NCBI GenBank assembly: GCA_025361565.1
Contig: JANYKN010000125.1
Location: forward strand, 95,171-159,170
From: Bacteroidota bacterium
GTDB lineage: Bacteria; Bacteroidota; Bacteroidia; Bacteroidales; NBLH01
Reading direction: 5' to 3'
DNA length: 64,000 bases
The position numbers were made by a program, and so were the translations under genes. The stretch's first letter is position 1. Each line of letters begins with the position of its first letter. The notes under the pieces are model-generated. The model searched no databases. It worked only from the letters and a program-made list of their open reading frames with translations, and was not told the DNA's origin. This document shows, piece after piece, positions 1 to 64,000 of the stretch.

Positions 1-147
1 CTGTATAACACCAAAATTATGATCGGTTTCGGTAAAAATCATTTCAGCAATAGTGTCATTTGCATTAGTTTTGGCATCTTTGCCAGTTTGTGCGCAACTT
101 GAAATGCTGATACTTAATAACATTAAAAATAATAGATACTTTCTCAT
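1..147 (-). CDS. DUF1573-family lipoprotein, N-terminal 49 codons only
   Basis: The reverse strand reads from an ATG at 147 to the left edge of the window, where the gene is cut. The product starts with a lipoprotein signal peptide (MRKYLLFLMLLSISISSC, lipid-attachment Cys at residue 18). A short Thr/Asp-rich linker follows, then the segment FTETDHNFGVI, which resembles the opening strand of DUF1573 domains (usually an F-E-x-T-x-H-D-F-G pattern). Such proteins are lipid-anchored outside the cytoplasm in Bacteroidota and their function is not established. The family call rests on about ten residues plus the lipobox, so the lipoprotein call is firmer than the DUF1573 call. Confidence 0.6.
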   Translation of the reverse strand, partial: MRKYLLFLMLLSISISSCAQTGKDAKTNANDTIAEMIFTETDHNFGVIQ

Positions 148-231
148 TTTTTACATTTTTTAATTTAACAATTTATGAATTAGAAGATGTATAATTTAAC
201 ATCAATTCTAGATCTAATTCATAAAACGTTG

Positions 232-239
232 CAAAATTA
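232..239 (-). promoter_or_regulatory. Candidate -7 box (TAnnTTTG type) for the DUF1573 gene
   Basis: The plus strand reads CAAAATTA, which is TAATTTTG on the minus strand, a full match to the Bacteroidota -7 consensus TAnnTTTG. It lies 85 nt upstream of the DUF1573 start. No TTG -33 element at standard spacing was found. Confidence 0.35.
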
Positions 240-377
240 AATTTTTATACAATTAATACCACTTAAAATTTGCTTTTTTATTTATTTGAATTCAAGAATA
301 ATGAAATATTAAAACATACCACTTGGTTTGATGGATGAAATTTACTTTATTTGGATTTACTAATTGTTTAATAATTC

Positions 378-1151
378 ATGCTAATGGGAAAGAAGAAAAT
401 ATGTATCTCAACAATTCTTTTTATTGTATTATTGGGTCACACATGTTTAGCTCAGGTAGTTAATATCGAAAAGAAAAGAAAAGGCAATGAAGATGGCTTT
501 GCAGGTATTGTAGGTTTAGGTTTTTACTTGATTGACAATGGCAAACATATATCCCAATTTAAAAACGAAATTGATTTACAATACAAAAAAGGGCCACATA
601 CTTTTATTCTTTTAAACGATTTAAGCTTGATGACTGTTGATAATGACAATTTGGTCAATAGTGGATTTCAGCATTTCAGGTATAATTACACCATTAAAGA
701 TAGTAGTTCATTTACTATTGAAGCATTTGTACAACATCAGTACAACGCAGCCAAACTCTTAGAAAAAAGACTTTTAGCAGGTGTAGGTCCACGAATCCGA
801 TTGATAAATTCGAAAAAAGTTTCATGTTTTATAGGTATCATCGGAATGTATGAATATGAGCAATTATCGGACAGTTTAAGAACTAAAACTGAATTGGCCA
901 GATTAGGATCATATCTTAGTTTTAATTGGGATATCGCTGAAAATTTATCCTTTAACAATATCACTTATTATCAGCCTGCATTTCAAACTTTTACAAATTA
1001 TAGAATTTCAACGGAAACCAATTTGCAGCTAAAAATTACACGTTCACTTTCTTTTAAAATTGGATTACAAACCAATTACGATTCAAATCCTCCTGAAAAA
1101 ATTCAAAAATTATTTTATTATTGGGAGAATGCTTTGAGTTACGAGTTTTAA
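378..1151 (+). CDS. DUF481-like outer-membrane protein
   Basis: 257 residues. A signal peptide (LFIVLLGHTCLAQ, cleavage near residue 26) is followed by alternating short polar/aromatic beta-strands and turns. The pattern SGFQHFRYNYTIKDSS, then EAFVQHQYNAAKLLEKRLLAGVGPRIRL, resembles the YdiY/DUF481 family of outer-membrane beta-barrels, and the chain ends in an aromatic residue (SYEF) as many barrels do. DUF481 proteins are putative salt-induced outer-membrane proteins with no defined substrate. The ATG at 378 is followed two codons later by another (384) that would give the same signal peptide; neither has a clear ribosome binding site. It stands alone, divergent from the DUF1573 gene and about 140 bp before valS. 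Confidence 0.7.
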   Translation: MLMGKKKICISTILFIVLLGHTCLAQVVNIEKKRKGNEDGFAGIVGLGFYLIDNGKHISQFKNEIDLQYKKGPHTFILLNDLSLMTVDNDNLVNSGFQHFRYNYTIKDSSSFTIEAFVQHQYNAAKLLEKRLLAGVGPRIRLINSKKVSCFIGIIGMYEYEQLSDSLRTKTELARLGSYLSFNWDIAENLSFNNITYYQPAFQTFTNYRISTETNLQLKITRSLSFKIGLQTNYDSNPPEKIQKLFYYWENALSYEF

Positions 1152-1223
1152 TATATAAGAGGTTATTAGAAATTTAAAGAACCCAACTGAACTTCAGGAA
1201 GATATAAAAATAAAAAGGATTTC

Positions 1224-1253
1224 TTGAATGATGGGAATGTTTTATTATTTTTG
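1224..1253 (+). promoter_or_regulatory. Promoter of valS (TTG - 19 nt - TATTTTTG)
   Basis: TTG at 1224-1226 and TATTTTTG at 1246-1253 are separated by 19 nt. This matches the Bacteroidota primary sigma factor pattern (-33 TTG, -7 TAnnTTTG). The box ends 39 nt before the valS ATG. It is the best two-element promoter seen in the window. Confidence 0.6.
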
Positions 1254-1292
1254 CGATTGAAAAAATACGAATACTTTAACAGGAAATAAACG

Positions 1293-3932
1293 ATGACAAA
1301 GGAAATTCCCTCACAATACAATCCCGCCCAAACAGAAGAAAAATGGTATGCATACTGGCTAGAGCACAAACTTTTTAAATCGGTACCCGACAAAAGGGAG
1401 CCTTATACCATAGTTATACCTCCGCCAAATGTTACAGGTATTCTCCATATGGGGCATATGCTTAACAATACCATTCAAGATATTCTTATCCGCAGGGCAC
1501 GTATGCTTGGAAAGAATGCTTGTTGGGTGCCCGGAACCGATCATGCTTCTATTGCAACCGAAAGCAAAGTGGTGACCAAACTAAGAGGCGAAGGAATTGA
1601 AAAACAAGATATTGGCAGAGAAAAATTTCTGGATCATGCATGGGAATGGACCCATAAACATGGAGGAATTATCCTTGAGCAATTGAAAAAAATGGGCGCT
1701 TCGTGCGATTGGGATCGAACTGTTTTTACCATGGACGAAAAACTTTCGGCAAGCGTTATCAAGGTATTTATCGATTTACATAAAAAAGGCCTCATTTACC
1801 GCGGAGTAAGGATGGTAAATTGGGATCCTTCTGCAAAAACAGCCGTTTCGGACGAAGAGGTTAATTACAAAGAAGTACAATCGAAATTATATTATGTTCG
1901 CTATCAATTTGAAGGAGAGGGCAATTATATAACCATTGCCACTACCCGACCAGAAACTATTCTTGGGGATACTGCAATTTGTGTGCATCCTGAGGATGAT
2001 CGCTTCAAGCAATTTAAAGGTAAAAATATTATTGTTCCATTGGTAAATCGTATTATTCCCTTAATTGAAGATGAATATGTTGACAGGGAATTTGGAACCG
2101 GTGCTTTAAAAATTACTCCAGCACATGATATCAACGACTACGAGATTGGACAAAAGCACAATCTCAAGATTATCGATATTTTTAACGAAGATGGAACTTT
2201 AAATGAAGCTGCTGAGATACTTATCGGCAAAGACAGATTTGAAGCCAGAACACTGATAGTAGAAATGCTTGAAAAAGAAGGACACATCGTTAAAATTGAA
2301 GATTATGTAAACAAAGTTGGTTATTCGGAACGGACTGATGCAGCCATTGAGCCAAAACTCTCTATGCAGTGGTTCCTAAAAATGGCCAATATCGTTAAAC
2401 CCGCTCTTGATAATGTTTTAGACGACACCATTGTTTTTCATCCTGCCAAATTCAAGAATATTTACAAACATTGGATGGAAAATGTGCGGGATTGGAATAT
2501 TTCCAGACAATTGTGGTGGGGACACCAAATTCCTGCCTATTATCTGCCCAACAGCAATGAATTTGTAGTAGCTGAAACCATTGAAGAAGCCGTGGAACTT
2601 GCCAAACAAAAAACAGGGAACCAAAATCTTAAAGCAACAGATTTAAAGCAGGATGCCGATGTTTTGGACACTTGGTTTTCATCGTGGTTGTGGCCAATTT
2701 CTGTTTTTGATGGCATCAATAATCCTGATAATGAAGATATTAATTATTATTATCCAACCAATGATTTGGTTACCGGACATGATATCATCTTTTTCTGGAT
2801 TGCCAGAATGATTATGTCAGGATATGAATATAGAGGCAAATTTCCGTTCAAGAATGTTTACTTTACTGGAATGGTAAGGGATGGGCAAGGAAGAAAGATG
2901 TCGAAACAATTGGGCAATTCACCGGATCCGCTTGAGCTGATCAAAGAATATGGTGCTGATGGCGTTCGTGTTGGCATGCTGTTGTGTTCGCCAGCAGGTG
3001 GTGATTTGTTGTTCGATAACAAACTACCAGAACAAGGAAGAAATTTCGGAAATAAAATTTGGAATGCTTCACGACTTATATTTCAATGGGAAACTGATGC
3101 TACTATTCCACAACCTGAATATGCCAGAATAGCAATAAATTGGTTCGAAAATAAGTTGAGCCAAACTGTTCAAAACATTGATAAACAATTTAATGAATAC
3201 AGGATTTCGGAAGCATTGATGACGGTTTACAAGTTCTTTTGGGATGAATTTTCATCTTGGTATCTTGAATTGGTTAAACCAGCATATCAGCATCCGATTG
3301 ATAAAAAAACATACGATAAAACCATTGAATTTCTTGATCAATCTTTGCGCTTGCTTCATCCATTTATGCCTTTTATAACCGAAGAAATCTGGCAAAGTAT
3401 TGAAGAAAGAAAAGATGGCGAAAGCATTTCATATGCTTCACTTCCAAAAGCAGGGCAAATAGATGAAAAACTATTATTGGCTTTTGAAAACAAAAAAGAA
3501 GTGATTTCGAGCATCCGAAAAGTAAAATCAGAAAAAAACATTCCACAACGCGAAGAAGTAATCCTTAAAATAAAATCAAATCCAAAGGATTACAATTCAG
3601 ACCTTGACGCTGTGATTAAAAAACTGGCAGGTGTAAAGCAAATTGAGATTGTGGACGAAAAGGTGAATGGGGCGATCAATTTTATTGTAAGCGCAGTTGA
3701 ATATTATGTTCCGCTAGGCGATTTGGTAAATAAGGACGAGGAAATATCCAAACTTGAAAAAGAATTGGAATATACCCGTGGCTTTATTGACTCGGTGATG
3801 AAAAAGCTTGGAAATGAACGATTTGTACAAAGTGCACCAGCCAATGTTGTTGCCCTTGAGCAAAAGAAAAAAGCAGAAGCTGAATCTAAAATTTTAGCGA
3901 TTGAAGAACAACTTGTTGCACTTAAAAGTTAA
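1293..3932 (+). CDS. valS: Valyl-tRNA synthetase
   Basis: 879 residues, full length for the family. It charges tRNA-Val with valine using ATP in the cytoplasm. Class I signatures are clear: [16 protein letters not shown] with the HIGH-type motif HMGH at residues 52-55, and [12 protein letters not shown] with the KMSKS-type motif at 535-539 (Gln replaces the final Ser). The editing (CP1) domain is marked by [13 protein letters not shown] and [12 protein letters not shown]. The anticodon-binding domain follows, and the C-terminus is the valine-specific coiled coil ([17 protein letters not shown] to the end). The start is supported by the upstream promoter. It is followed 20 bp later by a membrane-protein gene and then rpe, probably as one transcript. 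Confidence 0.98.
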
Positions 3933-3952
3933 AACCAAAATATCAGATAAAA

Positions 3953-4837
3953 ATGAGATCACCGGAACGAGTTAACTTGATGAAAAAATATTTTTCGGTT
4001 TATAAAGCCGAATATCCTTCGTTTGGTAGACTCCTTCAGATTGGTGTGGGATTGGTGGTTTTTGGTATTGCGATTATTTATTTTTTCAACAATACCATTT
4101 TGGCCGGATTAATTGCAGTTTTGATAGGTTCCGGATTATTCACACTTTGGATACGGCCTTATTTCAGAGATAAAAAATTGTTCAGTGAAAGGCCGATGGT
4201 TTCACAAATGTACAATTGGTTGATTGCCGATTTAAATACACGGATTAAAGAAAGGGCAATAGAAGTTTTAAAGCTCAATATGAGCAATTTACGACCAGAA
4301 AACTTCCTCATCGTTTCTTATCCGCTTTATTGGCCGGAACCTGGTGTTGATGAGCGTTCAATCATTAGAAGAGAAACCGAAGATGGAACAATTCTTTATA
4401 ATGTTTGGAAAGTGCAGGTGATTGCCTTAACAAAGAATTACATTTCCTTTTTCAATTGCACCTATGATTGGATAAGCGATGTACTTTTTAACGAAAGGAC
4501 AAACGAGTTTTTTTACGATGATATTTCATCCGTTAAAAATGACGTTGAACCAATCAGTAGAAAGTTGATTGGAGATGAAGAAGAAAGAAAACTCACCACA
4601 TTTGTTTTTAAAGTGACCAATATGTCATCGGACACTTTATCGGTCATAACCAAAATACCTGAACTGAATTATTCGCCAAACCTGACTGTAAGTATAGAAA
4701 AAGCGGTACAAGCGTTAAGAATTATGCTGCGTAAAAGAAGATATGACGAAGAACAGGATCCAATTATCATTGAACCTTTGGAAAATAAAGATACTGAGGA
4801 ACATAGGAATGAGTCAGAACACGAAAATGAAAAATAA
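3953..4837 (+). CDS. Hypothetical inner-membrane protein with two N-terminal TM segments
   Basis: 294 residues, family not recognised. Residues about 28-70 hold two adjacent hydrophobic stretches (LLQIGVGLVVFGIAIIYFF and TILAGLIAVLIGSGLFTLWI), predicting a short hairpin in the membrane. The remainder is a soluble, probably cytoplasmic domain with mixed alpha/beta character, ending in an acidic low-complexity tail rich in Glu, Asn and His. No enzyme motif is visible. It lies 20 bp after valS and 12 bp before rpe on the same strand, so co-transcription is likely, but this gives no clue to a shared function. Confidence 0.75.
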   Translation: MRSPERVNLMKKYFSVYKAEYPSFGRLLQIGVGLVVFGIAIIYFFNNTILAGLIAVLIGSGLFTLWIRPYFRDKKLFSERPMVSQMYNWLIADLNTRIKERAIEVLKLNMSNLRPENFLIVSYPLYWPEPGVDERSIIRRETEDGTILYNVWKVQVIALTKNYISFFNCTYDWISDVLFNERTNEFFYDDISSVKNDVEPISRKLIGDEEERKLTTFVFKVTNMSSDTLSVITKIPELNYSPNLTVSIEKAVQALRIMLRKRRYDEEQDPIIIEPLENKDTEEHRNESEHENEK

Positions 4838-4849
4838 GAATAAAACAAA

Positions 4850-5506
4850 ATGCAACATCTAATAGCACCTTCTATCCTATCGGCAGATTTTACCAATCTT
4901 GAAAAAGAAATCAAGTTTTTGAATCAAAGCGAAGCGGATTGGATTCATATTGATGTGATGGATGGTCATTTTGTTCCCAACCTGACTTTCGGTTTCCCCA
5001 TCATCAAGCAATTAAAAAAACATGCTGAAAAACCATTCGATGTGCATTTAATGATTACACAGCCTGAGCGCTATTTAAAAGAATTTAAAAACGCTGGGGC
5101 CGATATTCTTACCGTTCATTACGAAGCTTGTTCTCATTTGCACCGTGTGGTTCAAGAGATTAAAGCACTTGGCATGAAAGCTGGCGTATCTTTAAATCCA
5201 CACACTCCCGTTCATTTGCTTGAAAATATTATACATGATATTGATTTGGTGTTGATTATGTCAGTAAATCCTGGCTTTGGCGGACAAGCTTTTATCGAAA
5301 ATAGCTATAAAAAAATACAGCAAACCAAAGAATTAATCCAGAAAACAAAATCAAATGCCATGATTGAAGTTGATGGCGGTGTAGATGCCTCAAATGCAGC
5401 CAAATTGATTGATTCAGGAGCAGATATATTGGTTGCCGGAAATTTTATATTTGGTTCCAACAACAGAGATCAAGCAATTATGCAATTGAAACAACTGAAA
5501 TTTTAA
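4850..5506 (+). CDS. rpe: Ribulose-phosphate 3-epimerase
   Basis: 218 residues, the normal family length. It interconverts D-ribulose 5-phosphate and D-xylulose 5-phosphate in the non-oxidative pentose phosphate pathway. It is a TIM barrel with all family signatures: APSILSADF at the N-terminus, HIDVMDGHFVPNLTFG (metal ligands His33 and Asp35), DVHLMI (His66), VNPGFGGQ (phosphate loop) and IEVDGGV (Asp175, metal ligand and acid/base partner of Asp35), then the phosphate-binding end AGNFIFGS. It is the last gene of the valS group and converges on the caspase-like gene with only 34 bp between the stops and no obvious terminator hairpin. Confidence 0.97.
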   Translation: MQHLIAPSILSADFTNLEKEIKFLNQSEADWIHIDVMDGHFVPNLTFGFPIIKQLKKHAEKPFDVHLMITQPERYLKEFKNAGADILTVHYEACSHLHRVVQEIKALGMKAGVSLNPHTPVHLLENIIHDIDLVLIMSVNPGFGGQAFIENSYKKIQQTKELIQKTKSNAMIEVDGGVDASNAAKLIDSGADILVAGNFIFGSNNRDQAIMQLKQLKF

Positions 5507-5540
5507 ATTCCTGAGATTTCATGTTAATTGAAAAGTTTAA

Positions 5541-7322
5541 CTAATATTTAAAATAAAAATCCTTAGTTAAAGAAGTTGATTCCCAGGGAGTTTGTTTTCC
5601 ACCTGACTCAAGCAGTACTTTTTGCCTCACTTTTTTAAACATATCCTCAATTTGTAAATCGGATTGCTTAATATATTCGAGCAATGCTGAAGTATATAAA
5701 CCATTGCTACCTGAACCGTCCGAGGCAGTTTTGCCTGGCGAAGTGGCATATGCAATCAGAGAGCCTGACGGTGCATCCATAAAAGCCAAACCGCTCGATT
5801 CAAGGCCACGGCTCCAACTCCGAGCGAAAGGGTTATCTCGGCAAGCATCAAGTATAATTAAGTTTATCTTAGATTTGGCATCTTCCATCCTGGCCAAAAC
5901 GCGATCGGCCAAAACGCAATTGAATTCAACATCTCGTTCATTTTCCAATTTCGAATCAACAGGCACTAGATAATTAATTCCCTTGGCCTGAATGCCGTGT
6001 CCAGCATAAAAAAATAGGCCAACATCATAAGCCTTCAATTGTTCACCAAAATCATCAATCATTCTTTTCATGTCGTTTTGACTACAATTTTCACATTTCA
6101 ATACGGTGAACCCCAAACTTTCCAAGGCAGTTTTCATCGCTCTTGCATCATTCACTGGATTTGGAAGGGTTCCACCAAATTGGTAATTTGAATTTCCCAT
6201 GACCAACGCAAGGCGTTTTTGTGACTGATTGACAGGATTATCAACAACTTGCATGTTTGAATTTTGAATGGTAAATGATTTTTCGGCTGTGGCTCCTTTT
6301 GAGTCGGTTGCGGAAACTCTAATAATGTTTTCGCCATCATTCAATGAAATATCTGCATAAAAATAACCTGAATAATCAATTGTAGCAGTTCTACCATTGA
6401 TAGTTACGGCAGAAATTCCATCAGCATCCTTTGCATTGCCTGCAACCCTAATTGAGGGAATTTTCACAATTTTAAAACCTCTTTCAACAAGGGGTTCGGT
6501 TATTACAATTTCAGGTGGCGAATTTTCTACCACCGGAACGTCAGTATTTTTGGAGTAAGGTCCTTGGCTCAGACCTGAAATGTAAGCACCTTGATCCCTT
6601 AATTCTTGTATCTGTATGGAAGGAAAAACAGTACGTGTTCTCCACCATTGCTGAGTATAGCCAACACCTTTTGACATGACCAAGGCCCAAACCCCATTTC
6701 CATAGGTTAGGCTGGTAATATAATATCCTTGGTTCCAAAATTCGCTAATTTCTTGTTCGGGATAATAGGTGCGGGTGCGCCAAATCTGGCTAGTGAAACC
6801 ATTTCCTTTTGTCATAACCAGTGCCCATTTACCTTCACCATAAACCAAATTGGTAATATAATGACCTTTGTCCCAGTGTTCTTTTATTTCAGCCTCAGGG
6901 AAAATGGTTCTGGTACGCCAAATCTGGGTTGGTGGTCCCTGAGATAATTTACTCATCACCAGCCCCCAAACTCCATTTCCATAAGTTAAGTGGGTAATTT
7001 GATATTCTTTGGCCCAATATTCATCAATTTCCTTTTCGGGAAAATAGGTTCGGGTCCGCCACATTTGTTCAGAAAATCCAGTGCCTTTAGACATCACAAG
7101 AGCCCAATTTCCATCATTAAAGGTTAAATCGGTGATATAATAACCCAAATCCCAATCTACCTTAATCTCATTTTCAGGGAAATAAGATTTTGTTTCCCAT
7201 TTCTGATCCGTATAACCGGTTCCTTTGGACATAACCAGGTTCCAAACCTGACTTTGAGAAAAAAGGCTGAAAGAAACCAGGATAAATATCCAGGATCCAA
7301 CAGCCCTAATTATATGCTTCAT
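5541..7322 (-). CDS. Secreted caspase-like (C14) protease with five WALVMSKG repeats
   Basis: 593 residues. Signal peptide 1-22 (SWIFILVSFSLFSQ). Residues 27-250 are five tandem repeats of 46-47 residues starting at Trp27, 73, 119, 166 and 212, each built as W-x-LVMSKG-x-G-x-x-x-Q-x-WRTRT-x-FP-x-x-EI-x-x-x-W-x-x-G-Y-x-IT. These resemble the repeats (DUF7477) I recall from the C-termini of plant MUT9-like casein kinases. Residues about 268-353 look Ig-like. The caspase/metacaspase domain spans about 369-593 (RLALVMGNSNY onward), with catalytic His442 in FFYAGHG and Cys494 in DACRDNPF. Both catalytic residues are present, so an active cysteine peptidase, probably with Arg/Lys specificity as in metacaspases, is expected outside the cytoplasm. 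The substrate and the repeat ligand are unknown. Confidence 0.88.
   Translation of the reverse strand: MKHIIRAVGSWIFILVSFSLFSQSQVWNLVMSKGTGYTDQKWETKSYFPENEIKVDWDLGYYITDLTFNDGNWALVMSKGTGFSEQMWRTRTYFPEKEIDEYWAKEYQITHLTYGNGVWGLVMSKLSQGPPTQIWRTRTIFPEAEIKEHWDKGHYITNLVYGEGKWALVMTKGNGFTSQIWRTRTYYPEQEISEFWNQGYYITSLTYGNGVWALVMSKGVGYTQQWWRTRTVFPSIQIQELRDQGAYISGLSQGPYSKNTDVPVVENSPPEIVITEPLVERGFKIVKIPSIRVAGNAKDADGISAVTINGRTATIDYSGYFYADISLNDGENIIRVSATDSKGATAEKSFTIQNSNMQVVDNPVNQSQKRLALVMGNSNYQFGGTLPNPVNDARAMKTALESLGFTVLKCENCSQNDMKRMIDDFGEQLKAYDVGLFFYAGHGIQAKGINYLVPVDSKLENERDVEFNCVLADRVLARMEDAKSKINLIILDACRDNPFARSWSRGLESSGLAFMDAPSGSLIAYATSPGKTASDGSGSNGLYTSALLEYIKQSDLQIEDMFKKVRQKVLLESGGKQTPWESTSLTKDFYFKY
6573..7244 (-). 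repeat. Five 46-47-codon repeats in the caspase-like gene
   Basis: In-frame tandem repeats coding for the W-x-LVMSK units at residues 27-250. The fifth unit is the most divergent and lacks the EI-x-x-x-W end. The third has LSQGPPTQ in place of the Gly-rich turn. Confidence 0.85.
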
Positions 7323-7429
7323 AGTTCAAGGATTTGATATTGAACATTTTATTTATTTATAAAAATGCACAACTTTAAAATTATTCATTTTTATTCAATA
7401 TTTAATAAATAAATCAGGAAACCTTAAAT

Positions 7430-8644
7430 TTATTTTCCATCCAAATAATCCTGCAAATATGAAAATTTCTTGCTCAGTTTTCCTTTTAAGGACGTAATAC
7501 TAGCCCTTTTTATTACATTATCTTCATCATCACCAAATAGAGCAGGAAAAACATTATCAATCAAATCATTAGCAAAACTAATTGATGAGTTTCTGGATGC
7601 TTCACCAGGTAAATTATCAACAGCCATAATGGTAATGTTTTCAGGAGAAAAAGCGTCAACTTCATTCCAAGAGGCTGGGTTAATGCCATAAAAAGGCTCC
7701 TCAATTGTTGAAGCCCTTACTGTGGTAGGAATTGGCCCATTAACGTCGCAACTGATATCAGCAATAAGCTTGATGTTAAAATCGGGATTCCGCACGTCAT
7801 TTTTTGTGAAAAAAACAGGTGATTCAGGATCCCAATAATGGCAACACATTAAAACATCGGTAACTTTTGTATAAGGTAAAAAGGTGGATTCATATTCTTG
7901 AGGAAATTTTGCAAAATGCTCCAAATCAAACACATCGTTGTTTTTCCTTTTTACATAATGCCAAGGATCAATTTGACAATAAACCGGATGATCATATGAG
8001 TTTTTTAAAAAATCCTGTGGGCTCACTTTTTTGATTTCTAGATGATTGAGCACTTCCATTGCTCCATGGGCTACGCGACCACCGCCAGTTATTAATATTT
8101 TAATGTTTGGAAGCACCGCTTTATTCAATTCTCCAAAAAACTCATCCATATCATGGCATAAATGTGCACGCCTTATATTGTACTTTCCGGAGCGGATTCC
8201 ATATGCAAGAATTGCATTGTATGATCCAACAATTCCAGCCCAACGACCAAAAGCTACTAACCTAACTCCCTGAGCATCTGTTAAATATTCATAATCAATA
8301 AGTTTTATATTTCTAGCAACAATTGCTTGTAACAAATCCCTATTATGTGGCTGCTTTTTTGCTGTATGCGAAAAGAACATGTATGTTTTACCCGGAATCA
8401 AATATCGGATTTTAACTTCTTTTACTCCAATCAGAATATCGCAATTGCTAAGGTCATCTTGCAAAGTTAATCCAAGTTCTAGATACTCTTCATTAGTATA
8501 AGCCCTTAAATCACTGGGTTGTATGTAAAGTTCAACATTGGGAAACTTTTTCAATAACTCCAGCCCTTGTTGAGGTGGTATAGCTACTCTACGATCAGGA
8601 GGTGTTTTGGTTTCTTTTAAAATTCCAACTTTAATTTTTTCCAT
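7430..8644 (-). CDS. Saccharopine dehydrogenase / alanine dehydrogenase-family NAD-dependent oxidoreductase
   Basis: 404 residues. The N-terminal AlaDH/PNT-type domain begins VGILKETKTPPDRRVAIPP. GVKEV (Lys75) and FFSHT (His93) match the positions of the catalytic Lys and His of the lysine-forming saccharopine dehydrogenase Lys1. The Rossmann region has ILITGGGRVAHGAMEVL (residues 183-199). Enzymes of this fold oxidise amino acids or opines with NAD+. Motif spacing favours the Lys1-like branch over true alanine dehydrogenase, but bacterial members have uncertain substrates and no lysine-pathway partner is nearby. It is apparently monocistronic, with a TAnnTTTG box just upstream. Confidence 0.8.
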   Translation of the reverse strand: MEKIKVGILKETKTPPDRRVAIPPQQGLELLKKFPNVELYIQPSDLRAYTNEEYLELGLTLQDDLSNCDILIGVKEVKIRYLIPGKTYMFFSHTAKKQPHNRDLLQAIVARNIKLIDYEYLTDAQGVRLVAFGRWAGIVGSYNAILAYGIRSGKYNIRRAHLCHDMDEFFGELNKAVLPNIKILITGGGRVAHGAMEVLNHLEIKKVSPQDFLKNSYDHPVYCQIDPWHYVKRKNNDVFDLEHFAKFPQEYESTFLPYTKVTDVLMCCHYWDPESPVFFTKNDVRNPDFNIKLIADISCDVNGPIPTTVRASTIEEPFYGINPASWNEVDAFSPENITIMAVDNLPGEASRNSSISFANDLIDNVFPALFGDDEDNVIKRASITSLKGKLSKKFSYLQDYLDGK

Positions 8645-8671
8645 TATATTATTTTAAAAAATAATTGCCAG

Positions 8672-8679
8672 CAAATTTA
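8672..8679 (-). promoter_or_regulatory. Candidate -7 box for the saccharopine dehydrogenase-family gene
   Basis: CAAATTTA on the plus strand is TAAATTTG on the minus strand, a full match to TAnnTTTG, 28 nt upstream of the start codon. The -33 element is not clear. Confidence 0.45.
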
Positions 8680-8889
8680 ATAAAAGAAAGCAGATTTTAG
8701 CGATTAGAAAATAGATTTTAGAACTTTGAGATAATACTATCGTAAATTTGGTATAAATCGATTAAAAAGATTCATAATCTAGAGCAATTGTGCCATTTCA
8801 AAATAGTGAAAAATCTTGTAAGATTGATATTAATTGTTCATTTGATCAAAAAGAAGTTTAATAAATTAACATACATCCCTAAAATTTCG

Positions 8890-8897
8890 TATTTTTG
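8890..8897 (+). promoter_or_regulatory. Candidate -7 box of ssrA
   Basis: TATTTTTG is a full match to TAnnTTTG and ends 11 nt before the mature tmRNA 5' end. This is a plausible distance for a short 5' leader removed by RNase P. No good TTG lies at the -33 position. Confidence 0.5.
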
Positions 8898-8908
8898 CAT
8901 TCCCAAAT

Positions 8909-9302
8909 GGGGCTGACCTGGATTTGACAGCGAGTAAATTGGGTTGTAAGCATGCCGGGCAAAGTACATTAACCCGTTAAACTATAGTGCACAATTCTAA
9001 TTGGCGAAAATAACTACGCTCTTGCTGCTTAATTTTCACTCAGTGATTTAAGCTTAATCTTGCACGGAATGTGTGGGACGGGACATCTGGCGGATGGTTT
9101 GCTCAATGCCGGTTCGGCTACCAGGTGCAGAAAATATTGAGATAGTTCGGTTGAAGCTTCGGTGACCGGGCGAAACTAAAGAAGATAAGGGTTGAACGGG
9201 GTGCTCATTCCCAATTCAGTCACGAAAACCAATAACGAGATAAGCATGTAGAAAGCAATTGGATTGCTAGTTTGGACCGGGGTTCGATTCCCCGCAGCTC
9301 CA
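8909..9302 (+). ncRNA. ssrA: Transfer-messenger RNA (tmRNA)
   Basis: The 5' end GGGGCUG (8909-8915) pairs with CAGCUCC at 9295-9301 to form the seven-pair tRNA-like acceptor stem (one G-U pair), followed by discriminator A at 9302. The T arm is the standard GGTTCGATTCC. The tag frame GGC GAA AAT AAC TAC GCT CTT GCT GCT TAA (9003-9032) encodes GENNYALAA, with the YALAA end recognised by ClpXP. tmRNA with SmpB rescues stalled ribosomes and tags the incomplete protein for degradation. The 3' CCA is not encoded (the genome reads ACGA), so it must be added by the CCA enzyme. Confidence 0.97.
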
Positions 9303-9320
9303 CGAATATTAATTTAAAAA

Positions 9321-9355
9321 CCCTGTAATTCAATATATTACAGGGTTTTATTTTT
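9321..9355 (+). terminator. Rho-independent terminator of ssrA, probably bidirectional
   Basis: CCCTGTAAT (9321-9329) pairs perfectly with ATTACAGGG (9337-9345) around a 7-nt loop, followed by TTTTATTTTT. Read on the minus strand the same stem is followed by TTTTTAAATT, so it could also stop transcription arriving from the pseudogene side. Confidence 0.85.
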
Positions 9356-9409
9356 GCATTGTGTGCAAATTCTAATTTTCATATACACAAAAACATATTT
9401 GTTTTATTT

Positions 9410-10120
9410 CTACCTATGAACCCATTTTTTAATCATATCAAAATATAATTCCTCTACTTGTATCATCCAACTTAAATCTTCGCGCTGGCTGGTAGAATGA
9501 AAATAACGGTCTTGAACATAATTGGCTGGAAATGAGATAAACCGTGTTTGACTATAAACAGATTGCAGATCTGACCAGCTTTTTTGAAAATTATTCATTG
9601 CTTTTTTTACGTTTTCTATACCAAGTTTTTGCTAAATTTTATCAGGACTGTCACATTGATTCAACGCAAGTAATAAATTAGGTGCTGTACTATGAAAATT
9701 ATAAAGTGCGATTTTGCAATGCAATTTCATCGCCAGAAAGGCCTCCATTTCTATAATAAGCTTCGTCCCATAAATCAGAGCTTTTATTCAACTGATTATT
9801 AAAGCTTGCAAAGTTAGGTATTGAAATGCCGAACTCTCTTTGTAGCCAGGCATTATCAAACTCTTCAAGTGTTCGTCCATTCGGAGACCAGCTATATTCA
9901 TCAGATGCTATAAATCCTGACCAAAAACTTTCCATGTGCGGAGATCTGTCATCCCATGTAGTAAATAACACCTCATGCAGTAACCTCCTACCCAATAAGT
10001 CCTTCACCCGCTTTTCAATTGGTAATTTTGACTCCTGGTAAGGATAAGTATTAGCTTTTTGTGAAAAGCATTGATGCTGCTGACTAAATAGATAAAAACT
10101 AAAAGTGTGTTTTTCATCAT
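9410..10120 (-). pseudogene. Decayed glycosidase: GH3-like N-terminus joined to GH20-like C-terminus
   Basis: From the ATG at 10120 the frame encodes a signal peptide (MMKNTLLVFIYLVSSINAF). It then breaks in a T-run near 10065 (one T apparently lost) and resumes as SQKANTYPYQESKLPIEKRVKDLLGR, which looks like the N-terminus of GH3 beta-glucosidases. The next residues, VLFTTWDDRSPHMESFWSGFIA, look like the late part of GH20-type hexosaminidases. A second frameshift lies near 9703-9712, and an in-frame TAG at 9632-9634 precedes a final open stretch ending MIQVEELYFDMIKKW. Three lesions plus the abrupt GH3-to-GH20 junction with no catalytic core show a dead remnant, best explained by deletion between two adjacent genes. 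It begins 18 bp after the GH31 stop on the same strand. The GH20 assignment is from memory of family sequence and is moderate. Confidence 0.7.
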
Positions 10121-10138
10121 TTGAATTATGGATTATGT

Positions 10139-11725
10139 TTATTTAACTTTTTCAAAATAAGGCAAATCATTTAATTGCACTTTTACTTCAATAGTTTTTG
10201 GACCTTTGATTGTCTGACCATCAAAGCTTTTCCATATGCCTTCTGGAATAACCACTTTTCTTGATATCGCACCTTTTATCAATACAGGGGCTACGAGCAC
10301 ATTATCTCCAAGCATAAACTGATCAATAATTGTTGCATATCCTTTGTTTGGATAATTGAATTCCATTGGTTTCATGATTGGCTCACCTGTTTTGGCTGCT
10401 TTTTGTGCTAATTCTAAAATATAAGCTTTAAATTTTTCGCGAATTCCAACTGCTCTTTTAACAGCATCAAAATGCTCTTTATCCAAGACACGCCAAGGAG
10501 CTACAGAAAATTGCATCATCGGCATTAATGCGTGGCATTGTGCAGAACGAACAACTGACTCTTGATCAAATTGGTTTTTATCATCGAAAGAAGAAACCTC
10601 ACCACCTCCAATCATATCTGGACACGAGAAATAATAGCCCATCAATCCTTCAACCAACATATTAGGAATCAGTAATTGTAAAGATGCAAAGCCATGCTCT
10701 TTATCTCGCAAGCGCTCTCCTAAAGGCTGACCACCTAATTTCCACATAGCGCGGTATTCGTTAAGCGGATAATCAAGGCCAATTTTTCCATATGCTTCCG
10801 CATGATCTGCCGGTGTAGCATTGGGTTTGAAAGAGCTAACATTATAGTAGAATTCAAAATCTCCAGCATCTAACTTAAATCCATCTACACCATATTCTTT
10901 TGTAAGTTTTGTAAGTTGGGATTTAAACCAGGTTGCAGCATCAGGATTGGTAAAATCCAACAAGGCGCTGGCACCGTCCCACCATCTAACTATTGCAGGC
11001 TGGCCTGTTTGATCCGTTACAAAAAATTTTTTATCTGCCAAAATACGGTATACATCGCAATCGGGGCTAACAAATGGACAAACCCATAACATTACTTTGA
11101 ATCCCATTGTGTGTAAGGAGTCTATCATTTGTTTGGGATCTGAAAACCTTCCTTTATGAAAATTCCATTTGCCATAATCTTCCTGCCAATTGTCATCAAT
11201 CATCAATACGCCGGGAGGTAACCCATTTTTTATAATATTCTTAGCATAAAGCATGATATCATTTTGATTTTGATTAAACAACAACTCGATCCATGTATTG
11301 TACTGTGGACTGGTAAAAAGCAGTTGATCAGGCATTTTGCCCGAAGGCGGAAAGTATGTATCACTTGCGTAATGATAGGCATCTTTAAGACATTCACCAG
11401 CTTTATGATATTGAAAAGTAACGGACTTGCCTCTGATGTTTATTTTATTAGCAGTATAATCAATTTTATATGGCTGTTCCGACCAGGTTACTTCGCCGCT
11501 ACTGGAAAGCATCAGTGGCTGAACCTGATTGCCATAGTTTGAATTATAATCTGCCTGATACGGCTTTGTAAATGGCATTTTGTTCCCATCGTTAATAATG
11601 CCTGCCCACCAAAACGTATTTTGATCTACGTTGATGGATAAACTATCGCTGTAGTTTGATTGCTGCCCTTTAACTCCATGGGAAACTGCTAAAACTATCA
11701 GTAAAGTGAAAAGATTTTTTTTCAT
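10139..11725 (-). CDS. Glycoside hydrolase family 31 protein (MYORG/alpha-galactosidase-like branch)
   Basis: 528 residues with signal peptide 1-20 (LLIVLAVSHGVKG). The (beta/alpha)8 barrel region carries GVLMIDDNW (about 172-180), FKVMLWVCPFVSP and DGFKLDAGDFEFYY, with likely nucleophile Asp286. FSCPDMIGGG holds likely acid/base Asp370. The KLDAGD form, rather than the W-x-D-M-N-E form, fits the GH31 branch that includes the mammalian alpha-galactosidase MYORG and related bacterial enzymes, so alpha-galactoside or alpha-xyloside cleavage is more likely than starch hydrolysis. It is probably periplasmic. It shares strand and direction with the upstream esterase and GH3 gene, separated from the esterase by a 632-bp gap that contains a tandem array. 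Confidence 0.87.
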   Translation of the reverse strand: MKKNLFTLLIVLAVSHGVKGQQSNYSDSLSINVDQNTFWWAGIINDGNKMPFTKPYQADYNSNYGNQVQPLMLSSSGEVTWSEQPYKIDYTANKINIRGKSVTFQYHKAGECLKDAYHYASDTYFPPSGKMPDQLLFTSPQYNTWIELLFNQNQNDIMLYAKNIIKNGLPPGVLMIDDNWQEDYGKWNFHKGRFSDPKQMIDSLHTMGFKVMLWVCPFVSPDCDVYRILADKKFFVTDQTGQPAIVRWWDGASALLDFTNPDAATWFKSQLTKLTKEYGVDGFKLDAGDFEFYYNVSSFKPNATPADHAEAYGKIGLDYPLNEYRAMWKLGGQPLGERLRDKEHGFASLQLLIPNMLVEGLMGYYFSCPDMIGGGEVSSFDDKNQFDQESVVRSAQCHALMPMMQFSVAPWRVLDKEHFDAVKRAVGIREKFKAYILELAQKAAKTGEPIMKPMEFNYPNKGYATIIDQFMLGDNVLVAPVLIKGAISRKVVIPEGIWKSFDGQTIKGPKTIEVKVQLNDLPYFEKVK

Positions 11726-12357
11726 TTTTTATCTGTTTTAAATTTTAAACAAAGTAATTCAATATTTAAATTGTTGTTACTTTTTTCAACTATTTTTTGG
11801 TTTAACCATCTCTATTTCTCAATTGCCTGCCCTACCAAAATTTGAAACTTCCAGTCGGTATCATCAGAATACTAAAGTAAATAAGGTTGAGAAGAGCAAT
11901 AACTGGATGATGGAGTTTTTCGTTTAGATTTTAATTTTAATATTTAAAATTGGGATAAGATAAACAACTCATGTTCTTTAGCCATAAATTAATACTTACT
12001 ACGATTTTACGAAGAAAATGGATGATTACAAATAAGAAACGGCCAATTATATGAAATGAAATGACCACTGACAGATAAGAAATGACCTATGACATTTGTT
12101 GTTACTACCTCTGATTGGTTAAGAATGACCTCTGATATGCGGTGCAACGACCTCTGTTTAGTCAGGTACGAGAAGGGTATTTTCAGAAACCCAGCCAACC
12201 TTCCAAACCCCTTTACAGTTCTGAAAATTAAAAATACATTATCGAAATTGCACAATAAAAATCTTTTATATTGAATAGAATTAAAAGTCTGAAATTCCAA
12301 AAAAACAGTGCAGAAATCCTCTATATCCACACCGTTTTTTATTCTTCTTTTAGATAA
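11726..12357. other. 632-bp gap between esterase and GH31 genes
   Basis: No convincing gene. It holds a degenerate tandem array at 12018-12168 and otherwise AT-rich sequence. A 107-codon reading frame on the minus strand crosses the array but has no family resemblance and is interrupted by the 21/22-nt phase changes of the repeat. Confidence 0.6.
12018..12168. repeat. Degenerate tandem array, seven units of 21-22 bp
   Basis: Unit starts fall at 12018, 12039, 12061, 12082, 12104, 12125 and 12147, alternating 21 and 22 nt. The best conserved core is ATGACCTCTGA (units at 12061, 12082, 12104, 12125, 12147), and several units end in TAAGAA. The first two units are weaker. Since 21 is three times 7, it may descend from a heptanucleotide repeat (ATGACCN-like). 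The period is also close to two helical turns. Confidence 0.6.
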
Positions 12358-14013
12358 TTAATTATTCTTATATGCCTTATCCATAAACAAATATCGAGCA
12401 TCATTGTCTGCTTTAACTGCTTTTGAATCCACATCAATAATCATAACCGGTGGAGTAAGATCATTTGCTTCAGCTTTTGTCCATTCGGGAAGTCCACTTC
12501 CATTTGGATTGCCAGTCTTTATGAAATTAGCAAAAAAGTTCAACATGGTTTCGGATACCTTATAATCATCTTTAGTCCAGGCGTAATCTTTAATTAAACC
12601 AAGGTTTCCCATGCAATATTCAATTTCGCATGCATGCGGTGCTCCAATAGGTTCAGGCATTTTAAATGTATTTTCTTCTTTTTTTAGAGTTCCGCCTGCC
12701 AAACCAGAGTTAAGGCTTTGATCAACAAGTGGAGGCCGCAGCTTACTAAATAAATATCTGTAAACGGGTTGTGAACTGTTTTTTCTGTGCAAATCGAACC
12801 ATTTCCATGTGCTATAAGCAATAAACCTATCCGAAGCCAATGCTGTTGCTGATAATTCTATTTCTTTCACCGTGCTATATGGATAAATTTTTAATACTTC
12901 CTCATAATCCAAGGGATAAGTTTCTTTTACACGTTTCAAGTAATTTTCTTCATTATAAGGCATACCGTACATAAATGCCATTCCAGGAATTTCAGCAGAA
13001 TTCCATCCGAGCAACAATGGAACTTGAGCCTGCTCTTTTGCTTTAAAAATTTCGGTGACTGATTTCGGAAAAAAGTAACCATCAATAACCATAGAAAAAC
13101 CGAAGCGCTTAGATTCATTGTAAATCTCATAAATTTCGAATGTACTCAATGCCCGTAATTGTTTCAGGCTTAGATTGCCAGCATTTTTAGCAAATTCAAG
13201 CCCTTGCTTTTCTCCTTCAGCCAAAGATATTGGTGCCATTGTGGGGTTTATTGCGGCACCGCTCTCTCCTATTGCACCAGCTATCAAGTTTTTTGATAAC
13301 GGAGAAACCATTTGGGCACCAACCGAAATGGAACCTGCTGACTCTCCGGCAATGGTTACTTTTTTAGGATCACCACCAAATGCTGCAATATTTTTATTTA
13401 CCCATTTTAGCGCCTCATTTTGATCGAGAAGCCCATAATTACCTGAAGCTTTGTAAGGTGCTTCGGCACTAAGTTCAGGATGTGTAAAGAATCCAAAAAT
13501 ATTCAAACGGTAATTTACGGTCACTACCACTATCCCTTTCTTCGCCATATTTGCCCCATCATATCTTGGTTCAGAACCATCCCCAGCCACAAAACCACCT
13601 CCATAAAAATAAACCAAAACAGGCAGTCCTGTGGCATTGTGTTTGGCAGGAGTCCAAACATTCAAATAAAGGCAATCTTCGCTCATGCCATTTGAGCGTG
13701 CATTCATATCGCCAAATACAATGGATTGAATGGCCTTTGGGCCGAATTTTTTAGTTTCTTTTACTCCAGACCATTTGGTCATTTTTTGAGGAGCTTTCCA
13801 TCGCAATTCACCAACTGGCGGTTTGGCATAAGGAATTCCGAGGAACAATTGCAATCCGGTTCTGGTATCAAAAAGACCTTCAATTGTTCCAGATTCAATT
13901 TGTTTTTGAAGAGCAAAACAATTGTTGTCCTGTGCATGCACTGGCATATAAAATGTTGAAAACATTGCCAGAGAAAGGCTTACTTTAAAAATAATCAGGT
14001 TAATTTTTTTCAT
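12358..14013 (-). CDS. Secreted carboxylesterase type B (PnbA-like)
   Basis: 551 residues, typical for the family, with a signal peptide ending near residue 28 (YMPVHAQ). It is an alpha/beta hydrolase with the whole type-B set: SEDCLYLNVWTP, the oxyanion loop YFYGGGFVAGDG (135-146), nucleophile Ser225 in AGESAGS, likely acid Glu341 in NSAEIPG, and His460 in GAPHACEIEY. It hydrolyses carboxylic esters, probably removing acyl groups from sugars or aromatic glycosides in the periplasm, because it sits between a GH3 and a GH31 gene on the same strand. The exact substrate cannot be read from sequence. Confidence 0.92.
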   Translation of the reverse strand: MKKINLIIFKVSLSLAMFSTFYMPVHAQDNNCFALQKQIESGTIEGLFDTRTGLQLFLGIPYAKPPVGELRWKAPQKMTKWSGVKETKKFGPKAIQSIVFGDMNARSNGMSEDCLYLNVWTPAKHNATGLPVLVYFYGGGFVAGDGSEPRYDGANMAKKGIVVVTVNYRLNIFGFFTHPELSAEAPYKASGNYGLLDQNEALKWVNKNIAAFGGDPKKVTIAGESAGSISVGAQMVSPLSKNLIAGAIGESGAAINPTMAPISLAEGEKQGLEFAKNAGNLSLKQLRALSTFEIYEIYNESKRFGFSMVIDGYFFPKSVTEIFKAKEQAQVPLLLGWNSAEIPGMAFMYGMPYNEENYLKRVKETYPLDYEEVLKIYPYSTVKEIELSATALASDRFIAYSTWKWFDLHRKNSSQPVYRYLFSKLRPPLVDQSLNSGLAGGTLKKEENTFKMPEPIGAPHACEIEYCMGNLGLIKDYAWTKDDYKVSETMLNFFANFIKTGNPNGSGLPEWTKAEANDLTPPVMIIDVDSKAVKADNDARYLFMDKAYKNN

Positions 14014-14288
14014 TGATTTTTATTTTAGTTTGAAAGTTGCTTGGAAGTATATTTATTAAATGTTAAAACAGTTAGAAAAATCAATAGAGCAGTTGCGGAC
14101 TCCAAATTTTCTAAAATGTCAAGCACTTCTAGTGTTTTTTATTGCTTGAAGCGATTAGCATCTCTATTCAACTAAATAATTTTGAATAATCCATTCCTAA
14201 TTTCGATACATTCTTTACCTTAAATCCGAAGGCGTTAATTATATTTGTTTTATTTAAAGACTTGCGGATTTAAGGCTTTAGTAAAATA

Positions 14289-16595
14289 CTATTTTAAAAC
14301 ATTTATTTTTCTTGTAGGAACCAATGCTTTGTTTGTTTTTAATATGATTTCGGTAGTTGGTTTATTTATAGTTCCAAATAAAGGCAAATCAGCGATTGAG
14401 GAACCTACAGAAATTTTATATTTACCCTTTTCAGTTATCCATGCTGAGATTTCCGAATCAAACGATGAAAGTTGATAGGCACTTAAGTTAATCTCAAAAT
14501 CTTGCTTTTCGCCTGCTCTTAATAATTTGGTTTTTGCAAACGCTTTTAGCTCTTTATCTGGCTTTTTCAATTTACCACCAGGTGCTGAAACGTACACCTG
14601 CACTACTTCTTTTCCATCAGTTTTTCCGCTGTTTGTAACTGAACAATTTATTTTTAAACTGCCATCGGTCAACTGTTCAACTTTAAATCCTGTGAAGGCA
14701 AATTTGGTATATGACAATCCAAAACCAAATGGAAATGAAGGTGTTATTTTGTATGTATCAAAATATCGGTATCCTACAAAAATATCTTCTTCGTATACAA
14801 CTTCAGAGGCCACTCCAGCAAAGAGATTTGTGCTTTTTGTTGTATCAAGCACTGTGCCGGGGAAATTTTTTGAAGCATAAACATCTGTGTATTTAACGGG
14901 AAATGTCATCGGTAACTTACCAGAAGGATTCACTTTTCCTGAAATAATATTGGCTATTGCAAGACCACCTTCCTGCCCAGGCTGCCAAACAAGTAAAATT
15001 GCATCAGGTAAGTCCTTCCAAGTTGCGGTTTCAATAACACCTCCAATGTTTAGAAGTACAATTACTGGTTTATTCAACTTATGGAATGCATTATTTAATT
15101 TTTTAATAAATTGGATTTCTGAGCTTTTTAAATTAAAATCCGGATCAATTTTACGGTCAAAAAATTCTCCAGAAGTCCGTGAAATTGTGAAAATACCTAC
15201 AGAACTTTTTTTAGCAATCGCTTTTAGTTGTGCATCACTCCAATCCATTTCGTTAATTACCTCATCAGGAAGGAAAAACATTTTTTTAGGTTTTTGTTTA
15301 CTTTTTTGATCTATAATATAAGTTTGAAATGCATTGGCAACATCGGTGTCGAGTTTAAACCCAATTTTTTCAAGACCTTCGGCAATTGATATAGTATAAG
15401 CCTTATTTACATCACCACTTCCTGTACCACCAGCAATTGTATTGTATGAACCAATTCCAAAAAGTGCAATAACGTCATTTTGATTTTTTAAAGGAAGTGT
15501 TTGCTTATTGTTTTTTAGCAATACAACGCCTTCTGATGCTGCTTCAAACGCAATTTTCTTGTGCAATTCAAGGTCAGGATTGCCAGATGGTATGTAATTA
15601 AGGTATGATGGAGTTTTTAAATAAATGTTCAATATTCTGGCTACGTTGCGGTCCACATCTTTCATTGATAGGCTTCCATCTTTTATTGCACTAATAATTG
15701 CTTGTTGCTGCTCTTTTGTGCCTGGCATGAGTAAGTCATTTCCTGCTTTCACCTGTTGCACAGCATCTCTGCCACCAAACCAATCGGTCATAACAAACCC
15801 TTTGAAACCCCACTCGTCGCGCAGGATAGTTGTAAGTAAATCATTCCTTTCTGAAGTATATACATCGTTTATCTTGTTATACGAAGACATCACCGTCCAT
15901 GGATTCGATTCTTTTATAGCAATTTCAAATCCTTTTAGGTAAATCTCCCTTAAAGCTCTTTCACTCACAATTGTGTTTACAGAAGTTCTGTTCGTTTCCT
16001 GATTATTGCCTGCAAAATGCTTAATACTCACTCCTACACCCTGCGATTGAACACCATTTGTAAAAGCTGCTGCCATTTTTCCTGCAATAACAGGATCTTC
16101 TGAATAGTATTCGAAATTTCGACCTCCAAGCGGATTACGATGAATATTTAAAGCTGGTGCAAGTAAAATATCTACGCCATATTCCTTACATTCGTTACCA
16201 AATGCACTTCCAATTTTTTGTTCTAATTCTATATTAAAAGATGAGGCTAACATCGTGGCAACAGGAAAAGCTGTTGCATAAAATGTTTTATCCGGGCTGC
16301 TTTTTCTGAATGGATTTATACGCACACCTGCCGGTCCATCAGCGAATACAATTTCAGGAATTTCCAAACCAGGAATTGCATAACTTGTTCCGGCAGCTCC
16401 AGGAACTTTGTTTTCAGTAGTTCCTACAGCAGCTTTGTTTTCCGAAATAACAGACAAATCCATGCCTGCCCCCACCAACAACAGTACTTTGTCTTCGATA
16501 CTAAGTTTGTCTGTTATTGTTTTCACATCGTTTAATCTTTGTGCCATTAATGGGTGAGCAACAATTAGTAAAAAAAGTAGAATTTTTGTCTTCAT
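14289..16595 (-). CDS. Glycoside hydrolase family 3 beta-glucosidase-type enzyme
   Basis: 768 residues with signal peptide 1-19 (LLFLLIVAHPLMAQ). The N-terminal TIM-barrel domain carries KHFAGNNQETNR (192-203) and GFVMTDWFGG with nucleophile Asp271. The second alpha/beta sandwich domain starts around SEGVVLLKNN. The C-terminal FN3-like domain is visible as DGKEVVQVYVSAPGG and the following Glu/Leu-rich strands. GH3 enzymes release terminal beta-linked glucose (some act on xylose or arabinose). It is the first gene of the minus-strand set GH3, esterase, GH31, pseudogene. Gaps of 275 and 632 bp leave open whether these share one transcript. Confidence 0.94.
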   Translation of the reverse strand: MKTKILLFLLIVAHPLMAQRLNDVKTITDKLSIEDKVLLLVGAGMDLSVISENKAAVGTTENKVPGAAGTSYAIPGLEIPEIVFADGPAGVRINPFRKSSPDKTFYATAFPVATMLASSFNIELEQKIGSAFGNECKEYGVDILLAPALNIHRNPLGGRNFEYYSEDPVIAGKMAAAFTNGVQSQGVGVSIKHFAGNNQETNRTSVNTIVSERALREIYLKGFEIAIKESNPWTVMSSYNKINDVYTSERNDLLTTILRDEWGFKGFVMTDWFGGRDAVQQVKAGNDLLMPGTKEQQQAIISAIKDGSLSMKDVDRNVARILNIYLKTPSYLNYIPSGNPDLELHKKIAFEAASEGVVLLKNNKQTLPLKNQNDVIALFGIGSYNTIAGGTGSGDVNKAYTISIAEGLEKIGFKLDTDVANAFQTYIIDQKSKQKPKKMFFLPDEVINEMDWSDAQLKAIAKKSSVGIFTISRTSGEFFDRKIDPDFNLKSSEIQFIKKLNNAFHKLNKPVIVLLNIGGVIETATWKDLPDAILLVWQPGQEGGLAIANIISGKVNPSGKLPMTFPVKYTDVYASKNFPGTVLDTTKSTNLFAGVASEVVYEEDIFVGYRYFDTYKITPSFPFGFGLSYTKFAFTGFKVEQLTDGSLKINCSVTNSGKTDGKEVVQVYVSAPGGKLKKPDKELKAFAKTKLLRAGEKQDFEINLSAYQLSSFDSEISAWITEKGKYKISVGSSIADLPLFGTINKPTTEIILKTNKALVPTRKINVLK

Positions 16596-16728
16596 AATTT
16601 TTATTTTTTCTACAATTTTAACTCAATCCTTAGAAAATCTCCTTGACAAATATCAATTAATGATTCGGCACATTGATCTTGTTTATTGCATGTCAATAAC
16701 CATTTGATTGAAAGAAAATTGGACGCAA

Positions 16729-16766
16729 TAAAAAACAAAAACCTTCCCAACGGGATTGGGAAAGTT
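16729..16766 (-). terminator. Terminator downstream of the WD40-caspase gene
   Basis: On the minus strand AACTTTCCCAA pairs with TTGGGAAGGTT (one mismatch) around TCCCG, followed by TTTGTTTTTT. It lies 80 bp after the caspase stop and before the GH3 start, insulating the two units. Confidence 0.7.
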
Positions 16767-16845
16767 TAATCTGAAAATCTAAATCCTGAAAAAAATTGCA
16801 TTAATTAACAATCAGTGGCTGGAAACCTTTAATAGATGATATTCC

Positions 16846-19800
16846 TTACCAAATTCTAAAATCGAACTCCAAATTCTCTCTCCGGTAGGTTGGGTTCTGG
16901 CTGCCTTTGGTTAGTTTACTTACTGTTCTTGAAACATAATCTCTTAATTCTGAAATCATTATCACTCCATCTTTATTTAAGTCTGCTTTTTTTGAAATAA
17001 TGCCGTTTTTTAAAACATATGTAAAAACCCCATTTTTAGCTTCGCCGGTTTCATAGGCATATTCGCCCCCACCAGCTGACGAAATTACGGTTGAGCCAGT
17101 ACCATGGCGTATATCAGCAAACATTATCTTCATTAGTTCAAATGAATTCTGTGTGGTTATTTTTGCCCTGGATTCAAGTGCTGAAGCAGACCTAATATCA
17201 CGGCTAACGACAAACATATCATCATCATCATCATTATTTACTTCAGTAAATTCTTCTTCTTTGTCTACTTCTCCAGAATGACAAGCATCTATTATAATCA
17301 CCTTTTTTCGAGCAGGTATGCCATCAAACAAACCTTCGAGTTTATCATATCTAAGGGCTGTATTGGGTAGATTGTCAAGGTCAATTTCAGTGGTTGCCAG
17401 GTAATAGTTCAGTTCAGAATCAAGTACACCGTGCCCTGCAAAAAACAATATGACAACATCATCAACTTTTGTGTTATCAAGTTGAGATTTAAGCTTCAAA
17501 ACGTTGGCTACAGTGGCTTCCTTATTCAATACCTGTATTTCGTGTATTTCTCCAAAAACCTTGTTTTTACCATTTTTAAAAAGAGCAACAAGGTCTTGGG
17601 CATCCTTGGCGGCATATTCAAGGTTATAAACCGGGTTTTTATATTCCGATATTCCAATAGTGATTAAATACAAATTCGGTTTTGTTGGTTTGGTATCGTA
17701 TATAATTGAAAATGTTTCTTTTAGTGATTCGAGGCCTTGTTCATTTAAAGAAGAAACCTGAATTTTATTTGTTCCTTCTGAGAGTTTTATTGGACAATCG
17801 ACCGTAATATTTTTCATTTTTTTGTTGCGAACTGAATATCCGTCGGTTCCATATACTGGAACATCATTTACCCAAACATTAATCCTGTCGATATTTTTTA
17901 AATTGTCCCATGTATTAAGTTTGATACTAATCTCTCCATTTGTAGTGGTAATAGGAAATTCATCAATATTTACAATTTTTATTTCCGGAATATTTATTTT
18001 ACTACTTAATTCAATATTGGCAAATCCCATTTTCTGAACTCTTTTGGTATATGCTTTTTTGTAAGCTTCAATTTCTTGGGTACTTGAATATTTCAATTTT
18101 GAAAAAACTATATCAGGACGATTATATTTTAGATCGAACTGATCAAAGGTGTATAGCTTGTCCTTGTCAGTAAAAGCAATATAATTCATAGCTCCTTTGG
18201 TTGAATAATAATAATTATCGGGATCAATATAGATAAAATCATCTTCGCCAAAGGCAGCCAGACTAACCAACAAATCACCATTATTCAGGTCCCAGAACCT
18301 AATCAGTCCATCATGTCCTGATGTGGCAAGGTAATTATATGGCATGTTGAATTTTATTTCCGAAATTGTCGAAGAATGTCCGCTTGCTGTTTTGAAAATT
18401 CTTTTTTTCGTATTGATATCAACAAGATAAATATTTCTAAGTTCATCAGTATAAGAAATCAATTTATCATCAGGGCTAAAGCTTACAGGAGTATTTCCCT
18501 TAAATTCAGTTACTTCCGACATATCAATAGGATTAAAAAGCTTTATCGACTGACTATTCTCAGTAACTAAATAGATATATTTTCCGTTGGAACTAAATCC
18601 TCCTGTATTATATTTGTCGTCAAGTGTGAATGAATTTGTCTGTTCATTGGTTTCGAGGTTCCACAACTGACATTCAGTTTTTCCTGATTTTGTGTATAAA
18701 AGTGCCAACAAATCTTTTCCTGAAGCACTCAATGTTTTAAAATACAAATCTCCATCTATAACAAAAAGTTTTTTTTGATTTAAACCATTTGCCTTAAGCG
18801 TTTTATCTTTTGAAACTGAAGATATGTCAATGTTGCTAACACTTGTTTTAAAAATTTCTTCGCGCTCTCTTAACTTTTGCTTGTTTAAAAAAGAATACTT
18901 TTGTGAATGGGTACCTTTGCTTTTAAACAATATTATATTAGAAGTATCTTTTATTATAAATGACTGATATTCTGCACTTTTATGGCTTTTTAAGGTTATC
19001 GTTTTCATTCCCTCCTTTAATTTCCAGATGATTAGAGCTTCTTTGGACTCATAGTCCTCCGAATATTTATCTTTTTGGTTTAATGATTCCTTAACAAGAA
19101 TTTGAGTTGTATTAATTTTTTCATTTGCTCTATCAGCTGTATATTTATACCTTAAATACTTTTCGAGAGGGTTAAGTTTATTGGGCTCCTGAAATAAAAC
19201 TTTACCTTTTTGATCTAAATTCCAAATTCTGAAACTCCCATCATTATAAGCAATAAACATCAATTTACCATTTTCGGAAAATGAAATGGAATTGATTCGA
19301 TTTGCTCCTCCTTCCATTGATTTAACCAAGGCATGTTTTTTTAAATCCCAAATAAGTATTCTTCTATCTTTGCCAGCACTGGCCAAAAACCTGCCTTTAG
19401 GCTCCAAGGCAAGTGCCCAAACCTCATCGGTATGTGCTTTTAAAATCTCTTTTCTTGCACCGCTATTTCTATCAAATACATATATCAGGTTGTCACGGTT
19501 AGCGCCTATGAAATATTCAGAATTTAATGCAATTGAATTAAAGGAATTCCATGAAACATCAGAACTTATATTGAAAGCTCTTTTGAGCAAAGAGCCGGAT
19601 ACCGCTTTTCTTTTAATGTTGCCCCCCTGGCCGGCAGAAAACACAAACTTGCCATCTTCATCAAACAATACATCATTTGAATGAGTTAAAATCCTTTTTT
19701 CAATTTTATCTTTTAATAAATCATAGATACTAACCTTTCCTTTTTTCTTTCCGCCAAAAGCAAGATATTTACCGTCACTGCTATAATCTAATGCATTATA

Positions 19801-20268
19801 ACCCTGTTTTGCAAACTTGCCAATTTTTTTGAAATTATCTGTATTTAGATTAATAAGATAAACAGAATCTGAACCACATGCCAATTCTTCGCCATTTGGG
19901 CTAAAACATACTGATTTAACCGGATAAGTAAAGAAATTATAATCTTTAATTAATTTCCCTGATGGATACTCCCAAATTTTAACCGTGTTATCGTCACTGG
20001 CGCTGGCAATTAGATTTTTGGATGGATGCACAGACAATGAATTAACCGTTTTGATATGCCCGCTAAAAATATTCATTTGCCTGGAAGAAACCATATCCCA
20101 CAAAATTACTTTGCTGTCCTCTCCTGATGACACTAAATATTTGCCATCAGGAGTAAATACCAAATCTGTAATTCCGGCAGAATGTCCGGTTTGTATACAA
20201 AGTTTTTGAGCAAATAGAATCTGGCTAAACAGCATTATAAAGATAATATTAAGTATTCCAGTTTTCAT
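16846..20268 (-). CDS. Secreted WD40-repeat caspase-like (C14) protease
   Basis: 1140 residues. Signal peptide 1-20 (IIFIMLFSQILFAQ). WD40 beta-propeller repeats fill about residues 25-340 (GHSAGITDLVFTPDGKYL, GHIKTVNSLSVHPS, AHTDEVWALALEPKGRFL, each closing in a WD-like pair). A second, more diverged propeller region ends with GHSSTISEIKF and GHDGLIRFWDL. An Ig-like segment around 770-850 leads into the caspase domain (YLITIGISEYKNPVYNL onward), with catalytic His946 in FFAGHG and Cys996 in DACHSG. A run of Asp (1013-1017) follows the Cys, and an EF-hand-like loop (Asp1096 to Glu1107, DLNKDGVIMISE) lies near the C-terminus, suggesting Ca2+ control. It follows the lipoprotein gene by 79 bp. 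Confidence 0.9.
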   Translation of the reverse strand: MKTGILNIIFIMLFSQILFAQKLCIQTGHSAGITDLVFTPDGKYLVSSGEDSKVILWDMVSSRQMNIFSGHIKTVNSLSVHPSKNLIASASDDNTVKIWEYPSGKLIKDYNFFTYPVKSVCFSPNGEELACGSDSVYLINLNTDNFKKIGKFAKQGYNALDYSSDGKYLAFGGKKKGKVSIYDLLKDKIEKRILTHSNDVLFDEDGKFVFSAGQGGNIKRKAVSGSLLKRAFNISSDVSWNSFNSIALNSEYFIGANRDNLIYVFDRNSGARKEILKAHTDEVWALALEPKGRFLASAGKDRRILIWDLKKHALVKSMEGGANRINSISFSENGKLMFIAYNDGSFRIWNLDQKGKVLFQEPNKLNPLEKYLRYKYTADRANEKINTTQILVKESLNQKDKYSEDYESKEALIIWKLKEGMKTITLKSHKSAEYQSFIIKDTSNIILFKSKGTHSQKYSFLNKQKLREREEIFKTSVSNIDISSVSKDKTLKANGLNQKKLFVIDGDLYFKTLSASGKDLLALLYTKSGKTECQLWNLETNEQTNSFTLDDKYNTGGFSSNGKYIYLVTENSQSIKLFNPIDMSEVTEFKGNTPVSFSPDDKLISYTDELRNIYLVDINTKKRIFKTASGHSSTISEIKFNMPYNYLATSGHDGLIRFWDLNNGDLLVSLAAFGEDDFIYIDPDNYYYSTKGAMNYIAFTDKDKLYTFDQFDLKYNRPDIVFSKLKYSSTQEIEAYKKAYTKRVQKMGFANIELSSKINIPEIKIVNIDEFPITTTNGEISIKLNTWDNLKNIDRINVWVNDVPVYGTDGYSVRNKKMKNITVDCPIKLSEGTNKIQVSSLNEQGLESLKETFSIIYDTKPTKPNLYLITIGISEYKNPVYNLEYAAKDAQDLVALFKNGKNKVFGEIHEIQVLNKEATVANVLKLKSQLDNTKVDDVVILFFAGHGVLDSELNYYLATTEIDLDNLPNTALRYDKLEGLFDGIPARKKVIIIDACHSGEVDKEEEFTEVNNDDDDDMFVVSRDIRSASALESRAKITTQNSFELMKIMFADIRHGTGSTVISSAGGGEYAYETGEAKNGVFTYVLKNGIISKKADLNKDGVIMISELRDYVSRTVSKLTKGSQNPTYRRENLEFDFRIW

Positions 20269-20347
20269 CTGTCAATATTTATTGATTTCTATCAGCCGGA
20301 TTTTTATCTGGCCATTTGTTCAACTAATGATTTGTTTATAAACCAAA

Positions 20348-22033
20348 TCATTTTTGCAATAATACCCCTTGCGGACTAATTTTAATCAGAGATAAATCAG
20401 TAAAATAAATTTCGTACCATTCTTGTCCGTAAGAATATGAGTGATAGATATTTGTAATCATTATATCTGTAGGATAATTAGTATTAACATAATCCTTTAT
20501 CAGCACAGGCAAATCATTTTCAGGAATGTTTCTAAACTCATATTGCTGTAACTCCCCAGTATCGCTAAAATAGAACCATTTGTTGTCTGCCAGATAAACA
20601 TCATAATATGAACTTTCTATGCCTATAGTATGATCAATTTCGCTGAAAATGGCGTTGGGGTAATTGTTTTTAAAATAATTGAAAACATTGCTTGGCAATT
20701 TATCACTATTCAGTTTAGAATAATAGGTTTCGAACCATGTACCATCACCATAAAAATATACTTTGGCATTTGAACTTAAATAAACAATATACTTTGCATA
20801 AAATAAACTATCATATGCTACATTGGTAATAATTTCGCCTGGATGATTTGTTTGCAGGTATGTTTTAGCCGGGGCAGGTAGCTTCAGAGGGTCATAACCA
20901 TATTGATATATCCCGATAAGACTTCCATCTATATTGAAATAGAGTTTTATTCCACCGCTTAGTAAAACTTCATATTGCAGAGAAGCCGGTAAGTTTTCCT
21001 GCATTACTTTTTTTACAACATATGAAGAATAAAATATTTTTATATAAGATTGAGCTAATGACGGAAGATCTGCATATGTTAAATTTTCATTTAACAGATA
21101 TTGAAAATTTTGGTATTTATCGAATACGGCGACTGAATTATCGGTAAAATAAACCTTGTAATTATCTTCATCGTATGAAGCCCTTTTTATTTGAAGCGCC
21201 TGGAAGTTTGCACCTATATAGCCCGCAATTGCAGCTGGTATAAATTGCAGATATATATCTCGCGCAACAACATAAATATAATCAGTATCATAAATTTTAA
21301 ATGAAATCAAATCATTTTTCATATCAAATTCATCTACCGCAACTGGTTCCCAGTTTTCCATACTAATATCACCGGTTCCCCAACTATTGGTAGACGTCCA
21401 TTTACCGGATACCAGATAGGATAAATCTGTAGCATCATATCCGTTCGGATAACCTTGCCTGGTCCAGTTTACATAAATATTATATGATTCGCCCCATTGA
21501 TCGAGTTTAGGAATTTTGATTCGGTAAACTTTGTAGGATTGATTAGTTGTTTTATAATAATTGTTGTACAATTCAACCTCCTGCCAATTTTTTAAAGATA
21601 AATCGGAATAGTTTGCAAGCGGATGATATGTTACAGTTATAGGACTTTTAAATTTAACACTCAAATGATAATTTAATTCCATTTGTCCTCTTTCGTGGTA
21701 TCCTTCAGACTCATAAAATGGAACAAAATATAAAAATTTAGATCCAATTTTAGCAAATCCTTCATTCATCTGAGTAGCAACCTCAAAATCTTCAAACTGA
21801 TACATATTGAATACCATTAATGAGTCCAGTGCGCCAGCAGGAACATTCAATGATACAATAACTTCGCTTTTTGTATCATTATCATAATTGGCATAAAAAT
21901 TAATCATTCCACCTTCCGGACCCACTAGTCTGTTAAAGGTCTTGTAATCAAAGTTTTGAAATTCAAAATCTTTATGGCAACCATAAAATATAAGTGGAAT
22001 TAAAATAATTATAAGAAAATGATTGTATTTCAT
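20348..22033 (-). CDS. Lipoprotein with C-terminal PepSY-like beta repeats
   Basis: 561 residues from the ATG at 22033. The frame is open further up to 22078, but the later start is chosen because MKYNHFLIIILIPLIFYGC is then a clean lipoprotein signal with Cys19 as the lipid site. The middle region (GPEGGMINFYANYDND to about residue 200) is beta-rich with a ZU5-like opening, a tentative comparison. Residues 322-561 contain four units of about 60 residues that start D/K-LP-x-x-x-x-x-Y-x-x-x-x-YP and end in Y-x-V-x-L...F-x-x-x-G, the pattern of PepSY-like (beta-lactamase-inhibitor-like) domains. These usually bind peptides or proteins outside the cell. It is 48 bp after an outer-membrane protein gene and 79 bp before the WD40-caspase. 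Confidence 0.75.
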   Translation of the reverse strand: MKYNHFLIIILIPLIFYGCHKDFEFQNFDYKTFNRLVGPEGGMINFYANYDNDTKSEVIVSLNVPAGALDSLMVFNMYQFEDFEVATQMNEGFAKIGSKFLYFVPFYESEGYHERGQMELNYHLSVKFKSPITVTYHPLANYSDLSLKNWQEVELYNNYYKTTNQSYKVYRIKIPKLDQWGESYNIYVNWTRQGYPNGYDATDLSYLVSGKWTSTNSWGTGDISMENWEPVAVDEFDMKNDLISFKIYDTDYIYVVARDIYLQFIPAAIAGYIGANFQALQIKRASYDEDNYKVYFTDNSVAVFDKYQNFQYLLNENLTYADLPSLAQSYIKIFYSSYVVKKVMQENLPASLQYEVLLSGGIKLYFNIDGSLIGIYQYGYDPLKLPAPAKTYLQTNHPGEIITNVAYDSLFYAKYIVYLSSNAKVYFYGDGTWFETYYSKLNSDKLPSNVFNYFKNNYPNAIFSEIDHTIGIESSYYDVYLADNKWFYFSDTGELQQYEFRNIPENDLPVLIKDYVNTNYPTDIMITNIYHSYSYGQEWYEIYFTDLSLIKISPQGVLLQK

Positions 22034-22081
22034 CTGTCTATTTTTTAATTGATTTGAATGTCTAATGGAATTTCTCATTAA

Positions 22082-22903
22082 CTATTTTAAAGATTGTCCC
22101 TTAATTAAATTAAACGACAATAAATTCATGCTCAATGAAACATTAATAGAAGATAGGCTTTTGAAATTTGGTCTATGATCATAATAAATATTTTGGCTCG
22201 CATCAGAATATGAATACTTGTCTATTGGCCCAAGATTGTTCTCCATGTATACATCCAGCGATAGTCCGTGATATTTAATTCCAGCACCGGCTTTGTAATA
22301 AAATGTAACTGTCCTAAAAGTATTCAGGTTATTAAAAATAATGGCATTTCTAACGCCTCTTGTATCTTTATAATAATCGCCGGGTTTAAAACTCATCAGA
22401 TAATAAGTTGAAATCCCTCCAAAAACAAACGGCTTAAAGGTTTTTGTTTTAAAAAATGCATAACCTGCTGTAAAGGAATTCCCCATAAATACCCATTTGA
22501 GTTTTATGTTGTTGTAACCAAGGTTTTGGAGTTCACTGTTTGGATTAAAGACATCTGCATATTGCGAAAAGTCGACAGAATTCTTATACTTTGCCTCATT
22601 AGAATACCATGAAGTAAAAACATCAGCCTGAATAAAAAGGTTATTCCCTATATCGTATTTCAGATATATTGAAGGAAAAGGAATGTAGGAGCTGGTTTCG
22701 GAAACCTCAAATCCACTGAACCGAATGGTTTCGTTATACTCATTGGAAAAATAATAGACATAATCATTAACATCGTATTGAAAAAATGTCATTTTTTGAT
22801 AAGGAGTAATAAATGCACGTAACCCTATATGTAGAAATTGTCCATTTGCATAAAATATAGGCACAAATAACAATATACAAACAAAAATTTTCTTTGTTTT
22901 CAT
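22082..22903 (-). CDS. Outer-membrane beta-barrel protein, family not recognised
   Basis: 273 residues with a signal peptide (ICILLFVPIFYANGQ region, cleavage near residue 21). The rest alternates amphipathic strands and turns with many Tyr and Phe (IPFPSIYLKYDIGNNLFIQADVF, FTAGYAFFKTKTFKPFVFGG, FYYKAGAGIKYHGLSLDVYMEN), typical of porin-like barrels in Bacteroidota. No plug or TonB box is seen. It is the first of three same-strand genes leading through a lipoprotein to a WD40-caspase, so it may anchor or export partners of that set; this is inference from order only. Confidence 0.75.
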   Translation of the reverse strand: MKTKKIFVCILLFVPIFYANGQFLHIGLRAFITPYQKMTFFQYDVNDYVYYFSNEYNETIRFSGFEVSETSSYIPFPSIYLKYDIGNNLFIQADVFTSWYSNEAKYKNSVDFSQYADVFNPNSELQNLGYNNIKLKWVFMGNSFTAGYAFFKTKTFKPFVFGGISTYYLMSFKPGDYYKDTRGVRNAIIFNNLNTFRTVTFYYKAGAGIKYHGLSLDVYMENNLGPIDKYSYSDASQNIYYDHRPNFKSLSSINVSLSMNLLSFNLIKGQSLK

Positions 22904-23353
22904 TGCCTTTTTGGTTTAGTTTATTTGTACCATAAATTTAAGGCAATTTTGTTTGCGCTGATAATACTTATTTTTAAACCATCAAGATTGGGTATATCCT
23001 TTACAGATAATATAATTTCCGCAATCATCAAATTTCACAGGATCTAAAGGGTAAAGACCTCTAAGTTAATTCTTATTCTTATAAAGACTAAATAAATTTA
23101 CCCATAAAAATATTCCTATTACGATTTAAATGCGGATAATATTATGCCTAAATTGGTTACTGATTATTCGATTAATCCTTGCACATCATAGCAAATGTTC
23201 AATTGTCAATCATCATATTAATTCCGTCAAAAAAAATTTGGTTGAGTTTTAATCCGTTGATTAATTGAATGAAAATTTAGAATTTACATATGATTCATCT
23301 TAATTTTTTCCCGATTCAAATTCAATCTTATGAACCTTTTTTGCAAATCTCAA
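22904..23353. other. 450-bp gap without a recognised feature
   Basis: AT-rich sequence between the Crp/Fnr gene end and the outer-membrane protein start, both on the minus strand. I found no reading frame of note, no RNA and no strong hairpin. It presumably holds the promoter of the 22903 gene, but no full TAnnTTTG match was seen. Confidence 0.5.
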
Positions 23354-23920
23354 TTAATGAATCTGAGCTCTAATCCTACTTAAAGTTTCAGCACTAACAC
23401 CCAAATAAGATGCAATATAATGTAAGGGAATTCGCTGAATCATGGTGCTGTGGAGTTTTAGAAGATCTTCATATCGTTTTAGCGCAGTTTCAAATTGAAT
23501 ACCGGCCATCCGAATTTGCGAAAGAATTAAAGAACCTGAAACAATCTCGAAAGCAAAATTTGCAATTTCAAAGTTTCTGTTCCTCAATTCCTTTAATCCG
23601 TCACGCGATATTGATATCACTTCTGAGTCTTCGATACATTGAATAATAAGCTGACTAGGTGTTTTATTAAAGTAACTAATTATAGATAAACAAAAAGTGT
23701 TGTCAAAAGCAAACCATTCAGAAATCTCTTTATCAAGTTTGTGGTAAAAAATGCGCAACAGTCCTTTTGTTACAAAGTAAATACCATCGCAAATTGAACC
23801 TTCCTTCAAAACAAATTCGTTTTTTTTATACGATTTCATAATACAAATCTGTTGCAATTCCCTCCAACTTTCATCAGACAGATAAGCGATTTTTTGCACA
23901 GCTTTATATAAATCATCCAT
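23354..23920 (-). CDS. Crp/Fnr-family transcriptional regulator
   Basis: 188 residues. An N-terminal cyclic-nucleotide-binding-type beta-roll covers about 18-115 (KNEFVLKEGSICDGIYFVTKGLLRIFY, then EWFAFDNTFCLS). The Arg of the cAMP phosphate-binding cassette is not evident, so the ligand is probably not cAMP. A dimer helix follows (about 115-150), then a short helix-turn-helix at the very C-terminus (PLHYIASYLGVSAETLSRIRAQI). This compact layout is the common Bacteroidota form. It lies divergent from the chemoreceptor gene, 356 bp away, which makes that gene a possible but unproven target. Confidence 0.88.
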   Translation of the reverse strand: MDDLYKAVQKIAYLSDESWRELQQICIMKSYKKNEFVLKEGSICDGIYFVTKGLLRIFYHKLDKEISEWFAFDNTFCLSIISYFNKTPSQLIIQCIEDSEVISISRDGLKELRNRNFEIANFAFEIVSGSLILSQIRMAGIQFETALKRYEDLLKLHSTMIQRIPLHYIASYLGVSAETLSRIRAQIH

Positions 23921-24276
23921 AGAATTGGAGTATGTTAAAGGCTTTAAAAATAAAAGAATTTATTTATAAATACAAAATATGCAGTGATGGCAATCATTAT
24001 GTTAGAAAGAATCGGGAATCAATACCAATTAAATGTGCCTTTTGGAAGTCAATCAAAAAATGAAATTCATCCCTCTCTTGAAATTCAAACGAAATTTCAA
24101 ATGCAAAGATTTTCCTTGTGCTTACAATATGGAGTATACGAGGAATTAATATAAACTTTGAAACTTAAGGTTTGGTATTCCTTGAATTATCTATCATAAA
24201 AAAACAATAAATTCAATAATAAATATTATTTTAGTAAATCAGAAAAAGCAAATCGAACTAATTAAAGGAGGCAAAA
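23921..24276. other. 356-bp divergent gap with a doubtful 55-codon frame
   Basis: This interval separates the Crp/Fnr gene (minus) from the chemoreceptor gene (plus) and should hold both promoters. A small plus-strand frame at 23987-24154 starts ATG and encodes 55 residues ending LCLQYGVYEELI. It might be a remnant of an outer-membrane protein end, but there is no start signal and no family match, so it is not called as a gene. Confidence 0.4.
24264..24271 (+). promoter_or_regulatory. Strong Shine-Dalgarno site of the chemoreceptor gene
   Basis: AAAGGAGG lies 5 nt before the ATG at 24277. A near-perfect anti-16S complement is unusual here: the other genes in the window show no such site. It fixes the start codon. 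Confidence 0.8.
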
Positions 24277-25962
24277 ATGGAATTTCTTAACAATATAAAA
24301 ATCGGAGCAAGACTCACTGCTGTATTTGTGGCAATCATTATTTTAACTGCCTGTGGATTTTCTTTTCTATTAATAAAAAATCAAGAAATAAAAAAAGAAG
24401 TCGATTCAATTTATGGAATTCATCTTGTAAGTATAGATTTTCTAATACAAGCAGATCGGGATGCCTATCAATCGAGTATCAGTATAAGTCAATGTATGTC
24501 AGCCAATGCGCAATCGAATGAAGAAACGAAAAAAAAACTGATTGACGGCATCAATGAAAATATAAATCAAGTATTTGAACGATATACTAAATTCGAAAAA
24601 ATATCGACTTCGGTAAATGAGGCTGAAAATATTTCAAAAAACCAGAGCTTTCATGAATCGTATAAAGTTGTAAAAGAACTTACAATTCAAATTATTTCAT
24701 TGCTTGAGCAAGGTAATATTCCTGATGCTGAAAAAATTTATTTTGGTTCCTATAAAACTGATTTTGATAAAATGAGGGGAGCAATGGATGTTTTTACAAC
24801 AATTGCCGAGTCGGAAGCAGAAACAGCATATACTACAAGCCAGGAATTGAATAGAAATGTTACAATTAGCTCTTTGATAATCATGATTTTGGTAATAATA
24901 GTTTTCATTATAATTGCTGTTGTATTAACAAAAAGTATAACACTACCTGTTAATACTGCCGTTAATCTACTTGATAAATTAGCGAATGGAAATTTAAACA
25001 TTAAAGTACCTGATGAATATCTAAATAGAAAAGATGAAATTGGAAACCTGTTAAGAAGCATGTCAACCATGATAATAAATTTAACAAATACAGTTCAGAC
25101 AATAAAACAAAATTCCGGACAAATTGCAGGTGCTAGTTTCCAACTTACAAATACTTCGCAGATACTTTCGCAAGGTGCAACAGCGCAAGCATCATCTGTT
25201 GAAGAAGTATCGGCAACAATGGAAGAAATAGCAGCTAGTATTACACAAAATTCAGAAAATTCGAAACAAACCGGAAAAATATCTGAAGCATCTGCACAAG
25301 GAATGTTAAAAATGGCAGAAACATCAAAAGAAAGCCTTGAATCAATTAAAACCATTTCGCAAAAAATAACCATAATTAGTGATATAGCTTTTCAGACAAA
25401 TATCCTGGCTTTAAATGCTGCAGTTGAAGCTGCCAGAGCTGGTAGTCAAGGAAAGGGGTTTGCAGTGGTAGCGGCAGAAGTTAGGAAATTAGCTGAAAAA
25501 AGTAAAATAGCTGCTGATGAAATTATTAGCTTAAGCAATAAGAGCGTAATTATTAGCCAGCATGCCTCCAAAATGCTTCAGGAAATTTTGCCAGAAGTTT
25601 CTAAAACTGCCAATTTGGTGCAGGAAATTTCTCAATCAAGTGAAGAACAGAGTAATGGAGCACTTCAAGTTAACAATGCCTTACAACAACTTAACAATAT
25701 TACCCAGCAAAATGCCGCATCATCAGAAGAATTGGCTTCAAGCGCTGAAGAATTATCGAGCCAGGCAGAAAATTTAAATAATCTGATATCGTTTTTTAAA
25801 GTGAGTGATGAAATCGTTGAGAACTACATACCAAAGTTCGAAAATAATATATTACCTAAAAATGAACCAAAAAAATATCAGATTGAATCAAAGCCAACCA
25901 GCGGTTTTAAGCTGCAATTTGATGAATTTGAAGATAAAGATATGGATTTTACCAAATTTTAA
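24277..25962 (+). CDS. Methyl-accepting chemotaxis protein
   Basis: 561 residues. TM1 spans about 13-33 and TM2 about 194-218. Between them lies a helical four-helix-bundle ligand domain of about 160 residues facing the periplasm. A HAMP domain follows (about 215-268), then the long antiparallel coiled-coil signalling domain with the hairpin [21 protein letters not shown] near residues 368-388, which contacts CheA and CheW. A short charged tail without a pentapeptide methylation tether ends the chain. No che genes occur in the window, so it is an orphan receptor. It may serve type IV pilus or gliding control rather than flagella, which is inference. Confidence 0.93.
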
Positions 25963-26050
25963 TTGATTATAGTTTCTCCGATATAAATCTGTAGTTTGAT
26001 TGATTTAGGCCACTAAAGCATTAAATCACAAAATCTCTATCCGATTAATT

Positions 26051-26815
26051 CTATTTCACAAAATAAATTATTGAAACAATAAGTCCAATAACCACAACTA
26101 AATACCTAAGTGTAATTGGTTTTATTTTACCTGCAAATTTGCCACCAACCCAGCCACCTAAAATTGCTCCTGAAGCCATAATAAATACCGCAGGCCAAAC
26201 TACTTTATCAGAAAAAATGAAGAATATTGCTGTACTAACATTAACAACAAATCCTATAAATTGCTTCAGCGCATTTAACCTGGTTAGGTTATCATTTACA
26301 GTAAGCGCCAGCACTGCCAATACAATAACGCTTAGACCCGCACCAAAATAACCACCATAAATTGCTGCAAGAATAATTGCAAACATTACAAAAACAGAAA
26401 TTCGGGTTACTCGGCTTTCCTGATTATTATGCCTATTGAGCCATTTTTTTAAAGGTTCTTGAATTACCAATAAAAAAGAAGCTATCAAAATAAGATATGG
26501 AACCAGTGAACGAAAAAGTTTATCGCCTGTGTGCAATAATAAAATACCCCCAATAATGCCTCCAATTGCGGTAATTGGAAGAAATATCAATAATCGCTTT
26601 TTTTGCCCTTTTAAGTCTTTTAATTGTGCAAAAGTTGCCGCTAAATAACCAGGACTCAATGATACTGTGCTAGTAACGTTTGCTGATACTACCGGAATTC
26701 CAACTGCTGTGAGTATAGGAAAAGAAATTAATGTACCGCCTCCTGCAATTGCATTTACAAAACCGGCAGCAAATCCACCCAGAGCAATGATACAAGAATC
26801 AAGGATATTTATCAT
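26051..26815 (-). CDS. TauE/SafE-family sulfite or organic-anion permease
   Basis: 254 residues, nearly all membrane-spanning (about eight segments). The family pattern is visible in two halves: GGFAAGFVNAIAGGGTLISFPIL near the N-terminus, and YGGYFGAGLSVIVLAVLAL plus NALKQFIGFVVN in the second half, with the closing glycine motif GAILGGWVGGKFAG. Members export sulfite, sulfoacetate or similar anions, but the substrate cannot be assigned here since no sulfur-metabolism gene is nearby. It converges on the chemoreceptor gene, with an 88-bp spacer. Confidence 0.9.
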   Translation of the reverse strand: MINILDSCIIALGGFAAGFVNAIAGGGTLISFPILTAVGIPVVSANVTSTVSLSPGYLAATFAQLKDLKGQKKRLLIFLPITAIGGIIGGILLLHTGDKLFRSLVPYLILIASFLLVIQEPLKKWLNRHNNQESRVTRISVFVMFAIILAAIYGGYFGAGLSVIVLAVLALTVNDNLTRLNALKQFIGFVVNVSTAIFFIFSDKVVWPAVFIMASGAILGGWVGGKFAGKIKPITLRYLVVVIGLIVSIIYFVK

Positions 26816-26834
26816 TTTCAGAATATTATTTGGG

Positions 26835-26842
26835 CAAATTTA
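26835..26842 (-). promoter_or_regulatory. Candidate -7 box of the TauE/SafE gene
   Basis: CAAATTTA on the plus strand equals TAAATTTG on the coding strand, a full match to TAnnTTTG, 20 nt before the ATG. Confidence 0.45.
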
Positions 26843-27045
26843 GAGCAATTAATTAATCTAATATTAAACAAATGTACTAAATTGAAATTTTTTCAATTTG
26901 AATTTTTATTCATGAGTTTACTATCTTTAAAAAACTTATCAAATCAAGTCTTTTTTCTAAAAAAACTACTCTAAACAAATCATGTTTACTTTTTAAATTC
27001 TTTTTAATTATATTTATCATAAAAACCCAATTAAAAATAAAGCGT

Positions 27046-27582
27046 ATGATAAAGAGAATGAGTTTTTTATTTGCGGCTATCATGCTGTTGCTGTTTAATA
27101 TACAGGCACAAACTGTACCAGATTTCACAGGTTCTAATGTAACTAAAGAAGAAGCCCAGGAGGCACTTGATTATCACAACAAGGTGCGTGGAGATGTTAA
27201 TGTTAAGGGATTAGAATGGTCAGCCGAATTGGCCAAATATGCGCAGGAATGGGCCGATCATCTTGCCTCACAAGGATGTGATATGCAACATCGTCCATAT
27301 GATGGGGAATGGTCCCAAAAATATGGAGAAAATATTTTTTGGGGAATGGGAGCTGATTATAAGGCACTTGATGCATCAGAAAGCTGGTATAGTGAAATTA
27401 AAGATTATAAACATGAACCTTTGAATGATTCAAATTGGTACAATACAGGGCATTATACCCAAATGGTTTGGTATAATACCACTCAAGTGGGCATTGCAGT
27501 AGCAAAATGTAATGATGGAGGAATTATTATTGTAGCCAATTATAATCCACCGGGCAATTATATGGGCGAAAGTGCCTATTAA
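27046..27582 (+). CDS. Secreted CAP/SCP (PR-1-like) domain protein
   Basis: 178 residues. Signal peptide 1-22 (FLFAAIMLLLFNIQAQ). The mature chain is a single CAP domain with its signature residues: HNKVR at 44-48, His82 and Glu95 (QHRPYDGEW, YGENIFWG), His136 in GHYTQMVWYNTTQVG, and the end pattern VANYNPPGNY. Two Cys (78 and 155) could form the conserved disulfide. CAP proteins are secreted or periplasmic and bind sterols, lipids or other ligands; the bacterial role is unsettled. The length is that of the bare domain with no LysM or anchor. Confidence 0.93.
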   Translation: MIKRMSFLFAAIMLLLFNIQAQTVPDFTGSNVTKEEAQEALDYHNKVRGDVNVKGLEWSAELAKYAQEWADHLASQGCDMQHRPYDGEWSQKYGENIFWGMGADYKALDASESWYSEIKDYKHEPLNDSNWYNTGHYTQMVWYNTTQVGIAVAKCNDGGIIIVANYNPPGNYMGESAY

Positions 27583-27600
27583 AAAGTATCTGCCTAAAAT

Positions 27601-27644
27601 TGAAACTCCGGTAATGATTGTCAAATCAAATTACCGGAGCTTCA
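27601..27644. terminator. Hairpin between convergent genes
   Basis: CTCCGGTAAT (27606-27615) pairs perfectly with ATTACCGGAG (27630-27639), with TGAA/TTCA extending the base and TGATT/AATCA the top. It sits between the stops of the CAP gene and the SpoIIE-phosphatase gene. The U-tract is weak on both sides, so it may act through the stem or as a processing site. Confidence 0.6.
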
Positions 27645-27670
27645 AATTCCAAAAGTTAATTTTTAACTCA

Positions 27671-29527
27671 TCAAATTTTTACACCAAAAACTAAAATATC
27701 GTCTATTTGGGTATTTTTCTCACCCATCCAGTTTACAATATATTCGTTCATCAATTCTCTTTGTTCCTTCATTGGCTTAGCATGCACATCCAAAAGCAAT
27801 TGTTTAAATCTAACCGATTTTAATTTTTCATTGTGCTCACCTCCAAATTGATCGATAAACCCATCTGAAGAAATATAAATTACATCACCTTTCCTGACTT
27901 CAATTTCGTTATAAGTAAAATCACGCTCCTTGGGATATATGGCTATAGGCTGTCGATCTGCCTTTATAACCTGTAATTGATTGTCTCTGATTAAATACAA
28001 TGGGTTATATGCTCCTGAAAATTGCAGGATATTGTTTTCATTATCTAAAACACACAAAGCAATATCCATCCCATCAGTGGCCTCATTTTCTTTTCCGGTT
28101 TGGTGCAAAGCTGTTTTAATTCTTTTGCGCAACAGACCTAATATATCGTTTGACTTATCAAACCTACTTTTCGAAACTATTTCGTTAAGGAATGAAATAC
28201 CGAGCATACTCATAAAAGCACCTGGCACGCCATGGCCAGTACAATCAGCAGCTGCAAAGATAGTGAAGTTCTTAATCTTTTTTGCCCAATAAAAATCTCC
28301 GCTAACAACTTCCTGTGGTTTCCAAAAGACCATATTTTCAGTAAATATTTCGTCTAAAAGTTCTTGCTGAGGCAGCATAACAGATTGTATGCGGCTTGCA
28401 TATCTGATGCTATCAGTAATTTGAGTTTTTTGATATAAGATATCGTCGCGCTGTATGGTAATTTGTTCATTAATTATTGACAATTGCTCAGATTGTGCTT
28501 CAATTTCTTCCTTTTGTTCCTGTATTTCCTGATTACTTTCAAGCAACTGATCGGCCTGTGCTTGAATCTCTTCCTTTTGCTCAATAATTTCAGCATTTTG
28601 AAGTTTTAAAAGCTCATACGCCTTTTTCTTGGCGCGGAACTGCCGGTATAACAATATTGAAAAAACAAGCACTACAATGAAGAATATTATAAACGCTAAA
28701 ATCATCTGTCTCTGACGTTTAACTTCCTCATCTCTAAGAGCAATGGTTAGTTTTTGTTCTTCAGTTTGAACTGTCAGATTATTGATTGCTTTACTTTTTA
28801 CCGTTGTATCTTTTACAAGTGATTCATTTTCAACTTTCACAAGTGTTAAAGTACTATCTTTTTGTTTTAGCTGGGCTTTGTTTTGCTCATTTGCAATTTT
28901 TACTTCCATATATTGGGTTTCAAGAATTGCAATTTTTTCAGTGGATAAAGTATTCGATGATTTAAACTGTGCATAAGCTAAAAGATTTGCATATGCTTCT
29001 TTGTAATCTTTTTGTACTGCATAAATCCTTATTATTGATTCGTAACATTGAGAAGCGACAGCTGTTGAATTATTTTTCTTTGCAGATTCAAGGGCTATTT
29101 TATATGATTCTAAAGCTTTAGGTTTCTTATCCCACGCATCATATATTGATCCTATATTAAACAAAATTTTAATCCTTGATTCTTCCTGATTTAACTTCTT
29201 TCTTAACTCCAATTCTTCTTCATAACATTTTAACGCATTCTTATAATTTTTCAAATTATAATAAGCTGTACCTAGTAAATTATTGGCATCGGCCTGCAAG
29301 TTCTGATCTTTCAATTTTAGGGCTTCATCAATAGCCATTTTCCCATAATCAATGCTTTTTTTAGGAGATTTACTTAAATAGGCTTTTGTTAAATCATATA
29401 AAACAGAGAATCGGACTTTTCCACTCGATGATTTAAGTTTATTTTCAAGATCTGATATATTTTGTTGCGCATGAACATGAATAATCAAACAAAACAAAAT
29501 AAAAAAATTAGCAAAAATACGCATCAT
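27671..29527 (-). CDS. TPR-containing SpoIIE-type serine phosphatase, membrane-anchored
   Basis: 618 residues. A signal peptide (about 1-20) is followed by TPR-like helical repeats (about 30-200, e.g. ANNLLGTAYYNLKNYKNALKCYE), a coiled coil, one TM segment (275-296, MILAFIIFFIVVLVFSILLY), a second Gln/Glu-rich coiled coil (about 305-370) and a PP2C-type SpoIIE domain (about 390-618). Metal ligands are visible: Asp411 in SGDFYWAKK, Asp428 in ADCTGHGVPGAFMSM, SSDGFIDQFGG, and the Asp pair 609-610 near the end. Such proteins read a periplasmic signal and dephosphorylate an anti-sigma antagonist or similar partner; no such partner lies in the window. Confidence 0.9.
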   Translation of the reverse strand: MMRIFANFFILFCLIIHVHAQQNISDLENKLKSSSGKVRFSVLYDLTKAYLSKSPKKSIDYGKMAIDEALKLKDQNLQADANNLLGTAYYNLKNYKNALKCYEEELELRKKLNQEESRIKILFNIGSIYDAWDKKPKALESYKIALESAKKNNSTAVASQCYESIIRIYAVQKDYKEAYANLLAYAQFKSSNTLSTEKIAILETQYMEVKIANEQNKAQLKQKDSTLTLVKVENESLVKDTTVKSKAINNLTVQTEEQKLTIALRDEEVKRQRQMILAFIIFFIVVLVFSILLYRQFRAKKKAYELLKLQNAEIIEQKEEIQAQADQLLESNQEIQEQKEEIEAQSEQLSIINEQITIQRDDILYQKTQITDSIRYASRIQSVMLPQQELLDEIFTENMVFWKPQEVVSGDFYWAKKIKNFTIFAAADCTGHGVPGAFMSMLGISFLNEIVSKSRFDKSNDILGLLRKRIKTALHQTGKENEATDGMDIALCVLDNENNILQFSGAYNPLYLIRDNQLQVIKADRQPIAIYPKERDFTYNEIEVRKGDVIYISSDGFIDQFGGEHNEKLKSVRFKQLLLDVHAKPMKEQRELMNEYIVNWMGEKNTQIDDILVFGVKI

Positions 29528-29576
29528 AGGATATTCTTATTGATGATTGAAAAATAGGTAGTTCTACAAATTAACA

Positions 29577-29584
29577 CAAATATA
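29577..29584 (-). promoter_or_regulatory. Candidate -7 box of the SpoIIE-phosphatase gene
   Basis: CAAATATA on the plus strand equals TATATTTG on the coding strand, a full match to TAnnTTTG, 50 nt upstream of the start. Confidence 0.4.
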
Positions 29585-29816
29585 AATTTTTTTTTAATTA
29601 ATATAACATGAATGGAGAAGGAGTTTTTTTATCCAAATCCTTTATAATTCTAATTTGACAGATTTAAAAATCAGTTTGCCTATTGCCTTAGTTACAATAA
29701 AGAAACTATTTGATTTTAAACATTTTAGCCCTTAATTGTACGATAATAAATTTGTGATATCAATTTTTTTCTTAATCATTCAAAGGATTATTAATAAAAC
29801 AACTCAATTCTTTGAA

Positions 29817-31061
29817 TTATGCCTGCATCATTTTTTTTCGTATTTCCTTGTAAGCTTCCCAATCAAAATTTTCTAAAAATTCAATTGCCCGTTTTGCTCC
29901 CAAAGTAAATAGGCCTATTTTATCCTTGTCTGATATATTAAAATCCAACCAGTTATAAGATTTATCTGCATCAAGTTTGCAGATTAGATTCTTATAATCA
30001 GGATGTTTGAATAAAAAGTCAAAATCAAATTGCTGCCTAAGTGCATCAAACATTCCGGAAATGAAACCTGGAAAAGTATCTGTATCAGCAGGTTCTTCGC
30101 GAAATGAACTTAATCGAACACCAAAGGTTGGCTTTTTGGGCATCCCATCTAGATGAAATATATTAATCGGAAAGTTTGATAACATACCTCCATCAACAAA
30201 CTTAATCTCTGCAGGAACAATTCCGTTGTATCCGGCATAGGTCTGCCAATTACTATTCTCCCTTGTTCCACTGGAAGGAATATCTTTAACCGTAAATGGC
30301 TCAAAAAAGAAAGGTATTGACATAGATGCCCTTACAAAACTTGCAGGATTAAAATCGTTTTTATTCAAATTCCAATAAAGTTCAGCCATTTTTGGAAATT
30401 CAACTTTCGTCCGGGTAGTTGCATCCGTTGCAATTATTGCAATTTTAAAAGAATCATAGATTTGAGGTTCTTTTTGATTGTTGCTGATATAGAATAATTC
30501 GGGTAATACTGTTTGTTTTTTAATTAAATCAGCAAGCGTTTTTACTGTATTTCTTTCAAGTATCCCACTTATCCATTTTTCAAACTCTTTACCAGGGTTT
30601 AATCCCATATTATTGACAACTTTTCTTTTTAAATAGCCAACATTAAAAAGCAATGTAAGCAATATGTTCTTTTTTGCGATTATCTTACGAACAATATTCT
30701 TTGTTCGTTTTCCTCCATCAACAAAGTCAAATAAGTTTTGATCAGATAAAACCGACAGAATATTTACGGATTTTTCCTGGCTGATATCCTTTATTGATGC
30801 CATAAGTAAAGTATTAATAGCTCCGGCGGAGGCTCCTGCCAGATTAAAAAACCGTATTCCGGCTTTTTCAAGTACATAAGTATAGCCCACAAGCGCAATA
30901 CCTAGGACACCTCCCCCTTCCTGCACTAAATCAACATATTGAAAGCCGTCCTTGTCCACTATATCTGAAACCATTTTTTTATCCGCTTTCAGTTTTTCTG
31001 CTCTCTCTACAATTTGCTTAATTTCAATACTTTCAAAAAATTTGCTTGCTTCCATAAACAT
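29817..31061 (-). CDS. Patatin-like phospholipase
   Basis: 414 residues with no signal peptide. The patatin fold is recognised by the oxyanion loop QEGGGVLGIALVGY (48-60), nucleophile Ser78 in AGASAGA (G-x-S-x-G elbow) and the catalytic Asp290 in VDGGMLSNFPI. The conserved RASMSIPFFFEPF element lies between them. The enzyme should be a Ser-Asp dyad acyl hydrolase acting on phospholipids or other lipids, probably cytosolic or membrane-peripheral. The ATG at 31061 and the one two codons later (31055) are equally possible starts. It is flanked by gaps of about 290 bp on both sides, so it is probably monocistronic. Confidence 0.92.
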   Translation of the reverse strand: MFMEASKFFESIEIKQIVERAEKLKADKKMVSDIVDKDGFQYVDLVQEGGGVLGIALVGYTYVLEKAGIRFFNLAGASAGAINTLLMASIKDISQEKSVNILSVLSDQNLFDFVDGGKRTKNIVRKIIAKKNILLTLLFNVGYLKRKVVNNMGLNPGKEFEKWISGILERNTVKTLADLIKKQTVLPELFYISNNQKEPQIYDSFKIAIIATDATTRTKVEFPKMAELYWNLNKNDFNPASFVRASMSIPFFFEPFTVKDIPSSGTRENSNWQTYAGYNGIVPAEIKFVDGGMLSNFPINIFHLDGMPKKPTFGVRLSSFREEPADTDTFPGFISGMFDALRQQFDFDFLFKHPDYKNLICKLDADKSYNWLDFNISDKDKIGLFTLGAKRAIEFLENFDWEAYKEIRKKMMQA

Positions 31062-31356
31062 CTATTATTAAATCAGTTTGATATCAAATATTTTCAATGT
31101 CAAATTTCTTTTCACGGTGAAATGTACGCATTTTTTATCAATCAATTCCAATCATTTGGGATAATTTATAATTGAATTGACCAATAAGCAATTAAAACTC
31201 ATTGGTATTAAAAATAAGGAAGTTTCTTGCTACATTCAAAGAAGTGCAAACAGAGTGTGATAAATTTTGTTATTTGTTTGATGGATTGTTATTTATCAGT
31301 GAAAATATAAATCTGGCCAAAATGCAAATAGAATACTATTCTGTTCATTGCAAATA

Positions 31357-31905
31357 CTAAACAATCTTCTGGCTTTTTTGTACATAATCCTTATTATAAA
31401 ATCCAAGGATAATTCCAAGCACTACCGACCAAACAGCAGCCAACCCAATCTGATAAGGTTTATCTAAAATAAATGTAAAAGTATGAGCTGGAATCCAGAA
31501 CCAGAGCAACGATAACATGCCTTTGTTGATATTGGTCCAGTTGTTTTGCCTGGCAATAATATTGTCGAATGCACGGTGCATAATTACCAGAAAAGGTCCA
31601 AATTGAAGGTTCATAGCGACTGAAATAGCAAAAGCATAAGAAAATTTATTCGTTTCCGGCAACATTCCATGATTAACTAATCCCTCGATAAATCCATTGA
31701 AACCAACAAAAGCATATTTAATAAAAACTGCTAAAATAGCCCATTCTGCCATTTTAAGAATAATCGTAATAAAACGATAAGGAATAAATATTTTTCCATT
31801 GATTATCCACTTGGAAATAATATCACCCAATGTACCTAAAATTGCAAATTGTATCATTGCTGAAATAATAGGATATGCCTTAACTGTAGTAATATACCAG
31901 TTCAT
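31357..31905 (-). CDS. Mpv17/PMP22-like integral membrane protein
   Basis: 182 residues with about four membrane segments. The layout resembles the Mpv17/PMP22 family of eukaryotic organelle membrane proteins: an opening WYITTVKAYPIISAMIQFAILGTLGDIISKW (a W-Y...YP...G-x-LGD pattern), a middle FGPF motif, and a final helix pair LLWFWIPAHTFTFILDKPYQIGLAAVWSVVLG, comparable to the W-P-x-x-Q-x-x-x-F-x-x-V-P end of that family. The family match is from pattern memory only. The function, even in eukaryotes, is unclear (suggested channel). It is a single gene with a TAnnTTTG box upstream. Confidence 0.6.
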   Translation of the reverse strand: MNWYITTVKAYPIISAMIQFAILGTLGDIISKWIINGKIFIPYRFITIILKMAEWAILAVFIKYAFVGFNGFIEGLVNHGMLPETNKFSYAFAISVAMNLQFGPFLVIMHRAFDNIIARQNNWTNINKGMLSLLWFWIPAHTFTFILDKPYQIGLAAVWSVVLGIILGFYNKDYVQKSQKIV

Positions 31906-32530
31906 ATAATAATTTTTTTTGCAAATTTAAGCGCTTGGCAAATGCTAAAACATGATTTTTATATTAATCAGGAATTAAACTATCGTGAACTGTAGTTAAT
32001 AGGATTAGTTCTGAAAAATAATCACTTTGGTGATATTTCCAATCAATTACTTTACAAAATATTTAGATTTTGTTTTGTTAAAATATTGAATAGTAGCCAA
32101 ATAAACACTTTTCGTTGAAGTATTTATATATTATTAGTAATTTTATCGGAGAATTAATCATTAACGTTATTTCAGATTGGAAAAAATAATTCGAAAACAC
32201 TTTTTAATAAATTATCATTCAAATATTAGGAACAAATAAAAAGCAAAGTACTCAAACAGAATTATTAAACCCTGTTAGTCAAATAAAATATGAATATTAC
32301 AGCATCTATAACGCAACAATTTTTCAAATTATCCGTATAAAATAAAGACTTAAATTTGCCATAAATAAAAAATAAATGAAGAGTTTAACCTCCACATATC
32401 CTTTTTCCCCGTCCTTTTACACAATATTGTATACAATAAATTTTAACTACTCAATCATTATATATACTTGATATAAATGGTAATAGCAATTAAATAATTT
32501 AGTTTATTTTAAATTTTAACCTGTTAAAAA
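31906..32530. other. 625-bp divergent gap before the first giant gene
   Basis: Very AT-rich. It contains the -7 box of the Mpv17-like gene at 31922-31929. No convincing promoter for the giant gene, no open frame and no RNA were seen. Confidence 0.5.
31922..31929 (-). promoter_or_regulatory. Candidate -7 box of the Mpv17-like gene
   Basis: CAAATTTA on the plus strand equals TAAATTTG on the coding strand, a full match to TAnnTTTG, 17 nt before the ATG. Confidence 0.45.
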
Positions 32531-35500
32531 ATGAATAATCACAGATCCAAAATAATCACTTTTACACTATTTATAATCATTTCGTTAAATTCTTTTGGAC
32601 AGTCGCTTGGAGATTATGGCTCTGTAGCTTCTTCAAACTGGAGTTTAAATACTACCTGGAAAATATGGGATGGCTCAGGATTTAATGCAATTGCTGCAAC
32701 TGCTCCTACATCTTCAGATAATGTCTACATACAGGGTGGAAATACTGTAACAATTGATGTTGATGTAACCTGCACAAATTTAACAATCGGATTTAGTGGT
32801 ACTGCGGGAGTATTGGAATTTGAAACCTCAAGCCAGCATAACTTGACTATTTCTGGTTCATTGATAATCAATTCGGGCGCTTCTGCAGGAATTTTACAGA
32901 TATCCGCTCTCGATCAGCCTGTCCATTCAATTTCTATTTCTGGAAATCTTACAAATTCAGGAACCATCAATTTATGGAGAACAATAAATCAAAAAGCAAA
33001 TATTTCGATCAATGGAAATATTATAAGCGGAAATGGTGACTTTACATTTAATAATCTAACAATGGGTGGAGGAACCGTTTCCTGTTCATCTACTTCAATT
33101 ATTAACCTATTTGGAAATTTTACCGATAATTCAACAACATCTTTTACAGCAACCAATGGAACTTTTAATTTTATATCTGCTACCACTCAAAATATCAATG
33201 GAACTTCAACAGGCACAACCACTTTAAATAATTTTACAGTTGGAAACTCAGATGCAACAAACTTAATTTTAAACCGTGATATCAATGTTTCTTCATCACT
33301 TACATTAAACACAACTGGTGAAACAATCTCTTTGAATGGCTATAATCTGACAGTCAATGGAAATTATATAAGAACTTCAGGGACTATTCGTGGAAATACC
33401 AATTCAAACCTAAGCTTTAATGGACCTTCAGCAGCTCAAGCATTGGTGCTAAGCACTGATTTTAATTTAAAAAATCTAACTTTCTCTTGTGTATCAGGAA
33501 TTGGTGGATCCTATATTCTCGGTTCGGCAATCACCATAATCAATAATTTTTCATTATCAGGAAATTCATTCGAAACAGTTACCTTGGATGTTGGAACTAA
33601 TAATTTTATTGTAAATGGAACCTCTGGAATATCCGGTTATGGTATTTTTAATGATACTGATTTAACAGGTATAAACCGATTTATCGGAGCAGTAACAATT
33701 GGCGCAAATGGACAATGGGCTACTGCAAACAACCCTGCTTTTGAATTCCGCGGTGGATTGACCTTTAACGGAAGTTCATTTGTTTCAGGAACCGGCAATT
33801 ATTCATTTACTTCAAATGCACAATCTATATCAGGATCTGCATCATTGGCTATCAACAACATCATTATTGCAGGAATTACCCTAACAAACACCAATACTGG
33901 CGGTATAACTGTAGATGTTTTTTCAGGAACCGGAAATCTGACGAATGGTTTAAATGGAAGACTGAATTTAAATGCTTTAAATACAATTACGATAACCGGA
34001 ACAGTTGATTTTATTACAAATAACAACATCGTAAATTATTTACCAAATTTAGCCCAAAACATTTATACTACTACCTATCGTAATTTACAAATTAGCGGAG
34101 GAGGAACAAAATCGTTGGTTAATTCAATAATGGTAAATGGAATCCTTACCCTAAATACCGGTGCGCTTTCCATTGGAAACTATACGCTGACACTTAATTC
34201 GACCATTTCCTATGGAACAGGAACTTTTACTGGTGGCGGAACCTCCAATCTTATTATCAATGATATTGGATCAGCCGCTGCTGCAAATATATCTACAATA
34301 AGCTTAAACAATTTTACACTAAACCGCGCCAATGGTGTAACTTTATCCGGAGCAGTAACTATCGGTGGAACAACCACTTTAACACTTGGCACTTTATCAA
34401 TTGGAGCTAATACACTAACCTTAAATGGAAATCTAAACTATGGAACTGGAACAATTGTTGGTTCAACATCATCCAATTTAGTAGTTGGTGGAGCAGCTGT
34501 TCCTTCAAATCTTACTTTACCAGCAATAACTTTAAATAATTTTACAATTAACAGAGCTAACGGTGTTACTTTGACTGGCAATTTAATCACTGGTGGTGCT
34601 GGTGCCGGAATTATAACTTTAACCAACGGAATTATCAATACAAATGGAAACACTGTAACTTCAGACAATGCAACTACTGCCAGTATTAATTCAGGTAGCC
34701 CAACCTCATATGTACAAGGTTTGTTTAGGCGGAAGTTTATTCCAGCAATGACAGCCGGAACATATTATTTTCCCGTTGGCAAATCATCATATAACAGCTT
34801 GAGCATAATTACTACAATTGCAACAACAGGTTCGGGCAGTACATATATTTCAGCTGAAGATTTTGATGTGGATGAAGGTGGAACTGCAGGTTTTGGAATT
34901 ACAAATGTCAATGTTGTGGCTCGATACTGGCAACTTCAATCTTCTTCAGGTACGGTAGTTATAGACAATTCCTCAACTGTTCAAATTTATCAAACAGGAT
35001 TGACTAATGGAACACATTGTGTGGCTCAAAGCAACTCAAAAACAGGTACTTATACCGATAAAGGAGGAACAGTTGCCGGGAATGTTATTTCAACTTCTTA
35101 TAACGCTGCAATTGGCTATGTTATAGACTATTCCTTTGTTTCTTCGTCAAGCAGTACTTATTTAATTATTGGAACAAAAATTTCACTAAGTGGTACTATT
35201 TTAGTTGGTGCAAGCCAAAATATCAAAAAACTTCGCGAAATATCCTGGTTATTAAATCGATATCCTTTATTATCAGATGTCATTTTTGAATTGCAAGATG
35301 ATTATGATGGTAGTGACGAATTTAGCGTTTCTCCGTATATTAATACTCCTATTGCTTTCAACCAATTTCCTGCAACAGTGCCAGTATATTCCGCTATTAT
35401 TAGCCTAGCGCCGGGAGTTACAACCCCTAAAATAACATCAGGAGACCCTGGTAGTGGCAATTCTTTAATTATACTAAATGGAGTTGATAATATAACTTTT

Positions 35501-38500
35501 GATGGACAGGTGAGCAGCAATAAATGGTGGACTTTCAGAAATACCCGCACACTTGCAACAGTCGGACCAACATTCCAATTTATTAACGACGCACAAAGTA
35601 ATAAGTTGACATATTTATCCATTGAAGGACAAAACATAACTGCCCCGGCAAATGGCGCAGCTGCAGGAACCGTAAATTTTTATAGTAGTGCGGGTACAAA
35701 TGGCAATGATAATAATACAATTTCGTATTGCGATATTAGGGAAAATACGGCAAGCAGTGTAAGTCCAGTTGTCGCTATTTTTGCAGATGCTACTGCGGTT
35801 GCTTATACTAACGACGGCACTACAATTTCAAATTGCAATATTTATAACTTTTATAATGCAGGACTTGCTTCTACTGGGATATGGACAAACCGTAATTGCG
35901 ATAGTTGGACAATAAGCGGGAATAGTTTTTATCAAACATCTGCAAGAAATATGACAGCCGCAATTGCAAATCGAGCAATTTATTCAAGAGTTGGAAGTAA
36001 TATCATTACCAGTAATTTTATCGGAGGTTCTGCTCCACTTTGCGGCGGAACAGCATGGACCACGACTGGCTCATTTAATACGCAACTTTTTGGAATTGAT
36101 GTTATTACAACAGGTTTCAATTTGGATATTCAAAATAATACAATTACTAATTTTGACATTTCAACAGCCTACGCAACAGCTTCTGCACCAGGAGCATGGG
36201 CTGGAATAAATATTTCGGGCACTGGCAATGCAAATATCGGAAACACAACAAAAAATATTATAGGAAGTAGTACACTTACAGATGTTATATTCGTTAAACC
36301 AGGTAATGGTGCTATAGTATGTGGAATTTCTTCTTCCGGTACAGGCACTATACAAATAATAAATAATGAAATAGGAGGGATTACAAATGCCTCTACAACT
36401 GTGGCAAATGGTGGAACTGTAGGCGCAATTACAACATCTGGTGCTAATGGGAATTATACAATTACTGGTAACTTAATTGGTAGTACTACAATTGCAAACA
36501 GCATTAAAGCTGGTGTTCCAGCATTTACAACAGCGGCATGTACTGTTTTTGGAATTAATAATTCTGCTTCCGGAACTTTAGTATTAAATGGTAATACTAT
36601 CCAAAATTTAAGATCCAATTCAATTGGAGGAGCAACTACAGCTTATGGGATAACAAATATCGGTACATCTGCATCAATAACTATCGGAACCAATTTATCG
36701 CCAAATATAATTTCAACGTTAACGGCATCAAGTACAGGTGCAGGCGCCTCAAGTTGCTATGGTATTGCAAGTTCGGCAGGAATAGGAAGTACAAATATTA
36801 ATTATAATACAATCAATACATTACAATCAAACTCAACGACAGCTACAACAAATACTTTCGCAATAAATAGTACTGGCGTATCGGTTATTTCTATAAATAT
36901 CAGCAATAATACACTTACAGGTTTAACGGCAAATAATACAGCAGCAGGTACATCTACATGCTATGGAATAAACAATGCAGCAGGTACAGCCGGAATTACA
37001 TTAGATGGAAATTCTTTAACTTCAAACATTTCTAATAGCACAACAGGTAGTTCAATCATGTATGCTATACAAAATTCGGGAACCGGAACAGTAAGCATCC
37101 AAAATAATTCTATCGACAATTTCACAGGTTCTGGTACAGGCAATGGTGGCACAACAAGGGGTATCATATCTTCAGCAGGTACAAATACCATCCAGAATAA
37201 TATCATTACCAATCTTACTAGTCTATCAACTCAAGTTGGCACTGGAAGCACTGCTCAAATGGTTGGATTATTATTAACCGCAAATAACGATAATCAAAAA
37301 ATAAACCGCAATACTATTTATACTTTAAAAAACACTACTGGAGCAGCAACTGCAATATATCTAACAGGAATATATTCATCCTGCACTGGATTAAACCAAG
37401 AGATTGGCAGAAATTTAATACACAGTTTTCAAACTGCAAGTACTGGTGCACGTCAAGTTGGCATTCAGGTTGATGGTACTTTAAGTAGTGCTTCCGGTGT
37501 AATCCATAATAATATAATAAGATTGGGAATGTATGGTGTAGGTGCAACTGCAACAGATCTTGCTACAATATATGGTATATGTGGAATTTATAATACATCC
37601 AATGCCGATAATTCAGGTTATTATTACAACAGTATTTACATCGGTGGAACCGGTGCTACAACAGATGCTTCCTATTGTCTTTATAAATCGTTGCCAACAA
37701 ACGATAATATCCGAAACAACATTTTTGTAAATGCACGTAGTGGCTCGGTTGGTTTGGGTATGGGAAATTTTGCCTTTGACCTGGAATCACCTGCAAATGT
37801 AATTTGTGATTATAATATTTATAAGGCTTCCGGAACAAATGGAAAACTTGCAAGTCTTCTTAATATAACAAAAAATACTTTACGTGATATCCAAGTGTTT
37901 GTTCCGGGACAAAATTTACATTGTGGTGTTGGAGATCCAAATTATGTGGATGCAACCGGCGGAATATTAGCAATCAGTTTGAAAGTTCAAGGTTCCACAC
38001 CTGCTTATGGAACTGGAATTGCAATTAGCACAATAAATACTGATTATGAAGGTGATGCCCGAGCTACTATTGGTGCTGTTAACATTGGTGCAGACGAAGG
38101 CATTTATACAATGGATGCATCGGTGGATATCTTTTCACCAGTTTTTAGTTATACCCCAATTCCCAATCAACTTTTAACCGCCGGTACAATTTCTGTTTTT
38201 GTAACAATAACGGATCAGGGGATGGGACTAGATGCCTCAACATATAAACCAAGAATGTATTGTCGTAAATCCTCGACTCTTCCGGATATCGGTCATCAAA
38301 ATTGGGCAATTGCACGTTTTTCTGAACCTTTTTCAGTTGTGGGCAATATTTATGAATTTCAGATTGATCCAGCTAATATTGCACCGATTAATTCTAATGA
38401 TATTATTGAATATTTCTTTGTTGCACAAGACTTGGCAAATACACCAAATATTTCCTATTCAAAATTTGACGCAGCTACTCCATTATTTACAAATACTCAA

Positions 38501-41500
38501 ACTGCATCATCTTTCCCTGCACTTGCACCGGTTGATAATTATGCATATGAAGGGAATTTACCTGCTACGATTTACATTAATAATGCCGGCTTTAGTGGTG
38601 GTGACAACACAAATACACTTCTATCGCTTACAGGCTCAGGAGGTTTGTTTCAGATGATGAATTGTTTATCTATCAATAAAAATATAACCGTGATTATTGA
38701 AACCAGCCATACAGAGCCTGGAACTTTTGGGTTAAAACAATGGATCGAAAATCCGGTTGGAAGTAATTTCACATTAAAAATTCAACCACATGATGCAACA
38801 GCCCATACTTTAACATGTTCAAATCCAAAAGATTTTATTCGATTCGAAGGTTGCGACAGGGTTACAGTAGATGGAAATTTTAGCGGAAGTGGTCGTTATT
38901 TGGTTTTTGTCAATACATCAACTAATTATGCAGTCCTTCAATTTGCCAATGATGCAACAAATAATACGTTTCAAAATTGCGAGTTTCAAGGTGGCACAAC
39001 TACTACACCTAAAGGGGTAATCTGGTTCGATCTTGGTGCAACAACTGGAAATGATTATAACACCATAACCGGTTGTAAAATAGTCAATTATTCGATCTAC
39101 AATCCCGACAATTCGATTTTTTCATTGGGCTCACCAGGAACGGCATCAAATTCGAATAATACCATTACAAACAATGAGATAGCCAATTTTACAATTAATG
39201 GAATCAACATATCCTCAGATGGAAATGGAGATGGCTGGAATATTAGTGGAAATAGTGTTTATTACAATCCTTTGCCACTTTCAAATGCTCCAATTGCAGG
39301 AGGAATACATACAGGTATAAGCGTGCAATCAGGAAATAGGCAGACGATATCAAATAATTTTGTTGGTGGAAAAGCCGTAAATTGTGGAGGAACGGCATGG
39401 ACACATGCTTATAATATTGCCACCCGTGCATTTGACATCAATGTGGGTGCTGGCGCAGCCTCAACAATAACTAACAATACAATACAAAATTTCAATTTAA
39501 CATCAAACGGAGGTTCAACATTTTTTACCGGAATTTATATTGCCGGAGGAAATACTGCTACTATCAATGGAAATATAATTGGACATGTTGCAACTGCAAA
39601 CAGTATTATCAATGCTGGCGCAGGTACTACAGCAATTAATGTTGTTTCGTTACAATCCGGATTGAATATTACCAACAACTTAATCTCTAATATCAGGGCT
39701 ACTGCCAATTCAACTTTCAGAGGTTTGACAATGAATGTTGGAAATGCCTCTCTTACTTCTATTCAAGGAAACACAATACAAAATATTGCTTTAACAGGAG
39801 GAAATACTTCCACTTTATTTTATGGAATTGAATTAAATGGTGCAAATAATGGGAAGGTTGATATTGGAAGTTTAACTGGTAACACAATTACAGGAATTAC
39901 AACGAATGGAATTGCTGTGACCAATCCTATTAGGGTTGTTTCAACATCAACCGGACATATCATCAATAACAATTCCATAACAAATATTACAGCTAGTGCA
40001 AATGCTGCATTTCAGGGAATTACTCTAAGTGTTGGAACAGCTGCAGCAACTTCGGTACAAAATAATACCATTCAATCAATTACAGTGGCAGGAACAGGTA
40101 CAAGTAGTTTTGTCGGGATTTATGGGGTGCTCGGTCTTTACAATATAGGAAATATTTCTGCCAATACTATAGGGCATGCTTCAACAACAAACAGCATTCA
40201 ATTTGCAGGAACAGGAACCTCATATGGCATAAATGCGGTTTCACTGGTAGCCAACAATATCATTTCAAATAATATCATTGCGAATCTTACCAATAGTAGT
40301 TCTGCATGTACTTTTTATGGTATTTATGGAAGTTTTGCTAATACAACTTTATCATCAATTCAAAACAATACCGTTAGAAATATTACACTTTCTAATGCTG
40401 GTGCTTCCAATCTTTATGGGATTTGGATAAACGTAGGTCGAGTTGATATTGGCGCCACAGCGGGTAATCAAATTGGTAATCCAACAAACACAAATAGCAT
40501 CTCTTTTAATGGTACAGGAAATTGCCGTGGAATTTATTTGTCCGTCGATCCTGCAACTATTTCGACTATTCAAAACAACAATATTCAAGGTTTTAATTTA
40601 TCAAACATTGGAGGTACAGAACGTTTCGATGGAATTTATGTAAATGCCGGCTTGGTTAATATTGGAAATGTTGGAGGTAATACAATTGGCCATGCAACAA
40701 CAGTCAATAGTATTACAAACAATGGTTCGGGAGGAACCAATGGAATTTATATTACATCTGCCACTCCTGTAAATAATCAGGTAATTTCAAACAACTTAAT
40801 TTCGAATATTACAGCTACTTCAAATTTTCCTTTTCAAGGTATATATCTTAATGTTGGAACGACTGGTGCAACTTCGATACAAAATAATACTATTCAATCA
40901 ATAACAGTATCTGGGACTGGTGCAAGTAGTTTTACGGGAATATATGCAAATGCAGGTTTGTTTAATATAGGAAATATAACAGCAAACACAATTGGTCATA
41001 CATCAACAGCAAATAGTGTTCAATTTTCAGGTACAGGAACTTCTTGTGGAATTTATGCTACATCCTTGGTAGCCAACAATGTAATTTCAAATAATATAAT
41101 TGCGAATTTTACCAATAATAGTTCTGCCTGCACTTTTTATGGTATTTACGGAAATTTTCCAATTACAACTTCATCATCATTACAAAACAATACCATCAAG
41201 AATATTACTCTTTCCAATAGCGGACCTTCCAACTTTTCAGGTATTTGGATAAATGCCGGGCGCGTTGATGTTGGAGCTACAACCGGCAATCAAATTGGTG
41301 ATCCACTCAACATCAACAGCATTTCATTCAATGGAACAGGATATTGTCGAGGAATATACCTTGCTGTTGATCCTGCAACTATTTCAACTATTCAAAACAA
41401 TAAAATACAAGGTTTTAATTTATCAAATATTAGTAGTACAGCACGTTTTGATGGAATTTATGTAAATGCTGGTTTAGTAAATATTGGAAATGTTGGCGGC

Positions 41501-44500
41501 AATTCGATTGGTCATGCAACAACAGTAAATAGTATTACTAATAATGGCATAGGTGGAACCAATGGAATCTATGTTACATCGTCAACTCCTGTAAATAGTC
41601 AGGTAGTTTCAAACAATCTGGTTTCAAATATTATAGCTACAGCAGATGCTCCATTCCAGGGTATATATCTAAATGTTGGAACTGTTGGTGCAACTTCGGT
41701 TCAAAACAATAGCATTCAATCAATTATAGTTTCTGGAACTGGTGCAAGCAGCTTTGCCGGGATTTATGGTGCAGCCGGTCTTTATAATATCGGCAATACA
41801 ATGGCAAATACAATTGGACATAATTCAACAGCGAATAGCATCCAACTTTCAGGGACTGGAACTTCATATGGAATTTATGCTGCTTCTACGGTAGCTAACA
41901 ATAACATTTCGAACAATTTAATAGCTAATTTTACCAATAGCAATTCTGCTTGCACGCTATTTGGCATTTACGGAAGTTTTTCAAATACAATTTTATCATC
42001 ATTGCAAAACAATACTATTCGTAATATTACACTTTCAAATGCCGGTCCTTCAAATTTTTCAGGAATTTGGATAAACTCCGGGCGAGTTGATATTGGTGCC
42101 ACATCCGGCAATCAAATAGGAGATCCAAATGATGTAAATAACATTTCATTTGGTGGAACCGGAAATTGCAGAGGTATCTATGTGGATGGGGATGTAACAA
42201 CCATTTCAACAATTCAAAAGAATAATATTCAAGGATTTAATCTTTCCAATATTACTGGAAATGAACGCTTTGATGGAATTTATATAAATTCTGGTCTGGT
42301 AAATATTGGAAATTCTGCAGCAAATACAATTGGACATGCCACAACTATAAATAGTATCACCAATATTGGTACAGGTGGAACTTACGGAATATATTTATCA
42401 ACAGGAGCACTAGATAACCAGGTTGTTTCAAATAATCTGATTTCAAATATTACAGCAAATGGAAATGCCCCATTTCAAGGTATTTATTTAAATGTTGGAA
42501 CAGCTATTGCTTCGACAGTACAAAATAATACTATTCAATCAATTCACTCGGCAGGAAATGGTGCAAACGGATTTTCGGGTATTTATGGAAATGCTGGCCT
42601 GCTTAATTTGGGTAATGTTACCGGAAATAAAATAAGCAATATCGTCTCTTCAGGTACTGGTAATCTACAGGGAATGAGCATTATTGATGTATCTTCAGGT
42701 TCATTGATTAAAAACAATATTATTTCCAATCTTATCGGAAATGACAATATAAGTGGTATTTATGTAAATTCGGGCAATTTCTTTACAATCTCTGATAATA
42801 CAGTTAACAATTGCAATATCCCTAATACAAATAATCCCAATTTTGTGGGTATAGAATTAAGTGCAGTAAACGCTTCCAATTCAACGCTATTACAAAACAA
42901 TAAAATTGAAAATATAATTATCGATGGTTCAACAGCAACGTTCAAAGGAATTTTAATAACTGCTGGTAAAGTAGATTTAATAGGCAATTTTGTAGGCCAC
43001 GCAACCAATGCTAATAGTATTTCCTGTGCAGGAACTGAAACACATGGCATGGAAAATAATTCGTCTGATGTGGTTTCAATTCAGAATAATTCAATAGCGA
43101 ATTTAACATCAACGAATTCAAGTACTTCAGGCGTTTTATCAGGAGTTTTACATTCGGGAACAGGCATTGGAACAATTTTAGGCAACACAATTCACGATTT
43201 AAATTCTACTAGTGGAAATGTAGATTTATCAACCGGAATCATTTCAGGACAGGGAATTGCAGTCGTTGGAAATTCCGCTTCAACTATTTCATCGAATACT
43301 ATCTATCAGATTTCTGGAAATGGAACTGCTGCTTCGAATATTGCCGGAATTTCAGAAAATGCACCAAATATTGAAATAACAAAAAACATTATTTATGATA
43401 TTCGGAATAATTCTTCTAATGCAAATGCAACTGCAAATGGAATTGTTTTAAAAGCAATTGCATCGGCAAACGGAGTGAATAACAATATGATTGCTATTGG
43501 TACTGATGGTGAAAATCCAGTATATTCAGGTATATATTTACCTGTTTCGGATGCAGTTACAAAAAACATTTATTACAATTCAATAAATATCAGAGGAAAT
43601 TCTACCGGTGCAAATAATTCGTATGGATTTATATTAAAAAATCCAGCCTCATCAGTTAATATCAAAAACAATATTTTTTACAATTCAAGAACAGGAACCG
43701 GAAATCATTTTGCTATTGGTAATGCACCAATTGGAGCATTGTGGGATTGTAATTATAACAATATCTTTTCATCAAATTCTTCAACTATTGGATATTGGGG
43801 GTCAACGCCATACAGTTTAACCAACTGGCAAACAACATCAAGTAACGATGCAAATTCCGTTTCAGAAGCAGTTTCTTTTGCCAATGCTTCAATAGGAAAT
43901 TTACATCTCAATATTGCAAGCAGTTGTGGAGCAAACGGTGGTGCAACTCCGATTTTAATTATAACTGATTTTGATGGTATGCTGAGAAATACGACAAGGC
44001 CTGATATTGGTGCCGATGAATTTACTCCAACCGGAGGAAATTCAAAAGATTTCTGGACTGGGGCAGTTTCAACTAATTGGGAAACTGCTGGAAATTGGGG
44101 TTGTGAACTTGTACCAGCTACTACAACCGATTTAACTATTCAAAATGTTACAAACGATCCAATTATAAATTCTAATGTAGTTATTAAAGCGTTGACAATC
44201 AATGCAAATTCTTTTCTTTCCATTAATCCGGGCAATTCATTGACTTTAACTGGAGCATTTATCAATAATGGAACGTTAACAATTGAAACACCAACTGCAG
44301 AAGGCGGAGCTACCGGATCGTTTATCGATAACGGCACAATTTCAGGAACCGGACAGTTTATTGCTAAACGATTTATAAATGCCAATCAATGGCACGAAGT
44401 ATCATCGCCAATTAATAACGCTTCAAGTGCAATATTTACGCGAAGTCATCCATATGGAAATTATAATGCAAATTTATATTTCTATAACGAGACTTTGGAT

Positions 44501-46015
44501 TTAGATGGAAATCCAGGAACAAATCCAACTGGTGCAGGTGCATTTGATAGTCAAAAACTTTCAACCGGCTGGGCTTTTGCTCAAAACGGAGTTGGTGGTG
44601 CAGATGTAACACTTATTAACAATAAAGGGTACATGTTCTATACCAATGTTAATCAAGTTATTACCTTTACTGGAATTCCTAATACAGGAAATTTTGATGC
44701 AACAAACCTGACTTATACCAACAATGACCCTAGAACAGGAGTATCACCTAATTTATATGACGGTTGGCATTTGCTAGGCAATCCATATCCTTCATCAATA
44801 AATTGGAATTTAATCAAAGATGATCAAACGGTCAATATTGAAGATGGTGTTTATATCTGGGATGCTACAGGTTATTCTGGATACAAAGATGGTTTGCAGG
44901 TTATGCTTGGAAACCTCACAAATATAATTCCACCAATGCAGGCATTTTTTGTTCATGCAAATGCAAATTTGGCAAGTGTTCAAATCCGAAACGAACATCG
45001 CACGCACGGCGCACCGGAATATCTGAAATCTAGTGTATATAAACCAAATTATCTGAAAATTAAAACATCGGCAAATGGATGGAATGATTACTTCATCACT
45101 CATTTTGAGGCAGATGCAACAACTGAATATGATGGAGCATATGATATGGTTCGTATGTTTTCAACAGATCCAACTATCCCACAACTTTATTCTCAATCTT
45201 TAATTTTAAAAGATCCATTGGTTTTGAATTGTTTGCCAACCGAATTACTAAATAACTTTGCCGACACTTTGGGTTTGGCTATTGGCAATGCCGGTAAATG
45301 CTCATTTACAGTTGACGAAATTCATGATTTCGCAAATATAAATGTAGTTTTAGAAGATAGAAATTTAAACACTTTCACAAATCTAAAAAACATACCTGAA
45401 TATCATTTTGAGTTTGAAGGTGGAAATATAAAAAACCGTTTCGTAATACATTACGAAAAGAATACAGCTCCAAATTTAAATCTGCCAATGCAGGATGCTC
45501 ATATTTTGGTAAATGAAAATTTCAATTATCAAATACCAGGCAACACTTTTGTAGATAATAACATTGGAGATAGTTTAAGCATTACAGCCAAAATGAAAAA
45601 TGGCGATAATTTGCCGCAATGGCTTAGTTTTGCAAACAATACTTTTACCGGAAGCACGAATATCATTGGAGAATATCAAATACAGGTAATTGCAACCGAT
45701 AATCAGGGAGCATCCACAAATACTGATTTTTCAATATTTGTTACCGAATTAACCAATATAATACCGGTTTCTGAAAATGAAATTTCAGTATATCCAAACC
45801 CATCAGATGGAAAATTCAAAATTGATTTAAAAAAGAATGGTATTTCAACCAATTGGAATATAGATGTCAAAGACATAAGTGGTAAAATAGTTTACCATGA
45901 CATTTTAACTAACACACAAGAACACTTTGATTTGTCAACTTTACCTGCTGGAAATTATTTTATTGAACTTCAATCTGGAGAAAACACTATTATTAAAAAA
46001 ATGATTATCAAATAG
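32531..46015 (+). CDS. Giant T9SS-secreted beta-helix surface protein (4494 aa)
   Basis: Signal peptide 1-24 (FTLFIIISLNSFGQ). Residues about 28-720 are beta-rich repeats of Asn/Thr/Ser/Gly (LTLNGNLNYGTGTIVGSTSS-type strands). YVQGLFRRKF near 726 and FPVGKSSYNS form a domain typical of Bacteroidota surface proteins. The first right-handed beta-helix block runs from about 1000 to 1850 (ends VNIGADEG), an FN3-like segment 1863-1980, the second block about 2010-3830 (ends PDIGADEF). Then come a strand domain with WETAGNWGCELVP, a WHLLGNPYPSSINW segment near 4078, one cadherin-like Ig domain (4313-4410) and the T9SS type A tail (about 4415-4494, SVYPNPSDGKF to IIKKMIIK). Probably an adhesin or polysaccharide-binding stalk. 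No enzyme motif was seen. It is followed by a terminator and a paralogue. Confidence 0.93.
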   Translation: MNNHRSKIITFTLFIIISLNSFGQSLGDYGSVASSNWSLNTTWKIWDGSGFNAIAATAPTSSDNVYIQGGNTVTIDVDVTCTNLTIGFSGTAGVLEFETSSQHNLTISGSLIINSGASAGILQISALDQPVHSISISGNLTNSGTINLWRTINQKANISINGNIISGNGDFTFNNLTMGGGTVSCSSTSIINLFGNFTDNSTTSFTATNGTFNFISATTQNINGTSTGTTTLNNFTVGNSDATNLILNRDINVSSSLTLNTTGETISLNGYNLTVNGNYIRTSGTIRGNTNSNLSFNGPSAAQALVLSTDFNLKNLTFSCVSGIGGSYILGSAITIINNFSLSGNSFETVTLDVGTNNFIVNGTSGISGYGIFNDTDLTGINRFIGAVTIGANGQWATANNPAFEFRGGLTFNGSSFVSGTGNYSFTSNAQSISGSASLAINNIIIAGITLTNTNTGGITVDVFSGTGNLTNGLNGRLNLNALNTITITGTVDFITNNNIVNYLPNLAQNIYTTTYRNLQISGGGTKSLVNSIMVNGILTLNTGALSIGNYTLTLNSTISYGTGTFTGGGTSNLIINDIGSAAAANISTISLNNFTLNRANGVTLSGAVTIGGTTTLTLGTLSIGANTLTLNGNLNYGTGTIVGSTSSNLVVGGAAVPSNLTLPAITLNNFTINRANGVTLTGNLITGGAGAGIITLTNGIINTNGNTVTSDNATTASINSGSPTSYVQGLFRRKFIPAMTAGTYYFPVGKSSYNSLSIITTIATTGSGSTYISAEDFDVDEGGTAGFGITNVNVVARYWQLQSSSGTVVIDNSSTVQIYQTGLTNGTHCVAQSNSKTGTYTDKGGTVAGNVISTSYNAAIGYVIDYSFVSSSSSTYLIIGTKISLSGTILVGASQNIKKLREISWLLNRYPLLSDVIFELQDDYDGSDEFSVSPYINTPIAFNQFPATVPVYSAIISLAPGVTTPKITSGDPGSGNSLIILNGVDNITFDGQVSSNKWWTFRNTRTLATVGPTFQFINDAQSNKLTYLSIEGQNITAPANGAAAGTVNFYSSAGTNGNDNNTISYCDIRENTASSVSPVVAIFADATAVAYTNDGTTISNCNIYNFYNAGLASTGIWTNRNCDSWTISGNSFYQTSARNMTAAIANRAIYSRVGSNIITSNFIGGSAPLCGGTAWTTTGSFNTQLFGIDVITTGFNLDIQNNTITNFDISTAYATASAPGAWAGINISGTGNANIGNTTKNIIGSSTLTDVIFVKPGNGAIVCGISSSGTGTIQIINNEIGGITNASTTVANGGTVGAITTSGANGNYTITGNLIGSTTIANSIKAGVPAFTTAACTVFGINNSASGTLVLNGNTIQNLRSNSIGGATTAYGITNIGTSASITIGTNLSPNIISTLTASSTGAGASSCYGIASSAGIGSTNINYNTINTLQSNSTTATTNTFAINSTGVSVISINISNNTLTGLTANNTAAGTSTCYGINNAAGTAGITLDGNSLTSNISNSTTGSSIMYAIQNSGTGTVSIQNNSIDNFTGSGTGNGGTTRGIISSAGTNTIQNNIITNLTSLSTQVGTGSTAQMVGLLLTANNDNQKINRNTIYTLKNTTGAATAIYLTGIYSSCTGLNQEIGRNLIHSFQTASTGARQVGIQVDGTLSSASGVIHNNIIRLGMYGVGATATDLATIYGICGIYNTSNADNSGYYYNSIYIGGTGATTDASYCLYKSLPTNDNIRNNIFVNARSGSVGLGMGNFAFDLESPANVICDYNIYKASGTNGKLASLLNITKNTLRDIQVFVPGQNLHCGVGDPNYVDATGGILAISLKVQGSTPAYGTGIAISTINTDYEGDARATIGAVNIGADEGIYTMDASVDIFSPVFSYTPIPNQLLTAGTISVFVTITDQGMGLDASTYKPRMYCRKSSTLPDIGHQNWAIARFSEPFSVVGNIYEFQIDPANIAPINSNDIIEYFFVAQDLANTPNISYSKFDAATPLFTNTQTASSFPALAPVDNYAYEGNLPATIYINNAGFSGGDNTNTLLSLTGSGGLFQMMNCLSINKNITVIIETSHTEPGTFGLKQWIENPVGSNFTLKIQPHDATAHTLTCSNPKDFIRFEGCDRVTVDGNFSGSGRYLVFVNTSTNYAVLQFANDATNNTFQNCEFQGGTTTTPKGVIWFDLGATTGNDYNTITGCKIVNYSIYNPDNSIFSLGSPGTASNSNNTITNNEIANFTINGINISSDGNGDGWNISGNSVYYNPLPLSNAPIAGGIHTGISVQSGNRQTISNNFVGGKAVNCGGTAWTHAYNIATRAFDINVGAGAASTITNNTIQNFNLTSNGGSTFFTGIYIAGGNTATINGNIIGHVATANSIINAGAGTTAINVVSLQSGLNITNNLISNIRATANSTFRGLTMNVGNASLTSIQGNTIQNIALTGGNTSTLFYGIELNGANNGKVDIGSLTGNTITGITTNGIAVTNPIRVVSTSTGHIINNNSITNITASANAAFQGITLSVGTAAATSVQNNTIQSITVAGTGTSSFVGIYGVLGLYNIGNISANTIGHASTTNSIQFAGTGTSYGINAVSLVANNIISNNIIANLTNSSSACTFYGIYGSFANTTLSSIQNNTVRNITLSNAGASNLYGIWINVGRVDIGATAGNQIGNPTNTNSISFNGTGNCRGIYLSVDPATISTIQNNNIQGFNLSNIGGTERFDGIYVNAGLVNIGNVGGNTIGHATTVNSITNNGSGGTNGIYITSATPVNNQVISNNLISNITATSNFPFQGIYLNVGTTGATSIQNNTIQSITVSGTGASSFTGIYANAGLFNIGNITANTIGHTSTANSVQFSGTGTSCGIYATSLVANNVISNNIIANFTNNSSACTFYGIYGNFPITTSSSLQNNTIKNITLSNSGPSNFSGIWINAGRVDVGATTGNQIGDPLNINSISFNGTGYCRGIYLAVDPATISTIQNNKIQGFNLSNISSTARFDGIYVNAGLVNIGNVGGNSIGHATTVNSITNNGIGGTNGIYVTSSTPVNSQVVSNNLVSNIIATADAPFQGIYLNVGTVGATSVQNNSIQSIIVSGTGASSFAGIYGAAGLYNIGNTMANTIGHNSTANSIQLSGTGTSYGIYAASTVANNNISNNLIANFTNSNSACTLFGIYGSFSNTILSSLQNNTIRNITLSNAGPSNFSGIWINSGRVDIGATSGNQIGDPNDVNNISFGGTGNCRGIYVDGDVTTISTIQKNNIQGFNLSNITGNERFDGIYINSGLVNIGNSAANTIGHATTINSITNIGTGGTYGIYLSTGALDNQVVSNNLISNITANGNAPFQGIYLNVGTAIASTVQNNTIQSIHSAGNGANGFSGIYGNAGLLNLGNVTGNKISNIVSSGTGNLQGMSIIDVSSGSLIKNNIISNLIGNDNISGIYVNSGNFFTISDNTVNNCNIPNTNNPNFVGIELSAVNASNSTLLQNNKIENIIIDGSTATFKGILITAGKVDLIGNFVGHATNANSISCAGTETHGMENNSSDVVSIQNNSIANLTSTNSSTSGVLSGVLHSGTGIGTILGNTIHDLNSTSGNVDLSTGIISGQGIAVVGNSASTISSNTIYQISGNGTAASNIAGISENAPNIEITKNIIYDIRNNSSNANATANGIVLKAIASANGVNNNMIAIGTDGENPVYSGIYLPVSDAVTKNIYYNSINIRGNSTGANNSYGFILKNPASSVNIKNNIFYNSRTGTGNHFAIGNAPIGALWDCNYNNIFSSNSSTIGYWGSTPYSLTNWQTTSSNDANSVSEAVSFANASIGNLHLNIASSCGANGGATPILIITDFDGMLRNTTRPDIGADEFTPTGGNSKDFWTGAVSTNWETAGNWGCELVPATTTDLTIQNVTNDPIINSNVVIKALTINANSFLSINPGNSLTLTGAFINNGTLTIETPTAEGGATGSFIDNGTISGTGQFIAKRFINANQWHEVSSPINNASSAIFTRSHPYGNYNANLYFYNETLDLDGNPGTNPTGAGAFDSQKLSTGWAFAQNGVGGADVTLINNKGYMFYTNVNQVITFTGIPNTGNFDATNLTYTNNDPRTGVSPNLYDGWHLLGNPYPSSINWNLIKDDQTVNIEDGVYIWDATGYSGYKDGLQVMLGNLTNIIPPMQAFFVHANANLASVQIRNEHRTHGAPEYLKSSVYKPNYLKIKTSANGWNDYFITHFEADATTEYDGAYDMVRMFSTDPTIPQLYSQSLILKDPLVLNCLPTELLNNFADTLGLAIGNAGKCSFTVDEIHDFANINVVLEDRNLNTFTNLKNIPEYHFEFEGGNIKNRFVIHYEKNTAPNLNLPMQDAHILVNENFNYQIPGNTFVDNNIGDSLSITAKMKNGDNLPQWLSFANNTFTGSTNIIGEYQIQVIATDNQGASTNTDFSIFVTELTNIIPVSENEISVYPNPSDGKFKIDLKKNGISTNWNIDVKDISGKIVYHDILTNTQEHFDLSTLPAGNYFIELQSGENTIIKKMIIK
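40031..42493 (+). repeat. Three super-repeats of 822, 822 and 819 bp inside the first giant gene
   Basis: Units start at 40031, 40853 and 41675 (each at the Val-Gly codons of a NVGT/SVGT turn followed by SVQNN-type strands), with the start of a fourth at 42494. Each codes for 273-274 residues and contains three copies of an N-x-IG-x-x-x-x-x-NSI signature spaced 101, 71 and 102 codons. Protein identity is high, while codon third positions differ often, so the duplications are not recent. A diverged half unit precedes at about 39700-40030. Confidence 0.9.
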
Positions 46016-46530
46016 TTTACTACTTAAAATCGGATTAAAAAAGCTTTGACTCAACAGTCAGAGCTTTTTTATTGGTATGATTTCGATATTCCATTATCCT
46101 GAAAATATATTCAAATCATAAATTTTTCAAGCCACTATTCAGATCTTCAATTGTTGATCCAATGTTAATTTCAATATAAATGATTCAAAATAAATAACAA
46201 CAAAATTTTAATTTAGACAACCATTCGATTATATAATTAGTCTTTATTACCATGCGGTTTTCAAAATCATCTAAAACGATGTTAACCAGCAATTAAATGA
46301 AATAAATAGGTTAATATTTGCCGTGTAAAATAGTTCTATTTCTATCAAAATATATATTCACGAATTAAACTAATGCATAAATTGCATTCATATTGTTAAA
46401 TTCCATAGACAAATGTTCTCTTAAAATCAATTTATGAGGTGCTATAAAAGTAGTTTGTTTGATAAAGGATTTTAGAATTTAATAAAGACTCATAAGGTAA
46501 TTTTATTTTGTACTTTCTATTGGTAAAATT
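46016..46530. other. 515-bp gap between the two giant genes
   Basis: After the terminator hairpin at 46038-46070 the sequence is AT-rich with no gene or RNA recognised. No full TAnnTTTG box was found before the second giant gene. Confidence 0.5.
46038..46070 (+). terminator. Rho-independent terminator of the first giant gene
   Basis: AAAAAGCTTTGAC (46038-46050) pairs with GTCAGAGCTTTTT (46057-46069, one G-U pair) around TCAACA, and the stem ends in a T-run. It lies 22 bp after the stop, so the two giant genes probably have separate transcripts. Confidence 0.85.
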
Positions 46531-49500
46531 ATGAAAAAGAATATTATATTAATCCTGTTTTTAACCATAATGGTTAATGCTTTTGCGCAATTAACAGGCG
46601 ATTTACGTTCCAAACAAAATGGGAATTGGAACGATTTCAATACATGGCAAAGGTATAACGGAACTATCTGGGTTGATGCTACTGTAGGTGAAATCCCAAA
46701 TGCCTCAACAAATGTGACCATTTCAACCGGTAATCTGGTAGATTTGAACATTTCTGTGATGCTGGCAAATAACATTGATATTAATGGAATCCTGCAATTT
46801 GTAAACGCCGAATATAATCTTACAATTAGTGGAAACCTAAACGTCAATTCAACTGGGGTATTTAGAACATCGACACCACTTGCTGCAAGTTATGATCAAA
46901 CTATTTCATTATATGGTAACTTATTGGTTGATGGCCAATTGGATGGATATAATACCAATCTGGGCTTTGAAGCCAGGTTGTTTTTTAATTTTTTAGGCAG
47001 CACAAATACTTCTATTTCAGGTAATGGTTCTTTGTGTGAGATTTATGAAATTTCAGTTGATAAAGGTACGGATCAGACTTTTGCAGTTGAAGCACTTAGG
47101 GTAATTACATTAATTGATGCCGTAAGCTCTAATCAAAGAAAAATAAACTTACTTAACGGTACTTTCAAAATATCAAGCCCAAGTGCATTAACCCCATATT
47201 ACGGCAACCAAACTGTATGCAATCAAACTGCAAGATTGTGGTTAAACAATGCAGGTGCTTCAATTTCCTGGGCAAACGCAGGCAATGCAATTTTCGATGG
47301 CAATTTACTTATTGACAACGGAACATTGAATATTGGCGGCACCATGCAAATAGAAACTTTATCACCTGGAAACAGCCAGATAAATAATGGAACAATTCAT
47401 TGTGCCAGAATGATAGAGCTTGCAAGTACTTTTACGGTTGCAGGAGGCACTGTTACTGCAGACTCAAGTTTAACCCTTAATAGTAATGGAACCAGCGAAC
47501 AAGGGCATTTAATAGTTCTGGGAGGCATAATTAATATTGGAAATGGAAACGATATACTAAGGGTCTACGACCACGGAAATCTGGAAATATCTGGAGGAAA
47601 CATTAATGTATTTGGAAGAGTTCAATTTGACAATGGAATTACACCGAATAACTCCACATTTACTATGAATGCAGGTAATTTAAATGTTGATCCACAATAT
47701 ACAACAAACCTCCAAAATGTTGATGTTGTGTCTTTTCAGGACAATACTGTTGTTAATTTCACTGGAGGTAAACTAAACATTGTTGATCCTGAACGAACAA
47801 AAGATGGTTCAAATGACTGTGAATTTAAAATATGGGGAACAACAGGACTTAAAAACTTTGTTGGTTCAACAGTTCAATTTGGTAATGGAGTTTCGAATTC
47901 ATCACAAACAACAATAAGTGGTACCCGTGGCTTCCGTTTATCAATGCCTGCTGGCGTAAATCTTGGCGATGTAATTATTTTAAATCCAGCTTCATACGAT
48001 AGAAATTTAACATTGAGCAGTACAACAAGTAGTACTACAAATTTAAATAATCTGACCATCTCAAATTTGGCAGATACAATCAATATCAATGGAAATATAT
48101 TAAATATTTCAGGAAATATAATAAATAACGGAATATTAAACGGAACTGCCGCCAATTCGCACTTGCGTTTTACTGGTTCTGCTGCCCAATCATACAGTGG
48201 AACAGGTAATATAGTATCCAATTTATTAAATCTAACATTTAATAATTCTTCAACAACCGGTGTTACCTTAAATGCTCCACTTGGAGCTACAACTATTAAC
48301 CTGACTGATGGTAATGTTTATACAGATGCAACTAATTTACTTACCGTATATGGCACAAGTCCGGCTAATTTAACCGGAGGTTCTGCGTCAAATTATGTGC
48401 AGGGACCTTTACGCAGGGCTATTCCAAATAATGCAACCAATAGCCAATATCAATTCCCAGTTGGAAAAACCAATTTCAGGATGATTGAATTATTTGGTTT
48501 GAATAGTGGTGGAACTGGTTCTGGTTTTATTACAAATGAGGTCTTCGAAGGTATTCCAATGAACGGAAATACTGGTGGTACAGGAATAGTAGACCCTACA
48601 GTAGCCGAATCAATATATTGGAAATTAACAACCAATCTCGCTGCTGTTAGCTTAACTAATATTTCTTCGATAAGAGTTACTTATGCAGATCCAGCAACTA
48701 ATCCGCCAAGAACAATTGCCCAAAGCAATAATTCATTAACCGGAACTTACAATTCAATAGGAAGGATTCCTGGAACTGGAACTTTACAATCTGAAAGTTT
48801 TAATTTAACAGGCATAAATCCAAGCGGTGATGCCTATTTTATTATTTCGGAGGTAAAGCCATTTTCAGGAACATATACAGTCGGCACTACTGGCAACTAT
48901 TTGAATTTAACGGCGGTTGCCAATGAATTAAGAACAAAATTTATGAATGGTAACGTTTATTTCGAATTGCAGGCAGACTACAATCCAGCAACAGAATCCA
49001 TTCCTGTAATTTTTGATAAACTAATGCTTTCTCAACCGCAGTATGGAGTAATTATACGCCCAAAATCAGGTGTAGCAAGCACCATATTGTCAAGAGACGG
49101 AAATATAGATAACGAAGCATTAATTATTTTAGATAATGTTCAGAATTTAACATTCGATGGCCGCGCAGGTGGTGCAGGAAGTTCTATCTGGACCATAACA
49201 AATACAAGGGCAACAAACCCCGGACCAGTTTTTGAATTAAGGAACGGTGCACGAACAGACACCCTGTCATACCTGAATTTAAAATCAAATAATCAGTCAC
49301 TTACTGGTGGAGTATTGGTAATTGGTGCTACTAATAAATTTATTGGAAACAATAACAACGTAATTCGATATTGTGATATTACAGGAAATGCTGGAAATCC
49401 AAGATGCGGAATCTATTCATTGGGAATGGCTGGTTACGAGAATACTGCCAATAAAGTGGATCAATGTACCATTTATGATTTTTTCAGCACAACCGAAGAT

Positions 49501-52500
49501 ACAAAAGGCATATTTATTGGGAACAATAATACCGGATGGACAGTAAGCAATAACAAATTATATCAGACAGGAAGCCGTACATTTGCCGAAACTCAATTTT
49601 ATATCCCAATCCATGTTGACGCTCCTTCTGGAACAGGTTTTACAATTTCAGGAAATACAATTGGATTTGCTAATTCATCAGGAACAGGAACGACAACTAT
49701 TTCGGGTGCAGCCTCACAGTTTGCAGGAATTTGGGCAAATGTTGGCTCTGGAACCGCTTCAACCATTCAAAACAATACAATCTCCAACATTGGTTTCACA
49801 TCTACTTACACTGGAAGTTTACAGTGTGGTGTTTTTTCCGGAATATTTGTAGAAAACGGGAGTGTAAATATTGGTTCCTCTGGCAATAGCAATATTGTTG
49901 GAAGCACAGCGGCAGTTGACAATATTTTAATTCAACAAGGAAATGCAGGTAATTCATATGGCATCAAAACATTGGGTACTGGTACAATTAATATTAATTA
50001 CAACCAAATATGTGGAATTTCTGCTTTTAGTGCAACCGCAGCTGATGATATTGCTCTTTTGGGTATATACGTTGATGCTGTTAATGCGAGTATTTCTAAT
50101 AATATAATTGGTAGCAGTTCACTTGCAAATAGCCTAAAAGCGGGAACAATTGGTTTTACAACAGGCAGTACCTCAATTTACGGAATATCAAGTACAGCTA
50201 GTGGAATTGTAGATATATCGAATAACATTGTTGCAAACCATATTGCTTATGGTAGCGGGGCATCAGGTGTTAGCAGCGGAATTTACAGCGATGATGGCAG
50301 AAATACCATCAATAACAACCAAATCTATAAATTGGCTTCATACACAACCAGAGCTGGGACCCAGGAGAATTCAACAATTTGTGGGATAAGAAAAACTTCT
50401 ACTGATGCAAACCAAGTGATAAGCAGAAATATCATTCATTCTTTGAGTTGCGAACATTTATCCACCGCTGCCGATGTTACAATTTCAGGTATAACATTAA
50501 GCTCTAACTCAGGTACAGCAGATGTTGTAAGCCGAAATTTCATTCACAGTTTCGATTCACAAATTAATGATGCTATTTACACTGGAATTTATTTAAGAAG
50601 TGGTTCTGCAAACATTCAAAACAACATGATACGTTTGGGAATTGGCAAGGGTGGAGCTTCAATTACTCAACGAATAAGCATTGTAGGGATTTATAATAAT
50701 TCATCCAGTACAAGTTCATATTTATTTAACAGTGTTTTCATAGGAGGAACAGGAGTAGATCCATTGCTGGGAAAAAATACTTCTGCATTTACATCTGCAG
50801 TGGAACAAAGTAGTATAATCAGCGATAATTTATTTATCAACAGCCGTTCAAATTCGAGTGGAACAGTAAGTAAGCATTATGCTCTTTATTTGCAGTATAA
50901 AAACCTGGCAGTATCCGATTATAATATCTTTCGTGCTAATGGAAACGGAGGAATTTTATCGCATATAGATGGTAATGATTATTCTGGACTTCAAGCACAT
51001 CGTGCCTATTTCCAGGGACAAGATTTACATTCAGGAATTGGCGATCCGAATTTTAACAATGCAACAGGAGATGCAAGTTCTGTTAATCTCCACTTGACCG
51101 GAAATACTCCTGCTTACAGAACTGGTATAATAACAGGCGGTGTTAGCGATGATTATGATGGGATTGCCAGAACTTCAAATATTGGGGCCGATGGTGGAAA
51201 CTATGCCATCACTAACGCAGAAGATATTTTTACTCCTAATTTTTCTTATATACCAATATTACATGAAACTACATTGTTCAGCATTACAATTGATGTTCGG
51301 ATTACGGATCAAGGCCCGTCCGGTCAAGGTGTCAGCCAAGTCAATCCTCCTCGTATGTATTGCAGGAGGAGCAATCTACCACAAACCTGGGGTGCGGCTA
51401 TTTTCAAGACAGGAACGTTAATTTCAGGTGATGGAAACGACGGAATCTGGCGATTTGCTTTAACTGCGGGAATGCCTGGTGATGACTATCCTGTGCTCTT
51501 CAATAACGAAATAATAGAATATTTCTTTGTAGCACAGGACTTAGCCATTGCAACACCAAATGTTTGGTATTCAAAATTTGATGGAACATCTCCGGTTTAC
51601 ACAAATGTTTCAACATCTGTTACACTTCCATCCCCAACTGTGCCTGTAGATTTTTTTGGTATTGACGGTAATCTGCATGGATCATATACAGTTGGAACCG
51701 GGCAAACATTTCCAACCTTAACAGGAGCAAGGGGACTTTTCCAAAACCTAAACGCCTTAGATGTGACAGGAAATATTACTGCGATAATTACGGATCATAT
51801 TTCAGAACCTGCTACCTATGGATGCGGACAATGGACAGAATCAGGCTCTGGTGGATATATTGTGACGATTTCAACTAACACCACTACGGTTAAAAATATT
51901 ACTACCACTGCAACTGCCGACATGATTAGACTTACGGGCGTAGATCGTTTAATTTTCGATGGTGGAATAAATGGAGTAAGATATATCACTTTTACTCAGG
52001 ATAATGCAAATTATTCGACTTTCACATTTTCGAACGATGCAAACAATAATATCATAAAGAATTGTTATATTGCAGGACGTCCAATATCTGCAAATAGAGG
52101 AATTATTAGCATTGGAAGTGGTTCAACAACAGGAAATAGTGGGAACGAAATTTCAAATAACCTGATTTGGAACGTTTCCGGGATGCCGCAAAATTCAATA
52201 TACTCAAGAGGAAATGGCTCTGCACCAAATTCTAATAACCGAATACTCAATAATGACATTAAAAATTTTGCAGAAAATGGAATATGGGTTTCAAACGCAG
52301 GAAATGGCAACGGTTGGACAATTTCGAATAACACACTTTACAACGATTTTGGCACAAAACCATCTGATCAACAAGTTGGTATTCGTGTTGAATCTTCTCC
52401 TGCAACTGGATACACCATTTCAGGAAACTCAATCGGAGGAAAAACGCCTTCCCCTCCATACACATCATGGGAAAATACCGGACAACAGGATTTTTACGGA

Positions 52501-55500
52501 ATTTTTATCATGGCTGGAAGTACCGATACCAGTTATGTTTTAAACAATACCATCCATGATATTTGGAAATCGAACACCAATGTCGGTACAAACGAATTCC
52601 GGGGTATTTGGGTTGAAAACAACGGACTGGTTAATGTCAAAGGCAATACATTCAATAATATAAAGAATGATGGCTCCGATTTAACTACTCTAATTTACAT
52701 GGATGGCTATGCCAATGTTAAAGTTTCAGATAATACAATTTCAAATATTACAACCACTGGAAATGATGATTTTAGAGGTATTTATGCAGATGTAACTTTT
52801 GCTTCGAATACTGCTGCAATTTCAAACAATTCTATTAAAGGCATAAATATAAATAATACTGGCGTTGGTGTTGATTTTTACGGAATATATATTAATAGAG
52901 GTAATTTTGATATTACCGGAAATACTTTTGGTGGTATTAATTCCTCAGATAAAATTACTTTTGCTGGTGGAGGCATAATGCAAATGTTAACCATTACCGG
53001 TAGTGATTTTAACCGAAGTTTAAGGAATAACCAAATTTCTAATATTCAAAGCATTTCAAATTCGGGTTTTATTGGTTATTATCTTCAAAATCTTGCCAGT
53101 GGACAAAATACCATTCAAAACAATACTATAGATGATCTAAATCTCAATACATCTGGCGATGTTACTGCTTTTTATCTGGCTACTGGACAAACAAATATGC
53201 TAAATAACACCATTGGAACAGCTACATTAGGTATTCAAAATTCAGGTTTAGGCAATTTCTATGGAATACGATTGTCGGCCAGTTTAAGCAACAATAGCCT
53301 TTCCGGAAATAGCATCAGCAATATACAAATGCCAAATACCAGCTCAAACTTTAAAGGGATTTGGGTGTCTGCAGGTTCATCGACAATAAGTACATCAACA
53401 ATTGGTAGTACTTTAACTGCCAACAGCATTCAAGTTGCAGGTCAAAATGTTATTGGTATTTCGGTTACAAATAGCGGTCAGTTAACTGCTTCAAATAATA
53501 TAATTGCAAACTTAAATCAAACCAGCATTCTAAATTCCGCTTCCATCAAAGGCATTGAAATAGACGGAAATGAAAAATGTACAGCATCTGGAAATAGCAT
53601 TTTTTCTATCAATACTGCAAGTACTTTATCAACAATGTCAAATGGATTAATGGCTTCGCAAGGAATTTGGTTCAATGGAGATTCAGCAAGAACAATCACC
53701 GGAAATATTATTTATAATATTTCAGCTACAGCTGGAGCTAATGTTACAGGCATTGCAGAATCGGGTACAAATGCAATTATTTCAAAAAATAAAATATATA
53801 ATATTTCCAATTCTGCTACAAATGGAACCGCTAGTGGAATAGTTCTTTATGAATTAAATTCCACCAGTTATGTCGCCAATAATATGATTTCTTTAGGAGG
53901 AAATGATGCTACAGAATATAGTGGAATTTGGATACCAAATACCAATTCATCCGTTAAACACTTGTATTTTAATTCCATTTATATTGGTGGAACTGCAAGT
54001 GCTGGTAACTCCTATGCATTCCTGAGAGGTAATAATACCACTCCAATTTATATGAGGGATAATATTTTATCAAACTCTAGAACTGGCGGAACTGGGAAAC
54101 ATTATGCAATTGTAAGTCAAAATTTTAGCGACAGAACTGTGGTTAATCTTGAGAATAATAACTACTACTCTGCCAATCCTGCTACTCTTGGTCTTTGGAA
54201 TGGTGCAGACAATGATTTCAATGCCTGGATAGGAAATAGTGGTGAAATTTCCAGTATAAATCAATTACCTAATTTTATTGATATTGCAAATGGAAATTTA
54301 CATCTTGATCCTTCAAACAGTTGTGCTTTTAATGGAATTGGAGTAGTGATTACCGGAATAACTGATGATTTTGATGGAAACATACGTCCGATTAATCCAG
54401 ATTTAGGCGCTGATGAAATTATTCCAACAGGTGGAAATATTGTAGATAACTGGACTGGCCGAATTGATAGCGTTTGGGTGAATCCATTAAACTGGCAATG
54501 TGAATTGTTACCAACTTCAAGTTCAAATATAACCATTGGTAATGTAACAAATGATCCAGTTATAAATTCTGCGGTTACCATTAATGCATTGACAATCAAA
54601 AATAATGGAAATTTAAAGGTTTGGACTAATTTACTTACAGTTAACGGAGTATTAACCAACGAAACCGGAGGAAGCTTAATTATAAATGGAGGTGCAAAAC
54701 TCACTACCAATGCCAATTTTAACAATGGCGGAGAGTTTAGGTTACGATCTCCAAATAATCATGGGCAATCAGGTTCTTATCTTGATTTTGCGGGCACTTA
54801 TTCAAACACAGGTTCTGGAATGTTCTATGCAGAAAGATTCTTTGGACAAAGACAATATCATTATTTTGCACCACCAATTCAATGTGTACTTCAGGATGCT
54901 GGTAGTAATGCAAAAGCATCACTTATGCAAACTTCAGCTTCCGGCCAGTTTAATGCAAATTTGTTGGATTATACCGAATCTGCGAATATTAATCCAAATC
55001 CAACCAGCATGAATGATTTAGTGGCTGCCTGGCATTATGTGCGTCCGTATTCTGGCAGTCCGGAATTTAATTTTGTTAAAGGCGCTGGTTATGCATTCTA
55101 TGATCAGTCCGATAAGTTGGTAACATTCCAGGGAAAGCCAAACACTGGAACTCAGAATGTAACACTCTCATTTACAAATGATGATGATGGAACTACCTAT
55201 AATGGGTGGAATTTGATTGCAAACCCCTATCCTTCTTCAATTGATTGGAATTCAATAGCAGGAACACTTGGTGCGAATCTGACAAATGCAGACAATGCAA
55301 TTTACGTTTGGGAAGGTGATAATTTAACTGGTGCTTATGCTTCTTATGTCAATGGCTCATCGTCGGGAACTGGCAATTTAACACGATATATTGCCCCAAT
55401 GCAGGCCTTTTTTATCCATGCAAAAGCATCACCGGCAAGTTTTCCGTTAAATAATAGCCATAGATTACATTCAAATGTCAATTTTTTAAAAAGCACCAAG

Positions 55501-57090
55501 GCAAGTGGAAATTTAGTGAAATTGAAAGTAACAAAAGATAGTTTATCGACAGTAACTGTAATTAATTTTGAGGATCTTGCAACAAATGAATTCGATGGTC
55601 AGTTTGATGCTTTCCAGATGTTTGGCTTGTATTCAAAATGCCCGCAATTATATTCAATTACAGAGACCAATAAATCAACCCTTTCGGTTAACTCGCTTCC
55701 TCTGAATAACTTATTGAATACAAGCGTTCCATTAGGAATACGATCAGTTGATGGAGGAAAAAGTATAATAGAACTCAACAATGTCGAAGGTCTTGATCAA
55801 ACCCATGTTATCCTTGAAGACAAAGACTTAAATAAACTGATCAATTTGAGGGCTCAAAGCAAATACGAGTTTGATTTGGCCGCAGATTTTGTTGCAAATA
55901 GATTTGTATTACATTTTACGGAAAACAATCCCCCGGTTCTGCAAAATCCATTTTCGAATTTGGTGACTGACCAGGAAGCTGTTTTCAGTTACTCTTATAG
56001 CGATAATGTATTTATTGATAATGATTTAGGAGATAGTATCCGCTATTCTGCTTTTCTTGAAAATGGACAAATATTACCTTCATGGTTAACTTTTAATCCT
56101 GAAAGCAAAACTTTTTCGGGAACTCCACATAATCAGGATGTAGGAACACTTAATATTCAACTAAAAGCAACGGATATACTTGGAGCTTCATCCACTTTCA
56201 ACTTTGTTCTTGATGTTTTAAATGTAGACGATCCTCCAACTCTTCAAATTCCAATTGCTAATATCAATACTTTAGAAGACCAAAGTTTTGAATATTCAAT
56301 CAACAATCAAACTTTTAAAGATGTTGATTTAAATGACAACTTAAGCTATTCGGTAACTCTAAGCAATGGTCAAGCATTACCCGACTGGTTAAAATTTAAT
56401 TCTGAAACATTGAAATTTGCAGGAACTCCTTCCAATGATAACGTTGGAACTATTGAAATTAAAGTAATAGCAACCGATGGTTCTGGTGAAAGTGCCTTTG
56501 ACATTTTTACCCTTCAGGTTATCAATGTCAATGATGCTCCAATCGTTCAGCAAAAAATTAATGATCAGGATATTATGATAAATACAGATTATTCATTCGA
56601 AATTCCTGTCCAAACATTTATTGATATTGATCAAAATGAGGAACTAAAACTAACTGCCATTTTAGTCAATGGTTCGCCATTGCCTACCTGGTTGAATTTC
56701 AACCCGGATATGGGCATTTTCAGCGGAATGCCATTGCAAATGGGCGAAATCTCTATTAATTTAAAAGCTACAGATTTAGTTGGTGCTTCAGTTTCGCAAC
56801 AATTTAAACTTACTGTGCATTCAACTACTGATATTGAAAAGATAGGAGAAAAAATATTTTCAGTATTTCCAAACCCAACAGATGGACAATTTTATTTAAC
56901 CATGGAAACGAATGGAGTTTCAAGCAACTGGGATATTAATATTAAAGACATAAACGGAAGAAATGTTTTCCAGGCTAAATTAAATAGCTCAAAACAAGAA
57001 TTTGATTTGACTGGTTTGGCTGCCGGAAAATATATTATTGAACTTAAATCAGGTGAAAATAAAATTATTAAGTCTTTGATTATTAAGTAA
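46531..57090 (+). CDS. Second giant T9SS-secreted beta-helix surface protein (3519 aa)
   Basis: Paralogue of the upstream gene with the same order of parts. Signal peptide 1-20 (LILFLTIMVNAFAQ), N-terminal beta-rich region with the WNDFNTWQRYNG domain, YVQGPLRRAI near 623 with FPVGKTNFRM, a first beta-helix block to about 1550 (SNIGADGG), an FN3-like segment 1565-1690, a second block about 1716-2630 (PDLGADEI), a WVNPLNWQCELLP strand domain, a WNLIANPYPSSIDW segment near 2893, three cadherin-like Ig domains (about 3134-3430, each with LP-x-WL-x-FN and F-x-G-x-P) and a T9SS tail (about 3440-3519, SVFPNPTDGQF to IIKSLIIK). It lacks the 822-bp super-repeat but has three Ig-like domains instead of one. 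An exported, surface-bound adhesin role is likely but unproven. Confidence 0.93.
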   Translation: MKKNIILILFLTIMVNAFAQLTGDLRSKQNGNWNDFNTWQRYNGTIWVDATVGEIPNASTNVTISTGNLVDLNISVMLANNIDINGILQFVNAEYNLTISGNLNVNSTGVFRTSTPLAASYDQTISLYGNLLVDGQLDGYNTNLGFEARLFFNFLGSTNTSISGNGSLCEIYEISVDKGTDQTFAVEALRVITLIDAVSSNQRKINLLNGTFKISSPSALTPYYGNQTVCNQTARLWLNNAGASISWANAGNAIFDGNLLIDNGTLNIGGTMQIETLSPGNSQINNGTIHCARMIELASTFTVAGGTVTADSSLTLNSNGTSEQGHLIVLGGIINIGNGNDILRVYDHGNLEISGGNINVFGRVQFDNGITPNNSTFTMNAGNLNVDPQYTTNLQNVDVVSFQDNTVVNFTGGKLNIVDPERTKDGSNDCEFKIWGTTGLKNFVGSTVQFGNGVSNSSQTTISGTRGFRLSMPAGVNLGDVIILNPASYDRNLTLSSTTSSTTNLNNLTISNLADTININGNILNISGNIINNGILNGTAANSHLRFTGSAAQSYSGTGNIVSNLLNLTFNNSSTTGVTLNAPLGATTINLTDGNVYTDATNLLTVYGTSPANLTGGSASNYVQGPLRRAIPNNATNSQYQFPVGKTNFRMIELFGLNSGGTGSGFITNEVFEGIPMNGNTGGTGIVDPTVAESIYWKLTTNLAAVSLTNISSIRVTYADPATNPPRTIAQSNNSLTGTYNSIGRIPGTGTLQSESFNLTGINPSGDAYFIISEVKPFSGTYTVGTTGNYLNLTAVANELRTKFMNGNVYFELQADYNPATESIPVIFDKLMLSQPQYGVIIRPKSGVASTILSRDGNIDNEALIILDNVQNLTFDGRAGGAGSSIWTITNTRATNPGPVFELRNGARTDTLSYLNLKSNNQSLTGGVLVIGATNKFIGNNNNVIRYCDITGNAGNPRCGIYSLGMAGYENTANKVDQCTIYDFFSTTEDTKGIFIGNNNTGWTVSNNKLYQTGSRTFAETQFYIPIHVDAPSGTGFTISGNTIGFANSSGTGTTTISGAASQFAGIWANVGSGTASTIQNNTISNIGFTSTYTGSLQCGVFSGIFVENGSVNIGSSGNSNIVGSTAAVDNILIQQGNAGNSYGIKTLGTGTININYNQICGISAFSATAADDIALLGIYVDAVNASISNNIIGSSSLANSLKAGTIGFTTGSTSIYGISSTASGIVDISNNIVANHIAYGSGASGVSSGIYSDDGRNTINNNQIYKLASYTTRAGTQENSTICGIRKTSTDANQVISRNIIHSLSCEHLSTAADVTISGITLSSNSGTADVVSRNFIHSFDSQINDAIYTGIYLRSGSANIQNNMIRLGIGKGGASITQRISIVGIYNNSSSTSSYLFNSVFIGGTGVDPLLGKNTSAFTSAVEQSSIISDNLFINSRSNSSGTVSKHYALYLQYKNLAVSDYNIFRANGNGGILSHIDGNDYSGLQAHRAYFQGQDLHSGIGDPNFNNATGDASSVNLHLTGNTPAYRTGIITGGVSDDYDGIARTSNIGADGGNYAITNAEDIFTPNFSYIPILHETTLFSITIDVRITDQGPSGQGVSQVNPPRMYCRRSNLPQTWGAAIFKTGTLISGDGNDGIWRFALTAGMPGDDYPVLFNNEIIEYFFVAQDLAIATPNVWYSKFDGTSPVYTNVSTSVTLPSPTVPVDFFGIDGNLHGSYTVGTGQTFPTLTGARGLFQNLNALDVTGNITAIITDHISEPATYGCGQWTESGSGGYIVTISTNTTTVKNITTTATADMIRLTGVDRLIFDGGINGVRYITFTQDNANYSTFTFSNDANNNIIKNCYIAGRPISANRGIISIGSGSTTGNSGNEISNNLIWNVSGMPQNSIYSRGNGSAPNSNNRILNNDIKNFAENGIWVSNAGNGNGWTISNNTLYNDFGTKPSDQQVGIRVESSPATGYTISGNSIGGKTPSPPYTSWENTGQQDFYGIFIMAGSTDTSYVLNNTIHDIWKSNTNVGTNEFRGIWVENNGLVNVKGNTFNNIKNDGSDLTTLIYMDGYANVKVSDNTISNITTTGNDDFRGIYADVTFASNTAAISNNSIKGININNTGVGVDFYGIYINRGNFDITGNTFGGINSSDKITFAGGGIMQMLTITGSDFNRSLRNNQISNIQSISNSGFIGYYLQNLASGQNTIQNNTIDDLNLNTSGDVTAFYLATGQTNMLNNTIGTATLGIQNSGLGNFYGIRLSASLSNNSLSGNSISNIQMPNTSSNFKGIWVSAGSSTISTSTIGSTLTANSIQVAGQNVIGISVTNSGQLTASNNIIANLNQTSILNSASIKGIEIDGNEKCTASGNSIFSINTASTLSTMSNGLMASQGIWFNGDSARTITGNIIYNISATAGANVTGIAESGTNAIISKNKIYNISNSATNGTASGIVLYELNSTSYVANNMISLGGNDATEYSGIWIPNTNSSVKHLYFNSIYIGGTASAGNSYAFLRGNNTTPIYMRDNILSNSRTGGTGKHYAIVSQNFSDRTVVNLENNNYYSANPATLGLWNGADNDFNAWIGNSGEISSINQLPNFIDIANGNLHLDPSNSCAFNGIGVVITGITDDFDGNIRPINPDLGADEIIPTGGNIVDNWTGRIDSVWVNPLNWQCELLPTSSSNITIGNVTNDPVINSAVTINALTIKNNGNLKVWTNLLTVNGVLTNETGGSLIINGGAKLTTNANFNNGGEFRLRSPNNHGQSGSYLDFAGTYSNTGSGMFYAERFFGQRQYHYFAPPIQCVLQDAGSNAKASLMQTSASGQFNANLLDYTESANINPNPTSMNDLVAAWHYVRPYSGSPEFNFVKGAGYAFYDQSDKLVTFQGKPNTGTQNVTLSFTNDDDGTTYNGWNLIANPYPSSIDWNSIAGTLGANLTNADNAIYVWEGDNLTGAYASYVNGSSSGTGNLTRYIAPMQAFFIHAKASPASFPLNNSHRLHSNVNFLKSTKASGNLVKLKVTKDSLSTVTVINFEDLATNEFDGQFDAFQMFGLYSKCPQLYSITETNKSTLSVNSLPLNNLLNTSVPLGIRSVDGGKSIIELNNVEGLDQTHVILEDKDLNKLINLRAQSKYEFDLAADFVANRFVLHFTENNPPVLQNPFSNLVTDQEAVFSYSYSDNVFIDNDLGDSIRYSAFLENGQILPSWLTFNPESKTFSGTPHNQDVGTLNIQLKATDILGASSTFNFVLDVLNVDDPPTLQIPIANINTLEDQSFEYSINNQTFKDVDLNDNLSYSVTLSNGQALPDWLKFNSETLKFAGTPSNDNVGTIEIKVIATDGSGESAFDIFTLQVINVNDAPIVQQKINDQDIMINTDYSFEIPVQTFIDIDQNEELKLTAILVNGSPLPTWLNFNPDMGIFSGMPLQMGEISINLKATDLVGASVSQQFKLTVHSTTDIEKIGEKIFSVFPNPTDGQFYLTMETNGVSSNWDINIKDINGRNVFQAKLNSSKQEFDLTGLAAGKYIIELKSGENKIIKSLIIK

Positions 57091-57109
57091 TTTATTATAC
57101 AAATTGATT

Positions 57110-57162
57110 TGCCACAAATGCACGAATAAAATCTATAATTCGTGCATTTGTGGCATTTTTTT
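57110..57162 (+). terminator. Strong terminator after the second giant gene
   Basis: An 18-bp perfect stem (TGCCACAAATGCACGAAT at 57110-57127 with its complement at 57138-57155), a 10-nt loop and TTTTTTT. It lies inside the possible N-terminal extension of the next frame, which argues against translation from 57104. Confidence 0.92.
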
Positions 57163-57226
57163 ATGGAATAAATGCAAATCTCTCATCTATTCTTTAAATT
57201 TACAAATAGAAACTAATAATCTTGCT

Positions 57227-60200
57227 ATGCGAAACGTCCTTTTGACCCTTATTTTTTCAATTACGCTTGTTCTTGGTTCAAGTTCATTCATTGAAAATCG
57301 AAAACAATCAAACTCTGATCATAATTTAAACATATATCCTGAAAAGGAAATATATAGTGCAATCCCCGCCCCTCCTGATACTGTCCCTACACTTAAAGTA
57401 GTTGGCGATGATAATAAAAAAGTAACTCTTCGGATGAATGAACTAATTATTCAGGTTGAAGTGCTCGGTAATATTGCCCGTACCACCATGGAAATGAATT
57501 TCGAAAACAAAACAGACAGGATTTTGGAAGGTGAACTGGATTTTCCTTTGGGCGAAAATCAGACAGTTACGCGCTTTGCATTAGAAATAAATGGAAAAAT
57601 GCGCGAAGGTGTTGTAGTTGAAAAACAAAAAGGCCAGCAGGTTTTCGAAGCTGTTGTTCGTAAAAATATTGACCCTGGCTTATTGGAAAAAACCAAAGGA
57701 AATAATTTCAAAGCCCGCATCTACCCAATTCCTTCAAATGGAAATAAACGGATAATTATAGCGTATGAACAAGAATTGATTGGAACAAAAACTGGCAATT
57801 TATATCTTCTGCCACTTCAGTTTAAAGATAAAATGGATAAATTTTCATTAAAAGTTGAAGTTTTTAAACAGAAAGTAAAACCAATTCTTGAAAACAATGA
57901 ACTCGTAAATTTTGAATTTACCGAATGGAAAGATTCCTATATTGCCAAACAGGAATATACTAATTACATTGCCAATAAACAATTGGGTTTTGTGCTTCCA
58001 GAAACTAAAAATATTTACTCAACATTTATAGAAAAGTCTGATAAACAAATAAATGACGATTATTTCTATATCAATTTAAAACCAGAAAAATTTACTCAGA
58101 ACAAAAAACTCCCAAAATCAATATGTCTACTTTATGATGTTTCCACTTCATCTGAGAACAAAGACACGTTAAAGGAAATAGAGGTTTTGGATAAATATTT
58201 TAAGAAAATAAGCAATCTCAAAGTTAATTTAGTCACCTTTAGCAATGAAATCAATTCAAATACAAATTTTATAGTTAAGGACGGAAATTGGGAACAGCTA
58301 AAAAAACAGTTTCTTAATCCGGGTTACGATGGTGCTACACAGTTCGGAAGCCTTGATCTATCGAAATATATTTGTGATGAATTTATATTGATTTCAGATG
58401 GGATTTCCAATTTTGGAAAATCTGAGATATTGACACAAACAACACCGGTAATGGTTATCAGCTCTACTCAATCAGCTGATTTCTCATATCTAAAATTTAT
58501 AGCATCAGGTACGGGTGGTCTGTATATAAATCTGAAAAATACCACAACAGAACAAGCGCTGACTCAATTAACTGAACAATCCTATCATTTTATTTCTGCA
58601 GAGTACGATAAAACTGTAATTTCGGAGCTTTTCCCTTCAAAACCTACCGATTTTAAAACCAATTTTTCAATTGCAGGTCAATTAAAAAGCAATAGTGCAG
58701 AAATTACTTTAAATTTTGGATTTGGAAATAAGGTTTACAAATCGATAAAAGTAGAATTGGATAAATCAGAAATATTTTCAGAAACAAATCTGGTACAAAG
58801 AATTTGGGCACAAAAGAAAATTGCTGAATTGGATATGTTGTACGAAAAAAACAAAGAAGAAATTATCAATCTTGGTAAAAAATATTCTATAGTTACACGA
58901 AATACATCATTGATAGTTCTTGATCGGCTTGAAGATTATATCCAATACGAAATAGTTCCGCCAGTTGAATTACAAAAAGAATATTTCGAAATTATAGAAA
59001 ATAAGAAAAAAGAGAAAACAGATCTTGAAACTGCACATATTGAACAAGTTGTACAATATTTCAATGCACGAGTTGAATGGTGGAATACCAAATTCTCTAA
59101 AGAAAAACAGACAACTCAAAATGATGTCAATTTTGTTGCGCCATCAATTGTTGATAGTTTAGTTATGGAAGAAAGTGAATTAAGTACTTCAGATGAAGTG
59201 GCATCCGAAAATCTTGCTAAAGAAGAAGAAGTTATGATAGAAGATGTTGGAGGTTCCCTTGGTCCGGTACGTGAAAATAATTTAAATGAAACAAAAAACA
59301 AGGACAAAGAAGAAGAGGAAGGTAGAATTTCTACTATTCAGCTAAATGCTTGGGATCCTGAAACTCCATATATGACAAAAATAAAAAATGCAAAAGCCGA
59401 AAACCAATACAATCAATATTTAGAAGATAAGAAAGAATATGCATCAACGCCTTCTTTCTATCTTGATGTGGCCAATTATTTTGTTAAACAAGGAAATAAA
59501 AAGCTAGCTCTGCGGATATTATCAAATATTGCTGAAATGAATGTCCAAAACCACGAATTGATGAGGATATTGGCACATCGGCTTGAACAATTAGAATATT
59601 ACGATTTAGCGATTTCAGTATACGAAGAAGTTGTGAAAATAAGAACAGAAGAGCCTCAGTCTTATCGTGATTTATCATTATGCTTAGCCGCTGATGGTCA
59701 ATACCAGAAAGCACTCGACATCCTTTATGATGCAATAAAAAAACCATGGGATGGAAGATTTCCAGAAATTGAAGGCATAATGGCCATTGAAATGAACCGG
59801 ATAATCAGTAAAGCCGGTAATAAAATTGAAATCAGCAAAATAGATAAACGCTTGATTAAAGATATGCCAGTGGATGTGCGGATTGTTTTGAACTGGGATA
59901 CCAACAATTCAGATATGGATTTATGGGTGACAGACCCTTACGGCGAAAAATGTTATTATTCCCATGCACTTACTTACACAGGTGGCAGGATATCACGCGA
60001 TTTTACTCAAGGATATGGGCCCGAAGAATATTTAATAAAAGGCGCATTACCTGGCAAATATATTATCCAAGCTAATTATTATGGCTCAAGCAGTCAGCGA
60101 ATTACAGGACCAACAACCATTTATCTCGAATTATATACCAATTATGGCAAGAAAAACGAAAAGAAAGAAACCATAACCATGCAATTAACAAGTGAGGCAA

Positions 60201-60238
60201 GAGTAGTAGATATTGGGGTTTTGGGATTTGGTAAATAG
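57227..60238 (+). CDS. VIT and vWA domain protein with TPR-like helices and DUF2135
   Basis: 1003 residues from the ATG at 57227. The frame is open back to 57104, but that stretch holds the previous gene's terminator, and [21 protein letters not shown] gives a proper signal peptide. A VIT domain (about 55-182, [22 protein letters not shown]) is followed by a von Willebrand A domain (about 297-455) with the metal-site motif DVSTS (D-x-S-x-S). A charged linker with EEEE-type runs follows, then TPR-like helices (about 740-840, [26 protein letters not shown]) and a C-terminal DUF2135 domain (about 882-995, [25 protein letters not shown]). Such proteins are exported and probably bind other proteins through the vWA domain; the role is unknown. 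Confidence 0.9.
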   Translation: [1003 protein letters not shown]

Positions 60239-60242
60239 AAAA

Positions 60243-60289
60243 TAAATTTAAATCCGACTAAAAATAAATTATAGTCGGATTTAAATTTA
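60243..60289 (+). terminator. Perfect 18-bp hairpin after the VIT/vWA gene
   Basis: TAAATTTAAATCCGACTA (60243-60260) pairs perfectly with 60272-60289 around an 11-nt loop, starting 4 nt after the stop codon. There is no T-run after it, so it may be a stabilising or weak terminator structure. Confidence 0.6.
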
Positions 60290-60345
60290 ACCGGCTTTTA
60301 ATATTTTTTAACTAAAGCTTAACCTAAAAGATAAAACCAATGCCG

Positions 60346-60353
60346 TAAATTTG
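60346..60353 (+). promoter_or_regulatory. Candidate -7 box of the small membrane protein gene
   Basis: TAAATTTG is a full match to TAnnTTTG and lies 27 nt before the ATG at 60381. It supports the reality of the small gene. Confidence 0.45.
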
Positions 60354-60380
60354 AACCTATAATCTTTAAATCATACTGCT

Positions 60381-60599
60381 ATGGTAAAAATGATAAAATT
60401 TGTTTGTATTGCCGGTATATTAGCCTTACTGGTTTTATTTGTACTTTTTACCGGAGCTGGCCGATCTTCAGCAAAAAAAGATTTCGATGATAATACCTCT
60501 AAATACCAAACAAATAAAGTTTCTAAAAAAGATCACAAAAAAATTGAATTAAATACCCAGATTAATGAAGATGTTTTTGATATTAGTATTCCATGGTAA
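60381..60599 (+). CDS. Small single-pass membrane protein, 72 aa
   Basis: An N-terminal hydrophobic segment (about 5-25, FVCIAGILALLVLFVLFTGAG) is followed by a Lys/Asp/Asn-rich hydrophilic tail ending DVFDISIPW. The segment has no clear cleavage site, so it is more likely an anchor than a signal peptide. Family not recognised. The upstream -7 box and the spacing between a hairpin and a convergent gene support it as real, but the short length leaves doubt. Confidence 0.55.
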   Translation: MVKMIKFVCIAGILALLVLFVLFTGAGRSSAKKDFDDNTSKYQTNKVSKKDHKKIELNTQINEDVFDISIPW

Positions 60600-60655
60600 A
60601 TGATGAATGCTCTACTTATTTAAACATATTTCTGGTATCAATTTTCAAATAGTTC

Positions 60656-61048
60656 TTAACCATTTGACCTTTTCAAGAATAAGAATTCAAAGAAGTAACT
60701 GATCGCAACCCCAATTGAATAGCATAAAATATCCGACCATAAAAATCCATGGCCCAAAACCAAAGATCCAAGAGTAGTTTGACGTATGGAATCAATCCAA
60801 ACGGCATGGAATAACTGACTGATTTCTATTAAATAAGAAAAAAGCAAAGCAACCAATGCCAAGTGAAATGATGTTTTTCGAACAAATATAAATCCCAACA
60901 GCCAGAACACCAGCATTGCCCAAAGCGTATCTCCAAGATATTCAGCTAAAAAAGAAGAAAAAAATTGAGGAAATTTTCTGGAAGCAATTCCAATTAATAG
61001 GGTTAATAAAATTAGAAGAATGCCTAGTTTTCGGTTTCTTTTTACCAT
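60656..61048 (-). CDS. DUF2809-family membrane protein
   Basis: 130 residues with about four membrane helices. The family pattern is visible: IGIASRKFPQFFSSFLAEYLGDTLWAMLVFW (GL-x-x-R...Y-x-GD-x-LWA), LLFSYLIEISQLFHAVWIDSIRQT (a SY-x-IE-x-SQL helix), and GHGFLWSDILCYSIGVAISY near the end. This is the DUF2809/VanZ-like small membrane protein type, with no assigned function. It converges on the small membrane protein gene (56 bp between stops). Confidence 0.85.
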   Translation of the reverse strand: MVKRNRKLGILLILLTLLIGIASRKFPQFFSSFLAEYLGDTLWAMLVFWLLGFIFVRKTSFHLALVALLFSYLIEISQLFHAVWIDSIRQTTLGSLVLGHGFLWSDILCYSIGVAISYFFEFLFLKRSNG

Positions 61049-61214
61049 TTGTTTTGGAATTATAATAATTTATTGAAATAAAAACAATTATTTATCCTAG
61101 AAAGAAGAATAATTCATAGTTTTCCAAAGTCTATATCAAATCAATATTTATCTTAAGAAATAAAAAATTTATAAAATTCAGATAAAATTTAAACCATTCG
61201 CAAAATTATTTTAC

Positions 61215-61222
61215 TATCTTTG
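61215..61222 (+). promoter_or_regulatory. Candidate -7 box of the Tir-chaperone-like gene
   Basis: TATCTTTG is a full match to TAnnTTTG, 33 nt before the ATG at 61256. Confidence 0.45.
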
Positions 61223-61255
61223 GTAAAATACTAAAAATATAAAATCGATAAGATT

Positions 61256-61648
61256 ATGGAAAATAGCTTTTTAAAAGTAAAAAATTATCTTCAGGAATTG
61301 CAATACAATATTATTCAAGAAGACGAAAAAGACGGAGTACTTGTTATAGAAAAACATTCAGAGGGAATCAACAAATTATTTTTAATTTGTGCTGATCCTA
61401 TTTTAATTATACAACAGTATCTTTTCACAGTCAAACACGATGATGTAGCTGTTTATAAAAGTTTATTAATGAAAAACCAGGACATCATCCATGGTGCATT
61501 TGCACTTGATGAAAGCGGAAAAAAGGTTTTATTCCGTGATACACTTCAACTTGAAAATCTGGATATTAATGAAATAGACGGTTCCTTAAAATCACTTGCA
61601 CTGCTTTTGAGTGAATATTCCAACAAAATTATTGAATTTGGAAAATAA
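61256..61648 (+). CDS. YbjN / Tir-chaperone-like small cytoplasmic protein
   Basis: 130 residues with no signal or membrane segment. The pattern of an N-terminal helix (FLKVKNYLQEL), a beta-sheet (GVLVIEKHSEGINKLFLICADPILIIQQYLF), DIIHGAFALDESGKKVLFRDTLQLENLD and a C-terminal helix fits small alpha/beta proteins that Bacteroidota genomes often label molecular chaperone Tir or YbjN-like. The type III secretion chaperone fold is only a structural comparison: no type III genes are present. In this phylum such genes often adjoin pspA homologues, but none is seen here. Confidence 0.7.
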   Translation: MENSFLKVKNYLQELQYNIIQEDEKDGVLVIEKHSEGINKLFLICADPILIIQQYLFTVKHDDVAVYKSLLMKNQDIIHGAFALDESGKKVLFRDTLQLENLDINEIDGSLKSLALLLSEYSNKIIEFGK

Positions 61649-61830
61649 TACTTTTTTACTGATTCGTAAGCTATATCAAACTTTTATAAAATAAGTAATC
61701 AGATTTGATATAATTTCGACAGATTAGCTTGTTAAGAAATCTAATTTTTTCACTAAAAAATCGGTACAAGCCTTGATCTATTTTCGGTATTAACATACAA
61801 ACCAATCTGTTATCATTTAATTTTAGTCTA

Positions 61831-61867
61831 AGAGCCATCATTTTTAAAAAATTAATGGCTCTTTCTT
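61831..61867 (+). terminator. Possible terminator upstream of the YihY/BrkB gene
   Basis: AGAGCCAT (61831-61838) pairs with ATGGCTCT (61855-61862) around an AT-rich loop that can itself pair, followed by TTCTTTG. It could end transcripts from the 61256 gene about 180 bp upstream. Confidence 0.5.
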
Positions 61868-61927
61868 TGTGTTTTTAAAAAAGCAATTTCGCTATTATAA
61901 TCCACTCAAAACCTACAATTATAAAAA

Positions 61928-63259
61928 ATGCCTAAAAGAGTAATAAAAAGAGTAACTTCTTTTTTCAAAGATCGTATCTGGGAAATTGAAACTACTAAAA
62001 TTCCTTTCTATAAAAGATATGCAATCAATTTTGTCAAAATTATAATGCTGGCTTTTAACGGATTTGAGAAAGATGAGTGCCCAATACGATCTTCGGCATT
62101 AACTTATTTTTCTTTGCTTTCAATTGTTCCAGTTATAGCCGTAGCTTTTGCAATTTCTAAAGGTTTTGGGTTGGAACGTGTATTAGAAGATGAAATTACA
62201 AAGAGTCTTGCTTCACAAAAAGAGGTGATGAACTATTTGCTCACATTTTCAAAATCAATGTTGAGTTCTACAAAAGGAGGCATTTTAGCAGTAATAAGTA
62301 TTGGATTTTTATTGTATACCGTACTCAGGCTTTTCAACCATATCGAAAATGCAGTAAATACGATATGGAATATTGAAAAATCGAGATCATTTGTCAGAAA
62401 ATTTACAGATTATCTTTCTATTGTTCTCATTGCCCCTATATTAATTGTACTTGCAGGAACTGCTAACATCTATATTAACACTATTTTAAAACATATTTCA
62501 AAAGATAGCACTATTTATGAACTATTATCCCCTGTTGTTCTATTTTTTATAAGACTTTTTCCTTATCTTATTATTTGGCTTCTATTTACCATCATGTATA
62601 TTATTATGCCAAATAAAAAAATTAAATTTATTCATGCTATGTTTGCTGGATTGGTGGCTGGTACTGCTTATCAACTTCTTCAATTTTACTACATAAACCT
62701 ACAGGTAGGATTTTCGCGCTACAACGCCATTTATGGGAGCTTTGCTGCCCTTCCGTTATTTCTTGTATGGACACAGCTGAGTTGGCTTTTATTTCTTTTT
62801 GGGGCTGAAATTGCAGCTGCGTTAGAAAACATACGCTCTTATGGAATTAAAAAAGATTACTTTGTTTTAAGCACTTCAAAAAAAAGACTCCTGAACTTGC
62901 TTGTACTTAAAAAGATTATAAATTCTTTTAAAACTGACAATAACGCTCCAAACGTTTATGATTTGGCAAATGAAATAAGATTGCCAGTTCAATACTTGAT
63001 ACAAATCACTGATACTCTGGTGAAATCAAAATTAATTTCAAGAGTAATTGTTGATAATGAGCATATTACGGGGTTTCAACCAGCCAAAGATATTGCAAAC
63101 TTAAGCTTTGCCGAAGTGCTTGAAAAACTAGATATACTTGGTGATAATAAAATCCTGATTAATCGTGATAATGATTCGGAATCTATCGATAAAAACCTTG
63201 AAGCATTTTTGGATTTGGTAAAAGATAATTATTCCACACTACTCATTAAAGATCTTTAG
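61928..63259 (+). CDS. YihY/BrkB-family inner-membrane protein
   Basis: 443 residues. The YihY/virulence-factor-BrkB core covers about 30-300 with six membrane segments. Signatures are the opening CPIRSSALTYFSLLSIVPVIAV, VLRLFNHIENAVNTIWNIEKSRS, and the end FSRYNAIYGSFAALPLFLVW followed by SWLLFLFGAEIAAALEN. Residues about 310-443 form a soluble C-terminal extension that looks like a winged-helix region (LLNLLVLKKIINSF, VYDLANEIRLPVQYLIQITDTLVKSKLI), common in larger members. The former RNase BN assignment is known to be wrong and transport of an unknown substrate is suspected. Its stop overlaps that of the convergent GH2 gene. Confidence 0.92.
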   Translation: MPKRVIKRVTSFFKDRIWEIETTKIPFYKRYAINFVKIIMLAFNGFEKDECPIRSSALTYFSLLSIVPVIAVAFAISKGFGLERVLEDEITKSLASQKEVMNYLLTFSKSMLSSTKGGILAVISIGFLLYTVLRLFNHIENAVNTIWNIEKSRSFVRKFTDYLSIVLIAPILIVLAGTANIYINTILKHISKDSTIYELLSPVVLFFIRLFPYLIIWLLFTIMYIIMPNKKIKFIHAMFAGLVAGTAYQLLQFYYINLQVGFSRYNAIYGSFAALPLFLVWTQLSWLLFLFGAEIAAALENIRSYGIKKDYFVLSTSKKRLLNLLVLKKIINSFKTDNNAPNVYDLANEIRLPVQYLIQITDTLVKSKLISRVIVDNEHITGFQPAKDIANLSFAEVLEKLDILGDNKILINRDNDSESIDKNLEAFLDLVKDNYSTLLIKDL

Positions 63260-64000
63260 TAAACATCATATAAAGATCGCACACTTATTTTATCTTCAAG
63301 TTTTTGTTCCGGATATTCCGGAACAAATTCAGTTATTTTCTGCTCTCCTGGCAATAAATCAAAATAATTATCAGAAAAATTTCCTTTATCTTCAGGAAAA
63401 TCCAGAAAAACATTTTTGGCTAAATAATCCGTCATGATTTGAATTATAAATTTGTCTTTCTTTTTTGTAATATTGAATACAACATCAGGATCAGGCAAAT
63501 CTAAATCCTTTACTTCTTTAAAATATACATTTTCTCTAGCTATTTCAGTACTTCCTGAAAGAAGTTTAATATGGATCATTGTTTTATTTTTAACGCTATC
63601 AGCCAAAAATCTGCTTAAATCTTGACTATAAACAATTTCGCTGCTTAATGCTTTTACATTTACCTCCATATCATCTGCCCAAATTTCGTTACCATAAAAA
63701 TCTATGAGATTGATACTTAATTTCATTTTTCTAGATTTGATTTCATCCGATACTATAAATACCTTTATTGTATTGTTTTCCATTTGCCCCGAAATCAACA
63801 CAGGCGCATAAACCCTTTTCAAATAATAATGCAATGCTTTCCATCTTCCATAATAATCAATACCAGAAGGAGTTATCGCAGGCCAATAATCGTTTAATTG
63901 CTGATAAATGGTTCCCATATATTTTCCTCTTTCACTACGATAACTTTTTATTGCTCCAGCCATGTTTTCAGCTTGTAGCAATTGGCTTACATAAACATAT
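63256..64000 (-). CDS. GH2 beta-mannosidase-like glycosidase, C-terminal part
   Basis: The 5' end lies beyond the right edge of the window. The frame is open to 63999, before a TTG that could be mistaken for a start. The visible 247 residues begin YVYVSQLLQAENMAGAIKSY and include MGTIYQQLNDYWPAITPSGIDYYGRWKALHYY, the conserved end of the TIM barrel in GH2 beta-mannosidases and related enzymes. Beta-sandwich domains follow (YAPVLISGQMENN onward). The catalytic Glu residues lie upstream, outside the window. It probably releases beta-linked mannose or related sugars in the periplasm. It overlaps the BrkB stop by 4 bp. Confidence 0.88.
   Translation of the reverse strand, partial: YVYVSQLLQAENMAGAIKSYRSERGKYMGTIYQQLNDYWPAITPSGIDYYGRWKALHYYLKRVYAPVLISGQMENNTIKVFIVSDEIKSRKMKLSINLIDFYGNEIWADDMEVNVKALSSEIVYSQDLSRFLADSVKNKTMIHIKLLSGSTEIARENVYFKEVKDLDLPDPDVVFNITKKKDKFIIQIMTDYLAKNVFLDFPEDKGNFSDNYFDLLPGEQKITEFVPEYPEQKLEDKISVRSLYDVY

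Follow-up and report, generated by a model that had tools for sequence, protein, structure and literature searches.

The described systems that lie closest to the locus considered here are the parallel beta-helix fold, the T9SS type A cargo of Bacteroidota (Por_Secre_tail) and the giant proteins of other uncultured Bacteroidota. The first includes the adhesin PfbA, the HK620, Sf6 and Pam1 tailspikes, NosD and the PL6 alginate lyases, all of them right-handed beta-helices. A beta-helix rises by about 4.8 Å per rung. PMC5120217 reports that the copies within a protein are overall under purifying selection (dN/dS < 1), and that they evolve faster than orthologues through relaxed purifying plus positive selection. 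PMC11795689 reports that AlphaFold2 over-predicts beta-solenoids for perfect repeats, and that for four families whose repeats have diverged every method tried gave similar models. Among the titles listed for the open-licence literature, we found none on the protein described below or on tripled coil blocks in T9SS beta-helix proteins.

Here we describe a protein of 4494 residues from an uncultured Bacteroidales-type bacterium, encoded in a 64-kb window, that is, the whole stretch of DNA analysed (64,000 nucleotides). With a probability of roughly 0.65, we read it as a predicted surface rod that grew longer when whole coils were duplicated in tandem long ago.

Layout of the giant gene and its coil array

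The coordinates of all features are collected in Table 1. According to the list of open reading frames (ORFs) of the window, the giant gene is a single ORF with its frame open throughout. Its sorting domain PF18962 scored 55.6 bits against a cut-off of 27 in the Pfam-A scan, and the model TIGR04183 scored 45.2 bits against 23. The source genome (6.76 Mb, 199 contigs) gave one match to SprA, the T9SS component that was searched for, at 2675.8 bits against a cut-off of 200, together with 69 genome-wide matches to T9SS sorting domains, 67 of which exceeded the cut-off. By its sorting domain and its SprA-encoding host, the protein would be a T9SS type A cargo with predicted export, in agreement with an earlier note on this DNA that called it secreted. 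At E ≤ 1, where the HMMER filters remove most matches with E above about 0.1, the Pfam-A scan of the whole protein listed only Por_Secre_tail and a DUF3244 match below cut-off; the rod itself gave zero Pfam domains and no match to a pectate-lyase-like or PL6 family. A sub-cut-off match to the NCBIfam choice-of-anchor Q domain (E 0.06) was seen at residues 3798-3831, outside the array.

Table 1. Features of the giant gene and of its neighbour in the window
Feature	Positions	Strand	Residues	Remarks
ORF of 4494 aa	32531..46015	+		signal-peptide-like start (judged by eye), long predicted beta-helix, C-terminal T9SS sorting domain
Diverged A- and B-like coils preceding the array	39437..40030	+	2303-2500	partial unit match, 47% over unit positions 1-148
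Super-repeat unit 1, 274 aa	40031..40852	+	2501-2774	eight coils A1 B1 C1 A2 B2 A3 B3 C2 (33, 37, 31, 33, 37, 34, 37, 32 aa)
Super-repeat unit 2, 274 aa	40853..41674	+	2775-3048	the eight coils of unit 1; 80% identical to unit 1 (protein)
Super-repeat unit 3, 273 aa	41675..42493	+	3049-3321	same eight-coil order, last coil one residue shorter (31 aa); 75.5% and 74% identical to units 1 and 2 (protein)
25th coil, A1-like	42494..42592	+	3322-3354	intact; 61-67% identical to the A1 coils
T9SS type A sorting domain PF18962	45788..46009	+	4420-4493	Pfam E 6.6e-15, above cut-off
Paralogous ORF (P0002), 3519 aa	46531..57090	+		collinear on both sides of the array; few diverged coils; T9SS sorting domain; putative Ig domains near the end

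The repeat was examined by a direct-repeat search, which found three copies at a spacing of 822 bp (successive spacings 822, 822 and then 819 bp to a shorter fourth copy), with all three unit starts (40031, 40853 and 41675) in frame. Self-comparison at an offset of 274 residues gave 403 identities in 548 positions, against a maximum of 80 in 547 among 1000 shuffles of the array. Tandem Repeats Finder reported no repeat in the array, its longest detectable period (500 bp) being below the 822-bp unit. The three units that the earlier note had placed here are thus real, but its description of them as near-perfect was wrong, as they are 74-80% identical in protein and about 76-79% in DNA (79% for units 1-2, 75.5% for 1-3 and 77% for 2-3). 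It is hardly credible that the array is an assembly artefact. Even though the genome is in 199 contigs, the array lies on a contig of 266 kb in a frame that stays open, and the units differ at 170-201 bases, whereas a false copy would be near identical.

When coils were defined by cutting at each G-I-Y-like turn, the array resolved into 24 consecutive coils of 31-37 residues, eight per unit, followed by a 25th coil that is the start of a fourth, decayed unit. The motif order in each unit is A B C A B A B C. Hence there are three levels, namely the coil, the module AB or ABC, and the eight-coil unit ABC-AB-ABC, and the earlier note's two-level repeat is one level short, the basic repeat being the 31-37-residue coil. 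The N-x-IG-x5-NSI signature marks the B coils. Because of this coil order, its spacings of 101, 71 and 102 codons, correctly given before, represent ABC, AB and ABC. The signature is however exact in seven of the nine expected places and not in all nine (the first of unit 2 reads NSV and the second of unit 3 NNI), and it recurs twice beyond the units, at residues 1314 and 2348.

In pairwise comparison, the closest coil was the same-position coil of another unit for 24/24 coils, with mean identities of 69-80% between same positions and 22-56% between different positions. Hence duplication of the coil modules came first and that of the whole eight-coil block followed; judged from these identities, the block predates its tripling.

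Divergence of the units and their predicted fold

Between pairs of units, dN was 0.11-0.16, dS 0.84-1.11 and dN/dS 0.13-0.18 by NG86 and YN00; maximum-likelihood dN/dS values were left aside as erratic, with a dS of 2.4 for one unit pair and 0.2 for the others. Third codon positions held 104/170, 116/201 and 106/192 of the base differences in the three unit pairs, so that most differences fall where the earlier note saw them placed freely. Fourfold sites differed at 45/108, 53/94 and 44/98, while saturation would give about 0.64. The amino-acid changes seen (55, 67 and 72) were compared with random placement of the same DNA changes, which gave means of 109, 125 and 122, and in each of the three pairs the observed number was below the minimum of 500 placements. 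The dN/dS values, far from 1, and the dS values together indicate that the duplications are old and that the protein has been held by selection, as had been proposed.

Tandem in-frame repeats can recombine, and the array might accordingly be a contingency locus whose copy number shifts often between strains by recombination between units. The agreement between units 1 and 2 was indeed uneven along the unit when all sites were taken (permutation p 0.033; window variance reached in 95 of 2000 shuffles). Only first and second codon positions showed this unevenness (p 0.004), whereas neither third positions (p 0.64) nor synonymous third positions (p 0.78) did, which points to uneven protein divergence rather than exchange. 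The longest identical DNA tracts between units measured 20, 14 and 15 nt and did not stand out from codon shuffles, 1802, 1991 and 1967 of 2000 of which had tracts at least as long. Recombination or gene conversion as recent exchange was rejected, both on these tracts and because the suspected mosaic of units 1 and 2 appears only at first and second positions. At the sequence level, units that are this diverged (about 76-79% identity in DNA) and that have no long identical stretch in common speak against frequent recent exchange, and we consider a contingency locus very improbable.

The structure of one 274-residue unit was predicted with AlphaFold2, as was that of units 1-2 as joined in the gene. 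Unit 1 (19 aligned rows, of which the window supplied three and the 19 relative loci described below 16) reached a pLDDT of 90.4 and a pTM of 0.92, and the two-unit model (10 aligned rows, two from the window and eight relative loci) a pLDDT of 90.7 and a pTM of 0.92. Both models are a continuous parallel beta-helix. With VIA-align, which re-scores the chains on Foldseek's own list, 402 chains were aligned to one unit, 316 of them with Z ≥ 8; BT_1002 gave the best Z of 17.2 (rmsd 3.0, 218 residues aligned) and adhesin PfbA 16.7. For two units, 308 of 375 aligned chains had Z ≥ 8, and the best was the Pam1 tailspike with Z 24.6 (rmsd 3.2, 401 aligned). Foldseek alone found nothing with E below 0.001 among PDB or viral models, its best match having E 0.0033 and TM 0.13, and TM-scores were low. 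The unit-family profile matched pectin lyase A weakly (E 0.0022) and internalin B and CirpA1 more weakly (E 0.26 and 0.54); as to an enzyme or binding family of the unit, this profile search gave nothing stronger than pectin lyase A.

With stacked coils in one continuous solenoid, the unit is thus predicted to be a parallel beta-helix, and the earlier note's assignment of the fold agrees with the models and with the Z-scores to solved beta-helices. The divergence of the units speaks for the prediction, because the AlphaFold2 bias documented in PMC11795689 concerns perfect repeats; it lessens the worry about that bias and does not remove it.

The predicted fold also bears on a reading in which the array would hold repeated sites that bind a ligand, for instance a glycan, and would be of value through multivalency and not length. 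Among the solved folds nearest to the models are carbohydrate-active beta-helices (BT_1002, the HK620 and Sf6 tailspikes, PL6 alginate lyases) besides the adhesin PfbA, and the B coils carry the conserved N-x-IG insertion, three per unit. However, fold similarity shows no function, a Pfam enzyme family is absent, and Asn, Thr, Ser, Gly and Ile abound in the unit, which has just 8-13 charged residues. We regard multivalency as unlikely.

The adjacent paralogue and the related giant proteins

The adjacent paralogue P0002 provides a direct comparison. Residues 1309-2609 of the giant protein align to its residues 1037-2288, and 3209-4404 to 1984-3229, with 32-41% identity in the collinear parts; the two alignments overlap on P0002 residues 1984-2288, where a few diverged coils of the same kind sit. 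Between the outer ends of the aligned segments, P0002 falls short of the giant protein by about 900 residues. For L045, a fragment from a congeneric genome, the corresponding shortfall is about 760 residues. L045 resembles P0002, with 51% and 37% identity in its two long segments and 27% in another, more closely than it does the giant protein (28-34%). Identity scans by offset gave no repeat chain of at least 150 residues in either P0002 or L045.

Against P0002 the alignment score was 1653 for the full protein and rose to 1933 once the array was omitted; for L045 the two scores were 1499 and 1776. Omitting all of the array but one coil gave 1937 and 1784. As a sliding control, 821 residues were removed at each of 72 places along the giant protein. 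Removals scoring above that of the array numbered 6/72 for P0002 and 9/72 for L045 (medians 1708 and 1585), and the six best started at residues 2401-2581 and 2341-2461, respectively, overlapping the array. With cheap gap extension, 10/72 and 14/72 removals beat that of the array, and the full protein scored higher than the array-less one (2075 versus 2037 for P0002, 2033 versus 1907 for L045); hence part of the gain from removal is saved gap cost. The best removals start as much as 160 residues ahead of the array, so that the extra length does not coincide exactly with the 24 coils. The idea that precisely 24 coils were inserted relative to P0002 was dropped on both grounds, the share of gap cost and the equal or better removals up to 160 residues earlier. 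These alignments support placing the extra length of the giant protein in the coil region with the array, its edges being imprecise. Of the earlier suggestion that the repeats set stalk length, a predicted rod longer than that of the paralogue is thus retained, with those imprecise edges. The array difference could also stem from loss in P0002 and L045 instead of gain.

To place the array among its relatives, genome contigs were searched with the unit alignment, a search that may omit records from one and the same genome. It gave 19 loci with best segments 33-47% identical, titled as Bacteroidales or other Bacteroidota except for one Ignavibacteriae and one uncultured bacterium. Unit 1 matched at E ≤ 1e-5 in 6 of 60 genomes including the source genome (5/59 others), the others being weak; the unit alignment matched at E ≤ 1e-12 in 3 of 393 genomes of the order including the source (2/392 others), among the matches listed and with at most six candidates scored per genome. 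No relative with the same 274-residue array was found in the 60 genomes, the 393 genomes of the order or the 19 loci.

From the 19 loci and fetched stretches, we sampled 23 proteins of at least 1000 residues matching the unit, chosen by this similarity and not at random, with the window proteins left out as well as L058, which repeats L048. A duplication was counted when identity scans by offset, read by the analyst, showed 150 or more duplicated residues at an offset that was itself 150 or more and no multiple of a shorter period. Multi-coil duplications were present in 12/23 (L046, L056, L062, L063, L064, L065, L066, L069, L070, L071, L072 and L073), with sizes of about 773 aa in L064, 564 aa in L063 and L065, and 785-797 aa in L066; L047, L059, L060 and L067 showed shorter periods only. 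The 564-residue copies of L063 and L065 group by position and not by genome (a with a 72%, b with b 74%, a with b 64-66%), hence this duplication is older than the split of the two genomes. The second copy of L069 was 70% and 73% identical to the second copies of L063 and L065, against 64% and 61% to the first, while its first copy, as cut, was 45-50% identical to all others. Between copies in the relatives, dN/dS was 0.09-0.36 in finite pairs, one pair being undefined.

These relatives give weight to neutral growth, in which coil blocks duplicate occasionally and in-frame additions of whole coils are tolerated, with selection against misfolding and not for length. Multi-coil duplications of many sizes in 12 of 23 similarity-chosen proteins would fit it, as would the generally low dN/dS between copies. 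Set against it are the persistence of the copies to dS near 1 and the retention of both L063/L065 copies from before the genome split, although either is compatible with neutral length all the same. We hold neutral growth to be a real possibility that falls short of even odds.

A predicted surface rod and its place among known systems

In the preferred reading, that of a rod lengthened by whole coils, a giant T9SS-exported protein would have a parallel beta-helix rod as its middle part. In the sequence itself, duplication of coil modules first gave the eight-coil block ABC-AB-ABC, which was then duplicated whole to three tandem copies. The units are predicted to stack end to end as one continuous beta-helix in which each copy adds eight rungs, so the array of 24 rungs would measure about 11 nm at about 4.8 Å per rung. 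The rod would be shown on the cell surface as a spacer or adhesion rod projecting the distal part of the protein, and would be kept by selection on its fold; here we infer the display on the surface, the role as a rod and any advantage of being long.

More tentatively, and rather against the odds, the two adjacent collinear paralogues might be seen as a natural experiment in rod length, in which one of them gained a large in-frame extension in three steps (coil, module, eight-coil block) while selection preserved the whole-coil register. If true, rod length in this group would evolve in quantised steps of coil blocks that can be read from sequence. A single gene shows here how a surface rod of very large size can be built up, as duplication of whole-coil blocks keeps the solenoid register; the adjacent paralogue without block repeats serves as a built-in comparison, and relatives of the protein in other Bacteroidota show this process at other sizes.

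Compared with the solved parallel beta-helices (PfbA, HK620/Sf6/Pam1 tailspikes, NosD, PL6 alginate lyases), the predicted fold gave Z of 15.8-24.6 over 189-404 aligned residues among the matches listed. The protein differs from them in being much longer, in its 31-37-residue coils in fixed ABC-AB-ABC order, in units that recur at 74-80% identity and in lacking a Pfam enzyme family. With T9SS type A cargo of Bacteroidota it shares the C-terminal sorting domain above cut-off and SprA in the host genome, and it stands apart by its size and tripled coil block. P0002 has collinear flanks and the same sorting domain, but is without the block repeat, is shorter here and carries putative Ig domains near its end. 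The giant proteins of other uncultured Bacteroidota, namely the 12 with multi-coil duplications, share the A and B coils (QNNTIQN, NIG..GNTIG) and large internal duplications, whereas unit size, order and copy number differ and the best segments over the 19 loci are 33-47% identical. The tripled eight-coil block is real and orderly, but it is an ordinary mode of growth among related giant proteins and no new kind of system.

Identical DNA tracts between the super-repeat copies

The identical DNA tracts shared between the three super-repeat units of the main ORF were shorter than in most codon shuffles. Tracts at least as long as those observed arose in 1802, 1991 and 1967 of the 2000 shuffles for the three unit pairs, and their shortness is perhaps caused by an even spacing of the variable sites along the coils.

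The N-terminal part of the same ORF carries a further internal repeat at residues 546-681, with an offset of 76 residues and an identity of 32/60.

Giant paralogue and other window genes

Besides its T9SS sorting domain, the giant paralogue carries putative Ig domains of the He_PIG type, and a search of it for coil block repeats found none. As for the VIT-domain protein, DUF2135 was accompanied by weak TPR matches; its listed start is a TTG and a Met lies at residue 42, and the true start may be later than the listed one. One caspase-domain protein harbors WD40 propellers, and the other harbors DUF7477 and a glucodextranase-B-like domain.

Repeats and genes located in the window
Feature	Window position	Strand	Remark
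Caspase-domain protein 2	5541-7322	-	
Caspase-domain protein 1	16846-20268	-	
N-terminal internal repeat	34166-34573		within main ORF
Three super-repeat units	40031-42493		within main ORF
Giant paralogue	46531-57090	+	3519 aa; adjoins main ORF
VIT-domain protein	57104-60238		directly downstream of paralogue

Super-repeats in related giant proteins

Some related giant proteins of other uncultured Bacteroidota contain large repeated blocks as well. A 564-residue tandem duplication is common to the L063 ORF from 7979 and the L065 ORF from 7412; it predates the split of these two genomes, and both copies have been retained. The L064 ORF from 8204 contains at least three, probably four, copies (46-61% identical) of a super-repeat of ~773 residues, which is larger than the 274-residue unit of the main ORF.
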